DNA of 64,000 nt. Source: Vagococcus carniphilus. Its GTDB lineage: Bacteria > Bacillota > Bacilli > Lactobacillales > Vagococcaceae. Where the stretch lies: positions 16,001-80,000 of the forward strand of contig NZ_CP060720.1 in the NCBI RefSeq assembly GCF_014397115.1. Reading direction: 5' to 3'. A model generated the notes under the pieces. It made no database searches and was not told where the DNA came from. It saw nothing but the letters and a program-made list of their open reading frames with translations. Below are positions 1 through 64,000 of the stretch, one piece after another (positions within the stretch are counted from its first letter, which is position 1; each line of letters opens with the position of its first letter). Made by a program: the position numbers and the translations under genes.

Positions 1-68
1 AGACAGGATTCGAACCTGCGACCCCTTGGTCCCAAACCAAGTGCTCTACCAAGCTGAGCTACTTCCCG
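1..68 (-). tRNA. tRNA-Pro (UGG), 3' end cut by window edge
   Basis: The reverse strand starts CGGGAAGTAGCTCAGC and gives a D-arm, an anticodon stem-loop with TGG in the loop, and a T-arm containing GGTTCGAATCC. The last bases of the acceptor stem lie beyond position 1. It is the seventh tRNA downstream of the 5S gene. Confidence 0.93.
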
Positions 69-81
69 TATCACTTTTAAA

Positions 82-155
82 CGCGCCCAAGAGGAGTCGA
101 ACCCCTAACCTTCTGATCCGTAGTCAGACACTCTATCCAATTGAGCTATGGGCGC
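82..155 (-). tRNA. tRNA-Arg (ACG)
   Basis: Complete cloverleaf on the reverse strand. The acceptor arms GCGCCCA and TGGGCGC pair, the discriminator is G, and the anticodon ACG sits in the loop of a CTGA/TCAG stem. Confidence 0.95.
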
Positions 156-172
156 TTAAATATATATAACAA

Positions 173-258
173 TGCCGAGGACCGGAATCGAACCGGTACG
201 GAGATCACTCTCCGCAGGATTTTAAGTCCTGTGCGTCTGCCAGTTCCGCCACCCCGGC
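173..258 (-). tRNA. tRNA-Leu (UAA)
   Basis: Complete class II tRNA with a long variable arm (CGGAGAGTGATCTCCG). The acceptor is GCCGGGG/CCTCGGC and the anticodon is TAA. Length of 86 nt fits tRNA-Leu. Confidence 0.95.
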
Positions 259-271
259 TGAAACTTAAAAG

Positions 272-343
272 AGCGGAAGACGGGGTTCGAACCCGCGACC
301 CCCACCTTGGCAAGGTGATGTTCTACCACTGAACTACTTCCGC
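272..343 (-). tRNA. tRNA-Gly (GCC)
   Basis: Complete cloverleaf: acceptor GCGGAAG/CTTCCGC, anticodon GCC between CACCT/AGGTG stem arms. Confidence 0.95.
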
Positions 344-352
344 TTAAAGAAG

Positions 353-425
353 TGCCGGCTAAAGGACTTGAACCCTCGACCCTCTGATTACAAATCAGAT
401 GCTCTACCAACTGAGCTAAGCCGGC
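353..425 (-). tRNA. tRNA-Thr (UGU)
   Basis: Complete cloverleaf: acceptor GCCGGCT/AGCCGGC, anticodon TGT between CTGAT/ATCAG arms. Confidence 0.95.
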
Positions 426-447
426 GCATGTTTATGCATAAAAAAAA

Positions 448-520
448 TGACCCGTACTGGGCTCGAACCAGTGACCCTCTGATTAAAAGTCAGATGCTCT
501 ACCAACTGAGCTAACGAGTC
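448..520 (-). tRNA. tRNA-Lys (UUU)
   Basis: Complete cloverleaf: acceptor GACTCGT/ACGGGTC with one T-G wobble, anticodon TTT. Confidence 0.95.
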
Positions 521-529
521 TTTTTAAAA

Positions 530-602
530 TGGAGGTTAACGGGATCGAACCGCTGACCCCCTGCTTGTAAGGCAGGTGCTCTCCCAGCTGAGCTAAACCT
601 CC
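530..602 (-). tRNA. tRNA-Val (UAC)
   Basis: Complete cloverleaf: acceptor GGAGGTT/AACCTCC, anticodon TAC. It is the first tRNA after 5S rRNA. The order Val-Lys-Thr-Gly-Leu-Arg-Pro is a common arrangement behind Firmicutes rrn operons. Confidence 0.95.
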
Positions 603-621
603 AAATAAAAACGCAAATAGC

Positions 622-735
622 ATGGCGACGTCCTACTCTCACAAAGGGAAACCCTTCACTACCCTCGGCGCTAAGAAGCTTAACTTCTGTGTTCGGCATG
701 GGAACAGGTGTATCCTTCTTGCCATCGTCACCACA
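622..735 (-). rRNA. rrf: 5S ribosomal RNA
   Basis: The reverse strand begins TGTGGTGACGATGGC and ends with the complementary GTCGCCA, with the usual CCCATGCCGAACACAGAAGT core. About 114 nt. The ends were set by terminal-stem pairing and are good to a few bases. Confidence 0.93.
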
Positions 736-819
736 CTTACGTGCGTTATATTATATTGAGTGATTATTCACTCAAAACTGGATGTTTTAGTTATATTCAA
801 CATTGTCACCGATATTTTG

Positions 820-5520
<4,701 letters not shown>

Positions 5521-5597
5521 AGTTGATTAACATCTTGCGATGTTTAGCTCATTAATTTTAAAACTTGCTAGCGAATGTTATTCACTAAATATGGTTT

Positions 5598-5618
5598 GTT
5601 TTTACTAGAAGTAAAAAC
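5598..5618 (-). other. rRNA leader stem-loop
   Basis: GTTTTTAC and GTAAAAAC form a perfect 8-bp stem around TAGAA in the rrn leader, between promoter and 16S. It is probably a leader-RNA structure used in processing or antitermination. Confidence 0.45.
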
Positions 5619-5638
5619 GCCCTACACATTTGGTTTGT

Positions 5639-5656
5639 CTTACTTTGTTCAGTTTT
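5639..5656 (-). repeat. 16S processing stem, 5' arm, next to boxA
   Basis: Reverse complement of 3915-3932. On the transcribed strand this stretch includes CTTTGAAAACTGAAC, close to the Bacillus boxA antitermination element. Leader-trailer pairing and boxA therefore overlap here. Confidence 0.7.
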
Positions 5657-5692
5657 CAAAGGTCTAACCTGTGTTGTCTTAACAACTTTTAT

Positions 5693-5721
5693 ATCATACC
5701 AAGTTGTTAAATGTTTGTCAA
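5693..5721 (-). promoter_or_regulatory. rrn operon promoter
   Basis: Reading leftward: TTGACA (5716-5721), a 17-bp spacer, then TATGAT (5693-5698). Start of transcription is expected near 5686, about 165 bp before 16S. The AT-rich stretch just upstream would serve as an UP element. Confidence 0.8.
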
Positions 5722-6029
5722 CACTTTTTTGTTATTTATTTTTTATTTTAAAAATAAATAATCCTTTTAATAACAAGCTTCCAGATGTTGTAACATTTCA
5801 TCTTTTAGTTTCGATGGATGTTTTTTTATCTCTGTCAGCGACATGTATTAATATACCAAGTATTCTGTCTTTCGTCAACTGTTTTTTTTCACTAACTTTA
5901 TACAGCTAAAACTATTTTTTATTCGTCTTTATATGTTTTTCAGATGTTATTCATTCTACAAACATGCGCAATACTTATTTTTTACTGATTTAAACCAAAA
6001 AAACATACTTTTTATATAAAAACTCCAAC
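5722..6029. other. AT-rich intergenic region, rrn promoter to lysS terminator
   Basis: About 300 bp with long A and T tracts. No credible ORF (no ribosome binding site), no second strong rrn promoter and no structured RNA was recognised. Confidence 0.5.
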
Positions 6030-6057
6030 AAAAAAAGGAGAAAAAATTCTCCTTTTT

Positions 6058-6059
<2 letters not shown>
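6030..6059 (-). terminator. lysS transcription terminator
   Basis: Leftward hairpin with arms AAAAAGGAGAA and TTCTCCTTTTT, ending in a T run. It overlaps the lysS stop codon. Confidence 0.75.
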
Positions 6060-7640
<1,581 letters not shown>

Positions 7641-7649
7641 CTATAAATA

Positions 7650-8639
7650 TTAACCAACAACGCCTTTTAATGCTAAATTTTGAATGTATTCATCTAATAG
7701 CTCAAACATCTCTTTCTTAGTTTGAGCTTTGTTAACAGCCAACCTAGTAGTCGTTGCTCTTGGTGCTCCTTTTAAATAATAGGCAGCATGTTGTCTAAAT
7801 TCTAAACAGGCTATCTTTTCACCTTTTAAAGCAACTAATCTTTCTAAATGAAGTTTGGCTGTTTCAATTTTTTTAGAAGCAGGTGGTTCTTCTAATAGTT
7901 CTCCCGTTTCTAAATAATGCTGAGTTCGGTAAATCATCCATGGATTACCTAAAGCTGCTCTTCCTATCATAACTCCGTCGCACCCAACATAATCTAGCAT
8001 ACGTTTTGCATCTTCTGGCGTTCTCACGTCACCATTTCCCATAAAAGGAATTGTTAAATGAGGTGTTACTTCCTTTAATACATCCCAGTTAGCTTTTCCT
8101 TCATACATCTGCACTCTTGTTCTACCATGCATAGCGATAGCTGAAGCTCCTGCACTTTGGGCTGCTTTTGCATTTTCGACAGCTAGTATATGCTCTTCGT
8201 CCCAACCAATTCGCATCTTAACAGTCACCGGAATTTTAACTGCACTAGAAACTGCTTCTACCATCTCATAGACTTTATCTGGATCTAGTAACCACCTGGC
8301 TCCTGCTTCTGCTTTAATCACCTTATTAACAGGACACCCCATATTAATATCAATGATATCTGCCGTTGTATTCTCTTCAACAAACTGAGCAGCTTCTACT
8401 AAATTTTCTTTGTTTCCGCCAAATATTTGCAAACTTAACGGATGTTCCGTTTCATCAATATGTAGCATCTCTAATGTTTTCTTATTTCGTTGTTGAATTC
8501 CTTTATCACTAATCATCTCGCAGACAACTAAACCAGCACCAAATTCTTTCACAGTTACTCGAAAAGCTGAGTTACTAATTCCTGCCATTGGCGCCACTAC
8601 GACACGATTCGGTATTTCAACATTACCTATTTTCCACAC
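7650..8639 (-). CDS. dusB: tRNA-dihydrouridine synthase
   Basis: FMN enzyme that reduces uridine to dihydrouridine in tRNA D-loops; 329 residues, full length. The TIM-barrel N terminus has the FMN-contact motif APMAGISNSAFR, the catalytic Cys is in NMGCPVNKV (about residue 100), and a HGRTR motif is near residue 170. The C terminus is the small helical tRNA-binding domain. The start is GTG (VWKIGNVEIP) behind AGGGGG, slightly long spacing. It lies 15 bp after hslO and is probably co-transcribed with it. The dusB-lysS-rrn order matches Bacillus. Confidence 0.94.
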   Translation of the reverse strand: MWKIGNVEIPNRVVVAPMAGISNSAFRVTVKEFGAGLVVCEMISDKGIQQRNKKTLEMLHIDETEHPLSLQIFGGNKENLVEAAQFVEENTTADIIDINMGCPVNKVIKAEAGARWLLDPDKVYEMVEAVSSAVKIPVTVKMRIGWDEEHILAVENAKAAQSAGASAIAMHGRTRVQMYEGKANWDVLKEVTPHLTIPFMGNGDVRTPEDAKRMLDYVGCDGVMIGRAALGNPWMIYRTQHYLETGELLEEPPASKKIETAKLHLERLVALKGEKIACLEFRQHAAYYLKGAPRATTTRLAVNKAQTKKEMFELLDEYIQNLALKGVVG

Positions 8640-8654
8640 AAAGGAATCCCCCTA

Positions 8655-9542
8655 CTATTTGATTGCTTCATCTCTTAATTCTGTTAATTCAGCTGCGTTG
8701 TATTGATATTTTTCACCACAGAAATGACAAACAGCTTCCGCTCCTTCATCTTCTTCAATCATTTTAGTTAACTCACTCTCTCCTAGAGTTACAATTGCTG
8801 AAGCAAAACGTTCTTTTGAACAATCACAGAAAAATTGAACTGGCATCGTTTCTAAAATTTCAACGTTTTCTTCTCCTAACAATCGGTTTAGAATAGCTTC
8901 AGGTGTTTCACCTTGATCAAGTAGAGTTGATACTTGTGGAATATCGGCTAAACGTTTTTCAATTTCAACAATAGTAGCCTCACTTGCTCCTGGCATAACT
9001 TGAATCACAAATCCTCCAGCAGCTTTAACACAATCGTCATCTGTATTATCTACTAATACACTTAGACCAACTGCTGATGGTACTTGTTCTGAATTAGCTA
9101 AATAATAAGTGAAATCCTCTGCAATTTCTCCTGAGACAATTGGCACTTGTCCAGTAACTGGTTCTTTTAAACCTAAGTCTTTTACCACACTAAAAGTTCC
9201 GTTTGTCCCTACTGCACCACGTACATCGATTTTCCCTAATTCATTTGGTGGTAGATTCACCTCTGGATTTTTCACATATCCCTTAACGTTACCTTTACCG
9301 TCAACGTCTACTACAATAGCGCCAACCGGTCCGTCCGCTTGGATTTTCACTGTTAATTTTTCATCATTTTTATGCATAGCTCCTAATAACAAAGAACCTG
9401 TCATTGTACGACCAAGCGCTGCAGTAGCTGCTCGCCATGTGTCATGTCTTTTTTGAGCTTCACTAACTGTATCTGTTGTTCTTGTTGCCATTGCACGTAT
9501 TTCACCATTAAAAGCCAATGCTTTTACTAAATAATCAGTCAT
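8655..9542 (-). CDS. hslO: Redox-regulated chaperone Hsp33
   Basis: Holding chaperone activated by disulphide formation under oxidative stress; 295 residues. The C-terminal zinc/redox switch is intact, with CDC (in FFCDCSKE) and CHFC (in VCHFCGEKY) supplying the four cysteines. The N-terminal domain starts TDYLVKALAFNGEIRA. RBS GAAGGAAGAG lies 7 bases before ATG. It follows ftsH as in Bacillus and enterococci, with a terminator-like hairpin between them. Confidence 0.95.
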   Translation of the reverse strand: MTDYLVKALAFNGEIRAMATRTTDTVSEAQKRHDTWRAATAALGRTMTGSLLLGAMHKNDEKLTVKIQADGPVGAIVVDVDGKGNVKGYVKNPEVNLPPNELGKIDVRGAVGTNGTFSVVKDLGLKEPVTGQVPIVSGEIAEDFTYYLANSEQVPSAVGLSVLVDNTDDDCVKAAGGFVIQVMPGASEATIVEIEKRLADIPQVSTLLDQGETPEAILNRLLGEENVEILETMPVQFFCDCSKERFASAIVTLGESELTKMIEEDEGAEAVCHFCGEKYQYNAAELTELRDEAIK

Positions 9543-9586
9543 TTTATCTCTTCCTTCTATATAAATTGATTCTCACTACAATAGAA

Positions 9587-9616
9587 AAGTGGGGTACACT
9601 TTCGTATATCCCACTT
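9587..9616 (-). terminator. Terminator after ftsH
   Basis: Arms AAGTGGG and CCCACTT around a 16-nt loop, followed leftward by TTTTCT. A short U tract, so possibly a partial terminator. Confidence 0.5.
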
Positions 9617-9651
9617 ATCATAACTTATTTAATTAAATCTTCAAAACGATT

Positions 9652-11718
9652 TTACTCGTTAGATGACTCTTCTGATTCAGTTACTTCTGAATGTTCTTCG
9701 TGTTTTTCTTCTTCCAATTCTTTTTCTTCTTGCTGTTTTTCAGCGTCTTTTCTAGCTAACGCTTCTTTAGCTTCTTCAAAAGAACCTTCTTTTTCACTTG
9801 GAAATTCATTTTCTTTTTCTTTAGAAGGCATTACACCATCTTCGAATAAAGATTTAATTGCTTTAGCATCTAATGTTTCATACTCTAATAATGATTCAGC
9901 AATTAATTTATGTTGCCCACGATGTGACTCAATAATTTCAACTGCTTTTTCATGAGCACGTTTCAAGATGTTACGAACTTCTTCATCAATTTGGTAAGCA
10001 ACTTGTTCTGAATAAGCTTTTGTTTGACCGTAGTCACGACCTACAAAGACTTGATGGTTACCTTCGTATTGTACAGGACCTAATGAATCACTCATACCAT
10101 ACTCAGTTACCATTGAACGAGCTAAACGAGTTGCTTGTTCAAAGTCATTACTTGCTCCAGTTGATTTAACACCAAAGACGATTTCTTCAGCAACACGTCC
10201 ACCTAAAAGACCAACAATACGTTCGAACATTTCGTTCTTCGTAATTAAGAATTGATCTTCTTTCGGTAATGAAATCATATAACCACCCGCACGACCACGA
10301 GGGACAATCGTTACTTTATGAACCACGTTAGCATCATCTAAGACTAACCCACAAATTGTGTGCCCTGCCTCATGATAGGCAACTAGTTCACGTTGACGTT
10401 TACTAATCACGCGATCTTTTTTAGCAGGTCCTGCAATAACTCTATCTTGAGCTTCATCAATATCTGTTGCATCGATTTTCTTCTTGTTACGACGAGCTGC
10501 CACTAAAGCTGCTTCGTTTAACACGTTTTCTAAATCTGCACCGGCAAAGCCTGGTGTTTGTTGAGCAACCACTTTTAAATCCACATCGTCTGCTAAAGGT
10601 TTGTTACGTGAATGAACTCGTAAAATTTGTTCACGACCTTTAACATCTGGTGTTCCTACTAAGATTTGACGGTCAAAACGACCCGGTCTTAATAAAGCTG
10701 GATCCAGTACGTCTGAACGGTTAGTAGCGGCAATGACAATAACTCCTTCATTTCCATTGAAACCATCCATCTCAACTAATAATTGGTTAAGGGTTTGTTC
10801 ACGTTCATCGTGTCCTCCACCCATACCAGCACCACGCTGACGACCAACTGCATCAATCTCATCAATAAAGATAATAGCAGGGGCTGCCTTTTTAGCATTT
10901 TCAAACAAGTCACGTACACGACTTGCCCCAACACCAACGAACATTTCTACAAAGTCAGAACCTGAAATTGAGAAGAAAGGAACGCCTGCTTCTCCGGCTA
11001 CTGCTTTAGCAAGTAATGTTTTACCTGTTCCCGGAGGTCCTTCTAAAAGAACACCTGCCGGAATACGAGCACCCAGAGCGACAAATCGTCGTGGGTCTTT
11101 TAAGAATTCTACTACTTCTACTAGTTCTTGTTTCTCTTCTTCAGCACCTGCTACGTCAGAGAAGCGAACTGTAATTGATTTTTTATCTGCTTCTTTTGTT
11201 TTTGTTTTTCCAAAGTTCATCACACGACCATTTCCGCCGCCTTGACCACCTTGACCCATTAACATGTAGAACAAGAACACCATAAAGATTAATGGTAAGA
11301 AACTAAATAATAATTGGACCCAAATACCGCTACTTGATTGCTCTTTGACAACAAATTTTGTCTTAGCACTTTTGGCAGCTTCATTGATATTGGCTAAGGT
11401 TGAGTCATTTGGTAAAACTGTAGTCGTAAAACGTTTAGATTTTACTTTTGTTTTTCCAAAGACAGGTAAGCCACCTGAGTCTGTTACTTTTTGATCTTCA
11501 AAATACTCACCAGTTATTTTATAAACGCCATTAGATGGCTGGACTGAGAATTCTTTGACTTGTTCATCTTTTAATTGCTGATAGAATGTTGAATAATTGA
11601 TGCTAGGAGACTGATCTCCACCTTGACCAAAGAAGAAATACACAATCATTATCATCGATAAGAAAACAATAATGTAATAAAGTGAATTTTTCATCCCTGA
11701 ATTCTTCTTATTATTCAT
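9652..11718 (-). CDS. ftsH: ATP-dependent zinc metalloprotease FtsH
   Basis: Membrane-anchored AAA+ protease that degrades misassembled membrane proteins and unstable regulators; 688 residues. Two membrane segments (about 12-30 and 130-152) flank an extracytoplasmic domain. The AAA module has Walker A GPPGTGKT, Walker [12 protein letters not shown] and the second region of homology ([19 protein letters not shown]). The zinc protease motif is HEAGH. The last 50 residues are a very acidic Glu/Lys tail that looks disordered. RBS AAGGAGG lies 8 bases before ATG. Downstream of hpt, with a likely promoter in the 76-bp gap. Confidence 0.97.
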
Positions 11719-11766
11719 ACATGGCCTCCTTATATATTTAGTTTTTAGTTTTATCAGTAAGTCTTG

Positions 11767-11772
11767 ATTATA
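11767..11772 (-). promoter_or_regulatory. ftsH promoter, extended -10
   Basis: Leftward TGATATAAT (extended -10 with TGn) in the hpt-ftsH gap, about 50 bp before ftsH. No good -35 at 17 bp. Confidence 0.45.
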
Positions 11773-11794
11773 TCACACACAGATTGACAAAAAT

Positions 11795-12340
11795 TTAATT
11801 ATTTTCGTAAATCTCTGGTTTTAAAACACCGATATATGGTAAATTACGGTAATCTTCAGCGTAATCTAAGCCGTATCCTACCACAAATTCATTCGGCACT
11901 TCAAATCCAATGTAATCTGCGTCCATTTCAACAACGCGACCTTCTGGCTTATCAAGCATTGTTACAATTTTAACGGATGCTGCTTTACGGTGTTTCAATA
12001 AATCAACTAAATATCTCAGTGTACGACCACTATCAACGATATCTTCTACAATTAGAATGTGACGACCTTCAACTACCGTACTTAAATCTTTTAAAATACG
12101 CACTTCTCCTGAAGAGACTGTTGCGTTTCCATAACTAGATACATCCATAAAATCCATTTCCATATGAATATTCATTGCGCGAACTAAGTCAGCTAAAAAA
12201 GGTACAGCACCTTTTAAGACACCAACAACTAGAGGAAATTTGTCCTCATAATCGTTGCTAATAGCTTCTCCTAAAGCTTTCACACGTTCTTGGATTTGTT
12301 CTTCTGAATAAAATGTTTTTTCTATATCTTTCTCTAACAT
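11795..12340 (-). CDS. hpt: Hypoxanthine-guanine phosphoribosyltransferase
   Basis: Purine salvage: converts hypoxanthine or guanine plus PRPP to IMP or GMP; 181 residues, typical. The PRPP-binding loop is [13 protein letters not shown] (about 96-108). A K-G dipeptide pattern (GVLKGAVPF, about 41-49) and the C-terminal [18 protein letters not shown] core of bacterial HPRTs are visible. RBS AAGGAGATCCTG precedes ATG. Only 18 bp separate it from tilS, so the two are co-transcribed, as in Bacillus. Confidence 0.96.
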
Positions 12341-12358
12341 CAGGATCTCCTTCCAAAC

Positions 12359-13756
12359 TTACTCGTCTTTTGCATAAAAATAGACAAGCTTATACTGTAT
12401 TTTATCAGTTTCATCTCGAATACTCAAATAACTTTCCCTAAAAGGTACTAACCATTTCACAATATTTTCGTGATCTTCTACAACCCAACTTTTTTTTCGT
12501 TCTAAAGTTGGAATTTTCTCGTCAATAAAGTATCTTGAAACTTTTTTTGTCTGACCTTTTTTATTTAAAAGTAATCTATCTCCTGGTCTTTTTTTTCGAA
12601 TAATCATTCTTTTTTGCTGTCTATCACTGAATAACATTTCTTTTTTTAACCACGACTTAACAGTAGATGGAAACTCTTCCTTTTCTACTTCAAAAAAGCC
12701 AAACCATTCCGTATCAGATAAAAATACACCTTGATTAAGAGCAATGTCAAAAGATATCTCTTTTTCTATCTCCTCTTTCTTCTTAGTAATTGTTACATCA
12801 TCATAAAACCTCGTTACATACCAATCTTTTTTTAGAAAATATCCCTGATTAGGCTTTTCACTTAAAAGATTCGCATGAAGTTGCTCTTTTTGTTTAAATC
12901 CTATAACAATATTCTCTTTTTCTTTTAATGAGTCCATCAAGTATTCTAGAATAAAATATTGTTCTTTTTGTGAGCAAGATATAAATTTTTGACGATCTAT
13001 TTGCCATTCACCTGTATCAAACGTTACACAATTATTGTATTTTAGCTTAACTATTTCTTCTATTAAAGAGGTACTCATCTCAAGCTCTTCTCTAAAACGC
13101 ATCATATGCTCATTAAATTTAGGATTTTCCTTCTTAATAGTAGGAAGTAATTGATGTCTTAATCGATTACGTAAATAATCAGGGGACTGATTACTCTCAT
13201 CTTCATAAAAGAAAAGATTATTCTCTGTAGCAAATAAAGTTAATTCTTCTTTTTTTATTTGAAGAAGGGGTCTGATTAATTCTCCCTGACCAAATTCTCT
13301 GATTTCCTTCATACCAGTAATTGATTTAATGCGATTACCATTGATTAGTCGCATCATCATTGTTTCTACTTGATCGTCTTCATGATGAGCTGTTAAAAGT
13401 TTGGTGATTTTCTGACGTTTCATCACTTCATCAAAAAAACTATACCGAAACTGACGTGCTTGTTGTTCCACATTAGATGAAATCGTTAAACCCTCTGTCC
13501 ATTTAGTTGTAAAGACTGGCACTTGGTTATCTCGACACAACTTAAGCACAAACGCCTCTTCTTCTTCAGAAACAGCTCTTAATTGGTGATTAATATGAGC
13601 CACATAGATATCTGGGCGTACTTCAGATGGCAACTCTAATAAAAGATGAAGTAAAACAACTGAATCAACACCTCCAGAAACAGCTACTAATACTCTTTCA
13701 TCCTTTTTCCACCAATTTTCCTTCTTAATTTGGTCTTCAAGCTTTTTGGTTAACAT
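12359..13756 (-). CDS. tilS: tRNA(Ile)-lysidine synthase
   Basis: Modifies C34 of the tRNA-Ile CAU anticodon to lysidine, so that it reads AUA; essential. 465 residues. The PP-loop is SGGVDS (27-32), with the conserved AHINHQLR and TAHHEDDQVETMMMRL motifs. Middle and C-terminal substrate-binding domains follow (final region GDRLLLNKKGQTKKVSRYFIDEKIP). RBS AAGGAAGTG is about 10 bases before ATG. It sits between yabR and hpt in the conserved order. Confidence 0.95.
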   Translation of the reverse strand: MLTKKLEDQIKKENWWKKDERVLVAVSGGVDSVVLLHLLLELPSEVRPDIYVAHINHQLRAVSEEEEAFVLKLCRDNQVPVFTTKWTEGLTISSNVEQQARQFRYSFFDEVMKRQKITKLLTAHHEDDQVETMMMRLINGNRIKSITGMKEIREFGQGELIRPLLQIKKEELTLFATENNLFFYEDESNQSPDYLRNRLRHQLLPTIKKENPKFNEHMMRFREELEMSTSLIEEIVKLKYNNCVTFDTGEWQIDRQKFISCSQKEQYFILEYLMDSLKEKENIVIGFKQKEQLHANLLSEKPNQGYFLKKDWYVTRFYDDVTITKKKEEIEKEISFDIALNQGVFLSDTEWFGFFEVEKEEFPSTVKSWLKKEMLFSDRQQKRMIIRKKRPGDRLLLNKKGQTKKVSRYFIDEKIPTLERKKSWVVEDHENIVKWLVPFRESYLSIRDETDKIQYKLVYFYAKDE

Positions 13757-13787
13757 GTGTAACTGACACTTCCTTTTTTATCATAAA

Positions 13788-13816
13788 AAAAAGAGAGCCA
13801 TAACAGCACTCTCTTT
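13788..13816 (-). terminator. Terminator after the S1-domain gene
   Basis: Leftward AAAGAGAG / CTCTCTTT stem followed by eight Ts, between the S1-domain gene and tilS. It would partly isolate tilS-hpt from the divIC transcript. Confidence 0.65.
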
Positions 13817-13825
13817 GTTTATCTA

Positions 13826-14311
13826 CTAACTGCGACGACCTCCGCGGCCTCCACGTTTACCTTCAGTATTTCGTTTAATCGAACTTAATCTTTCATCACT
13901 ATCTTTCAAGAATGAGCTCATTAATGAATCGAAGCCTTCTTTCTTAGGAGCCGACGCTGCCGGTTTACGGCTGTTACCTGATCGATCAGGTCTGTCATTT
14001 CTGTCAGATCTGAAGTTATTATTTTGACGTTTAAAATCTTTCTTAGGCGGGCGTTGATCTCTTGCTGGACGCTCTTCTTCGTTTGCACGTTTAATTGACA
14101 AACCGATTTTTCCGTCATCCCCAATAGTCATGACTTTTACTTCGACTTCATCCCCAACAGTTAAAACATCGTTAATATCTTTTACAAAACTATTTGAAAC
14201 TTCACTGATGTGAACCAACCCTGTCTTGCCTTCACCCAAATCAACGAATGCACCAAAATTGGTAATTCCTGAAACTTTTCCAGGTAATTTTACCCCTACT
14301 TCAATTGACAT
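13826..14311 (-). CDS. yabR: S1 RNA-binding domain protein (YabR/GSP13 type)
   Basis: 161 residues from the preferred start. One S1 OB-fold domain occupies residues 1-72 (VGVKLPGKVSGITNFGAFVD, then GLVHISEVS). A basic, Arg/Asn/Gly-rich tail ends GGRGGRRS and is probably disordered and RNA-binding. ATG at 14311 was chosen because AAGGAGG lies about 12 bases upstream and the S1 fold begins there; the longer in-frame start at 14341 would include the RBS itself. Ribosome or RNA association is inferred from the family. Next to divIC as in Bacillus. Confidence 0.88.
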   Translation of the reverse strand: MSIEVGVKLPGKVSGITNFGAFVDLGEGKTGLVHISEVSNSFVKDINDVLTVGDEVEVKVMTIGDDGKIGLSIKRANEEERPARDQRPPKKDFKRQNNNFRSDRNDRPDRSGNSRKPAASAPKKEGFDSLMSSFLKDSDERLSSIKRNTEGKRGGRGGRRS

Positions 14312-14352
14312 AAAAAAATTTTTCCTCCTTGAACCTTCCAAAATATTTATTG

Positions 14353-14751
14353 TTATTTGTTACCACTAGTTTGGGTAGAGCTATTTAAATCTGGGATACT
14401 ATAAACTTGTTCTCCCTCTTTTGAGTAGAAATATTTGGCACGAGCAATTTTTTCAACATACTCTGTGTCATTCAAAAGATCTACTTCTCTTTTCAAATCT
14501 TTTTTTGCTTTAGCAGTCTTTTTACTTTCTTTCTCGATTTCTTGGCGACTTGCTTGTAGCGTCAAAAGATGTTGGCTATTTCTAAAAAGATTAAAACCAA
14601 TTAATGAAAACATAATAAGAGCTGCGGCAAACATAATTCCCAAACGACGACGTCTAAAGATAATCTTTTTCTGATCTTTTTGCATCGTTTGCATCGTTAG
14701 ACTTGTTTGTTGGTCTTTATCATAGGTCAACAGTTTACGGTCTTTTTTCAT
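14353..14751 (-). CDS. divIC: Septum formation initiator, DivIC/FtsB family
   Basis: Small bitopic division protein that bridges FtsL and DivIB at the septum. 132 residues: basic cytoplasmic N terminus, one membrane segment (about 36-54), then a coiled coil (about 60-95) and the family motif DTEYVEKIARAKYFYSKEGEQVY. Position between rqcP and the S1 gene matches Bacillus. A promoter precedes it at 14793-14822. Confidence 0.92.
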   Translation of the reverse strand: MKKDRKLLTYDKDQQTSLTMQTMQKDQKKIIFRRRRLGIMFAAALIMFSLIGFNLFRNSQHLLTLQASRQEIEKESKKTAKAKKDLKREVDLLNDTEYVEKIARAKYFYSKEGEQVYSIPDLNSSTQTSGNK

Positions 14752-14792
14752 TCTCTTTAGAACTCCAATCTACTTAATTTAAAGATGAACTC

Positions 14793-14822
14793 ATTATACC
14801 AAGTCAAGTTCTTAATGTCTAA
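14793..14822 (-). promoter_or_regulatory. divIC promoter
   Basis: Leftward TTAGAC (14817-14822), 18-bp spacer, TATAAT (14793-14798) preceded by TGG (extended -10). It lies 40 bp before divIC, just past the rqcP stop. Confidence 0.6.
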
Positions 14823-14824
14823 TG

Positions 14825-15100
14825 CTAATCTAAACTTTCGTAACTTGTTTCTCTTGTTTCACTAACAATTTCATACAAATCTTTCGCTTCATCTTTTTTT
14901 GTTGTGTCTTTTAAGTCTAAAACACGAACTTCTAATGTCTTATTACCAAACATTATCTTTAATTCATCACCAATCTTCACATTAGTAGAAGATTTTGCTA
15001 ATTGACCATTTACTTGAATACGACCTTTATCTGCAATTTCTTTTGCGACTGTTCTTCTCTTAATAATACGAGATACTTTTAAAAATTTATCTAATCTCAT
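14825..15100 (-). CDS. rqcP: S4-domain RNA-binding protein RqcP (YabO)
   Basis: 91 residues with an S4 domain at the N terminus ([20 protein letters not shown]). Bacillus RqcP works with RqcH on stalled 50S subunits in poly-alanine tailing of nascent chains; that role is inferred from family and synteny. RBS AAGGAGAAACGAC precedes ATG. It follows the flippase gene by 14 bp, so probably one transcript. Confidence 0.88.
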
Positions 15101-15114
15101 GTCGTTTCTCCTTT

Positions 15115-16692
15115 TTAATAAAAATATTTAATGATTTTACTACCAAAAGGAATCATTTCCCATTCAGTTTTTGTAAATAATTTGCTTTGAATCATACCCA
15201 TTAAATAGATAGAAAAACCAATCAATACGCCTAATAAAGCTATCATTAATGAAGCACCTCTTCCAAAGTTACTCCAACCCATCTCTTCTAAAACAACACG
15301 GTACATCACTAAGATACCGCCCATTGCTGTTAGGTTAAGAGATAGTTTAACAACAAAACCTTTTGGTAATTTTATTTTATTTTCTCTTTTAATCAAATAC
15401 TGATGCATAACAAGCAGACAAATAATTAAACCAAACAACGTACTTAAACTAGCACCTTCTGTTTTAAAATAATAAGTCATCAGCGGGGTAAATATAATTT
15501 TTACAAACAATCCCATTAAAGCCGCTACAAATTGATACTTCACTAAACTCTGGCTTTGGTAAATCGTTTGGTAGCTTTGAATCATCGAAACAAAAAATAC
15601 TGATAACATAAATAAGCTAAGAGTTATTTCACCACTATTATCGCTGAACAATGCCACATTCATGTAAGGTAAAATAAGAGCTAAACCAACAGCAGCTGCA
15701 CTTGCAATTGCTGTTGATACTTTTAAATAAGATAAAACTGTTTGCTGATATTTTTCCTTTTGCTTTGTGACAAAAAATCTTGTTAAAGTAGGTAAAAAAG
15801 TAGCTGTCATACTTACTGCAATGACTAATCCTAGTTGAACAATAGGCTGTCCCCGATCAAAAACACCTTTGGCAATCTTAGCAGATGTCTCATCTAACCC
15901 ACCAAACACTAAATATTGCTTAATAGTAAAGGAGTCAACTAATTGAAATACAACTAGATAAGCACTGAAGAAACAAAGCGTTCCACCTTCAATGATTAAA
16001 CGTTTCGCAAAAAATAAAAATCGCGGTTTATCTATTTTTTTAGGCCAAACAAAAACGCGGTGTTTTCTACCATAAATAAAGAGAACTAATAAACCACAAG
16101 CCCCACCTATTAATGCACCTGATGTTGCTAAAGCTCCCATTTTATAAACAGACCATTCATTCACCATAAATAAATAACCTGCCGCCAAAATAACAATTAC
16201 CCGACTACCTTGTTCAGCTAGCTGAGAAATAGCTGTTGGTTTCATCTCCATCTGACCTTGATAAAACCCGCGATAAGTTGATAAGAACGGAACTAGTAAA
16301 AAAATGAAAGAAACTACTTTTATAAGTGGTGATAAACTAGCATCTCCCATTGACCTTGAAATAAGTCCCGCACCTAAATAGAGAATCACAAAAGCCACTA
16401 AAGAAAGAGCACTAACAACAATAAAGAAATAACTAACTACTTTTTCTTGCTCTTCTTGACTTTCTTTTGAAGCTATCAACTTAGATAGATAAACAGGTAA
16501 TCCTGAAAGAGCTAAGGTCATCGCTATCCCATAGATTGGATAAATTTGCTGATAGACGTAAAACCCTTCGTCTCCTACAAGGTTTTGAAAAGGAACCCGG
16601 TAAACAGCGCTTAAAATCTTAACAATAAAAGAGGTAATCACTAAAACAACTGCACCTCTCATCATGCTTGTTTCAATTTTCTTGTCTTCCAT
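15115..16692 (-). CDS. MATE-like lipid/polysaccharide flippase (YabM/SpoVB family)
   Basis: 525 residues with about 14 membrane segments, typical of the MOP superfamily (MurJ, SpoVB, Wzx). The start [26 protein letters not shown] is the family N terminus. A role in flipping lipid-linked cell-wall precursors or polysaccharide units is likely, but the substrate cannot be read from sequence. It lies between mfd (13 bp gap) and rqcP, matching yabM in Bacillus. Confidence 0.85.
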
Positions 16693-16705
16693 CTCAGATC
16701 ACCTT

Positions 16706-19700
16706 CTAGCTATCTTTCTGGTCTTTTTTTACGTATTTTTGCTCTCGTAATGCTGCAACAAATTGAGATATTTCCTGCAACCAGACTGCTTCGTTGATTT
16801 GTTTATTCAATTTAAGAGTCACTGTTAGCTGCTCATCTGAGCTGAGTTCTGCTTTAAGCGTTGTTTCTGCCAATGCTTTAAATATTTGTTCAATGGTATA
16901 AGCATTGGTGCCTTCTTTTGATAATAACACTTTAATTTTCAAATCTTGTTTTTGAATTTTTTCAACTAAGGCAAAATCACTGTTCATTTTGATTAAACCA
17001 ACAGTCAGTAGATTAGCTACTTCATCTGGATATTCACCAAAACGATCGAGTAAATCTGCTTCCAATTCATCAAATACTTCTTGGCTATCCATTTGACGGA
17101 TTCGCTTATAAATTTCAATTTTTTGACGTTCATCTTCAATATAATCAGAAGGAATATAAGCATCGATGCCCAAATCAATCTCTGTGATTGTTTTAAGATC
17201 TTGTGATTTCTTACCTTGTTTGCGGTTCACAGCCTCTGTTAACATTTGCGTATACATATCAAAACCAACTGAATCGATGAAGCCATGTTGCTGAGCTCCT
17301 AGTAAGTTCCCTGCCCCACGAATTGATAAATCTCGCATCGCAATTTTAAAACCAGAACCTAATTCAGTAAAATCTTTAATAGCCTGAAGTCTTTTCTCAC
17401 TAACCTCATTTAATACTTTTTGTGGTTCATACATGAAATAAGCATAAGCCACTCGGTTACTACGACCAACTCGTCCTCTTAATTGATACAATTGAGATAA
17501 GCCCATGTAATCAGCATTTTCGACAAATAATGTATTAACATTTGGGATATCTACCCCTGTTTCAATAATTGTTGTAGTTACTAAGATATCGTAGTCTCCA
17601 TTAATAAATTCCATTAAAACATTTTCCAGCTGCACTTCTGTCATTTGTCCATGAGCATAACTAATTCTAGCATCAGGAACAAGCGCTCTTAGTTCATCCA
17701 CTTTTTGCTCAATCGTATCTACTCGGTTATAAAGATAAAACAATTGACCACCACGAGCAATTTCTCTCTCGCACGCTTCCCTAATCGCACCTGGATTTTT
17801 TTCCATGACATAAGTTTGGACTGGATAACGGTTAGCAGGCGGTGTTTCAATAACTGATAAATCACGAACGCCTAACATGGACATATGAAGTGTTCTTGGA
17901 ATCGGTGTTGCTGTTAACGTTAAAACATCTACTTGAGATTTCAATTGTTTAAGTCTCTCTTTGTGTTTAACACCAAAACGTTGTTCCTCATCGACGATTA
18001 ATAATCCTAAATCCATAAACTCTACATCTTGAGATAAGATTCGGTGAGTCCCGACAACGATATCAACCTGGCCTTTTTTCAATTGTTCCGTTGTTTCAGC
18101 TTGTTGTTTTTTCGTTCTAAAACGACTCATCAAGCCAACATTCACAGGAAAATTAGCAAAACGATCACGCATTGTTTCATAATGTTGCTGTGCTAAGATT
18201 GTAGTCGGAACTAAAAAGGCTACTTGTTTACCATCTCTAACAGCTTTAAAAGCCGCCCTGATAGCAACTTCTGTCTTACCATATCCCACATCTCCCACTA
18301 ATAAGCGGTCCATTGGTCGTTCTTTTTCCATATCTTGTTTGATTTCTTGAATACTTCTTAATTGGTCATCTGTTTCTGAGTAAGGAAAGTTCCCTTCAAA
18401 TTCCATTTGATAATCATCATCTGGGGCAAAAGCATAGCCTTTTTCAGCTTCTCGTTCTGCGTATAATTTAATCAAATCGTCAGCGATATCTTCCACGCGA
18501 GCTGAGACTTTGCTTTTAGTCTTCGTCCACTCAGTTCCACCAAGTTTATTAACTCTTGGTGTTTTCGATTCAGAAGCAACATATTTTTGAATTAAATCAA
18601 GCTGAGTTACAGGAATAAATAATTTATCATTATTTTTATAAAGAATCGTCATATAATCTTGATGGACGCCACCGCTTAATAACGTTTCCATTCCAATATA
18701 CTTACCAATCCCGTGATTCGCATGAACCACGTAATCTCCTGGTTTTAATTCATTGTAACTTTTTAAACGTTCCGCATTAGAAATAGTTTGTTTTCTTGCA
18801 CGCTTTTTTGTTTGCGTATGTAAAATTTCTTTTTCTACCAGAACAACTAATTTCTCTTCTGGTAATTCAAACCCTGAAAGAAGTGTATTTGTTTGAATTT
18901 GGATTTCTCCTGAGAGAATCTTCCCACTATTATTGACTACTGCTTGAATGTCAAAATCCATCAATAGTTCTTCTATTTTTTGTGTTCGTTCTTCATTTTC
19001 TGCTAGAACAACCACACTTTGTTTTTGTTTCTTCCAACGATCCATTTCTGTTTTTAGAAGTGGCATTTGTCCAAAAAACTGTTGCATGGTGCGGTATTCA
19101 AATGGATGGATATGAGAAAAACGTAAATTTCCCATTCCCTTTTGAAATAAAGAAAAATAAGTTTTAGCTTGTTTACTTTCTTTTAAAATACCTCGTAAGT
19201 CGCCACCTAAGTCATGTTCCTCAAAGAATACGCCTTCTTCTAACTTAGAAGTAATCCACTCTGCTTCTTCTCTTAGTAACTCTCGCTCACTTTCTACCAT
19301 ACGACTATAGTCATCCATAACAATCAGATCAGATGGTTTTAAATAGTCTGTTAAGTAACATTTATCTGGATAAAGTAAATCACCGTACATTTTGACTTCT
19401 TCTGTTGGATGACCTTGGCTCCACTCACTAACAATCTGTTCCTTGTAAGCCATCATTCGTTCTTTTTCTTCAGTTGGTTTCATTAAAGATAATTTTGTAT
19501 CCATCAACTCTTGAAATACTGAACTACCTGCAACTAGTTGTTCTTTGGTCACTGGCGTATCAATAGCTGGTGGAATTAGAATTTCCTCAATTTCTTCAAT
19601 TGAGCGCTGTGTTTCTGCGTCAAATAAACGAAGAGATTCAATTTCATCATCAAACAAATCAATTCTGACTGGATAATCACTCGTTAAAGGGTAAATATCA

Positions 19701-20245
19701 ATAATACTTCCCCTCATACTAAATTCTCCAGGTTTACCAATCATTTGTTGTCTTTCATAACCATGTAAAACTAGTTTTTCTGAAAGGGTTCCGATATCTA
19801 GTGTTCCCAATTTTTTGAGTAATATCGTTTGTTCTTTCCACAATTTAGGATGTGGTAAAAAACGACGCAAACCTGCGACTGGGGTCACTAAGATACCTGG
19901 TTTAGAACTTGCTAAAAAATTAAGTGCGTTAATCCGTTCTGATAAAGCTTCTGGAGATGAAAAAGACATCTCTACGGCTGTTACTTCATCTACTGGAAAG
20001 AAATTTAAATACTTTTCTTCTATTATATGCTGTAAATCATCCATCAATTTGGATGCATAATAAAGATTCGGAGTTACAATAAGTATTTTCTTTTTCCTAG
20101 CCAAAAGTGTCGATATTGCCAAAGTCTTAGCAGAACCAGATAACCCGGTGATTAACTGAGAGGTTTCTTTTTCTAAATGTTCATGCCAATCCTTTATTTT
20201 GGAAGCCTCGTTCATGCGTTTGACTAATCCCTTATTCAAATACAT
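16706..20245 (-). CDS. mfd: Transcription-repair coupling factor Mfd
   Basis: Removes RNA polymerase stalled at lesions and recruits UvrA; 1179 residues, full length. Visible modules: N-terminal UvrB-like region, the RNA-polymerase interaction domain beginning LKPGDYVVHANHGIGKYIGM (about 500-570), the RecG-like translocase with Walker A GDVGYGKTEVA, DEEQRFG, and TATPIPRTL and QLRGRVGRS motifs, and the C-terminal UvrA-masking domain. RBS AGGAGAG lies 7 bases before the first ATG. Sits 15 bp after pth and is co-transcribed with it. Confidence 0.97.
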   Translation of the reverse strand: MYLNKGLVKRMNEASKIKDWHEHLEKETSQLITGLSGSAKTLAISTLLARKKKILIVTPNLYYASKLMDDLQHIIEEKYLNFFPVDEVTAVEMSFSSPEALSERINALNFLASSKPGILVTPVAGLRRFLPHPKLWKEQTILLKKLGTLDIGTLSEKLVLHGYERQQMIGKPGEFSMRGSIIDIYPLTSDYPVRIDLFDDEIESLRLFDAETQRSIEEIEEILIPPAIDTPVTKEQLVAGSSVFQELMDTKLSLMKPTEEKERMMAYKEQIVSEWSQGHPTEEVKMYGDLLYPDKCYLTDYLKPSDLIVMDDYSRMVESERELLREEAEWITSKLEEGVFFEEHDLGGDLRGILKESKQAKTYFSLFQKGMGNLRFSHIHPFEYRTMQQFFGQMPLLKTEMDRWKKQKQSVVVLAENEERTQKIEELLMDFDIQAVVNNSGKILSGEIQIQTNTLLSGFELPEEKLVVLVEKEILHTQTKKRARKQTISNAERLKSYNELKPGDYVVHANHGIGKYIGMETLLSGGVHQDYMTILYKNNDKLFIPVTQLDLIQKYVASESKTPRVNKLGGTEWTKTKSKVSARVEDIADDLIKLYAEREAEKGYAFAPDDDYQMEFEGNFPYSETDDQLRSIQEIKQDMEKERPMDRLLVGDVGYGKTEVAIRAAFKAVRDGKQVAFLVPTTILAQQHYETMRDRFANFPVNVGLMSRFRTKKQQAETTEQLKKGQVDIVVGTHRILSQDVEFMDLGLLIVDEEQRFGVKHKERLKQLKSQVDVLTLTATPIPRTLHMSMLGVRDLSVIETPPANRYPVQTYVMEKNPGAIREACEREIARGGQLFYLYNRVDTIEQKVDELRALVPDARISYAHGQMTEVQLENVLMEFINGDYDILVTTTIIETGVDIPNVNTLFVENADYMGLSQLYQLRGRVGRSNRVAYAYFMYEPQKVLNEVSEKRLQAIKDFTELGSGFKIAMRDLSIRGAGNLLGAQQHGFIDSVGFDMYTQMLTEAVNRKQGKKSQDLKTITEIDLGIDAYIPSDYIEDERQKIEIYKRIRQMDSQEVFDELEADLLDRFGEYPDEVANLLTVGLIKMNSDFALVEKIQKQDLKIKVLLSKEGTNAYTIEQIFKALAETTLKAELSSDEQLTVTLKLNKQINEAVWLQEISQFVAALREQKYVKKDQKDS

Positions 20246-20260
20246 TATTTCTCTCCTTTC

Positions 20261-20830
20261 TTATTTTTTGGAATTAAATTGATTCATTGTATTCACAAAA
20301 TCATGACCTTCTGCCCAGTAAAGTGACGCTTCTGCTGCTAATTTTACTGATTGAAGCATATCCTCATGAGTATTTTTTGGAAAAGTACTTAAGACATATG
20401 ACACTACTTCTTGACTGCTCTTTGGTCGATCAATTCCTACTTTAATTCGGTTGAACTCTTTTGTTCCTAAATGAGCAATCAAACTCTTAATGCCGTTATG
20501 CCCCCCTGCACTTCCTTTTTCACGTAAGCGAATACGACCAATCGGTAAGTCTAAGTCGTCATAGATAACAATCAAATCTTCATCTGCTACATTATAGTAA
20601 GTCATTAATGGACCAACTGATCTACCTGACTCATTCATGAAAGTTTGTGGTTTTGCTAAAATTATTTTTTCGCCGTTCAAGAAAAACTCAGCAATATCTG
20701 CTTCAAACTGATGTTTATTAAACTCTACTTTTTCTTGATACGCAATTTCATCTAATGTGATAAAACCAATATTGTGTTTTGTTGCTCGATATTTACTACC
20801 AGGATTACCTAAGCCAACGATTAATTTCAT
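20261..20830 (-). CDS. pth: Peptidyl-tRNA hydrolase
   Basis: Recycles tRNA from prematurely released peptidyl-tRNA; essential. 189 residues. Family motifs are GLGNPGSKYRATKHNIGF (catalytic His near residue 20), KPQTFMNESG, and DDLDLPIGRIRLREKGSAGGHNG. RBS GGGGAG lies 7 bases before ATG. It heads the leftward pth-mfd-flippase-rqcP transcript and is divergent from ldh. Confidence 0.97.
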   Translation of the reverse strand: MKLIVGLGNPGSKYRATKHNIGFITLDEIAYQEKVEFNKHQFEADIAEFFLNGEKIILAKPQTFMNESGRSVGPLMTYYNVADEDLIVIYDDLDLPIGRIRLREKGSAGGHNGIKSLIAHLGTKEFNRIKVGIDRPKSSQEVVSYVLSTFPKNTHEDMLQSVKLAAEASLYWAEGHDFVNTMNQFNSKK

Positions 20831-21069
20831 TGTCTTTCTCCCCTATCTTCTATTTTTATTTCATTAACAAGAAAATATCCGCACACTAAAAAGTGCCCAG
20901 ATTCTTACTCAGTATATCATATTTCACGCATTCTCTTAGCGATATTGCTTAATTTAAAGAAATCTTTTTAATTTTACTTTTTTCAATTTTAGTCTCTTCA
21001 TTTCTGTTTATTAAACATGTGTATTTTTTAACAATTAAGTTTTATCAGGCATTTTCTGAAACTTTTCAA

Positions 21070-21098
21070 ATGACTTTGTTTTTTTTCGGTGTTATAAT
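21070..21098 (+). promoter_or_regulatory. ldh promoter
   Basis: ATGACT (21070-21075), 17-bp spacer, TATAAT (21093-21098), 38 bp before the ldh start. The same -35 hexamer and spacing recur at 39197-39225. Confidence 0.6.
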
Positions 21099-21135
21099 TA
21101 ACACGATTTATCATAACAACAAAGGAGAGATTTTC

Positions 21136-22101
21136 ATGGCGTATCAAAATTCGAATCATCAAAAAATTATTGTTGTCGGTAACGGTGCTGTTGGCTCTAG
21201 TTATACTTTCGCATTAGTTACTCAAGATATTGCACAAGAAGTTGGTATCATTGATATTGATAAAAATAAAGCTGAAGGGGATGCAATTGATTTATCCCAC
21301 GCATTAGCATTTACATCTCCTAAAAAAATATATGCAGCAGAATACTCAGATTGTAAAGACGCTGATTTAGTTGTTATTACAGCAGGAGCTGCTCAAAAAC
21401 CTGGCGAAACACGCCTTGATTTAGTTAACAAGAACCTTAAAATTTTCCAAGGAATTGTTAAAAGTATTGTTGATTCAGGATTTAATGGTATTTTCTTAGT
21501 CGCTTCAAATCCTGTTGATATTTTAACGTACGCTACATGGAAATTCTCAGGATTTCCTCAACATAAAGTTATCGGTAGTGGAACTTCTCTTGATTCTGCT
21601 CGTTTCCGCCAAACTATCTCTGAATTAGTAGGCGTTGATGCCCGTAACGTTCATGGTTATATCTTAGGTGAGCATGGAGATACAGAATTTCCAGTGTGGT
21701 CTCATGCTAATATTGCAGGTCTTCAAATTTATGAATGGGTTAAAGATCACCCAGAAGTGGATGAAGAAGAAATGGTTAATATTTTCTTCAAAGTAAGAGA
21801 TGCTGCCTACACCATTATCGAGAAAAAGGGAGCTACTTTTTACGGTATAGCTGTTGCCTTAGCTCGTATCACAAAAGCCATTTTAAATGACGAAAATGCG
21901 ATTCTACCGTTATCTGTTTATTTAGATGGTCATTACGGACTAAATGATATTTTCATTGGCGCACCTGCTGTGATTAACAGTAATGGTGTTCAAAATATTG
22001 TTGAAATCCCACTAACAGATGCAGAACAAGAAAAATTTGACTATTCTGCTCAAAAATTAAAAGAAGTCATGGATGCTGCATTTGAACAATTAGAAAAATA
22101 G
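21136..22101 (+). CDS. ldh: L-lactate dehydrogenase
   Basis: Reduces pyruvate to L-lactate with NADH and regenerates NAD+ in homolactic fermentation. 321 residues from ATG at 21136, which has AAAGGAGAG upstream; the longer in-frame start at 21019 covers promoter DNA. NAD-binding motif [13 protein letters not shown] lies near residues 14-26, then DLVVITAGA, the substrate-binding region [15 protein letters not shown], and the catalytic [14 protein letters not shown]. Monocistronic, with its own promoter and a strong terminator. Confidence 0.97.
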
Positions 22102-22111
22102 GTAACTTTCT

Positions 22112-22144
22112 AAAAGGATGAAGCTTAATGTTTCATCCTTTTTT
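22112..22144 (+). terminator. ldh terminator
   Basis: AAAAGGATGAA / TTTCATCCTTTT stem followed by T run, 11 bp past the stop. Confidence 0.85.
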
Positions 22145-22240
22145 ATACGTTCATTTTTTGAATTGATTGCCCATTATCTTCTAATTTTAATTCTATTATC
22201 AAGCAGTTTTCTTTGATTTTATTTGGTATTTATTTTAAAA

Positions 22241-22271
22241 TTGCCACAAAGTAGATAAATCATGTTAGAAT
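22241..22271 (+). promoter_or_regulatory. Promoter of the deacetylase gene
   Basis: TTGCCA (22241-22246), 19-bp spacer, TAGAAT (22266-22271) with TGT before it (extended -10). About 90 bp before the ORF. Confidence 0.4.
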
Positions 22272-22358
22272 AACAATTGTGTGAAATTAACGTTTTTATA
22301 GAAATGTCATCTAAACAAACGTTTTTCAATAGAATTTAAGCAAAAAAGGAGCCGGCGA

Positions 22359-23207
22359 ATGAAAAAACACCTCAAGTATATTATTGCCTTTTTGATTCTT
22401 GAAATCGCAGTCGTTAGTGTAGCTGTTTGGAAAACTCAAGCAAGTTTAGCAACACCAACAACTACCGACTCTTCTGTCCAACAAAAGAGCTCAGCCTCTG
22501 AATCAAAAAAAGAAGAGACCACTTTAGCTGAGTCGACTCAAAGTAGCCAAGTCGAAGAATCATCCGAAAAAGAACCTCCAAAAGAAGTTGAAGCAGTCAA
22601 TGAAAATTCAATTGCGCTGACTTTTGATGATGGTCCTAAAAGAGAAACAACTAGTCAACTACTGGACATCCTAGCTCAAAGAAATATTAAAGCAAGCTTC
22701 TTTATTCTTGGACAAAACATCTCAGGAAATGAAGATCTTTTAAAACGAATGAAAGATGAAGGTCATGTCATTGGAAGTCATTCTATGTATCACTATAATC
22801 TAAGTCAGATGGATATGACTGCTCTTAAAAAAGATTTTAATGACATGGATGATAAAATTAAAGCTGTCTTTAAAGAACCTTTCCACTACATTCGTCCACC
22901 ATATGGTGCTGCCAATAAGCAAGTTGCTGAAGTAGCCAAAAGACCTCTTGTTCAATGGTCTGTAGATTCAAAAGATTGGTCAAGCAAAAATACCCAATCT
23001 ATTATCAATCAAGTCACTCAAAATACAACACCTGGAGCGATTATCTTAATGCATGATATTTATGCAGAAACAATTAATGCAGTTCCAGCTATTATTGATA
23101 ATTTAACTCAACAAGGATACAATTTTGTAACAGTTGATGCCCTACTAAATCATCCAACAGAGAACTTAAATTACTATAGTATGAACGATAACCGTCCAGC
23201 AAATTAA
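22359..23207 (+). CDS. Membrane-anchored polysaccharide/peptidoglycan deacetylase
   Basis: 282 residues: basic N terminus, one membrane segment (about 6-25), a Ser/Glu-rich linker to residue 80, then a NodB-homology domain. The metal-binding triad is visible as TFDDGP (D90/D91) and HSMYH (H141, H145). RPPYG and ILMHD supply the remaining catalytic motifs. It probably removes acetyl groups from cell-wall GlcNAc (PgdA-like, lysozyme resistance), but the substrate is an inference. It is followed by an L,D-transpeptidase gene, so this is a small cell-wall modification region. RBS AAGGAG precedes ATG. Confidence 0.85.
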   Translation: MKKHLKYIIAFLILEIAVVSVAVWKTQASLATPTTTDSSVQQKSSASESKKEETTLAESTQSSQVEESSEKEPPKEVEAVNENSIALTFDDGPKRETTSQLLDILAQRNIKASFFILGQNISGNEDLLKRMKDEGHVIGSHSMYHYNLSQMDMTALKKDFNDMDDKIKAVFKEPFHYIRPPYGAANKQVAEVAKRPLVQWSVDSKDWSSKNTQSIINQVTQNTTPGAIILMHDIYAETINAVPAIIDNLTQQGYNFVTVDALLNHPTENLNYYSMNDNRPAN

Positions 23208-23210
23208 CCT

Positions 23211-23252
23211 AAAAGTCCTAACTATTCTTTTATTCGAATAGTTAGGACTTTT
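23211..23252 (+). terminator. Terminator after deacetylase gene
   Basis: Long stem AAAAGTCCTAACTATTC / GAATAGTTAGGACTTTT, 4 bp past the stop; works in both orientations. Confidence 0.85.
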
Positions 23253-23358
23253 GTTTGTTCGGAGCGACACAAACATTCTTTTTTTTATTTTACACCTTAT
23301 TTTAATCTTATAAGTTGACAGAATTACTTAAAATAAACTAACATATGAGTCAATACTC

Positions 23359-23386
23359 TTGTATTTATAAGCTTTTATGTTACAAT
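23359..23386 (+). promoter_or_regulatory. Promoter of the L,D-transpeptidase gene
   Basis: TTGTAT (23359-23364), 16-bp spacer, TACAAT (23381-23386) preceded by TGT. It ends 35 bp before the start codon. Confidence 0.45.
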
Positions 23387-23421
23387 ATTGTTACAAAAAT
23401 TGATCAAAAAGGAGTTCGTTT

Positions 23422-24792
23422 ATGACTAAGAAAAAATGGCTTCTAATACCTCTTGTATTAGTCCTGATATTGGTAAGTTTCTATTGTTACCAAGCCATTC
23501 AGTTTCAAAATAAATTTCTCGATAAAACAATGATTGGTAATACAGACGTTAGTAAGTTAACCAAAGAGGAAGCAAAAACAAAATTGAATGAATTAGTTGA
23601 TGCAGAAGTCTATCGTGTACTTGATAATGGAGAAGTCTTTAAGGAAATTCCTAAAAAAGAATTAGGAATGGAATATGATATTGATAAAACTGTCAACAAT
23701 GCTATGTCAAAACAAAATTCATGGTTGTGGTTCATGTCATATATTCAAGCACCTGAAAAAGAAGACCTTGAAGCTAAAGGAATTAACAAAGAATCTCTTA
23801 ATAAAATAATGGATTCTGTTAATAAAGAATTAGAGGCTTTCAATAAAAATCGCAAGCAAACTAAAAATGCTTCTGTGGAACAAAAAGATGGTAAATTCCA
23901 AATTATCCCTGAAGTTCAGGGAGATTCAATAGATACAAAAAAATTTATCTCAGCCGCAGCTAAAAGTATTGAAAAAGGTGAATCAGACATTGAGTTAACC
24001 AAATTCATCGAAAAACCAACGATTCTTGCGACAGATGACAATCTGAAAAAAGAGTTAGATAACATTAATAAAGTAGCTGAAATTAATGCCTCATACTCTA
24101 TTAATGGCCAAGAAGTTAAAATTCCAAAAGATAAAATGGCTTCATGGGTTATTTTCGAAGATGGTAAATTAAACTTAAAACAAGATGAAGTTAAAAAATA
24201 TGTTGAAGAGCTTGGAGCAACTTATAACACAAGTACGAATCCTTCTAAATTCAAAAGTACAAAACGAGGCGAAGTTTCAGTGCCTGCTGGTGCTTTAAGT
24301 TGGACAATTGCGACAGATACAGAAGTCGCTCAATTAACTGAACAAATTCTAAAAGGCGAAGACTTTAGTGGTCGTGTTCCTGCTTTCCAAGGAAGTGGTA
24401 CACCAGCTTCTTCTTTAATTGGTAATTCATATATTGAAGTTGATTTACAAAACCAACATATGTGGTACTACAAAGATGGTCAAGTCGCATTAGAAACACC
24501 AGTTATTACTGGTAAACCAAGTACACCTACTCCACCTGGAGTTTTCTATGTATGGAATAAGAAACGAAATGAAATTTTACGTGGTGAAGATTATGCAAGT
24601 CCAGTTGATTACTGGATGCCAATCGATTGGACAGGTGTTGGAATTCACGATTCACCTTGGCAAAATGATGGTGCATATGGCGGTAATTCTTTCCAAACAG
24701 TTGGATCTCATGGTTGTATCAACACACCACCTTCAGTTTGTGCTAAATTATTTGATATGATTGAAGTCGGAGTTCCGGTTGTTGTCTTTTAA
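23422..24792 (+). CDS. L,D-transpeptidase (YkuD domain, peptidoglycan-binding linker)
   Basis: 456 residues: N-terminal membrane anchor (about 5-24), a long extracytoplasmic region with PG-binding-like domains, and a C-terminal YkuD domain from about residue 330. The active site is SHGCIN with Cys432, two residues after His430. Size and layout resemble the enterococcal Ldt(fm) enzyme, which forms 3-3 peptidoglycan cross-links and can bypass beta-lactam-sensitive D,D-transpeptidases; resistance here is not implied by sequence alone. RBS AAAAAGGAG lies 8 bases before ATG. Confidence 0.9.
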   Translation: MTKKKWLLIPLVLVLILVSFYCYQAIQFQNKFLDKTMIGNTDVSKLTKEEAKTKLNELVDAEVYRVLDNGEVFKEIPKKELGMEYDIDKTVNNAMSKQNSWLWFMSYIQAPEKEDLEAKGINKESLNKIMDSVNKELEAFNKNRKQTKNASVEQKDGKFQIIPEVQGDSIDTKKFISAAAKSIEKGESDIELTKFIEKPTILATDDNLKKELDNINKVAEINASYSINGQEVKIPKDKMASWVIFEDGKLNLKQDEVKKYVEELGATYNTSTNPSKFKSTKRGEVSVPAGALSWTIATDTEVAQLTEQILKGEDFSGRVPAFQGSGTPASSLIGNSYIEVDLQNQHMWYYKDGQVALETPVITGKPSTPTPPGVFYVWNKKRNEILRGEDYASPVDYWMPIDWTGVGIHDSPWQNDGAYGGNSFQTVGSHGCINTPPSVCAKLFDMIEVGVPVVVF

Positions 24793-24803
24793 TGATATAT
24801 CTT

Positions 24804-24834
24804 AGAGAAATGCTTTGAGCATTTCTCTTTTTTT
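24804..24834. terminator. Bidirectional terminator between convergent genes
   Basis: AGAGAAATGC / GCATTTCTCT stem with a T run on the plus strand. It sits between the convergent L,D-transpeptidase gene and the kinase-like gene. Confidence 0.75.
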
Positions 24835-25732
24835 ATTCCCACCACTTAGGAATTAATCTTCTACCATCATCATAATCAGCTAAATTTTGGTACATTCTCT
24901 CAATCATCTTCTCGACGTCTTCTTTAAAGAAATTTTCTGCCCAGGTTATGGAAAATAAACTCGTATGGAGCACATAGAATTTTTGCATACGCCAAAAACT
25001 CTCTGGAACGTCATTCTCAAAATAGCCCATTATAATTCCTTTAACAAATAGCAAACTGCTCTCTTTTCCAAACATTTGCAACTTATAAAATTCTTCGTAA
25101 GGATCTCCTATGTCACTTCGATTAAAATCAATTACCCCGACTTTTTTATTATTTGTATAGATTAAATTTCCAGCGTGAAAGTCACCATGCTGCAGGGAAA
25201 CCGATTGTTGTAAAATTTGATAACTATTTTCTCTAACATATTTTTCTAATATCTCGACTTGAGGCAAACTGGCATATTGGCTATTTAAAAAACGGTTTAA
25301 TTGATGTATTTTTTTATCTTGTAATTTTTTTAAAATCATTGCTTCATCTACCTCAATGTCAATCTGATGAAACTCCTTCAAAATCTTCCCCGCTTCTATT
25401 CCTAAATCATATTGATTCTCTTCTGTTAATAGCGGCAGTACACTTTCTAAATCATTTCCTTCAAGATAACTAAGTAGCATATAAATGTTATCCGTATCAG
25501 GTATTTCTTCTAATTTGATAACCCGGGACATCAAATCGGGTAATTGATTGAATAGCTGTATTCGCTGAAACTCTTCTTGCTTTTCTTTCCAATTACTTTT
25601 ATCAGAAATTCGTAATAAAAGAGATTCTCCTTCTTTAGTTATCACTTGATACTTCTCATCAGCTGACCAGCCTTTTTCTATAGGTATAACTTTTTGCCAA
25701 TTATTTTGTTTCATTAAATAATTTAAATCCAT
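24833..25732 (-). CDS. Aminoglycoside phosphotransferase (APH)-fold kinase
   Basis: 299 residues of the APH/choline kinase-like superfamily. The catalytic loop is LQHGDFHAGNLIY and the metal-binding region is VIDFNRSDIGDPYEEFYKL, so the protein should be an active phosphotransferase. It is not close to a known resistance enzyme by eye, and the substrate could be an antibiotic, sugar or amino alcohol. RBS GGGAGG precedes ATG. Single gene flanked by terminators. Confidence 0.8.
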   Translation of the reverse strand: MDLNYLMKQNNWQKVIPIEKGWSADEKYQVITKEGESLLLRISDKSNWKEKQEEFQRIQLFNQLPDLMSRVIKLEEIPDTDNIYMLLSYLEGNDLESVLPLLTEENQYDLGIEAGKILKEFHQIDIEVDEAMILKKLQDKKIHQLNRFLNSQYASLPQVEILEKYVRENSYQILQQSVSLQHGDFHAGNLIYTNNKKVGVIDFNRSDIGDPYEEFYKLQMFGKESSLLFVKGIIMGYFENDVPESFWRMQKFYVLHTSLFSITWAENFFKEDVEKMIERMYQNLADYDDGRRLIPKWWE

Positions 25733-25787
25733 GCTTAGTTACCTCCCTTTATCGGTTTATTTTCTTAATTATACCCTTTAAAGAAAT

Positions 25788-25828
25788 AAAAAAAGAAGTC
25801 GTAGTCAAAATAATTTAACTACAACTTA
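25788..25828 (-). terminator. Terminator after the YxeA-like gene
   Basis: Leftward AAGTTGTAGT / ACTACGACTT stem (one G-T pair) followed by CTTTTTTTT. Confidence 0.7.
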
Positions 25829-25835
25829 CTTTTCT

Positions 25836-26228
25836 TTAATTCATTAATTTTTCTAAAACGTTTGTTGGCACGTCATCTTTTTGTACTTCTTCCCACGTTT
25901 CTACAAAACGTCCTTTAGTATCTAATTTTAAAATAGCATTTTCTTTTAATTTATCTCCAGCATAATAAGATAAGTCATATTTTTCTCCACTTTCACTAAT
26001 AGCAGATTGATGATACATATAACCACCTGGCTCTTGTTTTACTGCTTCTTTACTATTTGTTACCACATAAGATGGTTCTTTTTTAATTAAAATATTCAAT
26101 CGGTCAAATTGCTGAGGTAAATCATTATTATCTGTTTGTTTTTGTCCTTTGGTTACCATTGATCCTATAATCGGTGTTCCTATTACCAATACACCCAGAA
26201 TTGCAAATCCTAAAATTACTTTTTTCAT
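25836..26228 (-). CDS. YxeA family (DUF1093) secreted protein
   Basis: 130 residues with an N-terminal hydrophobic segment (3-24), likely a signal anchor, then an extracytoplasmic domain. The pattern YDLSYYAGDKLKENAILKL and VETWEEVQKDDVPTNVLEKL fits YxeA-family proteins (OB-like fold, unknown function). A cluster-free single gene with its own terminator. Confidence 0.7.
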   Translation of the reverse strand: MKKVILGFAILGVLVIGTPIIGSMVTKGQKQTDNNDLPQQFDRLNILIKKEPSYVVTNSKEAVKQEPGGYMYHQSAISESGEKYDLSYYAGDKLKENAILKLDTKGRFVETWEEVQKDDVPTNVLEKLMN

Positions 26229-26338
26229 CTATCTTCATTCCTTATCTGATTTATTTTGATAAGCTTATTATAGAAGAAAAAAAGCTATAACCACATCGGC
26301 TATGGCATGGACTTGTGTTAAGACTTAAGCTGTATTTT

Positions 26339-26848
26339 CTACTCATCTAATTGTTTCATCAAATAAAGAACTAAGTTATCACCATTCGTACAGGATTCAC
26401 CTTGCTTTAAAAGCTTATCATTATACCAAACACCAGAACCGTCAGGACAATACCCCATTTTCACATATAATCTTTGAGCAACACCATACCCTGAATGAAG
26501 CCCAACACCAAGCGTTAAAATATTCGTTTCATTCATAACTCTTGCTTCAGCTACAGATAAAAGCGAACGTCCTACTCCTCTATTTTGAAAAGCAGTAAAG
26601 ACATTAAAATCAACTATTTCTGGAAATTTATTTTTAAATGGTCCTTCTTTTGCCAATGGAAGAATCGTTAGATAGCCAACAACTTCTTCATTTTCAGCTG
26701 CAATTAAAACCTCTCTCTTCCCTTCTGCTTGCTCAGTCAAATAATTCGTTAAGACATCTGTTCTTTTTTCCCACCCCTGATTTGTAAAAGCTTTATCTAT
26801 TTTTTCAATATCAGATAATTCCATTTTTCTTATTCGTAAATCTAACAT
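26339..26848 (-). CDS. GNAT family N-acetyltransferase
   Basis: 169 residues. Acetyl-CoA loop NRGVGRSLLSVAEARV near residues 90-105, preceded by VVGYLTILPLA and VDFNVFTAF beta strands. Substrate unknown. It lies 21 bp after the membrane-protein gene upstream and is probably co-transcribed with it. RBS GGAG is about 10 bases before ATG. Confidence 0.8.
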   Translation of the reverse strand: MLDLRIRKMELSDIEKIDKAFTNQGWEKRTDVLTNYLTEQAEGKREVLIAAENEEVVGYLTILPLAKEGPFKNKFPEIVDFNVFTAFQNRGVGRSLLSVAEARVMNETNILTLGVGLHSGYGVAQRLYVKMGYCPDGSGVWYNDKLLKQGESCTNGDNLVLYLMKQLDE

Positions 26849-26869
26849 TTATTCTATTCTCCAATCATT

Positions 26870-27415
26870 CTATTGATTCACTCGCTCTTTTTTTAACCTC
26901 AAGAAATCCACCGTACCTAAAACAACTAGAGCGATATTTCCGATGACACCTAAAAATAAACTAATTAACCATGACCAATAGAAAGGATCAATCAAATAAT
27001 TAAGCTTATCTATTTCATTTATTTCGATTAACGAGACAAAATGGAGGCACATTGAAAAACCAATTAAAAATACAGGCGCTCGGTATTCTTTCATCATTGT
27101 CTCTGACTGATTAATCTTCTTGATAAAAAAAACAGTTTGAATAATAAATAACGTCAATAAATATAAAATAAAAAGGATAATAACGGTATCCATCGTCAGC
27201 TTATACTCTTTTTTCAAAAAGATATACATATAGGTTAAAAAAATTAAAGTCATCATGTTTAAGAAACTTACACCCCATAAAAAACTTGTTTTCTTCATCG
27301 AAGTTTGTTCTTTAATGTGATTTTTAGCACCTAGAAATAGGGCTGTTCCTGTTAACGAAACAAAAACGAATGTTAATTGAAACAAATACCAATAAAAGTT
27401 ATAAAATCCATTCAT
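26870..27415 (-). CDS. Unrecognised multi-pass membrane protein
   Basis: 181 residues, not assigned to a family. About five membrane segments (near 8-28, 43-66, 75-98, 110-130, 140-166), short loops, and a lysine-rich C terminus (FLRLKKERVNQ). Aromatic-rich N terminus MNGFYNFYWYLFQLTF. Its only visible partner is the acetyltransferase gene downstream. Confidence 0.6.
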   Translation of the reverse strand: MNGFYNFYWYLFQLTFVFVSLTGTALFLGAKNHIKEQTSMKKTSFLWGVSFLNMMTLIFLTYMYIFLKKEYKLTMDTVIILFILYLLTLFIIQTVFFIKKINQSETMMKEYRAPVFLIGFSMCLHFVSLIEINEIDKLNYLIDPFYWSWLISLFLGVIGNIALVVLGTVDFLRLKKERVNQ

Positions 27416-27534
27416 TCTATCCCTCTCTTTCTAGTGATACTTGTATTTAATATCCATTCTAAGGATGTCTATCTGGGTTTACAATTAAAAAAACACATTT
27501 TTAATGATACAATCATTTAAAAGGAGGCGTTATC

Positions 27535-28068
27535 ATGGTTCATAAAACAAAACTCGTTTTTCCGTCTATTGAAATGGCTAATGCTCTTAAAAAATACCGA
27601 ACAGAGTTTGAAGAGACAGGAGATACCATGCATGGTGTTAGCTCTTTGGAAAAATTTACTGAGATTAACGATTGGTTAGAACATTTAAAAGCCTATGAGT
27701 CAAAAGAAACATTACCTAATAAAAATTTCGTTCCTAGTTTTCAATATGTTTTATATGATACTTTAACTCATGAGATTTTAGGAGCAGTATCTATCAGAAC
27801 TGAATTAAATGACTGTTTACGACAAGTAGGAGGACACATTGGTTATTCGGTTGCTCCATCTAAACGGCGTAAAGGATATGGGCGACTCATCTTAAAAGAA
27901 GCTCTAAAAAAAGCTGAGGGTCACGGATTAAAACGTGTGTTAGTTACCTGTGATGAGGATAATATACCTTCTGCCAAAGTGATTGAAGCAAATGAAGGAG
28001 TCTTAGAATCTATTGTTCTAGATTCTGAAAGTAATAAACAAGTAAAACAATACTGGATTAACTTATAA
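27535..28068 (+). CDS. GNAT family N-acetyltransferase
   Basis: 177 residues. N-terminal helical region followed by a GNAT core, with the acetyl-CoA loop SKRRKGYGRLILKEALKKA (about 119-137) and the strand VLVTCDEDNIPSAKVIEAN typical of the family. RBS AAAGGAGG lies 7 bases before ATG. First of three closely spaced rightward genes (23- and 17-bp gaps). A TGATACAAT extended -10 lies at about 27505-27513. Confidence 0.85.
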   Translation: MVHKTKLVFPSIEMANALKKYRTEFEETGDTMHGVSSLEKFTEINDWLEHLKAYESKETLPNKNFVPSFQYVLYDTLTHEILGAVSIRTELNDCLRQVGGHIGYSVAPSKRRKGYGRLILKEALKKAEGHGLKRVLVTCDEDNIPSAKVIEANEGVLESIVLDSESNKQVKQYWINL

Positions 28069-28091
28069 AAAATTCTAAAAAGAGGGATAAT

Positions 28092-28694
28092 ATGCTTATT
28101 GAAAATTACAATATAACTTTTCCAAAAGAAATAACTTCTATTGAAGATAAAATGTTTTTTTATTTTAATTGTTTTGACTTAGAAAAAATCGCTAAACATT
28201 CATTAGAGGTCGCCACAGAAGCTAAAAGATTAGCTCCTCAATTTCAAATAGATGAAGAAAAAGCCTATTTTGCCGCTTTACTCCATGATATAGGAAATGT
28301 TGTTCCTAGCGAGAAACAACTTTTACTAGCAAAAGAACTTAAGTTACATGTAGTTGAAGCAGAAGAAATACTCCCTTTTTTGCTTCATCAAAAATTATCT
28401 GCTTATCTAGCTGAAAAAATCTTTTTAGTGACTGACCAGGAGCTGCTTTCTGCTATGGCTTGTCATACAACACTAAAAGCTCAGGCAACTGGCTTAGATA
28501 AACTTATTTTCATCTCAGATAAAGTTAAATGGGATCATTCTGATAGAGCACCTTTTCTAGATGATGTGGAACAAGCTTTAACAGTTTCTTTAAACCAAGC
28601 CTGTCTCGTCTATCTAGAATGGGCCTTTAATCAAGGAATGCCTGTTATTCATCCAATGTTTCAAGAAGCTTATAATGAATTAAAACATAGCTAG
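28092..28694 (+). CDS. HD-domain hydrolase, YqeK-like
   Basis: 200 residues with an HD metal-hydrolase core: H36 in KHSLEVATEAKRLA, H65-D66 in AALLHDIGN, and ISDKVKWDH downstream. This matches YqeK-type proteins, which cleave diadenosine tetraphosphate; the activity is inferred from family. Not linked to nadD as yqeK usually is, so this may be a paralogue. Middle gene of a three-gene set with a GNAT and a small membrane protein. Confidence 0.7.
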   Translation: MLIENYNITFPKEITSIEDKMFFYFNCFDLEKIAKHSLEVATEAKRLAPQFQIDEEKAYFAALLHDIGNVVPSEKQLLLAKELKLHVVEAEEILPFLLHQKLSAYLAEKIFLVTDQELLSAMACHTTLKAQATGLDKLIFISDKVKWDHSDRAPFLDDVEQALTVSLNQACLVYLEWAFNQGMPVIHPMFQEAYNELKHS

Positions 28695-28711
28695 ATTAAG
28701 GAGGAAGCTAT

Positions 28712-28996
28712 ATGTGGATTTCACTCTTTATGATTATTGCTGGTTTATTTCTCTTAGCTGTTGTCCCCAAATATTACCCTATGCTTGGTTTTAGAGGAGT
28801 TCTTTATTTATTTCAGATAAAAAATTCTCGGAAAATTACCAATCAAGTATTTGGCTTTCTTATTTTATTAACAGGAATTGTTTATCTACTCTATTTTTTA
28901 TTAGTTGGAAGTAGTAACAAATTACTCATTAGTCTAATCGTAGTAGCCATTATCAGCACAGATTGTATATCATGGCTTATTTTAAGAAAAAAATAG
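28712..28996 (+). CDS. Small membrane protein, unknown
   Basis: 94 residues with about three membrane segments (2-18, 43-64, 69-89) and a short basic C terminus. RBS AAGGAGGAAG is 6 bases before ATG and the spacing to the HD gene is 17 bp, so it is a real translated gene. No family recognised. Confidence 0.6.
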   Translation: MWISLFMIIAGLFLLAVVPKYYPMLGFRGVLYLFQIKNSRKITNQVFGFLILLTGIVYLLYFLLVGSSNKLLISLIVVAIISTDCISWLILRKK

Positions 28997-29097
28997 TTAT
29001 AATTACTTCATATTTTTATCAATCTTCTATCAACTATGTCTTGTAAGATGAATATATAAATCATTTATGACAAACATCCATCAAGGAGGAAACGACA

Positions 29098-29640
29098 ATG
29101 GCAACTAATGAAAAAGTAATTATTATGAGTTTTGACGAAGAAAGTAAATCTTATCAAGCTTTTTCCGAATTAAAGAAATTACACCAATCTGGAAATATCA
29201 AAGGTGAACAAATGGCAATTTTAGAACACCGTTCTAACCATAATCTTGAACCAAAGGATTTTATTGATTTTACAGGTGCGGATAAAAACTTTAAAGGCAG
29301 TATGATTGGTATGCTAGTCGGGATTCTCGGAGGCCCTCTAGGTGTCTTACTAGGCTGGTTTACAGGTAGTTTGATTGGTTCTTCTAAGGACGTTAAAGAA
29401 GTCAAAAGTGCGATGTCTATTTTTGAGAAAGCAATAGCTATTATTCCTGAAGGTGAAACGGGATTGATTATCATTTGTGACGAGCCAAATACAGGTCACA
29501 TTAATGATATCGCCTTGACTCAACTTAACGGAAAAATTGAACGTTTAGACCGAGATGTTGTAGAAGAAGAAATTGAAGAAGCTCAAAAAACACAAGAAGA
29601 AGCAGAAGATAGTGCTAAGAAACGTTGGTTTAAAAAATAA
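29098..29640 (+). CDS. DUF1269-like membrane-associated protein
   Basis: 180 residues. A glycine-zipper-like hydrophobic stretch (about 64-92, GSMIGMLVGILGGPLGVLLG) lies between soluble halves, with a highly charged Glu/Lys C terminus. The pattern fits DUF1269 proteins common in lactic acid bacteria, often stress-linked; function unknown. RBS AAGGAGG is 8 bases before ATG. Ends in a strong terminator. Confidence 0.65.
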   Translation: MATNEKVIIMSFDEESKSYQAFSELKKLHQSGNIKGEQMAILEHRSNHNLEPKDFIDFTGADKNFKGSMIGMLVGILGGPLGVLLGWFTGSLIGSSKDVKEVKSAMSIFEKAIAIIPEGETGLIIICDEPNTGHINDIALTQLNGKIERLDRDVVEEEIEEAQKTQEEAEDSAKKRWFKK

Positions 29641-29648
29641 CACTTAAA

Positions 29649-29676
29649 AGAAACTTCAAATGAAGTTTCTTTTTTT
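29649..29676 (+). terminator. Terminator after DUF1269-like gene
   Basis: AGAAACTTCA / TGAAGTTTCT stem with a T7 tail. The tail runs into the -35 box of the next promoter. Confidence 0.8.
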
Positions 29677-29724
29677 GACATTTTTTTCATTTTACTTTAT
29701 TATAAAACATACCGAAGAATGTTT
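29675..29724 (+). promoter_or_regulatory. tetR promoter with overlapping operator
   Basis: TTGACA (29675-29680), 17-bp spacer, TATTAT (29698-29703). An inverted repeat with arms AAACAT (29705-29710) and ATGTTT (29719-29724) follows immediately, at the expected transcription start. A TetR-family dimer bound there would block initiation, so this is a likely autoregulatory operator. Confidence 0.65.
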
Positions 29725-29745
29725 CACGTTGGAAGGAGAATAATA

Positions 29746-30408
29746 ATGTCAAAACAACGCTATGATGGCGATCAAACAAGAGAAGATATTTTAATAGCTG
29801 CCGGCAAGCTTTTTAGAGAACAAGGATTTCAAAAAACGTCTATTCAATCGATTGTACTTGAATTAAATGGTTTATCTAAAGGTGCTATTTATCATCACTT
29901 TCCATCGAAAGAAGCTATTTTAGATGAATTAATGCGTCACTTTATGCCAAGTGAAGCTCTAATTGAAAGTATTCGTTCTGATAAGGAACTTTCAGGTTTA
30001 GAAAAAATTCAAACTTTATTTTTAAATGCGATGTTTCACGTCGATGTTCAAAAGTTTTTACCTTTTTCACCTAATTTTACTAAGGAACCACTATTATCCT
30101 TAAAATACGTAAAATTAACTCAAGATGTTTTTATTCCAGAAATTGCTGCATTTATTAAAGAAGGTAATGAGGATGGTTCTTTAGACGTCCCAAATCCAGA
30201 TTTAATAGCAGAAGTTATTCTATTTCTATTAACAACTTGGTATAACGCAACCCTGTTTTCTAATTCACTAGATAACTTCTATCAGAAATTAGAAACTTCT
30301 CAATACGTTTTAAAACAAATCGGTGTCGATGTAATTGACTCGCGAGTTTTATCAAAAATAAAAGAAGGAATTGAGGCAATGACACATGAAGAAATTTTGG
30401 AAAATTAG
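29746..30408 (+). CDS. TetR family transcriptional regulator
   Basis: 220 residues. N-terminal helix-turn-helix (about 10-56): REDILIAAGKLFREQGFQKT followed by GAIYHHFPSKEAILDELM. The C-terminal ligand-binding region is helical. ATG at 29746 is preceded by GGAAGGAGAA; the in-frame start at 29719 falls inside the operator and is rejected. Its 3' end overlaps the hydrolase gene by 23 bp, so the two are translated from one mRNA and the hydrolase is the probable target of autoregulation. Confidence 0.88.
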   Translation: MSKQRYDGDQTREDILIAAGKLFREQGFQKTSIQSIVLELNGLSKGAIYHHFPSKEAILDELMRHFMPSEALIESIRSDKELSGLEKIQTLFLNAMFHVDVQKFLPFSPNFTKEPLLSLKYVKLTQDVFIPEIAAFIKEGNEDGSLDVPNPDLIAEVILFLLTTWYNATLFSNSLDNFYQKLETSQYVLKQIGVDVIDSRVLSKIKEGIEAMTHEEILEN

Positions 30409-31318
30409 TTTAATTATTTTAGGAAGTTTACTTGCTATTGTTTGTTTATTTTTAGGTGGTAGTTATATAAATAATCAAAGTAAACTAAAAAAAGAGGCCA
30501 AGCAAATTGAAAGTTATGGTGAACAACTTGATGTATTTGATGGCAAAATAAACGTGGTACGCAGTGGAAAAGATAAGAATAAAGAAAATATTCTTCTATT
30601 TCCTGGATACGGAACAGCTTCACCTTATTACGATTTTTTACCTGTTATAACAAAGCTTGAAAAGGATTTTAACGTAATCGTCGTTGAACCTTTTGGATAC
30701 GGCTTAAGTAGCCAAACAAAACGAAAAAGATCTATTGAAAATATCGTTGAAGAGATGCATGAAGTCATCACTCAACTAAATATGGATCATTACATTTTAG
30801 GTGGGCACTCAATTACTGGACTGTATGGTGTAAATTATTTAAATCGTTACAAGGATGAAAACGTCACTGGATTTTTAGGTATTGATACGAGTGTTCCAAC
30901 TCAAAAAATGGAAAGTATGAATATGGCTCCTTTCAACTTCTTAAAAAAATCAGGTATCATGAGACTCTATATTGATAGTAACCCTGCCAAAGGGTTAGGG
31001 ATGAAAGAAGATGACCCTAATGTCGACCAAGTTAGAATGATTACCTTGAAAAACTCAATTAGTGATAATTTAGAAGAAGAACTTGATTTACTAAGTGAGA
31101 ACTTCCAAAAAACTAAAAAAATGGTACTACCTAAAGACTTACCTACTTTAATGTTTGTTGCAATTAATGACGGTCGCGATGACTGGGTTCCAGAACATCA
31201 AAAACAAATGAAACAGGTAACTAATGGTAAAATGATTGAACTTAAAGGGCATCATTATTTACACCGTACTCAATCAAAAGCTATTGCTGAAGAATCAAAT
31301 AAATTTTTCAATAAATAA
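30386..31318 (+). CDS. Membrane-anchored alpha/beta hydrolase
   Basis: 310 residues: N-terminal membrane anchor (5-24), then an alpha/beta hydrolase fold facing outside. FPGYGTASPYYDFLP near the oxyanion-hole region, the nucleophile elbow GGHSITGLYG (Ser about 141), and a C-terminal His in GHHYLHRT. Substrate unknown. Overlaps tetR by 23 bp. Ends at a strong bidirectional terminator. Confidence 0.8.
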   Translation: MKKFWKISLIILGSLLAIVCLFLGGSYINNQSKLKKEAKQIESYGEQLDVFDGKINVVRSGKDKNKENILLFPGYGTASPYYDFLPVITKLEKDFNVIVVEPFGYGLSSQTKRKRSIENIVEEMHEVITQLNMDHYILGGHSITGLYGVNYLNRYKDENVTGFLGIDTSVPTQKMESMNMAPFNFLKKSGIMRLYIDSNPAKGLGMKEDDPNVDQVRMITLKNSISDNLEEELDLLSENFQKTKKMVLPKDLPTLMFVAINDGRDDWVPEHQKQMKQVTNGKMIELKGHHYLHRTQSKAIAEESNKFFNK

Positions 31319-31352
31319 AAAGAGAACTGACTATAAGGTCAGTTCTCTTTTT
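31317..31352. terminator. Bidirectional terminator, hydrolase / DUF1542 adhesin
   Basis: AAAAAGAGAACTGAC / GTCAGTTCTCTTTTT perfect 15-bp stem, shared by the convergent genes. Confidence 0.85.
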
Positions 31353-31357
31353 ATTGT

Positions 31358-34300
31358 TTATTTTTCTTCTGTTTCACGTCTTTTTCTAAATCCTAATAAT
31401 GCTAAACCTGATAAAACAAAACCGACTAATCCTGCTAAATAACCATTTTGTTCACTACCAGTTTTAGGTAGGGCTGAGTAGCCTGTTTTACCTGAAGTCC
31501 CAGATGATGTATAACCTCCACCTGATGAAGTTCCTTTACCTCCAGTGTTAATACCGGTAATTTTTTTACCTGGTTTATATTGACTTTCAACTAGAGTAAT
31601 TGACTCTAATTTAGTTTTGACAATAGCGTCTGCTGTTGTTGCTTTGTCGATTTCGATCTTAGCTTTTACTAATGCTTCGTCAACCGCCTTGATTTGTGCT
31701 TCTTTTTGAGAGTTAGTTAGATTTTCATCATTTCTAATTTTCTCTTTTGTTGCTTCTGCCACTTTATCAAGTTCATTTTTAGCTATTTCTTTTTGTTCGT
31801 TAATAGCCTTTCCAGATTCATGTTGCTTACTTACATCTGTAATTCCTTGACCTTTAGCTTGATCAATTTCATCTGGAGTTTTTGCCGCAACGATCGCTGC
31901 TTTCGCTTTTTTAGCTTCTGCATCTACTGCGTCATTTTGTTTTTTCTTCTCTTCTTTTGTTAGAGTTACGTCGTTATTGATTTTTTCTTTTGTTGCTTTT
32001 GCAGCTTCATCGATTGCTTTTTTAGCTTCTTCTTTACGTAAGTCTAAGGCACTTCCTGGTTGGTACGCTTTATCAATATTCGTAATACCTTCACCTTTTG
32101 AAGCGTCTACTGCGTCTGCTGTTTTAGCTACATCGATTGCTTTTTTCGCTTTTGTTGCTTCTGTATCTACTGCATCACTTTGTTTTTCTTTTTCTGCTTT
32201 CGTTAGTGTCGCATCATTATTAATTTTTTCTTTTGTTGCTTTTGCAGCTTCATCGATTGCTTTTTTAGCGTCTTCTTTACGTAAGTCTAAGGCACTTCCT
32301 GGTTGATACGCTTTATCAATATTTGTAATACCTTCACCTTTTGAAGCGTCTACTGCGTCTGCTGTTTTAGCTACATCGATTGCTTTTTTCGCTTTTGTTG
32401 CTTCTGCATCCACTACATCATTTTGTTTTTTCTTTTCTTCTTTTGTTAAAGTTACATCATTATTGATTTTTTCTTTTGTTACTTTTGCGGCTTCATCGAT
32501 TGCTTTTTTAGCGTCTTCTTTACGTAAGTCTAAGGCACTTCCTGGTTGATACGCTTTATCAATATTTGTAATACCTTCACCTTTTGAAGCGTCTACTGCA
32601 TCTGCTGTTTCAGCTACATCAATTGCTTTTTTAGCTTTTGTTGCTTCTGTGTCTACTGAATTACTTTGTTTTTCTTTTTCTGCTTTTGTTAGTGTCGCAT
32701 CGTTATTAATTTTTTCTTTTGTTGCTTTTGCAGCTGCATCGATTGCTTTTTTAGCTTCTTCTTTACGTAAGTCTAAGGCACTTCCTGGTTGGTATGCTTT
32801 ATCAATATTCGTAATACCCTCACCTTTTGAAGCGTCTACTGCGTCTGCTGATTCAGCTGCATCAATTGCTTCTTTTGCTTTTGTTGCGGCTTCATCTACT
32901 CCAGCACTTTGTGTTGCTTTTTCTTCATTCGTTAGGGTCACATCATTATTAATTTTTTCTTTTGTTGCTTTTGCAGCTTCATCAATATCTGCTTTTGCTA
33001 ATTCTTTACGCTTGTTTAAAGGTGTACCTGGTTGATAGTTTTTATCAATGTTTGTAATCCCTTCACCTTTAGCACGATCTACACCATTTGCATCTACTGC
33101 TGCATCTATTGTTTCCTTAGCTTTAGTCGCTGCTTCGTCTACTCCAGCACTTTGTGTTGCTTTTTCTTCATCTGTTAGTGTTGGATCATTATTGATTTTT
33201 TCTTTTGTTGCTTGAGCTGCTTCATCAATATCTGCTTTTGCCAACTCTTTTCGTTCATTCAATGCTGTTCCTGGTTGGTAGTTGTTATCGATGTTTGTAA
33301 CTCCTTGACCCTTAGATGAGTCTACACCACTTGCATCTACTGCTGCATCTATCGCTTCCTTAGCTTTTGCTGCTTCGGCATCTACTCCAGCACTTTGTGT
33401 TGCTTTTTCTTCATCTGTCAACGTCAAATCATTAGCAATACGTTCTTTTGCTGATTGAGTTGCTTCATCAATTCCAGCTTTAGCTGCTTCTTTTCTTTCT
33501 TCCAACGGTTGACTTGTTTGATACTGATTGTCGATATTTGTAATTCCTTGACCCTTAGATGAATCTACGCCATTTGCATCTACCGCTGCATCAATTGACT
33601 CTTTTGCTTTTACTGCTTCGGCATCAGCATTACTACTTTGGCTAGCTTTTTCTTCATTTGTTAAGGTTGGATCATTATTAATACGTTCTTTGATTAAATT
33701 AGCTTCTTGATCAATCGCTTTTTTAGCTGCTTCTTTACGAGAGTCAATTGAAACACCTGGTTGATATTGATTATTAATCAACTCAATACCTTTGCCTTTA
33801 GCTTCATCCACTCCATCTGCTGTTGTTGCTGCGTCTATTGCACTTTTAGCATTTGTCGCTTCTTGATCAACTCCACCACTTTGAGCTGTTTTTTCTTCAG
33901 CAGTTAAAGTTGGATCATTATTAATACGTTCTTTAATTTTAGCTGCTTCTGCATCAATTGCTTCTTTTGCTGAGTCTTTTCTCGTGTCTAATGAATTACC
34001 TGATTGGTGTTGCTTGTCAATCAATTCAATACCTTTGCCTTTAGCTTCATCTACACCGTCTGCTGTTGTTGCTGCATCTATTGCATCCTTAGCGTTTACA
34101 ACTTCTTGGTCAACTCCACCACTTTGGATTGCTTTTTCTTCAGCAGTTAAAGTTGGATCATTATTAATGCGTTCTTTAATTTTAGCTGCTTCCGCGTCAA
34201 TCGCTTCTTTTGCTGAATCTTTTCTAACATCTAGTGAGCTTCCTGGTTGGTACTGTTTATCAATTAATTCAATGCCTTTTCCTTTAGCTTCATCTACATT

Positions 34301-36213
34301 ATCTGCTGTTGTTGCTGCATCTATTGTTTCTTTTGCTTTTAATGCTTTCCCATCAACTTTATTACTTTGGATTTCTTTCTCTTCAGCTGTCAATGTTGAA
34401 TCATTAGCAATTTTTTCTTTAACAATTTTTGCTTCTTCATCAATTGCATCTTTTGCTGCTTCTTTTCTAACGTCTAATGAACTACCTGGTTGGTACTGGT
34501 TATCGATTAATTCAATACCTTTTCCTTTAGCTTCATCCACACTGTCTGCTGTTGTTGCTTCATCAATTGTTTCTTTTGCTTTTGATGCTTCTTCATCAAC
34601 TTTATTACTTTGAATTTCTTTTTCTTCTTTTGTCAGTGTTGGTTCGTTAGCAATTTTTTCTTTAATAAGTTTCGCTTCTTCATCAATTGCATCTTTAGCT
34701 GCTTCTTTTCTTACATCTAATGAAGTGCCTGGTTGGTACTGTTTATCAATTAATTCAATACCTTTTCCTTTAGCTTCATCTACACTATCTGCTGTTGTTG
34801 CTTCATCAATTGACTCTTTTGCTTTTGATGCTTCTTCATCAACTTTGTTACTTTGAATTTCTTTCTCTTCTTTTGTCAATGTTGGTTCATTAGCAATTTT
34901 TTCTTTGATGAGTTTTGCCTCTTCGTCAATTGCTTTTTTAGCTTCTTCTTTACGTAGGTCTAAGCTATCACCTGATTTATGTTGATTATTAACTATTTCG
35001 ATACCTTTTGCAGTTTCTTGATTGATTTGATCTGCGTTTTCAGCTTTATTAATTACCTCTTTAGCTGTTTCACCTGCTTCTTCAGCTAACTTAGTTTGAA
35101 CTTCTTTTTCTTCTTTAGTTAAGGTTGGATCATTTTTAATAGCTTCTTTCGTTTCAGCTACTGCCTTATCAATTAACTCTTTAGACGCTTCTTTTCTCAC
35201 GTCTAAACCATCACCTGGTTTATGTTCTTTAATAATAGACGCTGTACCTGTTTCGACAGCTTTTTCAAGCTCATCTGCTGTATTTGTTCCATTAATAGCA
35301 TCTTTAGTTAATTGGCCTGTTTCATTTACTGCTTTCTTTTGAACTTCTTTTTCCTCTTTTGTTAAAGTTGGATCTGCATCAATCGCTTTTTTCGTGTCAG
35401 TCATTACTTTTTCTAAATCAGTTAATGCTTTTTCTTTTTGCTTATCTAAAGGTGTTCCTGGGTGATATTTACTTTCAATATCTTTCGTTCCTTTTTCCAA
35501 TGCTTTAGATAAATTTTCTGCATTTGTTGCATCTGATATTTCTTTTTTAGCCACTGCAGCAGCATCATCGACTTCTTTTAACTGTTCTTTCTTTTCAGTT
35601 TCAGTTAAATTAGTGTCACCATTTATTTTCTCTTTTGTATCTGTAATAACCTTATCTAAATCCACTAAAGCTGTCGTTTTTTGCTCATCTAAAGGTGCTC
35701 CTGGGTGATATTTACTTTCAATATCTTTTGTACCATTCTCTAGAGCAAGTTTTAACTCATCAGCTGTCTTAGATTCGTTGATTGCTTTCTTAGCAGTATC
35801 TGAAGCATTATCGACTGTTGTCAATTGTTCTTCTTTTTGAGCCTTAGTTAAGTTATCGTCTGCATTAATCTTTTCTTTTGTCGCTTTTACAACTTTATCT
35901 AAATTTTCTAGAGCTTGTGTTTGTTGTTCCTCCAATGGTGAACCTTGTTGATACTTACTTCTAATTTCTTTAGAACCTGAATCTAGTGCAGTATTTAAAT
36001 CATCAGCTGTCTTAGAATCGTTAATTGCTTGTTCAGCTGCTTTTCCTGCTTCAACAACAGCTTCTAATTGTTTATCTTTTTCAACTTGCGTTAAATTCTT
36101 ATCGTCATTAATTTTTTTATTAGTTTCTTTAATAACTTCATCTAAATCGGCTAATACTTTTGTTTTTTGTTCATCTAAAGGTGTTCCTGCAATATATTTC
36201 CCCTCAATATACC
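31358..36213 (-). CDS. DUF1542-repeat LPXTG adhesin, C-terminal part (downstream of frameshift)
   Basis: This frame is open from about 36213 to the stop at 31358. It has no proper start: the first available start codon is a TTG at 35935 inside a repeat, without an RBS. It encodes about 19 tandem repeats of 81 residues of DUF1542 type. Each has an IxxxxxxxKEKINxDxTLTxEEKxxQ helix, a VDxEAxxAKxxID helix and a linker such as YQPGSALDLRK. A Gly/Ser-rich spacer and the sortase signal LPKTG follow (SALPKTGSEQNG, then membrane segment and RKRRETEEK). With the ORF at 36175-37566 it forms one gene of about 2070 codons, broken by an apparent one-base deletion. Such proteins form long flexible surface rods; ligand unknown. 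Confidence 0.85.
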
Positions 36214-36640
36214 TTTACCTGTATCTAATGCCGTTTTCAACTCATCAGCTGTATTGGCTTTATTGATTGCTCCTTCAGCTGCTTTTCCTGCTTCTTCAAC
36301 TTCTTTTAATTGCTTATCTTTTTCAACTTGCGTTAAATTGTTATCGTCATTAATTTTTTTATTAGTACCTTGAATAACTTTATCTAAATCGGCTAATGCC
36401 TTTGTTTTTTGTTCATCTAAAGGTGTTCCTTTAACGTACTTACTTTCAATATCTTTTTTACCAGTCTCAAATGCTGCATTTAATTTATCAGCTGTATCTG
36501 CAGCTTCAATAGCTTTTTTAGCTGTATTCCCTGCTTCTTCAACTTCTTTTAGTTGTTTTCCTTTTTCAGCTTCTGTTAAATTTGTATCTCCATTTATTTT
36601 ATCATTCGTCTCTTGAATCACTTTATCTAAATCAGCTAAT
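31552..36640 (-). repeat. Tandem array of about 21 DUF1542-type repeats, 243-bp period
   Basis: I count 18 repeats from the LPXTG end to 35935, one between 35935 and the frameshift, and two in the N-terminal ORF. The unit is 81 codons (243 bp). Repeats near 31960-32900 are nearly identical in DNA, while those towards the N terminus diverge and have LDEQK rather than LDLRK linkers. This looks like recent local duplication at the C-terminal side. Confidence 0.85.
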
Positions 36641-37566
36641 TTAATTTCTTTATATGCTTCTTTATCAAATTCATAAACAAATTTAATTGATACTTCTTTA
36701 GTATCAGGATCTTGTAAAGCTCCCGTCATATTTCCTGGTTTTTTAAGTGTATAACCAGGTATATCAAGTAACGCTTTTTCATCATATTGATACGTTTGAC
36801 CATTTAGTAAAGTATAGGTTTCATCTGGAATTTCTTTACCTGATGAGTCATTAACCTTTCGTCCCAAATTATCCCTAAAGGTTACAGTTGTTGTTATCTC
36901 ACCTGGGAATGGAACTCCAATTGATGAAGCTGGATTTGCTGTAGTATAACCATTGGCTGTATGAAGTGTCTCTGTAATATTTTTTGTTAACCAATCATAA
37001 GCAATCTTTACAGTTCCTGGTGCTGTTTCTTTCTCACCAGTACTTAGTGTTCGATAGTAATATCTCTGACCTGATGCAAAAAGGGAGAATTCTTTCTCAT
37101 TTACTGAATATTTTTCACCAGGTTTTAAAATAGTTGTTTTAACTTTTGTATAATCTTTACCACTTTTTTTCCATTCAATTATTTTCATGTTTTTTACTGC
37201 TTCATTCTGACGTTTTTCTCTTGGAACTGATATTGTATAGTATTCTGTTTCAGCAATATTTTTATAAACTCTATTTGTGTAATACTCTGAATCTTCATCA
37301 ATTGGTGCAGTTTGTGGATTATTAAGATTGTCACTAATCGTCATATTTCTATCTACCAATTTTGCGTCCAACGGATTTAAACTAGCTGAATAATTTAAAA
37401 TACTATGAATAGCTGTTTGATCATTCCCCATTAAATTAAGACCTTCTGCATTCGCAACAGTTACTTTTAAAGTTCCTGTTCCTAAAAAGAATAGCCCTGC
37501 TACCACCCAAAATTTACCTGACTTATACATTTTATAGCGTTTTTTTAATCCATTTTTATCGTTCAA
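36175..37566 (-). CDS. DUF1542-repeat LPXTG adhesin, N-terminal part (frameshifted)
   Basis: 463 codons from a TTG start behind AAGGGGGAA. The signal peptide is of the KxYKxGKxW class (RYKMYKSGKFWVVAGLFF), cleaved near VANAEG. A non-repeat region (about 45-310) follows, with beta-rich segments that resemble MucBP-like domains (ITTTVTFRDNLGRKVND, VSIKFVYEFD); that match is weak. Two DUF1542 repeats come last. The frame then leaves the repeat pattern at about 36213, and translation stops 12 codons later after GILRGNILQEHL, while the expected IEGKYIAGTPLDEQK continues in another frame. Unless the base is restored, this gives a secreted fragment without a wall anchor. Confidence 0.85.
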   Translation of the reverse strand: MNDKNGLKKRYKMYKSGKFWVVAGLFFLGTGTLKVTVANAEGLNLMGNDQTAIHSILNYSASLNPLDAKLVDRNMTISDNLNNPQTAPIDEDSEYYTNRVYKNIAETEYYTISVPREKRQNEAVKNMKIIEWKKSGKDYTKVKTTILKPGEKYSVNEKEFSLFASGQRYYYRTLSTGEKETAPGTVKIAYDWLTKNITETLHTANGYTTANPASSIGVPFPGEITTTVTFRDNLGRKVNDSSGKEIPDETYTLLNGQTYQYDEKALLDIPGYTLKKPGNMTGALQDPDTKEVSIKFVYEFDKEAYKEIKLADLDKVIQETNDKINGDTNLTEAEKGKQLKEVEEAGNTAKKAIEAADTADKLNAAFETGKKDIESKYVKGTPLDEQKTKALADLDKVIQGTNKKINDDNNLTQVEKDKQLKEVEEAGKAAEGAINKANTADELKTALDTGKGILRGNILQEHL

Positions 37567-38103
37567 AACAATTCCCCCTTGCTTGTATTAAAAATAATCT
37601 ATTTATGAACTCATCATAAAAAAAACTGTTTTTTATTACAAGTTTTATGCATTAAGTTCTATTTAAAAAACATATAAAAATATTTAAACTACTTAAGCTA
37701 ACTTTTAGTTAACTATATAAACGCTATTTTAATAATATTATCACCCATTAAAAACGATTTCACAAAAAATTAAATAACTATTTTTTAAACTTTTTAATAA
37801 AGAAACATTTATTTTATTTTTTTAAAATAACAACAGTTAAACAACATCTATCATTCTAATTATAAAAAAACATATCAAAATACGGTTTGTACACTATTTT
37901 AAAAGACAAAAAACAAAGCGATTAATTATCGCTTTGTTTTTTTATCTTCATTTTTTCGAAAAAAGCACTTAATTTAATAATTTATTTTTAAAACCGATTT
38001 TCATTTAACGTTATTTAAGTGGTCGTTTGTGAAAATCCTTATTATTTTAAATCACTTTTTTTGTATTTGTGTCTATATTCTTTTCCTACCCAATACAATC
38101 AAT
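37567..38103. other. AT-rich intergenic region upstream of the DUF1542 adhesin
   Basis: About 540 bp, very AT-rich, no credible ORF. It should contain the adhesin promoter; the best candidate is leftward TGATAATAT at about 37735-37743 with no good -35. A short dyad TAACTtttAGTTA is at 37699-37711. A terminator hairpin is at 37911-37939. Confidence 0.4.
37911..37939. terminator. Bidirectional terminator hairpin
   Basis: AAACAAAGCGAT / ATCGCTTTGTTT stem around five bases, with T runs on both strands. It is 165 bp past the chorismate mutase stop and is the only candidate terminator for that gene pair. Confidence 0.65.
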
Positions 38104-38364
38104 TTATTTTTTATTTTTCTGATATTCTTTCGAAACATCCATTATTTGTTGAAACGTTTCAACAATTGCTTCTTTATATTCTGTTTTTTCAATTGAATTT
38201 GCTATCTTTTCGCGAACTTCTTTTTCTCTATTATTATCTAGCACAGGTATATTATTCTCTTTTTTAATACGTACCACTTCATCCACACAGATATAGCGTT
38301 TTTCAAGTAGTTTTACAATTTCTTGATCAATTTGATTAATTTCATCTCTTATTTTCTCTAACAT
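38104..38364 (-). CDS. Chorismate mutase, AroQ type
   Basis: 86 residues, one all-helical AroQ domain: LEKIRDEINQIDQEIVKLLEKR, RIKKENNIPVLDNNREKEV, and ETFQQIMDVSKEYQ. It converts chorismate to prephenate at the head of Phe/Tyr synthesis. Monofunctional, with no dehydratase or dehydrogenase fusion and no aro genes beside it. It lies 21 bp after the sirtuin gene and is probably co-transcribed with it. Confidence 0.85.
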   Translation of the reverse strand: MLEKIRDEINQIDQEIVKLLEKRYICVDEVVRIKKENNIPVLDNNREKEVREKIANSIEKTEYKEAIVETFQQIMDVSKEYQKNKK

Positions 38365-38385
38365 CTTTTTCTCCTTCTAATTTTG

Positions 38386-39078
38386 CTAAACGAACTCTTT
38401 AAAAAATGTTTCTGCTGATTCTTGAACAAATAAATGAGGTGCTTGTAAATAGATTGGCTCATTATTAATCACTAATATTTTGCTTTTTGGATTCCTGTAA
38501 TCAATTAATCCACTAAATGGATATACTTTAAAAGTGGTTCCTACAATAACAACTAAATCAGCTTGTTCAAGCCACTGAACAGAAGATTGAATTCCCTCTT
38601 CAGATAAACCTTCCTCATATAAAACCACATTAGGTCTTACTCTTCCACCGCAATTTTCATGAATAGAAGAGATAAGATATTGACTTGAGGAAACCTTTTG
38701 CCCACAAGCCATACAGTAGCAATCATTAAGATTACCATGGAAATTCACGACTTTTTGGCTACCTGCTTTATCATGTAAACCATCTATATTTTGAGAAATA
38801 ATACTAACATCATGAGCAGTTTCAAGCTTTTTCATTCCTTGATGAATAACATTAGGCATTGCTTCTTCATGATAAAGTTGTTTCACAAAATCATAAAACT
38901 TTTCAGGTTCTTCCATCAAACAAGTATGACTAAGCAAATACTCTGGATTTTCGATTCCCTTATAAACGCCAGTCATAGAACGATAATCTGGAATCCCTGA
39001 AGGCGTTGAAACGCCAGCTCCAGTCATAAAAACGATTCGCTGACTTTTTTTAATTAAATCAATTGCTTCCTGATTCAT
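38386..39078 (-). CDS. NAD-dependent protein deacylase, Sir2 family
   Basis: 230 residues, close to the usual bacterial sirtuin size. NAD-binding motif MTGAGVSTPSGIPDYRS at about residues 18-34, SQNIDGLHDKAG, catalytic His in NFHGN, and VVIVGTTFKVYPFSGL. The zinc site is CMAC plus HENC: the third ligand position holds His where CxxC is usual. Removes acetyl or longer acyl groups from protein lysines; targets unknown. Upstream of the chorismate mutase gene. Confidence 0.9.
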   Translation of the reverse strand: MNQEAIDLIKKSQRIVFMTGAGVSTPSGIPDYRSMTGVYKGIENPEYLLSHTCLMEEPEKFYDFVKQLYHEEAMPNVIHQGMKKLETAHDVSIISQNIDGLHDKAGSQKVVNFHGNLNDCYCMACGQKVSSSQYLISSIHENCGGRVRPNVVLYEEGLSEEGIQSSVQWLEQADLVVIVGTTFKVYPFSGLIDYRNPKSKILVINNEPIYLQAPHLFVQESAETFFKEFV

Positions 39079-39196
39079 TTTTTTGGCCTCCTCTATATTT
39101 TTCTTACTTCTATTGTATCATGGATTATTCTTATCCTTTTTTAACATAAAAAAGAACAGAATGAAAGAAAAGTTGTCAATTTCTTTTTATTTTTCC

Positions 39197-39225
39197 ATGA
39201 CTTTTCCATTTGGGTGTGCTATAGT
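39197..39225 (+). promoter_or_regulatory. Promoter of the lysine-riboswitch transcript
   Basis: ATGACT (39197-39202), 17-bp spacer, TATAGT (39220-39225) with TGC before it (extended -10). Transcription should start near 39232, just ahead of the riboswitch. Confidence 0.6.
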
Positions 39226-39257
39226 GAAACACAAGAAAGAAAAAGAACAGCTGAATA

Positions 39258-39440
39258 AAGAATCTAGAGGTTGCGAAACATCATGATTATCAAACGAGCA
39301 TAAGGATGCGACGACGTTGATAGTGAGGGATTTTCGCCGAAATGTTAAATTAGGACCTTACCTGTTTAATGTTGGGGCTATAGTGAATAACTATAGCACT
39401 GTCTCAGTCAATCTGAGGTGCGCTACGATTTGATAAATAC
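39258..39440 (+). promoter_or_regulatory. Lysine riboswitch (L box)
   Basis: The conserved L-box blocks occur in order: AGAGGTTGCG, GATTATC paired later with GTTGATAGTGAGGG, TCGCCGAA, a TTGGGGCTATAG / CTATAGCACTGTC arm, the CTCAGTCAATCTGAG hairpin and GTGCGCTAC. The outer P1 helix can form between AATCTAG (about 39261-39267) and CTACGATT. A terminator follows at 39472, so lysine binding should stop transcription of the transporter. Recognised by eye against the known L-box layout. Confidence 0.88.
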
Positions 39441-39471
39441 CTATGTGTTTTATTATTTATCAACTATCCAT

Positions 39472-39504
39472 GAAGCAACCTTTAGATAAGGTTGCTTCTT
39501 TTTT
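39472..39504 (+). terminator. Riboswitch-controlled terminator
   Basis: GAAGCAACC / GGTTGCTTC stem followed by TTTTTT, between the lysine aptamer and the transporter start codon. It acts as the expression platform. Confidence 0.8.
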
Positions 39505-39519
39505 GTATAAGAAAGGAAC

Positions 39520-41124
39520 ATGGATATGTTAAAAAAAGGAAATAAAGTACAAACAATTGTTTATTCGTTGGCATTACTTATGATAAGTCTCTTTTTTGCT
39601 GGAAATACAGCTCTAGCTGAAAAAGAAACCTTTACTGTTGGGATGGAAGCTGGTTACCCACCCTTCAACTGGACGCAGCAAGATGACAGTAACGGAGCTG
39701 TTCCTATTAAGGGCTCGAAAGAATTTGCTGGTGGTTACGATGTTGAAATTGCCAAAAAAATTGCTGATGGATTAGGAAAAGAATTAGTTATTTTTAAAAC
39801 AGATTGGGATGGTTTACCACCTGCTGTAACATCAGGAAAAGCTGATGCTATTATTGCTGGGATGTCACCAACAGAAGAACGTAAAAGAACTTTGGATTTT
39901 TCTGATTACTACTACAGTTCACAATTAACAATGCTTGTTAAAAAAGATGGTTCTTTTAGTAAAGCTACTTCCCTAGCAGATTTTAAAGACGCTAAAATTA
40001 CCGCACAATTAAACACGCTACACTACAATGTTATTGACCAAATACCAGATGTTGCTAAGCAAACTGCTATGAGTGATTTTTCAGCTATGCGTGTTGCTTT
40101 AGAATCTGGAAAAATTGATGGCTATGTCACAGAAGTGCCTGAAGGAATCACAGCTGAAAAATTAAATCCTAATTTTAAAATGATTCGTTTTGATAAAGAA
40201 AATGGCTTTCAAACATCAGAAGCTGATAATGCGATTGCGATTGGTATGAAAAAGAAATCACCAGACTTAGCTAAAGTAAATGAAACTCTAGCTGGCATTT
40301 CTCAAAAAGAGCGTGACGAGATTATGGATCACGCAATCAATCAACAACCTGATGTTAAAGAAGATCAACCTTGGTATATCTGGGTTAAAAATATCGCTAA
40401 AGATAATTGGAAAATGTTCTTACGCGGAGCTGGAACAACTCTTTTAATTGCTTTAGTCGGAACAGTTGTCGGAACAACGATTGGTTTAGGAATCGGGATT
40501 TACAGAACCATTCCAACACCTGAAAAAACAGGACTTCGTATGGCTTATAATCTGTTAAATGGTATTTTCTCAGTTTATATTGAGATCTTTAGAGGAACTC
40601 CGATGATCGTTCAATCAATGGTTATCTTCTACGGTTCATCTCAATTATATGGAATTGATATGAATCCTTTAACAGCTGCTTTAATCATTGTTTCAATCAA
40701 CACAGGAGCTTACATGACTGAGATTGTGCGTGGTGGGATCTTCTCCGTTGATAAAGGGCAATTTGAAGCTGCTTCAGCTATCGGAATGACTCACTGGCAA
40801 ACAATGACCAACGTTGTTATTCCTCAAGTTTTTAGAAATACTCTTCCAGCTATTGGTAATGAGTTTGTTATTAATATCAAAGATACATCTGTTTTAAATG
40901 TTATCGCGGTTTCTGAGTTGTTCTTTGCATCAAAAACTGCTGCAGGTGCTAACTTTAGATTCTTTGAAACATTCACTATTACATGTGTTATCTACTTTGT
41001 AATGACCTTTACAGTCACAAGAATTTTACGCTATCTAGAAAAAAGATTAGACGGCGATGGTAGTTACGCACCATATGCTAATCAAATGCAAACTGCAAAA
41101 TTAGAAAGAAAGGATGAACGCTAA
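39520..41124 (+). CDS. Amino-acid ABC transporter, substrate-binding protein fused to permease (probable lysine uptake)
   Basis: 534 residues. Signal peptide (about 1-33, ending ALAEKE), then a family-3 solute-binding domain (about 34-275; [44 protein letters not shown]). A HisM/GlnP-like permease domain follows (about 300-520; EAA loop [20 protein letters not shown]). The fusion is the GlnP-type layout common in Lactobacillales. The lysine riboswitch upstream points to lysine, perhaps other basic amino acids, as substrate; that is inference. ATG at 39520 or 39526 may be the start, the second having better spacing from AAAGGA. TAATG overlaps the ATPase gene. Confidence 0.92.
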
Positions 41125-41861
41125 TGGCTTCTTTCATTGAAATTAATCATTTACAAAAAAGTTACGGAGACAACAATGTGTTAAAAGATGTTCATGTTGG
41201 CATTGAAAAAGGAGAAATCGTTACTATTATTGGGCCTTCTGGTTCTGGTAAATCGACTCTTTTGCGCTGTATTAACTTACTTGAAAAGCCAACAGGCGGT
41301 GAAATCCTTTATAAAAATGAAAATATTTTAGCACCAGGTTATGATTTACCTCAATTCAGAACTCATGTTGGAATGGTTTTCCAGCAATTTAATTTATTTG
41401 AAAATCATGATATTTTAAGCAACTGTATGGTTGGCCAAATGAAGGTGTTAAACCGTTCAAAAGAAGAGGCTGAAAAAATTGCCATTGAAAACTTAGATAA
41501 AGTTGGCATGAAACAATTTGCTCATGCTAAACCGTCTCAATTATCAGGTGGACAAAAACAACGGGTAGCTATTGCTCGTGCCATTTCAATGGACCCTGAA
41601 GTTATGTTGTTTGACGAACCTACGTCAGCCCTTGACCCAGAGATGGTTGGTGAAGTGCTAAAAATTATGCGCGAATTGACAGAGACAGGACTAACGATGA
41701 TTATCGTGACTCATGAAATGAAATTTGCTGAAGAAGTTTCAGACCGTGTCATTTTTATGGATAAAGGAGTCGTCGCAGAAGAAGGCGCTCCAGATAAAAT
41801 CTTTAATCACCCAACAGAAGAGAGAACAAAAGAATTTTTACAACGAATCATTGAGAATTAA
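41124..41861 (+). CDS. Amino-acid ABC transporter ATP-binding protein
   Basis: 245 residues, GlnQ/HisP type. Walker [10 protein letters not shown] (about 37-45), signature [14 protein letters not shown], Walker [15 protein letters not shown], and switch His in IIVTHEM. It powers the permease encoded just upstream (TAATG overlap, translational coupling). Under the same lysine riboswitch. Confidence 0.95.
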
Positions 41862-41881
41862 ACAGGACAATCAATGAGAGA

Positions 41882-41926
41882 AAAGAACAAGCCAGTACAT
41901 GAAAATGTATTAGCTTGTTCTTTTTA
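41882..41926 (+). terminator. Terminator after the ABC transporter operon
   Basis: AAGAACAAGC / GCTTGTTCTT stem with a second inner stem (TACAT / ATGTA) and T run. Also usable by the convergent acetyltransferase gene. Confidence 0.75.
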
Positions 41927-41931
41927 TTGAT

Positions 41932-42453
41932 TTATTTTTTATAGTCTTTTCTAATAATCGACATAATAATTTCGTCAGAATAAGTACCGTCATAAAAAAG
42001 TGCTTCTCTTAAAACACCTTCTCTAACAAAGCCACACTTTTCATAAGCTCGTATACCTCTTGGATTATGACTAAAGACTTCTAATTGTAATCGATTCAAT
42101 TTTAACTCTTCAAATACGTACTGAATAGCTAATTTTGTTGCCTCTGAACCAAATCCTTTTCCGATAACCTTTTGATTATTTAACGCTATCCTAAATCCAG
42201 CTGATTTATTATCTTGATCAATAGATAGGATAGACAATTCACCAATCATCTCCTTTGTTTCATTTAAACAAATGGCATAGTCTTCCCTAGTTTCATCATT
42301 GATAATTGCTTTAATATGAGTTTCAATTTGCTCAATAGAATATTGGGCTTTCGTTCCAGTCATCAGCATTATTTCTTTATCGTCCATACTTTTTTTATAA
42401 ATAGCCGCGTCAGACACTAATAGTGGTCTTAAATAAATATGTTCAGATTTCAT
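41932..42453 (-). CDS. GNAT acetyltransferase, RimJ/RimL type
   Basis: 173 residues. Starts HIYLRPLLVSDAAIYKKSMDD, with the acetyl-CoA loop GKGFGSEATKLAIQYVFEEL and LNRLQLEVFSHNPRGIRAYEKCGFVREG, the hallmark of RimJ/RimL-like enzymes. Substrate could be a protein N terminus or a small molecule. Single leftward gene. Confidence 0.85.
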   Translation of the reverse strand: MKSEHIYLRPLLVSDAAIYKKSMDDKEIMLMTGTKAQYSIEQIETHIKAIINDETREDYAICLNETKEMIGELSILSIDQDNKSAGFRIALNNQKVIGKGFGSEATKLAIQYVFEELKLNRLQLEVFSHNPRGIRAYEKCGFVREGVLREALFYDGTYSDEIIMSIIRKDYKK

Positions 42454-42559
42454 TATAATACTCCTTTACTATTTTTATTTTAAAACATTTTTTATCATCT
42501 AGATTAGTCAGTCATTTTATTTTACAATATAGATAACTAATAAGCCACGGAGGTTCAAT

Positions 42560-42988
42560 ATGTTTAGTTACTATTTCTTTTTTATTCGAAAAATTATCTT
42601 ATTTCTTCTAGCTATCAATTTCTTTTACCAAGGGATTAAATGGTATCAATCTAATAAAAAAATTACTTTTTCAGAATCAACAAAAAATCGATTTAAATGT
42701 ACCTCTTGCCAAAAAGAGTATACTATTAATGGGGGTGAAGCAAAGAAAAAACTATCTGGTGCCATTAAAAAGAGTGTTCAAACACCCTTTCGTCAAACCA
42801 CACAATATAAATTTTCTTGCCCAGAATGCCAACAGTACGTATTTCAAGAAAAAGAATTTGATATCAATCAAACGAAGCTTTTAGGAAATACTCGCGTTCA
42901 AATTGACACCTTTCAAATAAAACCTTTTAAAGAATTTGCTTTAAAAGGAATCTTACCAATGCTTATTGGTATGTTACTACTCGGATAA
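42560..42988 (+). CDS. Membrane protein with a zinc-ribbon-like domain
   Basis: 142 residues. N-terminal membrane segment (about 8-28), a soluble domain with CTSC and CPEC pairs (two CxxC, probable zinc ribbon), and a short C-terminal hydrophobic stretch (ALKGILPMLIGMLLLG). RBS GGAGG lies 8 bases before ATG. Function unknown. Its 3' region runs into repeat copy A, whose hairpin may serve as its terminator. Confidence 0.6.
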   Translation: MFSYYFFFIRKIILFLLAINFFYQGIKWYQSNKKITFSESTKNRFKCTSCQKEYTINGGEAKKKLSGAIKKSVQTPFRQTTQYKFSCPECQQYVFQEKEFDINQTKLLGNTRVQIDTFQIKPFKEFALKGILPMLIGMLLLG

Positions 42989-43058
42989 TTTAGTTATATC
43001 ATATAATTTTCATAAAAAGAAAAAAGGCTTATCAAAAAATCTTCACATTTAGAAGCTA

Positions 43059-43103
43059 TTATATAAGCATACCAACAAAACAAACCCTAACAAACTTTTT
43101 CAT
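43059..43103 (-). CDS. Candidate micro-ORF in element copy A (14 residues)
   Basis: MKKFVRVCFVGMLI, starting ATG at 43103, with GGAGG (43114-43118 on the other strand) about 9 bases upstream in the loop of a hairpin. Positively charged start and hydrophobic remainder. The twin at 47932-47982 differs by an in-frame codon insertion and a longer end. Too short to call confidently; translation is a hypothesis. Confidence 0.35.
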   Translation of the reverse strand: MKKFVRVCFVGMLI

Positions 43104-43146
43104 TTTATTTACTCCTCCAAAGTAAATAAACAACTCCTTTTTTTAA

Positions 43147-43173
43147 CCACTAGAGATGTCTAGTGGTTTTTTT
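43147..43173 (+). terminator. Terminator hairpin of element copy A
   Basis: CCACTAGA GATG TCTAGTGG, a perfect 8-bp stem with tetraloop and T7. Compared with copy B, the innermost pair changes from A-T to C-G, a compensatory change that supports RNA-level selection. Confidence 0.8.
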
Positions 43174-43220
43174 ATTGCCAAAAAAAGCAAGCAGATTTCT
43201 CTACTTGCTCAGTTTCTTCA

Positions 43221-45278
43221 TCATAATTTAAAATACGTTAATTTCCCATTCATTGTGACAGTTAACTCACTTAATCGAATAGCCGCTGAGGAAACTTCTT
43301 CTGTTGACGCTGACATCTCTTCAGCTGAAGCCGCAATCTCTTCGGATGTTTCAGATAATTTTTCTGAAAGTAACTTAATCCCTAGAACATCTTGATTGAC
43401 TACTTCAATATCTGAGCTGACCGTCGTCGCTAAATCTGTCGTGGTAACAATTTTTCTGTCCACATTCCCGACAGACGAAAGAATAATATCAAAAGTAGAT
43501 AAGGTTGTTGAAATATGAGAACTTTGAGTTACAATTTCTTGTTCAACACTTTGAGTGGCACCTAACATTAGGTTATTTTCTTCTAAAATCGTTTGAAGAA
43601 TCTCTTGGATATCTCCTGCTGAACGATTACTTTGTTCAGCTAGTTTTCGAATCTCTTCTGCTACCACAGAAAATCCTTTACCAGCTTCTCCAGCTCTCGC
43701 TGCTTCAATAGCCGCATTTAAGGCTAACAAGTTAGTTTGTTCAGAAATGTTATTAATTAATACTGCCATGTTATCAACTTTATGAATATACTCACCAACA
43801 ATTGCTGCACGCTTAATTAATTCCTTCACTGATAAATCAAGTGCTTCAGAAGATAAAACAAGTTGCTTAATATCTTCTTGGCTTGCCATAGAGCGGTCAT
43901 TAATTAATTGTGATTCATCTTTTAACTCGCCAATAACGGTAGTCATTCTGTTAACTTTTTTGCTAAAATCAACCACTGTTTTTTCTGTGTTAGCTAATTT
44001 TTGGTATTGCTCGCCAATATCTATGGCAATATCACTAGCAGATTGCGCTACCGTCTCAGAAGTTGCTGCTAACTCTTCAGAAAAAGCAGATAAGTTCTGA
44101 GAATCATCTCCTACTTTAGAAGCGGTTGTTTGGAAACTTGAAACAATATTATGTAACTCACTCTGAGCTACTTTAATAGAATCTCCTATTGCCCCTAATT
44201 CATCTTTACGAACGAAGACATCTCCTTCAAAACTATTATTTAAGTTTCCTTCAGAGAATTGATGAACTGTTTGGCTATAATGTTTAAGGACTTTAGTGAT
44301 TCTTTTTGAGAATGACATAATTAATAGAGACACAATAATTATTCCTACTATACTGACCGTACAAAATAGAATCAATAACTGACGAGGTTTTTCCGCTAAC
44401 AAGCGATTTTCAACACTAATACCTAACTTCCAGTCAGCGCCCTCAATACTATCAAAGTAAAAATCATACTCTTTACTATTTTTATTAAATTTTGCTGTTC
44501 CTTTGTTTTTCGTCAACATTTTAGATACTTGTTCAACATAAGAAGCATCTTTTTCATCACTAATTTTTGATACTAATAATTTCTCATTATTGACTCCACC
44601 TAGATAAGTACCATCTTTCGCAACTAAAACAGCTTTTCCTTTGTAATCAATTTTCATATCACTTACTAATTTTTGAATACTCGAAAGATCCACATCTACA
44701 GTAATAACCCCAAGAAGTTCACTCTCATTTTTGTACATTGGATAAGCAAAAGTTACCATTGATTTATTTGCCGTTTTATCCAAATAAGGAGCTGTCCAAC
44801 CGCCTTCTTTTTTACTTTTTCCAAGTTGATACCATTCTGTTTCCCAATTTGTTGATTTTTCTTCCTGATAATTCCGATTGAATTGAACGCCATCCGATCC
44901 TTTAAAAACATACGGAGCTAGATTTTTGTGGGCCTGGTAATCAGCTGGTTCAAACCAAACTCCCATCGCAAAAGTTTCAGGTTGATGCGATACTTGTTTT
45001 GTTAATAAAGTTTGATACTCTTTTTCCGTCATTTTCTGACTGTTTTCTTCAATCATTTTTGCTGTTGATTTAGCAATAGATTCTTGAACTATTAGCATAT
45101 TATTGATTGTAGTCGTGGAATCGCTAACAACTAAGTCCATACCCTTGTTAATTTCATGTTCGACCATAGATTTTGAGAAAAAGTAGCCGGTGCCCGATAT
45201 AATAATAAGTAATAAGACAACGATTGGAATAACCGTACTAACAATTTCTGATGCTAATCGTTTAAATTGAAAATTCAT
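43221..45278 (-). CDS. Methyl-accepting chemotaxis protein
   Basis: 685 residues from ATG at 45278, which fits AAGGAAGG better than the ATG three codons earlier (45287). Membrane segments near 14-34 and 285-308 flank a large dCache-like sensor ([40 protein letters not shown]). A HAMP region follows (about 310-365), then the signalling domain with the conserved hairpin tip [40 protein letters not shown]. It implies a CheA/CheW system and motility elsewhere in the genome. No other che gene is here. A sigma-D-like promoter precedes it. Confidence 0.94.
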
Positions 45279-45305
45279 TCGCAACATCCCTTCCTTTCAA
45301 TATTT

Positions 45306-45332
45306 ATATCGGTTATTTCCGTTACATATTTA
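45306..45332 (-). promoter_or_regulatory. Sigma-D (FliA)-type promoter of the MCP gene
   Basis: Leftward TAAA (45329-45332), then ACCGATAT (45306-45313) after 15 bases, 28 bp before the MCP start codon. The sigma-D consensus is TAAA-N15-GCCGATAT, so only one base differs. Confidence 0.65.
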
Positions 45333-45382
45333 GTTCGTTTTTAGAAAAATTAAATAACATTTATTTTGAAAATTTACATAAA

Positions 45383-45417
45383 AAAGAAACAAAATCAAGA
45401 AAAAATTTTGTTTCTTT
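45383..45417 (-). terminator. Terminator after the C45-family gene
   Basis: Leftward AAAGAAACAAAAT / ATTTTGTTTCTTT stem followed by TTT, 20 bp past the stop. Confidence 0.75.
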
Positions 45418-45436
45418 CAGATTATAAATAGCAAGT

Positions 45437-46528
45437 TTAATTTACACGCCAAAACTCTTTACCGTAACTTTTATTTGGTAAATTCACCGGAACAGCCATA
45501 TGCTCAGCAACTTCACCAACTTTTATTTGAAACATTGAGTTATGCTTGGAAGACCCAAAAGAATAATTAAGTGTTTTATCTGTCACATTGAAAATAACAG
45601 AATACACAGTTCCAAAGCTTTCTTTATAATTTAAAGAAGTAATTCCGTCAGGATATTCCTTCTGAATCATCTGATTAATTGATTCTTTTGAGTTTAATGT
45701 TGGATTACAAAAAAATTCTTTCATTTTATTTTCTCTAACTTTTGATTGATTCAGAGAGTATTTTTCCTGTTTTTTTATTTCTTCCAACACAGCATGATTT
45801 GTAAGAAAAGCATGATTATCATCAATAATTGAATATTCTTTAATCCCATTCAACGTTTCTAAAATAGCAATCTCATTATTACCATCAGCAACTAGCAAAT
45901 TAACATTTGATGCAATCGGAATTTGTAGAAACAGATCTATCACTTCTTTTATTGTTCGACATTTTTCTAAAAATAATCTAACAACAACCATAAAATTAAA
46001 ACCTGATACTTGAGGTTTCTGCATTCCTGGATAATTACCAACAGGCATCCCGCACGAAGCAAACATAACACATAAACCATGTTCATTCATCCCATCACTT
46101 CTACCAAAATAATGGGAAGAAAACCCTGTGTGATTATAAAAATTACGTGGAGAAGTTGAGCACAAACGCATTTCAGTGATCATCGGGTCCATGTCATAAG
46201 TTCTAAATAAATACATTTTTCCATCTACATTACTTTCTGGTTTCAATGCTCCTAAACTACAGCCCCCACCAAATAAATAACTATCTTGTACAAATCTTAA
46301 TTGTTCTACTGGACGATGAAACTCTTTAGCGACTTCTATTAATTCTTCCAGTAATTCTGGATAATATGTTTCTATCTGTTTTATTGTTTCATTTATTTTT
46401 GCTACATAATACATTGCATCAGAGAATATAATTGATTCAGCTTCAGGAATATTACTAAATTCTTTCACCTCCTGTAAACCAATCTCTTTATAATTTCCAC
46501 TTAAATTTGAAAATGTTCCTAAATCCAT
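45437..46528 (-). CDS. C45 / choloylglycine hydrolase-like Ntn acyl hydrolase
   Basis: 363 residues from ATG at 46528 (AGGAG about 10 bases upstream); a GTG three codons earlier (46537) abuts the RBS. The nucleophile is probably Cys in FGGGCSLGAL (about residue 90). That pattern and MYLFRTYDMDP, RSDGMNEHGLCVMFAS and FLTNHAVL fit the C45 acyltransferase / linear amide hydrolase group (Ntn fold, autoproteolysis exposing Cys). No signal peptide, so cytoplasmic. Substrate unknown; an amide-bonded antibiotic, bile conjugate or acyl-amino acid are options. Follows a MerR regulator gene, with a MerR-type promoter between. Confidence 0.75.
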   Translation of the reverse strand: MDLGTFSNLSGNYKEIGLQEVKEFSNIPEAESIIFSDAMYYVAKINETIKQIETYYPELLEELIEVAKEFHRPVEQLRFVQDSYLFGGGCSLGALKPESNVDGKMYLFRTYDMDPMITEMRLCSTSPRNFYNHTGFSSHYFGRSDGMNEHGLCVMFASCGMPVGNYPGMQKPQVSGFNFMVVVRLFLEKCRTIKEVIDLFLQIPIASNVNLLVADGNNEIAILETLNGIKEYSIIDDNHAFLTNHAVLEEIKKQEKYSLNQSKVRENKMKEFFCNPTLNSKESINQMIQKEYPDGITSLNYKESFGTVYSVIFNVTDKTLNYSFGSSKHNSMFQIKVGEVAEHMAVPVNLPNKSYGKEFWRVN

Positions 46529-46555
46529 CTCTATCACACTCCTATAATCCTACTT

Positions 46556-46582
46556 TAATAGCTCCTGTAGGGGAGAGTCTAG
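46556..46582 (-). promoter_or_regulatory. MerR/BmrR-like promoter-operator of the C45 gene
   Basis: Leftward: TAGACT (-35-like, overlapping the merR stop codon) followed by CTCCCCTACAGGAG, a CTCC / GGAG dyad, with TAAAGT about 18 bases on as a -10. Regulators such as BmrR and TipA bind a CTCC-GGAG dyad in an overlong 19-bp spacer and untwist it on activation. The arrangement suggests the upstream MerR protein activates the hydrolase gene. Confidence 0.55.
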
Positions 46583-47406
46583 TTATATTTTACAAAAATA
46601 GTTGTTACAAATTTACGTGGATCTTTTTCCTTTTTAGGTTTCACTTTATAAGTTTTTTGATTTAAATTATCTGGTACTAATCCATCTGTGTATTCTTCAA
46701 AAAACATTAATTCATCTTTTTCTGATAAATCCCTAGCTAATTTTTCATAAGCGTAAGGTAAATAAGAATACAATCCTATAAAATTCATCGACAGATAGCT
46801 TCCTTCAGGGATTCTAAATATCAATTCATTAGAAACTCCTTCAACACTATCCAATTCAAACATTAACTGAACTTCCTGTTTGCCAATCTTGCTCTTATCA
46901 CTAAAATAACCAATCAAATTTCCTTTTACTTTTAATTGATACGTAAAAATCAGTGACATTAACTCTTCTACTAATGAATCAATTTCATTAATGTTTATCC
47001 TTTTTTTGATAAAAACAAATTCTCTTTCTTTATAATAATTTATTTTGGTTCCGCTACAGTAATAATCTTTTTCTGGCAAATATTGATTTAATTTTTTTAT
47101 TGTTTTTAGTTGTTCAATTTTTAAATCTATTAACTCTCTTTCTTTCATCAAATCATTTTGCTTTTCTATTAAGTTCATCTCTATTAGGTGTGGATTATCT
47201 ATTAATTCCTTAATTTTTTTTAATGAGAAGCCTAAATCTTTTAAGTAATTAATTTTTTCTAGTTCTGAAAATTTTATATAGTCATAATATCTAAAGCCTG
47301 TTTTAGGATCGATAAATGTTGGCGTAAGTAAATCAATTTCATCATAATACCTCAATGTTTTGATTGTTGTCTTTGTAAATTTTGAAAGTTCTCCTATTGT
47401 GTACAT
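46579..47406 (-). CDS. MerR family regulator, BmrR-like
   Basis: 275 residues. N-terminal winged helix (MYTIGELSKFTKTTIKTLRYYDEIDLL, FRYYDYIKFSELEKINYLKDLGFSLKKIKEL), coiled-coil linker (about 80-110), then a C-terminal GyrI-like effector-binding region. ATG at 47406 is preceded by AGAGG; the GTG three codons earlier is inside the RBS. The C-terminal domain should bind a small, probably lipophilic or cationic ligand. Likely activates the adjacent C45 hydrolase. Confidence 0.88.
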   Translation of the reverse strand: MYTIGELSKFTKTTIKTLRYYDEIDLLTPTFIDPKTGFRYYDYIKFSELEKINYLKDLGFSLKKIKELIDNPHLIEMNLIEKQNDLMKERELIDLKIEQLKTIKKLNQYLPEKDYYCSGTKINYYKEREFVFIKKRININEIDSLVEELMSLIFTYQLKVKGNLIGYFSDKSKIGKQEVQLMFELDSVEGVSNELIFRIPEGSYLSMNFIGLYSYLPYAYEKLARDLSEKDELMFFEEYTDGLVPDNLNQKTYKVKPKKEKDPRKFVTTIFVKYN

Positions 47407-47468
47407 GTTAAGCACCTCTTTTCACTATTATATCATCTCCAAATCAATAGATTTATTCTCTTTTCCAT

Positions 47469-47833
47469 TGTGGATAATTAATAGTTGTCCACAAAAAGTT
47501 CTGCACATTTATCCACCTTGGTACAAGTGCTTTCCACAAGGTTATACACATTGTCCACAGACTTATCCACATTTTTTCTTTATTTTACCCACATTTCTAC
47601 TTTTACAAAAAATTTATCCACTTCTTTTTATCTATTTTTTTTACTACCTTTCTTGTATTTTTTTCTTTTTTCAAAAATAATTTTCTCTCTAATAACACTC
47701 TAAAAACCTTTATCTGGCAACACATTAGCAAAATACTACTCAAAAACAAACCTCTGTTCTTGTTGACTTTTCCATTGTTAATTGCATCTCTTTTCAAGAG
47801 TTATCCACACTTGTCCACAGTTTTTGTTGATAA
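47469..47833. other. Cluster of 11 DnaA boxes
   Basis: Perfect TTATCCACA at 47469-47477 (minus), 47563-47571 and 47801-47809, and TTATACACA at 47542-47550. One-mismatch boxes are at 47485-47493, 47509-47517, 47551-47559, 47585-47593, 47614-47622, 47811-47819 and 47825-47833 (minus). Nine point the same way. An AT-rich stretch of about 170 bp without boxes separates the two groups. Such density is known from oriC and from DnaA-titration clusters. No dnaA, dnaN or rpmH is in the window. Confidence 0.8.
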
Positions 47834-47931
47834 CTCCTTATTTAGGTTGATTTTCCTTGATTTAATCATTTTCTTAATTGATTTTTCTTTTTTTTAGAAT
47901 AATTTAGTCACACTTTTATCACATTTTCAGA

Positions 47932-47982
47932 CTAATATATAAGCATACCAACAAAACAAACAACCCTAACAAACTTTTTCAT
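47932..47982 (-). CDS. Candidate micro-ORF in element copy B (16 residues)
   Basis: MKKFVRVVCFVGMLIY, ATG at 47982, with GGAGG about 8 bases upstream inside the loop of a TTTATTTAC / GTAAATAAA hairpin. Compared with copy A it has one extra Val codon (in-frame 3-bp indel). Translation is a hypothesis. Confidence 0.35.
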   Translation of the reverse strand: MKKFVRVVCFVGMLIY

Positions 47983-48020
47983 TTATTTACTCCTCCAAAG
48001 TAAATAAACAACTCCTTTTT

Positions 48021-48049
48021 ACCACTAGCCTGAGCTAGTGGTTTTTTTG
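48021..48049 (+). terminator. Terminator hairpin of element copy B
   Basis: ACCACTAGC CTGA GCTAGTGGT with T7 on the plus strand. The stem has a compensatory change relative to copy A. Confidence 0.8.
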
Positions 48050-48054
48050 TATGC

Positions 48055-48097
48055 AAAAAGGTTAGCCTAAAGTCTTCTACTTTAAGCTAACCTTTTT
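48055..48097 (-). terminator. Terminator of the Cna_B adhesin gene
   Basis: Leftward AAAAAGGTTAGCTTAAAGTA / TACTTTAGGCTAACCTTTTT-type stem (imperfect inside), 29 bp past the stop. Confidence 0.7.
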
Positions 48098-48125
48098 TTC
48101 TTATCTAACCGATATCTTAATCAAC

Positions 48126-51100
48126 CTATTCAGCTAATTCTTTTCGTTTAAATGATTTTCTTAATGCTACTAGTGTTAATAATAATAATCCAAGTCCCAT
48201 TAAATTGGTATTTTGGCTTTCTCCTGTTCGAGGAAGTCTTCCCTTACTTGTCTTAGTATTCGTCACACCATAAGATGTAGATGGTGTTTTGCCACCTGTT
48301 TTTGGTAATCTAGAAGAATGATTTGAACTTGTTCTAAGTGTATTAGTAATTGAGAAACCTGTTTCAGCATCTCCTTTGATTGTTCCTTCATATCCTAAAA
48401 TAGAAACTTCCTTAATTGTATACTTAATTGGTTTTCCATTTTTATAGATATCTAAATCAGAGAAGGCTCCTTGCCAATTTGTTTCTTCTGTTAAAATCAA
48501 TTCTTTATCTGTCTTCTTACCATCTGCAAATAACTCAACAATGATTTCATTTGGTCTTAATTTATTTTGATCATTGCTATCTTGCCATGTTTTAACAACA
48601 TCAATAGCTGTTTTACCTGGTGTATAATGATTAGTCACATCAAAACCATTCACTGTTGCAGAATAATTTTTTACTCGTTGTTCTTGTACGTTATAACGGA
48701 TTTTTTCACCTTTTTCAAACTTAGGTAAGTCACGTACTTGATATTTCCAATTAGAGGCTTTATCAACAATTATCTCATCAACTTTTTTACCATTAGCTAA
48801 TAAGTTTAATGTAATCTCGGTTGGACGCTTGCCATCTTGATTATCTTTATCTTTCCACGTTTTACTACCTTTAATCTGTGTTGTTTCTGGTATGTGAGTG
48901 TTAGCTACTGTATATCCTTTTTCTGTTGAACCTGTTAGAACACTCTCATATCCTGATACAGCTTCTTCTTCTACAGTATACTCAATCCGTTTACCTTTTT
49001 CATATTCAGCTAAATCAGTAAAGAAATCTTGCCAATTATTTTTAGCACTTAACTCTATTTTTTGAGTTGTTTCTTGTCCATTGGCTAATAGTTTAATGGT
49101 TACTTTTTCAGGTCTGATACCATCTTGATTATCTTGATCATGCCAAATTTTTGTTACTGGTATACTTATTTTTCCAGGTGTATAACTGTTAGTCACATCA
49201 AATCCTGTGTAACCAGCTTGATAATCAGATACCTGATCTTCTGTTACGGTGTAATTAACAGGTTGTCCTTTTTCAAAAGCTGGTAAATCAGTAAATTCAT
49301 AAGCCCAATTTTGCTCTTTGGAAATTGTTTTTGCTGCTTTTTCTTCTCCATTTCCATATAAGCGAATTGTCACTTTATCTGGACGTTTACCATCTTGATT
49401 ATCTTTATCTTCCCAGTTTTTAACTCCTTTAACAGAAGTCACTGCTGGTTGATGGTTGTTAACAATTGTGAAGTTACCTTTAGTTGTCTCAACCACTGTA
49501 GCTTGATATCCTTCTTTTGTGTTAACTTCTTGAACAGTGTAATGAATTAGTTTACCTTTTTGATACTCATCCAAGTCATCAAAACTTCCTTGCCAGTTTG
49601 TTTCCTCATTCAGTTTCACTTTTTTATCTGTTACTTTTCCATCAGCAACTAAAGCTACTTCTACAGAAGTTGGCCTAATACCATCTTGGTTATGTGCATC
49701 CTCCCAGACTTTTTTCACTGGAATATTTACTTTACCTGGTGTATACGTGTTGACCAAATCAAAACCTTTAATTTTTGTTTGGTAACCAGGGACTTTTTCT
49801 TCTGTTACCGTATAGTCAATAGGTTTGCCTTCTTTAAATTTAGGTAACTCTTTAAATTGATAAGTCCAATTTGTATCGGCTGTTACTTTTGTTTCCTTAA
49901 CAAATTTTCCATCAGCGTAAAGTTTAACTGTAATTGAAGTTGGACGCTTACCATCTTGGTTGTCTTTATCTTCCCAGTTTTTAGTTCCTGATACTTGCGT
50001 TGTTTCTGGTTCATGACTATTCGTCAAAATATAACTATCTTTTGAAGAGCCGCTAACACTACTTTCATACGCTGGAACTGTCTCTTCTTTAATTGTATAA
50101 TCAATTAATTTTCCATCTTCGTACTCATCTAAATTAGCGAAACTTCCTTGCCAGTTTGTTCCTTGGCTTAATACTAATTTTTCTTTTGTTTCCTTCCCAT
50201 TCGCAAGTAAACGAACTGTCACGAAACTTGGACGTTTACCATCTTGATTATTGTTATCTTCCCAAACTTTAATGACTGGAACACTTACTTTATCTGGTGT
50301 ATGAGTATTTAGAATATTATTTCCTTGATACGTTGCCTGATACTCAGGGACTTGATGTTCCACAACTGTATAGTTGATTGCTTCACCTTTATCGTATTTT
50401 GGTAATTGATCAAAAGTGTAACTCCATTTAGTTTTCTCTGATACCTTTTCTTCTTTTACATACTTACCATCAGCGTAAAGTTTAACTGTAATTGAAGCTG
50501 GGCGTTTGCCATCTTGGTTGTCTTTATCTTCCCAGTTTTTAGTTCCTGATACTTTCGTTGTTTCTGGTGTATGAACATTTGTTACAACAAAAGATGTTTT
50601 TCTATCTCCTGTCACTAAACTTTCATAACCTAAAACAGCTTTTTCTTTCACTTGATAATCGATTAACTGTCCATTTTGATATTCATCTAAGTTATCAAAA
50701 CTTCCTTGCCAATGATTAGTTTCGTTTAATACAAGAGATTTCCCTGTATCCTTCCCATCTTTCCACAACTGAACTGATACAAAACCTGGGCGTTTGCCAT
50801 CTTGGTTATTCTTATCTTCCCATACCTTTACAACAGGAACACTTACTTTGCCTGGTGTGTGAGTGTTGATAGTATCATACCCATCTTGACTTGCTTGATA
50901 GTCTGAAATTTGTTCTTCTGAAATGGTGTAACTGATTGGTTTTCCCTGCTCAAATTTAGGTAAATTTTCAAATGAATATTTCCAGTCATCACTTTTTGAA
51001 ACTTCTTTTGATTGAATGGTTTTACCATTTGCTCTTAAGTTAACTTTTATCGATGACGCACGTTTACCGTCTTGATTATCGTTATCTTTCCAAATTTTTC

Positions 51101-54100
51101 TTCCCTCAACCGATGTTGTTTCCGGTACGTATGTATTAGTAATCTCAAAATTACCTTTAGAAACTTCTTCTGTAGAAGAGGCGTAGCCTTTAGGTAGTTC
51201 TGTTACTTCTTTTACAGTATATGAAATAACTTTCCCATTCTTTTTAAGGGGTAAATTATTCCATTGTTTCTTCCAATCATTTGACTTAGATAAAACTTCT
51301 TCTTCGCCAACTTTTTCGTTATCTCCGTAAAGTTGAACATGAATACTATTTAATCGAATACCATCTTGATCATTCTTATCTTCCCAATTTTTCACAGCTG
51401 TTACATTTGTTTTTTCAGGTGTATAGCGGTTTGTTATATCAAAACCATTAATTTCAACACTATACCCAGGTACTGCTGTCTCTGTTACAGTATATTTAAT
51501 TTCTTCCCCTTGGTCGTACTTAGCCAATTTTTGGAAAGTGTATTCCCAATTTTGATCAGCTGATGTTTCTTTTGAATCAATTTTTTTACCATCAGCCCAA
51601 AGGTTAACTTCTATTTTTTCTGGACGTTTATGGTCTCTGTTTTGATCGTCTTCCCAAATTTTCTTACCCTTAACTTGGGTTGTCTTAGGTGTGTATTTAT
51701 TAACAATTTCATAACCACCATTCTTAGAAACAATCTCTGGTTTTTCATAAGCTGGTACAAGAGATTCTTTGATTGAATAATTAATTAATTCTTTTTTCTC
51801 ATTGTGTTTTCTCAAACCTTTAAAACTGTCTTGCCATTGATTCGCTTCTAATAAGGTTAATGTTTTATCTGTTTCCTTACCATTTTCTAGTAATGTCACG
51901 TTGATAAAATCAGGACGTTTACCATCTCTGTTTTGATCATCTTCCCAGATTTTTTTTACTGGAATATCTAAATACTCTATTTTTTCATTTTCAATATTTG
52001 GAATACTTGATTTGAGTTCGATAACACCAGAGTCACTAATAACTTCAAAAGGAACATCTTGTTGTTTCACTTCGTAACCATCTGGTGGCGTTAACTCTCT
52101 AATGTTGTAATTACCAACTGGTAGACCTGTGACTTTAACAACTCCAGTATTATCAGAAGTTAACTGTTGTTTCACTTCTTTTGACATTTGTATTTCACTA
52201 TCTACCCACTTAACCGCATAACGACTATCTAAACCATTGTAAAAACGATTATCTTGATTCATAATCGCAAAAGTTGCTCCTGCAATTCCTTTTTTCGTTT
52301 GACTATCTATTTTTTTGAAAGCAATTCGTGGAATATCATTTTTTACAACTAGTTTTTCAAAACTCTTTGTAGCCGTATCTTTTTCAAATTGAACCACTTT
52401 TCCTTGTTGCAATTCTTTGCTAACAGTAAATCCTTCTGGTGCTTGTGTTTCGAAAAGCAGATAATTAGATTTCGCTCTCAAATTACCAAATCTAAGTTCA
52501 CCTTTTTCATTTGTTTCTCCTGAACGAACTAGACGTTTTTTCTGACCATTCGATTCTGACCATAATTCAAATTTAGCTCCTGCTAAAGGTTTTTCATCTT
52601 TTGAATTTTTATCAACTTTAACAATTGTTACTGATGCACTAGATCCTTCAGCCGTTCCACCTGTTACAACAACTTCTTTTTCAGAACTAATTTCTTCTGA
52701 AATAACTTGTTCGTTTTCACCTTTTATAGCTAACTTATTTGATACCGTATCATTTTTTAAACTTGAATTAATTGCTGAGCGATACTCTAAATAGTAGGCT
52801 GTATCAATTTCTTTTAAGAACTTAATCGTTAAAACTTGCTGTCCTGTTTCATTGTTACTCTTTAAATCAACAGAATAATCTTTGCCCTGTTCTAACTCTT
52901 CTTTTGAATTTTTAGTAATTTTTCCTTCAATAGATACATGGGTCCCAAAAATCTTAATCGATTGTTCATCAATGATTTGATTAGGAGACGGTGTATCAAT
53001 GATTGTTACGTCCTTCAAAGTTGATTGAGATGGATTGATTTTTACATCCCAATTAACAAACTCTCCTTTTTGATCCCCTGATTTAGTCGCAAAAACACCA
53101 CCATTTTTCGCTTCAGTTGAAGCGTCTACCTCTACTTCATGGTCTTTATTTTTATAGGTTGCTTTATTATAGTAGCGTCCTTTTCCAATTATAGTTTCAT
53201 CTAAAGTCGTATCAAATTTTAAGACATAAACTTTGTTGGTTTTTTCTGGTAGATTAACAGTTATTTTTTCATCTTCTATTTTAGCAACATTAGGAACTTC
53301 CTTAATTAATCCGGCTAAATTACCGTTTTCATACAGGTGCCCTTCATAAACTTTAACACTTTCTGGTACTAATTTTTGATTATCACCAATAATAGGATCA
53401 ACAATTGTGGCATTTTCTAAAGTATCTTGGTTATAGTTAACAATTACTGACCAGTTCATTTTTTTAGTTTTTGCATTGTAGCTGACTTCTTTTTTAGCGT
53501 CATCTACGAATTCTTTATCGACTTTAACGTCCTTATTAGCATCATTATGGTACGTTTTACCATCTTTATCTTTCCAACTAGTTTCTACTTTGTTGTTGAA
53601 TTTTTCATCACGTCTCTTAAAATCTGTTTCATAATAAATTTCATAGGTCTTATCTGTTTTTTCAGCACGTGCTCCTAAAAATACTACCTCAAATGAATGC
53701 TCTGTATTGGTTAATTTGTAATCTACGCCTTCTTTTAATGGTTCTTGATTGCCAGCTTCTCTTAGCTTAAAGCTATCTCGATTAAAAGTTAAATTATCGG
53801 TCATCGTATCTGTTAAAGACCAATTACGTAATTCATACCTATATTTATTAACCGTAATATCCCATTTCATCTTACGATTACGATAATCTATTCTGACGTC
53901 TTTTGTTACACCATTTCGATTAATTTGACCCTCTTTGACATCTTTGATATTTGTATCTGTTTCAACGGTGTTTTTAAAATTAATTTTTTCATTTGATAAA
54001 TTATCATCTATGACAATATTAGCTTTTGTTAAATAATTAATCGTTACTGCTTTATCTAAACCATTTGGAAACGTGATAGTCATTTGTTTGGTTTTATCAT

Positions 54101-55541
54101 TAAATGTCACCACATAATCCTCTTTAGCTAATTTGTTATTATTTAAGTCCCTAATTTCTACTGAATCTTTATCGTAATCTAAGACATCGCTTGCTAAAGT
54201 ATCTGTTATATAGCTTCCTTTTTTAAGTGTTTTCTCACCAGAGTTATAATCAATGGTCCAACTATAAATATGTCCATTTCCTGAAGATACTTCTCTACCA
54301 CCAGACTTAGCAATTAACTGTTTGTAATATTGATTTGCACTGGCTTTTGCCTTATAGTCCTCTTTGTTGTTATTTAATGTTGCCGTGTTTTCGAACGTTA
54401 CATAGCCACCTTCATAAGGAATTTTACTGTCCAAAATTTTAGTGTCATAGACTAATTCAAAAGATTCTCTTGTTTTAGCATATTTACCAATAAAGGTAAC
54501 TACACTTCCATCCAGAATATAATCTGTTCCTTCTACTAAAGGCGTCTCACTAATAGAAGCAATACTTCCATCTAAATTAAGTGTTTGAGAGTAAATTTTT
54601 AAACTCTCTAGTTCTGTTCCATCTGGTAGGGGATCAGAGACAGTTGCATTTTGTAGTAAATCTAAGGTTTTATTAATAGATACTCGCCAAGTAATTTTTT
54701 TGTTATCTGTAAGCCCATCAAATGTCTTTTCAATAGCTTTTACATTTTTAGGACGAACATTAACAATGATTGATTCAACTTCGTCATTAACAGGTGTTGA
54801 TATCTTATGTTCTCCTGCAAGTATTTCTTTACTTAAACTTTTAGCATACTCTGTTGTTCCAAAGATATCATGTTCTTTTTCCACTAACTCATTAAATTCC
54901 CAACGAATTCTTCCATCTGCTGTTATTTCATAAGTTCCATAAACTTTATCATCTTTACCATTCAAATCGTATTTCCCAGGTTCAATTATCATTTTTCCTG
55001 GTAGTTTCGTTTCGTAATAATCGCCAGCTTGAAGCAACTCTTCACTTAATAATCTTTCAGGTATTTCCCAATCATATTCAAGTCTGATCGTTGCATCTAT
55101 CGGAATAGATTCTTTTTCATGGTCAAGCAAATTACCTTTTTTGTCATAAACCTCAATTGATGCTCCCGTAAAGAACTTTTCTGGAGAAATCATTTTATCC
55201 TTGATGTTAATTGGTTCTCTTTCTTCAGATTCTTTTTTAGTAGCTTGTTTTTTTAATGCTTTTGGTTGACTCTCTTCATTATTCTTTGTCACTTCTTTTT
55301 CTGAAGATACTGTACTTTCTTCTATCTTTTCTTTACTATCAGAAGACTGATTTAATTCTTCTGTCGATTGACTAGTTGCCAAGATATCATCTAATTGCGA
55401 TGACTCACTTGTCTCCTTTACTTCACTAATTACCGTTTCACTAGCCATCGTTCCGACAACTGCTTGAACAGGTTGGATTACTGTAGAAAATAAAATAGTT
55501 CCTACCGCAAAAAGTGAATACCATTTTTTAAATTGTTTCAT
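48126..55541 (-). CDS. Giant Cna_B-repeat LPXTG surface protein
   Basis: 2471 residues. Signal peptide 1-28 (KKWYSLFAVGTILFSTVIQP), a Ser/Glu-rich linker (about 35-110), then several beta-sandwich adhesin modules (about 115-960) with repeated ITWRVSINK / MKWDITVNKY / MNWSVIVNYNQ starts, like collagen-binding-type Ig folds. Two SpaA/prealbumin domains follow (AGAKFELWSES..., AGATFAIMNQD...), then 13 Cna_B domains from about residue 1190 to 2400, and the C-terminal anchor. Cna_B cores have KxWED at the start, YTVxE and a terminal TN, the residues expected to form Lys-Asn isopeptide bonds. Two sortase motifs, LPKTGG (2412) and LPRTGE (2436), precede the membrane segment. Own terminator. Host or matrix attachment is inferred. 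Confidence 0.92.
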   Translation of the reverse strand: MKQFKKWYSLFAVGTILFSTVIQPVQAVVGTMASETVISEVKETSESSQLDDILATSQSTEELNQSSDSKEKIEESTVSSEKEVTKNNEESQPKALKKQATKKESEEREPINIKDKMISPEKFFTGASIEVYDKKGNLLDHEKESIPIDATIRLEYDWEIPERLLSEELLQAGDYYETKLPGKMIIEPGKYDLNGKDDKVYGTYEITADGRIRWEFNELVEKEHDIFGTTEYAKSLSKEILAGEHKISTPVNDEVESIIVNVRPKNVKAIEKTFDGLTDNKKITWRVSINKTLDLLQNATVSDPLPDGTELESLKIYSQTLNLDGSIASISETPLVEGTDYILDGSVVTFIGKYAKTRESFELVYDTKILDSKIPYEGGYVTFENTATLNNNKEDYKAKASANQYYKQLIAKSGGREVSSGNGHIYSWTIDYNSGEKTLKKGSYITDTLASDVLDYDKDSVEIRDLNNNKLAKEDYVVTFNDKTKQMTITFPNGLDKAVTINYLTKANIVIDDNLSNEKINFKNTVETDTNIKDVKEGQINRNGVTKDVRIDYRNRKMKWDITVNKYRYELRNWSLTDTMTDNLTFNRDSFKLREAGNQEPLKEGVDYKLTNTEHSFEVVFLGARAEKTDKTYEIYYETDFKRRDEKFNNKVETSWKDKDGKTYHNDANKDVKVDKEFVDDAKKEVSYNAKTKKMNWSVIVNYNQDTLENATIVDPIIGDNQKLVPESVKVYEGHLYENGNLAGLIKEVPNVAKIEDEKITVNLPEKTNKVYVLKFDTTLDETIIGKGRYYNKATYKNKDHEVEVDASTEAKNGGVFATKSGDQKGEFVNWDVKINPSQSTLKDVTIIDTPSPNQIIDEQSIKIFGTHVSIEGKITKNSKEELEQGKDYSVDLKSNNETGQQVLTIKFLKEIDTAYYLEYRSAINSSLKNDTVSNKLAIKGENEQVISEEISSEKEVVVTGGTAEGSSASVTIVKVDKNSKDEKPLAGAKFELWSESNGQKKRLVRSGETNEKGELRFGNLRAKSNYLLFETQAPEGFTVSKELQQGKVVQFEKDTATKSFEKLVVKNDIPRIAFKKIDSQTKKGIAGATFAIMNQDNRFYNGLDSRYAVKWVDSEIQMSKEVKQQLTSDNTGVVKVTGLPVGNYNIRELTPPDGYEVKQQDVPFEVISDSGVIELKSSIPNIENEKIEYLDIPVKKIWEDDQNRDGKRPDFINVTLLENGKETDKTLTLLEANQWQDSFKGLRKHNEKKELINYSIKESLVPAYEKPEIVSKNGGYEIVNKYTPKTTQVKGKKIWEDDQNRDHKRPEKIEVNLWADGKKIDSKETSADQNWEYTFQKLAKYDQGEEIKYTVTETAVPGYSVEINGFDITNRYTPEKTNVTAVKNWEDKNDQDGIRLNSIHVQLYGDNEKVGEEEVLSKSNDWKKQWNNLPLKKNGKVISYTVKEVTELPKGYASSTEEVSKGNFEITNTYVPETTSVEGRKIWKDNDNQDGKRASSIKVNLRANGKTIQSKEVSKSDDWKYSFENLPKFEQGKPISYTISEEQISDYQASQDGYDTINTHTPGKVSVPVVKVWEDKNNQDGKRPGFVSVQLWKDGKDTGKSLVLNETNHWQGSFDNLDEYQNGQLIDYQVKEKAVLGYESLVTGDRKTSFVVTNVHTPETTKVSGTKNWEDKDNQDGKRPASITVKLYADGKYVKEEKVSEKTKWSYTFDQLPKYDKGEAINYTVVEHQVPEYQATYQGNNILNTHTPDKVSVPVIKVWEDNNNQDGKRPSFVTVRLLANGKETKEKLVLSQGTNWQGSFANLDEYEDGKLIDYTIKEETVPAYESSVSGSSKDSYILTNSHEPETTQVSGTKNWEDKDNQDGKRPTSITVKLYADGKFVKETKVTADTNWTYQFKELPKFKEGKPIDYTVTEEKVPGYQTKIKGFDLVNTYTPGKVNIPVKKVWEDAHNQDGIRPTSVEVALVADGKVTDKKVKLNEETNWQGSFDDLDEYQKGKLIHYTVQEVNTKEGYQATVVETTKGNFTIVNNHQPAVTSVKGVKNWEDKDNQDGKRPDKVTIRLYGNGEEKAAKTISKEQNWAYEFTDLPAFEKGQPVNYTVTEDQVSDYQAGYTGFDVTNSYTPGKISIPVTKIWHDQDNQDGIRPEKVTIKLLANGQETTQKIELSAKNNWQDFFTDLAEYEKGKRIEYTVEEEAVSGYESVLTGSTEKGYTVANTHIPETTQIKGSKTWKDKDNQDGKRPTEITLNLLANGKKVDEIIVDKASNWKYQVRDLPKFEKGEKIRYNVQEQRVKNYSATVNGFDVTNHYTPGKTAIDVVKTWQDSNDQNKLRPNEIIVELFADGKKTDKELILTEETNWQGAFSDLDIYKNGKPIKYTIKEVSILGYEGTIKGDAETGFSITNTLRTSSNHSSRLPKTGGKTPSTSYGVTNTKTSKGRLPRTGESQNTNLMGLGLLLLTLVALRKSFKRKELAE
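48330..51968 (-). repeat. Thirteen tandem Cna_B domains in alternating A/B order
   Basis: Units of about 90-98 codons. Odd units carry NWQGSFxxLDEY and end in TNxHxPETT. Even units carry WxYxFxxLPKF and end in NTYTPGKVS. The true duplication unit is therefore the pair, about 185 codons or 555 bp. The linker NWEDKDNQDGKRP is the most conserved DNA stretch. Confidence 0.8.
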
Positions 55542-55623
55542 TCTAACTCATCCTTTTCTTTTATTTTAAAAATTTGACTAAGCTAAATGGAGTAGCAAAG
55601 CCCTTCCCTTTTCAACTACAACA

Positions 55624-55648
55624 AAAAAAGCCCGTATTAGAGCTTTTT
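55624..55648 (-). terminator. Terminator-like hairpin in the adhesin leader
   Basis: Leftward AAAGCTC / GGGCTTT stem (one T-G pair) with a T7 tail, 80-100 bp before the adhesin start codon. Either an attenuator or a 5'-end stem-loop. Confidence 0.45.
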
Positions 55649-55774
55649 ACATGCCTACTTAGTATAGTCAATTCACTTTTCAAAATTTTATCTCTTTTTA
55701 TATAGGTGTCTGTAATTTTTAGAAATATTGGTTTTGTTTTTTTATTTATCCCTCCTTTTAATTTTCAAGTAGAC

Positions 55775-55798
55775 TAATCAAAAAAATTTTTTTGATTA
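55775..55798. repeat. Perfect 24-bp palindrome
   Basis: Arms TAATCAAAAAAA and TTTTTTTGATTA with no loop. Could be a regulator site or a structural element. Confidence 0.6.
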
Positions 55799-56017
55799 AC
55801 TTACATTGTTTTTAAAATAACAAAGAGACATAATAGTAATTTTTAAACTTTAATGAATTGTCAAATTGCTTTCATTTATTTTTCCTAAATTTCACAAAAT
55901 AAATTATAATAAACGTTATATAAAAAGAATGATTATTAACTAGATTTAACAAAAAGGCAAAATTTTTAGTATATTTTTATATTTTAGTCGAAAAAAAGGT
56001 CTTTTTTTTAACAAAAA

Positions 56018-56057
56018 AAAACATCCAGATAGTTTCACCTAATTTTCTGGATGTTTT
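56018..56057 (-). terminator. Pilus operon terminator
   Basis: Leftward AAAACATCCAGA / TCTGGATGTTTT stem followed by TTTT, 40 bp past the last sortase gene. Confidence 0.8.
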
Positions 56058-56097
56058 CATTATTTTAAAATTTAATTTAAGTTTGTGAATTTTATAT

Positions 56098-57246
56098 TTA
56101 TTTAGTTAATACTATACGTATTCGATGATTCTTTTGAATAACAGAAATTGATTTATTTTTAGTTTTTAACCACTTCATTTTCTTTTCTTTTAATAAAGTG
56201 ACACCAAAAGTTCCCAATATTTTTTTAGGATTCTTTCTTAAAGCTAAATCATACTGTCCTCCTGGTAATTTATCAATTCCGATTTGCCCATCATTTTGAC
56301 TAGTAAGCACAACTAATTGTCCGTTTCGCTTCAACGGTTTTTTGCTATTTTTTCGGTAAATAATAAACTCTTCTGCTACAATAGGTAACTTCTTAGTTTG
56401 ACTAATATAAAAAGTGACATCATAATATTTCTTACTCAGCAAGTATTGAACAATCAGTCGGTAACTTACAAAAATACTGCCAAGCAAGAATAGTCCAATA
56501 CCAACTATTATTGCTACTTGCTGCCATTTAAACTTTTTCTGACTCGCGTTTGCTTTTTTCTTCATCTCATCAGTCACCGGGATTCGCTTACCCGTCACGA
56601 TTAATCGATGGCTATTAATCATATAAGGGGTACACGTTAAGAGTGTGACTAAGTCTGATTCTGGCTCTAGTTTTAAAAAGTCAGTTTCATCAGGTTTGAC
56701 TGTTCTTATTTCAACCACTTCATACGCCAAAGTTTCCCCAACAGATTCAACTAAGAAAAAATCCTCTTTTTTTAGTTGATCTAAATGTCTGAAAAGCAGT
56801 CTTTCTGCTAAACCACGATGTGCTGAAATAACAGAATGCGTTCCTTTACCTCCAGTTGGCATCGATGTTCCTTGTAAAACACCTGCTCCATTTTCTAATA
56901 TTTGATTCGTAATAGTATCAAATAAAGGAATTGAAACATCTATTTTAGGGATACTCACCGAACCAATTAAATGTTCTTTTAAATCAATTGAAGTCGTATC
57001 AACTTGGCTAGCATCAAAAGGATCATGTTGAACAACTAAACCGTTCACTTTTATAGCATTGTTTTTCTTCTTCATCTGGTTCTCTTTTTGAGAATTTTCT
57101 ATCTGTTCTCTTTTTGCTAATTCTTTTAAACGGTACTGATCAATGAAGTAATTAGCCGCATTACTATAAAAAGGATAAGTAAAAACTAAACATCCTAGTA
57201 AAAAAATTAATAGTAAACCTAATTTTTTTATGACTATTTTTTTCAT
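56098..57246 (-). CDS. Class C sortase, second of two, with C-terminal extension
   Basis: 382 residues; class C sortases are usually about 250-300. Membrane segment 8-28, lid motif DPF (75-77), catalytic His143 (SVISAHRGL), Cys205 (TLLTCTPYM) and Arg214. The second membrane segment is about 243-262. About 120 residues follow, with a beta-rich pattern (FIIYRKN, GQIGIDKLPGGQYDLALRK) resembling the GxYxLxE end of SpaA/Cna_B domains. By topology this tail would be cytoplasmic. It should polymerise pilin subunits. Six bp after the other sortase gene; last gene of the pilus operon. Confidence 0.9.
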   Translation of the reverse strand: MKKIVIKKLGLLLIFLLGCLVFTYPFYSNAANYFIDQYRLKELAKREQIENSQKENQMKKKNNAIKVNGLVVQHDPFDASQVDTTSIDLKEHLIGSVSIPKIDVSIPLFDTITNQILENGAGVLQGTSMPTGGKGTHSVISAHRGLAERLLFRHLDQLKKEDFFLVESVGETLAYEVVEIRTVKPDETDFLKLEPESDLVTLLTCTPYMINSHRLIVTGKRIPVTDEMKKKANASQKKFKWQQVAIIVGIGLFLLGSIFVSYRLIVQYLLSKKYYDVTFYISQTKKLPIVAEEFIIYRKNSKKPLKRNGQLVVLTSQNDGQIGIDKLPGGQYDLALRKNPKKILGTFGVTLLKEKKMKWLKTKNKSISVIQKNHRIRIVLTK

Positions 57247-57252
57247 TTTTTA

Positions 57253-58392
57253 CTACTCCTTACTAACTTTCAATTCCCATTGACTATCGCTTTTTTTGGA
57301 CAAACAAGTCGAGAAATAAGTATCTTTATAATGTTTAACAAAACAAATAATTTCTAATGATTTACCTTTTTCTTCTTTTGGTATTAACAAATATCTACCA
57401 CCCTTTATTCCTTTAAGACGAATCTCACCCTTTGTATTACTCTTTGTTTCAATTAACGAAGGATTTTTTTTGGAATCGACTAATACAAAAGATTGATTAG
57501 CTTCACTAATTCCATCATAAAGTACTTGTACTTTCAAACGGTAACGTCTTCCCGTAATTTGATAATTAATATACTGTCTATAAATCACGTATAACAATAA
57601 ACTCACTAGAGATATTAGCAACATCAAATAAAATACTAATGCAATATTATTTTTCTTATTAATTTCTTGCTCTTTTTGCTTCATTTGTTTTTGATCAACA
57701 GGTACTCGGTGACCTCTTACTAATAAGCGATGCGTATTGACCATATAAGGAGTACAAGTAACTAGCGTTAAATAATCCTCGCCTTCTTGTATTTTTAAGT
57801 CATCCAATTGATTAGGTAAAACCGTTTTGATTTGATCTACTTTATAAGCTAAATTCTTTTCTGCTATCTTTAAATAAATCACATCACCTATCACTAAATC
57901 CTTTAAATCAGTAAATAGTTTTTTACTTGGTAATCCTGTATGTCCTGTTAAGACAGCGTGACTGCTTTTACCACCCGTTGGATAAGATGAACCAGGAAGT
58001 AACGTGATACCTTCTTGTAAAAAAGAAGGAGTTGTTTCATCAAAAATCGGTAATTGACTATTTATTTTGGGGATACTAATCGAACCAATCAGATGTTCAC
58101 TTATTTCATTTTTAGTTAAAGGGCTGCTTTTTTCTACTTCATCAAATAGCTCTGTTTCAAGTTGAATCCCTAATGTAGGATTATTCTTTATTTCTTCAGC
58201 TCGTTTTCTTTCTTTCTGCTGTTGTTTTTCTGCCTCTTGCTCTGTTTGTTTTGATAACTGCTCAATTCGGTAATGATCAATCTGTGCATTAAGAATATTC
58301 GCAACAAATGGATACAAAAAGGTAAAGGCACCTACTACAAAAGTCGTTACTATTGCTAATTTTAATATAATAGCTTTTCTTTCTGATGTCAT
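57253..58392 (-). CDS. Class C sortase, first of two, with C-terminal extension
   Basis: 379 residues. Membrane segment about 10-32, then a Gln/Glu/Lys-rich stretch (48-68). Catalytic His151 (HAVLTGHTGL), Cys213 (TLVTCTPYM), Arg222. Second membrane segment about 249-270. A tail of about 110 residues has SFVLVDSKKNPSLIETKSNT and GEIRLKGIKGGRYLLIPKE, again SpaA-like. No DP(F/W/Y) lid motif was found in the usual place; the region reads LGIQLETELFDEVEKS. Lies after the backbone pilin gene, beyond an intercistronic hairpin. Joins pilins covalently through LPXTG and pilin-motif lysine. Confidence 0.9.
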   Translation of the reverse strand: MTSERKAIILKLAIVTTFVVGAFTFLYPFVANILNAQIDHYRIEQLSKQTEQEAEKQQQKERKRAEEIKNNPTLGIQLETELFDEVEKSSPLTKNEISEHLIGSISIPKINSQLPIFDETTPSFLQEGITLLPGSSYPTGGKSSHAVLTGHTGLPSKKLFTDLKDLVIGDVIYLKIAEKNLAYKVDQIKTVLPNQLDDLKIQEGEDYLTLVTCTPYMVNTHRLLVRGHRVPVDQKQMKQKEQEINKKNNIALVFYLMLLISLVSLLLYVIYRQYINYQITGRRYRLKVQVLYDGISEANQSFVLVDSKKNPSLIETKSNTKGEIRLKGIKGGRYLLIPKEEKGKSLEIICFVKHYKDTYFSTCLSKKSDSQWELKVSKE

Positions 58393-58420
58393 TTTCTCCC
58401 CACCTTTTCCCCTAAGAACA

Positions 58421-58453
58421 AAAAAGCTGAAACATTTTGGCTTCAGCTTTTTA
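58421..58453 (-). terminator. Intercistronic hairpin, pilin to sortase
   Basis: Leftward AAAAAGCTGAAGC / GTTTCAGCTTTTTT stem with T run, between the backbone pilin gene and the sortase genes. Likely attenuates sortase expression relative to pilin. Confidence 0.7.
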
Positions 58454-58463
58454 TTTTATCACG

Positions 58464-59993
58464 TTAAATCTCTGTTTCAACTTTACTACGACGGTACCAT
58501 ACTGCTGCACCAGCCATTAATATACTACCTGCTACTAAGAATAAATAGATACCATTACCACCTGTTGATGGTAACAACCCTTTTTTAATATTTTTTACAG
58601 ATAGGACTTCTGTTTCAAATTGATCTTTAACAACATCAAACATAACTGGTTTATCAAGTATCGCATAACCACTTGGTGCTTCATATTCAACTACTGCATA
58701 AGAAATACCTGTTGGTAATTTTTCTGAATACTCTAAACCTGTTACTTCAAATTGACCTGATGCATTTGATTCAAAAGAAGTGGCATTATCTTTTGCTTCA
58801 TTCCAAGTATACTTACCATTTAGATAAGTTGCATATGAAATGATCTTACCTTCTGTATTCACTTTAACTAAATTAAATTTAGCTCCTGCTAATACTTTAC
58901 CACTTTTATCATCAATTTTTTTGAATTTTTTACCACCTGTATATACTTTAGGCCCAACAACAGGTGGATCAGTTGGATCTTCTGGTTCTCCTGGTTCACC
59001 ATTAACATTTGTCCCAAGTTCTACTTTAGCTTCGTTATTAATTCCTGTATCAATTTTAGCATCTTCTGTTAAAATAGCATCATAAGAAATACTAGCTCTT
59101 TTTCCAGCTAATGCTCTCACTTTTTCTGATGTTGAATCAAACTCAATAATAAACCCTCTTGTAGTGCTATCTGTTTTAATTGTATAGTCTTTATCTTTTT
59201 CAAGACCTTGGACCACAACTGTTTCAATTAAAACTTGCATTCCTTCATTTGGTGTATCTGTTACACGGTAGAAATCTTTATCTTTAATATTCCATGGTAA
59301 TAAAGCTGACAGACCATAAGTAAAAGGGACTCCTTTTTCAACATTATAGACAGTTTCTCCATTAATTTGTACGGCTAATTTTTGTTTTGTTTCTTCTGTT
59401 AAATCTTTTTCTAACATAGCTTCTTTTTCATTTTTAGGATACACATGAATATTAGGATTAATTTCATCCGTGTTTCCTCTATAGATTGGCATCGTTAAAA
59501 CGATTGGTGCTGCTTTTTCTTTAATATTACCTGGTGAATTCGTTTCAACAAATAAATACGTTGCATAATTACCATCTTTTTTGATAGGTAAATTAGCAAA
59601 TGTTGCTATACCTTCTCCCGCTGTTTTTTGTGTTCCCACTTTATTAGCGTAATCTGGTGCATAATTAGAAGTTTTTGCATTGGCTACAATTTCTGCTGTC
59701 GCTTCTTCAGCTGTTTTAGTATCAAGTAACTCTATATATTTACTTGAAACATCGTAAACTTCAAAAGTAACACCGTTTAAAGGTTCTCCTCCAAAATCAG
59801 GCATTTCTTCTCCTGTATTTTGTTTTGGATAAGGATTCTCTCCTGAAGCTCCTTTTTCAAAAACACGTTTGTGTAAATTCACCGTAACTTGATCAACTTC
59901 TGCGGCGTTTACTTCAGTAGCTAGCGTTAAACTGGCTAGAAGTGGAAACATCAGCACTAAAATTGACATTAATTTCCCTAATTTCTTATTCAT
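58464..59993 (-). CDS. Major (backbone) pilin, LPXTG
   Basis: 509 residues. Signal peptide 1-31, Cna_B/SpaA-type domains with isopeptide layout, pilin motif NPNIHVYPKN (Lys187 is the polymerisation lysine), E-box YAVVEYEAPSGY, and sorting signal LPSTGG followed by membrane segment and RRSKVETEI. Pilin motif plus E-box identifies the shaft subunit. Overlaps the minor pilin gene by 8 bp (translational coupling) and is followed by a hairpin. Confidence 0.92.
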   Translation of the reverse strand: MNKKLGKLMSILVLMFPLLASLTLATEVNAAEVDQVTVNLHKRVFEKGASGENPYPKQNTGEEMPDFGGEPLNGVTFEVYDVSSKYIELLDTKTAEEATAEIVANAKTSNYAPDYANKVGTQKTAGEGIATFANLPIKKDGNYATYLFVETNSPGNIKEKAAPIVLTMPIYRGNTDEINPNIHVYPKNEKEAMLEKDLTEETKQKLAVQINGETVYNVEKGVPFTYGLSALLPWNIKDKDFYRVTDTPNEGMQVLIETVVVQGLEKDKDYTIKTDSTTRGFIIEFDSTSEKVRALAGKRASISYDAILTEDAKIDTGINNEAKVELGTNVNGEPGEPEDPTDPPVVGPKVYTGGKKFKKIDDKSGKVLAGAKFNLVKVNTEGKIISYATYLNGKYTWNEAKDNATSFESNASGQFEVTGLEYSEKLPTGISYAVVEYEAPSGYAILDKPVMFDVVKDQFETEVLSVKNIKKGLLPSTGGNGIYLFLVAGSILMAGAAVWYRRSKVETEI

Positions 59994-61005
59994 TTTCTTT
60001 TCCCCTTTTCATGTATTTTAATGCAACAAACATCATTATTAATCCTAAACTAGAAAAAGCAAAAACACTTTCTCCCGTTTTGGGAAGTAATCTTATTTTA
60101 GGTATTTCTTTACTTGTTGTGACTGGTTCATTTAAAACCTTAGGTGTTGCTTGATTTATTACCTTTTTAGGTAGTTCCCCTGCTATTTTTGATTCTAATA
60201 TTTCATGATTGAGCGTCATTTGAATATTCTCCTGATCTTTATTAGAAACAACAAGGGGAATTTTTTTTGATTCAGCGGTTATTGAAAAACCAAGAGGTGC
60301 TTCAATTTCCTCAAAATAATATGTCCCAACTGGTAAGATGATATGTGGTAACATAACTAATCCATTTGAATCAGATTTAAGCCGCATCGCTTCTTGTTTA
60401 TTGGTTAAAACCTGCCAACTAGTAGATTCTACTTGTGTTAAATACTCTTTTTCATTTTTGGCATTCATTCGATAAAAAATAAAGATAGCATTTTCTAAAG
60501 GTTTTTGATAAGACCCTGAGCTGTATTTAAAAAAGTAAGCAGTGGGCGTTAAACTAACTGGTTTTGTTTCCACTAACATCGTCATTTCTTCTAGTGCTTC
60601 AAAAGAAATATAATTAGGTAATGCTTCGTACAACTCATCCTCACTTTCTTTACTTGCCTCAGGTTGATTTTGAAGAATAACATAAAAGGCAGGTTCACCT
60701 AGTCTATTCTTAGGAAGATAAAGAATAGCTTGATTCGAATCATCTACTAAAAACTCTTGCATTTTCTCTATCTGATTTTTCTCCAAATAGTCTCTTGTTT
60801 TTTTAGTGGACGTTTCTACTTTTTGACTTAATGCCTCGTTATATTCTTTCTTTGATAAACCATAAATTGAAAAAGAAGTATTATTAGCTGATTGATTATT
60901 GTGTTTAAAGTGAATGGCAACTTGTTCTTCAGCTCGCACTTCCAAGGTAGATATACTTATTAAAGAAAATAAGAAAAGACTAAACCATAATATAAGACGT
61001 TTCAT
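59986..61005 (-). CDS. Minor pilin, LPXTG
   Basis: 339 residues. Signal peptide 1-26 (ending EVRAEE), a first domain with LPKNRLGEPAFYVILQN, and a SpaA-like domain with the E-box-like YYFEEIEAPLGFSI. Sorting signal LPKTGE, membrane segment, KRGKENE tail. Probably the base or ancillary subunit. Its ATG directly follows the TAA of the tip gene, and its end overlaps the backbone gene. Confidence 0.88.
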   Translation of the reverse strand: MKRLILWFSLFLFSLISISTLEVRAEEQVAIHFKHNNQSANNTSFSIYGLSKKEYNEALSQKVETSTKKTRDYLEKNQIEKMQEFLVDDSNQAILYLPKNRLGEPAFYVILQNQPEASKESEDELYEALPNYISFEALEEMTMLVETKPVSLTPTAYFFKYSSGSYQKPLENAIFIFYRMNAKNEKEYLTQVESTSWQVLTNKQEAMRLKSDSNGLVMLPHIILPVGTYYFEEIEAPLGFSITAESKKIPLVVSNKDQENIQMTLNHEILESKIAGELPKKVINQATPKVLNEPVTTSKEIPKIRLLPKTGESVFAFSSLGLIMMFVALKYMKRGKENE

Positions 61006-63414
61006 TTAGTGCCACCCCTTTCGGCTACGATAGATATAGTAACTACCTAGCGCCAGTGTCAGCAGCATCCAAAAACTTGCAATAGTTATAAATCGACTCG
61101 TTCCACTACCACCTGTTTGAGGCAACACACCACCAGGAGCCTTTTCTTTATTTTTAACAAGTAACTCAAATTGATTATCTGGTCTATTTAATTCGACCAT
61201 CTCTGATAAAGTATCCTCTAAAGTCACTTCTCCATATTTATTAATCGAAACCAGAATGCTTTCTTCTAATAAATCATAACCTGTTGGTGCAATGATTTCT
61301 TTGATTTCATAAGTTCCTGTTTTTAATTTCTCAAAGTTTATTCGGCCTTCTTCATCACTTGTATGAGTTGATATTAATTCTTTATTTGAGCCTGTTACTT
61401 GATATAATTCAAACACGGCTCCTGATAAATATTTATCCTCTTCTTTCGCCCTTTTGATTAAATGAAGTGTCGTTTCTCTAACAATTGTTACTTTTTCTTC
61501 GGGCTCTTTTGGATGCTCAGGATCTTCTGGGTCTGTCACCTTGGCAATATTAGTCACTTCGCCTTCTGCTGCATCTGTTTTAGCTTTAACATCAATAGTA
61601 ACTTCAGCCATTTGGTTACCACTAAGTTCTGGAATAACAACCTTAAATTGATTGCCTAAAATCTCCCCTACTTCTTTGCCATTTAATTTTAGGTTACCAA
61701 CTATTTCAATTCCTTCTGGCATCGTATCTTCTACGACTAAATCTTTCAAAAGACTATCTTTAACTGTATTTTTAACAGTTATCTTGTAAGTAAATGTTTC
61801 TCCTGGTTGAAGTATTTTTTTGCTTGCTTCCTTTTGAGCTGTAAATTCTCCTTTGGGACGTTTCGCCTTGTTACTAATAGCTAAAATAATGCCGTATTTA
61901 GCAGATTCGTCAATTGTAAAATCATAGTGCTTATCTGGATCGAATTCAATTCCCTCTGGTGCTCCTATCTCTTTTGCATAATAGTTTCCTTGAACTAAAT
62001 CAGGAAGTTCAATACGCCCATTTTTATCTGTCACTAAGTTTTCTCCACCTGGTGCTAGTGAACCATCTTCACGATAAACATTAAAAGTAACACCTGGAAG
62101 AAGAGGTTGCTCTCCCCACATTGTATCTCCAATTTGTTTCTTTTTAATGATCCATAAGGTCCCCTTAATTGGTCTGGCTGTAGCATCAGGATAAGTAACA
62201 GGAACTACGACATTGTCTGGCTCAATTTTTTCTTCTTGTCCTACTCGATGATAAGTTTCTACAATGTCGTTTCTAACAGTTTCTGGTTTAACTGTTTTAG
62301 CAATATCTGTTAATTTAACTCGGTAATAGATATCAACTAAATAGCCATTTGCCTTATCTTTATCAAACGTCATTTTAAAACTACGATCATCTTCAAAATG
62401 AAACGTTCCATATCCATTTCCTTCAAATTCTTCAATGGACATTTGTTTATTTCCCAATCCAGCTTTACTAATATAATTAATCTCCATAAACTTCATTGCA
62501 TATGGTGTAACAAATTCTGATTCATCTGGAAAATACTGATACTCACCTAATGTATCTACGAAAGAAATATCACTCTCAACATCATACTCTTCTGCCTTGA
62601 CTTGAACTCGGTATTCAACAACATCAAAATTATAATCACTCTTAATTCCACCTGTTTTAAAAAACATCTTTGCTGTGCCTGTTCCAGGATCATAAACATT
62701 TTCCCAAACAATATAAGGTTTTTCAGGTAAATCTGTCCCCAAATTGCTAGTTAGCTCTAGTTCTTTATATCTTTGACCTTCGGGAGTAATAAATAACTCT
62801 CCTTCTTCATCAACATTGATTTCCCCAGATACAGGTATTGTTAATTTTCCTGAAAGTTCTTTGTAATTAGCAACATTCTCATTAAAAGTTACTTTAACAT
62901 TGGCACCTATAATATCCATCACTCCATATTGAACGCCATCATCATTCACAACAGGTATTTCCAATGCGTTAGTACCTTTTAAATGACTAGGAAGTGACAA
63001 ACTCAATGTGTCTCCTGGCTGTACTTGATAATCTTCTTTTGAAGAAAAATTTACGGTTATATAATCTTTAGCTGAGCGCTTTGTTCTTTCTGGCAACTCA
63101 AAATCATCAACAAATCCTGCCTGATTTAACTCTTTTGTCTGATTATCAATAAACATTACTTTTTCCATCTTTTCATTTGTCACCACTTGTGTAGATTTTA
63201 CATTCCTCAACTGGTGGGATGAATCATTCGTCAAATATAATTTACGTGATGATTCTTCTTCTGTTGGTAATTTTTTGTGAAATACACTTCCAGTATTTTT
63301 TTCTATGATAGAATCGTTTGTTTGGGCTGCAATTAGTTGTATTGGTTGTAAAAAAAATGATAATAAAAGAACCAGTAAAGAGAGAAACAAATATCCCCTT
63401 TTTTTCTTTTTCAT
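61006..63414 (-). CDS. Pilus tip adhesin, LPXTG
   Basis: 802 residues. Signal peptide 1-30. Two N-terminal Ig-like adhesin modules (about 110-400, VQPGDTLSLSLPSHLK, PYIVWENVYDPGTGTAKMFF). A SpaA domain follows (PGVTFNVYREDGSL, NYYAKEIGAPEGIEF), then a DUF11-like domain (ETFTYKITVKNTVKDSLLKDLVVEDTMPEGIEIVG, read in two parts), a second SpaA domain (SGAVFELYQVTGSN, YEIKEIIAPTGYD) and LPQTGG. No von Willebrand A domain was seen. First gene of the operon; RBS GAGGAGG is about 11 bases before ATG. Confidence 0.88.
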   Translation of the reverse strand: MKKKKRGYLFLSLLVLLLSFFLQPIQLIAAQTNDSIIEKNTGSVFHKKLPTEEESSRKLYLTNDSSHQLRNVKSTQVVTNEKMEKVMFIDNQTKELNQAGFVDDFELPERTKRSAKDYITVNFSSKEDYQVQPGDTLSLSLPSHLKGTNALEIPVVNDDGVQYGVMDIIGANVKVTFNENVANYKELSGKLTIPVSGEINVDEEGELFITPEGQRYKELELTSNLGTDLPEKPYIVWENVYDPGTGTAKMFFKTGGIKSDYNFDVVEYRVQVKAEEYDVESDISFVDTLGEYQYFPDESEFVTPYAMKFMEINYISKAGLGNKQMSIEEFEGNGYGTFHFEDDRSFKMTFDKDKANGYLVDIYYRVKLTDIAKTVKPETVRNDIVETYHRVGQEEKIEPDNVVVPVTYPDATARPIKGTLWIIKKKQIGDTMWGEQPLLPGVTFNVYREDGSLAPGGENLVTDKNGRIELPDLVQGNYYAKEIGAPEGIEFDPDKHYDFTIDESAKYGIILAISNKAKRPKGEFTAQKEASKKILQPGETFTYKITVKNTVKDSLLKDLVVEDTMPEGIEIVGNLKLNGKEVGEILGNQFKVVIPELSGNQMAEVTIDVKAKTDAAEGEVTNIAKVTDPEDPEHPKEPEEKVTIVRETTLHLIKRAKEEDKYLSGAVFELYQVTGSNKELISTHTSDEEGRINFEKLKTGTYEIKEIIAPTGYDLLEESILVSINKYGEVTLEDTLSEMVELNRPDNQFELLVKNKEKAPGGVLPQTGGSGTSRFITIASFWMLLTLALGSYYIYRSRKGWH

Positions 63415-63501
63415 TCCCTATAAACCTCCTCTCTTTCACAATTTATTAAAATATTGTCAACATCCTTTTTTTCTCCTTCCCATATCTTTTTGGATATTTT
63501 T

Positions 63502-63527
63502 ATTATAAATGAGAGTTTTCTTCTCAT
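63502..63527 (-). promoter_or_regulatory. Candidate pilus operon promoter with dyad
   Basis: Leftward TATAAT (63502-63507) directly preceded by a dyad with arms ATGAGA and TCTCAT (63509-63527) in the spacer. No good -35, so activator-dependence is plausible. The promoter is about 90 bp before the tip gene. Confidence 0.4.
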
Positions 63528-63529
63528 GT

Positions 63530-63778
63530 TTTCATTTTTTTCTACCTAGTCAATAATTTATGAAAATAGTTTTTTTGTTCACAGGTTTTCGTTAAAAGGT
63601 GCATAAAAAAAATAATTCTTTAATAATGTTTTTTTCAGTAAATATTAGACAAATTTTCTTAAATAGTTTATTCAACACGTCAACTATTTTGTTTATCGTT
63701 GCAAAAATAACACTCATTTGAAAAATAATATTCTTTCTATTTTTAAATAAAAAATATACCATTTATGAACAAAAGCAT
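63530..63778. other. AT-rich intergenic region, pepV to pilus operon
   Basis: About 250 bp with no ORF, no tRNA and no structured RNA recognised. TTGACT occurs leftward at about 63547-63552 but has no matching -10. Confidence 0.4.
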
Positions 63779-63819
63779 AAAAAAATCATATAAGAACTCG
63801 ATAAAGCAGTTCTTATATG
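63779..63819 (-). terminator. pepV terminator
   Basis: Leftward CATATAAGAAC / GTTCTTATATG stem followed by ATTTTTTT, 11 bp past the stop. Confidence 0.8.
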
Positions 63820-63829
63820 ACTTCATTTT

Positions 63830-64000
63830 TTATTTAATTAAACGATAAATAGCATCTGCATAGATGACTGTTGCATTGATTAAATCATCTTCTGAAATAA
63901 ATTCATTTTTTTGATGCATTGTATCAATACTATCTGGGAACATTGCTCCGTATGCCACACCACGTTCTAATAAGCGACCAAATGTACCGCCACCAATAAC
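63830..64000 (-). CDS. pepV: Dipeptidase PepV, C-terminal end (partial)
   Basis: The last 56 codons are in the window. They read [20 protein letters not shown], then [18 protein letters not shown] and the end ADAIYRLIK. This is the C-terminal part of the M20 zinc dipeptidase PepV, with the metal-ligand His in TMHQ and the catalytic-domain GGGTFGR. Cleaves dipeptides with an N-terminal free amino group in the cytoplasm. The rest lies beyond 64000. Confidence 0.88.

Follow-up and report, generated by a model that had tools for sequence, protein, structure and literature searches.

The window analysed here is a 64-kb stretch of Vagococcus carniphilus DNA, comprising bases 16001-80000 of a 3.02-Mb contig (contig 1). 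A cluster of DnaA boxes lies at 47469-47833 of the window. On its left is a MerR-family open reading frame (ORF; 46579-47415, minus strand), whose start is 54 bp from the start of the cluster. Between the cluster and pepV, the region 48126-63414 (minus strand) holds genes for large LPXTG-type surface proteins and sortase-like genes, as judged by reading; among 11 relatives, only genome G002 has a shorter ORF related to this block at the same place. A candidate small RNA at 47962-48049 (plus strand) is a full-length match to the Rfam family Ref84 (Enterococcus sRNA 84), below the gathering score (34.8 versus 52 bits, E = 0.026) and with a terminator-like hairpin by reading; weak Ref84 matches lie beside the cluster also at locus L179 (G003, E = 0.23) and locus L181 (G005, E = 0.31), and none at L178. 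At 39257-39433 (plus strand), a lysine riboswitch is located upstream of a fused substrate-binding/permease amino-acid transporter, which suggests that this transporter serves lysine uptake. The pth-to-rrn block is transcribed leftward, just as the first-pass annotation of the window had described. A search of the 64-kb window for the parS consensus gave no match at up to two mismatches.

A dense cluster of DnaA boxes in non-coding DNA

Within the 365 bp of the cluster, 12 sites match the DnaA box TTATNCACA with at most one mismatch, four of them exactly and eight with one mismatch; the earlier count of four exact sites stands, while that of seven one-mismatch sites falls one short. The sites form a left group (47469-47622) and a right group (47801-47833), as follows, with each box given in window coordinates.

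47469..47833, no strand: entire cluster of DnaA boxes (left plus right group); shared by all 14 Vagococcus genomes
47469..47477, minus: box B1; an exact match here, within one mismatch in all 14 genomes
47485..47493, plus: box B2; one mismatch here, within one mismatch in 10 of 14
47499..47507, plus: box B3; one mismatch here, within one mismatch in 12 of 14
47509..47517, plus: one-mismatch box; none at the same place in 11 relatives
47542..47550, plus: box B4, which opens the core triplet; exact, at most one mismatch in 14 of 14
47551..47559, plus: box B5, which abuts B4; one mismatch here, within one mismatch in 10 of 14 and two mismatches in the remaining four
47563..47571, plus: box B6, 3 bp past B5 ('double DnaA box' spacing); exact in 13 of 14 genomes, this one among them
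47585..47593, plus: box B7; one mismatch, seen in 5 of 12 genomes
47614..47622, plus: one-mismatch box from the box scan
47623..47800, no strand: spacer between the groups; B4-to-R1 distance 259-260 bp in five genomes, 137-139 bp in six
47801..47809, plus: box R1; an exact match, paired with R2 in 11 of 14
47811..47819, plus: box R2, 1 bp past R1; one mismatch
47825..47833, minus: box R3, on the opposite strand; one mismatch here, within one mismatch in 10 of the 11 genomes with the right group

All four exact matches to TTATNCACA in the 64-kb window fall inside the cluster. When the window was dinucleotide-shuffled 300 times, the maximum per 365 bp never exceeded 5 boxes (mean 3.75), compared with the 12 observed, and shuffling the 365 bp of the cluster itself reached 12 boxes in 0 of 2000 trials. 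Across the 64-kb window there is no excess of boxes, either at up to one mismatch (83 sites versus 90 expected) or among exact matches (4 versus 3.7 expected); thus, the unusual feature is the clustering alone. These results confirm that the cluster is real. The only ORFs that overlap the boxes are short (64, 72, and 106 aa as listed), so that the locus consists, as a DnaA-box cluster does, of boxes grouped in non-coding DNA outside oriC. The gap between the two groups had been described as AT-rich, and at 73.6% AT, versus 65.6% for the window, it is; however, the flanks are also 72-75% AT, indicating that the gap is not special in this respect.

Order and spacing of the boxes are conserved while the neighbouring genes change

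Combining a DNA search with an inspection of larger stretches and of PepV-flanking loci, we found the cluster with the same order and spacing in 14 of 14 Vagococcus genomes (12 from larger stretches, the window included, and G006 and G013 from PepV-flanking loci); short low-complexity matches from the DNA search were excluded from this count. Measured from the minus-strand box B1, the plus-strand boxes B2, B3, B4, B5, and B6 lie at offsets of about 15, 30, 72, 81, and 93 bp. In particular, B1, B3, B4, B5, and B6, each with at most two mismatches, occur at 0/30/72/81/93 ± 2 bp in all 14 genomes, and boxes with at most one mismatch are found at the expected places (± 2 bp) for B1 in 14, B2 in 10, B3 in 12, B4 in 14, B5 in 10, and B6 in 13 of the 14. 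B2 is absent from G006, G009, G010, and G013. The right group, with R1, R2, and the opposite-strand R3 at offsets 0, 10, and 24, is present in 11 of the 14 genomes and absent from G009, G010, and G013. When 13 of the 14 genomes (all but G006) were sorted into three groups by cluster form and not by a tree, the segment B4-B6 was 90-94% identical between groups, while the 33-nt linker before B4 was 41-56% identical, against a shuffled baseline of 29%. Despite these diverging linkers, the B3-B4 spacing is constant at 42-44 bp. The rigid spacing of the boxes suggests, on the evidence of sequence comparison, an ordered assembly.

The cluster lies within about 6 kb of pepV and/or an amino-acid ABC transporter in 12 genomes, and within the same distance of pepV in G006 and G013. 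The PepV protein of G005 scored above the cut-off for NF005591 and TIGR01886, and the transporter, which here has the lysine riboswitch, was recognised by the Pfam domains SBP_bac_3 and BPD_transp_1. The genes that touch the cluster vary between species in the 12 genomes compared, indicating that the cluster is tied to no one promoter.

The cluster lies near the origin, which is probably at dnaA

The first-pass annotation reported no dnaA nearby, which is true of the window; on the same contig, however, dnaA-dnaN lies about 92-94 kb away. The block has the canonical rpmH-dnaA-dnaN order: dnaA occupies about 155.8-157.1 kb (minus strand), flanked by rpmH, rnpA, and a yidC-like gene to one side and by dnaN, recF, and gyrB to the other (names from reading of the ORFs; dnaN confirmed by TIGR00663). 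The dnaA gene is here in two frames (locus L005, about 5758-7102; contig 1, 155.76-157.10 kb), split near an A-rich run between the parts encoding the ATPase and the DNA-binding domain; the 12 relatives whose locus is unbroken have it as a single frame, so the split is likely a sequencing error.

The cluster is thus about 92-94 kb, or about 3% of the contig, from oriC. In the eight genomes that have the cluster and dnaA on one contig, including G006 (about 66.9 kb, 3.3%, if its contig is circular), the cluster-dnaA distance is 62.8-93.6 kb, equal to 2.96-3.74% of the contig, and in all eight the cluster lies to the downstream side of dnaA, its orientation with respect to that gene being unchanged. 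The presence of the cluster in every Vagococcus genome compared, its similar relative distance from oriC, and its fixed spacing amid changing genes are together good evidence of selection on the DnaA assembly itself.

Of the 8-kb intervals between the start of the contig and 152 kb, all 18 readable ones have a negative GC skew, both sides of the cluster included; the skew is near zero at 152-160 kb and positive in the next eight intervals, up to 224 kb, one of them at only +0.008. Among 32 two-kb intervals, three are slightly positive and none of these adjoins the cluster. The skew therefore does not change sign at the cluster and switches only past dnaA. DnaA boxes together with a DnaA-trio make up the layout of the basal unwinding system (BUS) (PMC8287927). 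A strict DnaA-trio, (TA[CT]) repeated three or more times, follows dnaA on its downstream side in all 12 relatives examined (G006 left out) and occurs next to the boxes in 0 of 14 clusters; the strict motif was used instead of the relaxed published pattern, (NAN)x3, which fits almost any T-rich tract. In this genome, a tract TACTACTATTACTAT follows DnaA-box-like sites downstream of dnaA, as read by eye. The true origin is likely at the dnaA block; by these features, the cluster does not resemble one.

We also examined how exact boxes are placed on contig 1, taken as a circle (127 of the 128 counted were placed). Of all TTATCCACA sites, 47 of 52 lie in the origin-proximal half. Outside the three clusters, the figure is 40 of 45, versus 31 of 56 for the reversed box, the one control word used (Fisher p = 3.6e-4). 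The exact forms TTATACACA and TTATTCACA show no significant origin-proximal bias on this contig. Boxes also crowd near oriC in E. coli (PMC12371093).

A second cluster lies between rlmH and htrA

A separate DnaA-box cluster lies between rlmH, presumably the gene named yydA in B. subtilis, and htrA (contig 1, 2616969-2617067; loci L233 and L215). This second cluster sits beside rlmH in 14 of 14 Vagococcus genomes and comprises six boxes at 0, 10, 22, 64, 77, and 90 or in mirror image; the set is complete in 10 genomes, and four or five of the six boxes are present in the other four. Opposite rlmH, the cluster is flanked by htrA in 13 of the 14 loci; in G010 htrA is farther off, by reading. The rlmH-htrA cluster is at the position of the B. 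subtilis yydA cluster. By comparison, the Vagococcus loci of tsaD, which we take to be gcp, have no cluster within 1.5 kb, with at most three boxes in the best 400 bp across the 14 genomes. The pepV/ABC-transporter cluster does not occupy the orthologous place of a known B. subtilis cluster, which is not a defining trait of the kind.

The core triplet recurs at other addresses

In 15 genomes from seven other genera of the family, no cluster was found near pepV. Around the top-scoring pepV match, to a distance of 1.5 kb, the 400 bp richest in boxes held no exact and at most three one-mismatch boxes; a cluster farther off than these 1.5 kb would be missed, as it would have been in several Vagococcus genomes. 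The triplet pattern is absent from the whole genomes of the same 15, a pattern that also missed Vagococcus G006 and G013, whose triplets are diverged. That none was found at pepV indicates that related bacteria do without one there.

The core triplet TTATNNNCANTNTCCACANNNTTATCCACA, with offsets 0, 9, and 21, was sought in one genome per species and occurs in at least 120 stretches, of which 80 loci are listed as a sample and not a census. Among these 80 listed loci, 62 are intergenic by a rough ORF test. In 15 of them, tsaD is present with the triplet within about 300 bp on its 3′ side, one of the 15 being judged from a fragment at the end of the locus. Eight hold htrA, two of these by weak matches (39% and 31% identity, 1-2 kb from the triplet), and two hold rlmH; one locus is shared, so that 9 of the 80 have htrA and/or rlmH. 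Three hold dnaA/dnaN, and three are from Vagococcus (Vagococcus sp. DIV0080, V. silagei, and V. fluvialis bH819). In most of the 80 listed loci, no recurrent neighbour was recognised. The triplet lies within 2.5 kb of a YraN-like gene in six listed loci (L059, L080, L096, L101, L106, and L107) and of a MraZ-like gene in four (L070, L094, L121, and L123); these loci are mostly from Patescibacteria, and both names come from reading one protein per group.

Within the order, 18 of 395 genomes carry the 0/9/21 triplet, 12 of them Vagococcus and six from one other genus, in which all six loci contain htrA; the reversed pattern occurs in 0 of 395. The neighbouring spacing 0/10/22 occurs in 3 of 148 genomes of the order, always between rlmH and htrA, and since the sample sizes are unequal and 0/10/22 is the form of another cluster, the two counts do not make a clean test of spacing. 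Its carriers are the present genome, G027 from another genus of the family (L256), and G156 from another genus of the order (L254). The case of G027 indicates that other genera of the family do have DnaA-box clusters, none of which was found at pepV.

DISCUSSION

We consider it probable, on the sequence features described above, that the locus is of the same kind as the extra-oriC DnaA-box clusters of B. subtilis, that its place is new and specific to the genus, and that it restrains initiation by binding DnaA. The first-pass annotation had offered oriC or a DnaA-titration locus. The skew, the DnaA-trio, and the place of dnaA speak against the former; titration fits, since the cluster is conserved and origin-proximal, stands apart from dnaA, and does not depend on any particular neighbour. 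DnaA would bind cooperatively at the triplet B4-B5-B6, at B1-B3 upstream, and usually at the right group downstream, with B5-B6 forming a pair, 3 bp apart, of the kind that E. coli DnaA prefers. Lying about 3% of the contig from oriC, the locus would be copied soon after initiation, and the additional copies of the cluster would capture free DnaA and so delay another round. For Vagococcus, we infer DnaA occupancy of the cluster and an effect on replication timing. Also in favour of this reading are the recurrence of the triplet beside tsaD and htrA/rlmH, the early initiation seen when B. subtilis clusters are removed, and the origin-proximal crowding of TTATCCACA sites. Against titration, fixed spacing is not an evident requirement of a passive sink, no cluster was found at this place in 15 genomes from other genera of the family, the right group or B2 is missing in some Vagococcus genomes, and the box forms TTATACACA and TTATTCACA are not significantly crowded toward the origin.

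Three other readings were weighed and rejected. Intergenic DNA is AT-rich and the number of boxes across the window is at chance level, as a build-up by chance or through repeats would have it; the shuffles and the spacing conserved in 14 genomes refute this, and its probability is negligible. DnaA acts elsewhere as a transcription factor, and the boxes here are directly upstream of the MerR-family ORF (46579-47415, minus strand), as in a DnaA-controlled promoter region. Yet, in 11 relatives, the 14-15 kb around the cluster hold no relative of this ORF, and the flanks differ: in G005 the cluster lies between the convergent 3′ ends of the transporter gene and pepV, in G010 the transporter is inverted, and G001, G004, G007, G008, G011, and G012 have other genes. 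We therefore reject the promoter of one gene as an explanation and regard control of a promoter as very unlikely. A second or former chromosomal origin would account for a box density that is oriC-like (score 20, versus 19 for the region upstream of dnaA). The cluster, however, shows no change in skew, a strict DnaA-trio is missing from all 14 clusters, the rpmH-dnaA-dnaN-recF-gyrB block is elsewhere, and the layout of the boxes is unlike that around dnaA; on skew, trio, and the location of dnaA, this reading is rejected as extremely improbable.

The remaining alternative is an ordered regulatory machine in place of a sink: DnaA on the rigid boxes would change its nucleotide state or be handed on, as at E. 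coli datA or DARS. The spacing kept while linkers diverge would suit such a machine, as would the 'double DnaA box' form of B5-B6: E. coli DnaA favours two boxes separated by 2 or 3 bp, an inserted base between paired boxes greatly lowers binding, and datA and oriC carry gagTTATCCACAg (PMC11317965), to be compared with the B5-B6 spacer gac here and gag in several relatives. Cooperative binding alone would, however, also explain fixed spacing, and datA depends on IHF (PMC5295017); we judge this reading unlikely. In a broader form, which we put forward tentatively and with considerable doubt, a spacing-constrained module (0/9/21 plus a box about 42 bp before it) would extend from Clostridia to Lactobacillales, would have moved among tsaD, htrA/rlmH, and pepV, and would act as an ordered, gene-independent machine regulating DnaA and not as a passive sink. 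If this were true, the module would be the Gram-positive functional counterpart of datA and DARS.

Under titration by an extra-oriC cluster, the reading that we prefer, the locus bears on the question of what restricts initiation to one round per cycle in bacteria beyond E. coli. The combination of rigid spacing with a moving address is to us the interesting part. Titles and opening lines of abstracts on DnaA in Vagococcus, Enterococcus faecalis, and the order mention no such cluster; the pepV/ABC-transporter address did not appear in the literature found, the kind itself being known. The main paper on the B. subtilis DnaA-box clusters (DBC) is reportedly that of Okumura et al. (2012).

According to two reviews, removal of six B. 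subtilis clusters leads to early initiation (PMC5295017; PMC13220808), which is partly relieved when one cluster is put back at various places (PMC5295017). About tenfold overproduction of DnaA did not cause over-initiation in B. subtilis (PMC13220808), and B. subtilis is set in contrast to E. coli in PMC5295017, so that both reviews give grounds for caution about the role of the clusters. On the importance of these clusters, reviews differ (PMC5295017; PMC13220808).

Three known systems provide a comparison. Like oriC and its BUS, the Vagococcus cluster has dense DnaA boxes, some of them abutting or 3 bp apart; unlike them, it is without a strict DnaA-trio, dnaA/dnaN, or a skew switch. With datA, DARS1, and DARS2 of E. 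coli it shares non-coding boxes away from oriC, a conserved relative distance (reported for E. coli in PMC5010248), and close double boxes. The E. coli sites are marked, in addition, by promoting DnaA-ATP hydrolysis or ADP release and by binding of IHF or Fis between the boxes. The B. subtilis high-affinity DnaA regions include, according to PMC4447404, those downstream of gcp and ydiF and upstream of yydA; five regions (gcp/ydiF, yydA, ywcI/vpr, ywlC, and yqeG/sda) have 7-11 sites each, and a sixth, trmE, has four. The Vagococcus cluster differs from these in its place at pepV or the amino-acid ABC transporter, a place where this analysis found a cluster only in Vagococcus, and from the gcp cluster in that the Vagococcus tsaD loci are without one. 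It resembles them in having about 10 boxes, in lying, in G005, between convergent 3′ ends as the gcp/ydiF cluster does, and in its 0/9/21 triplet, which in other bacteria stands beside tsaD (gcp) and htrA/rlmH.
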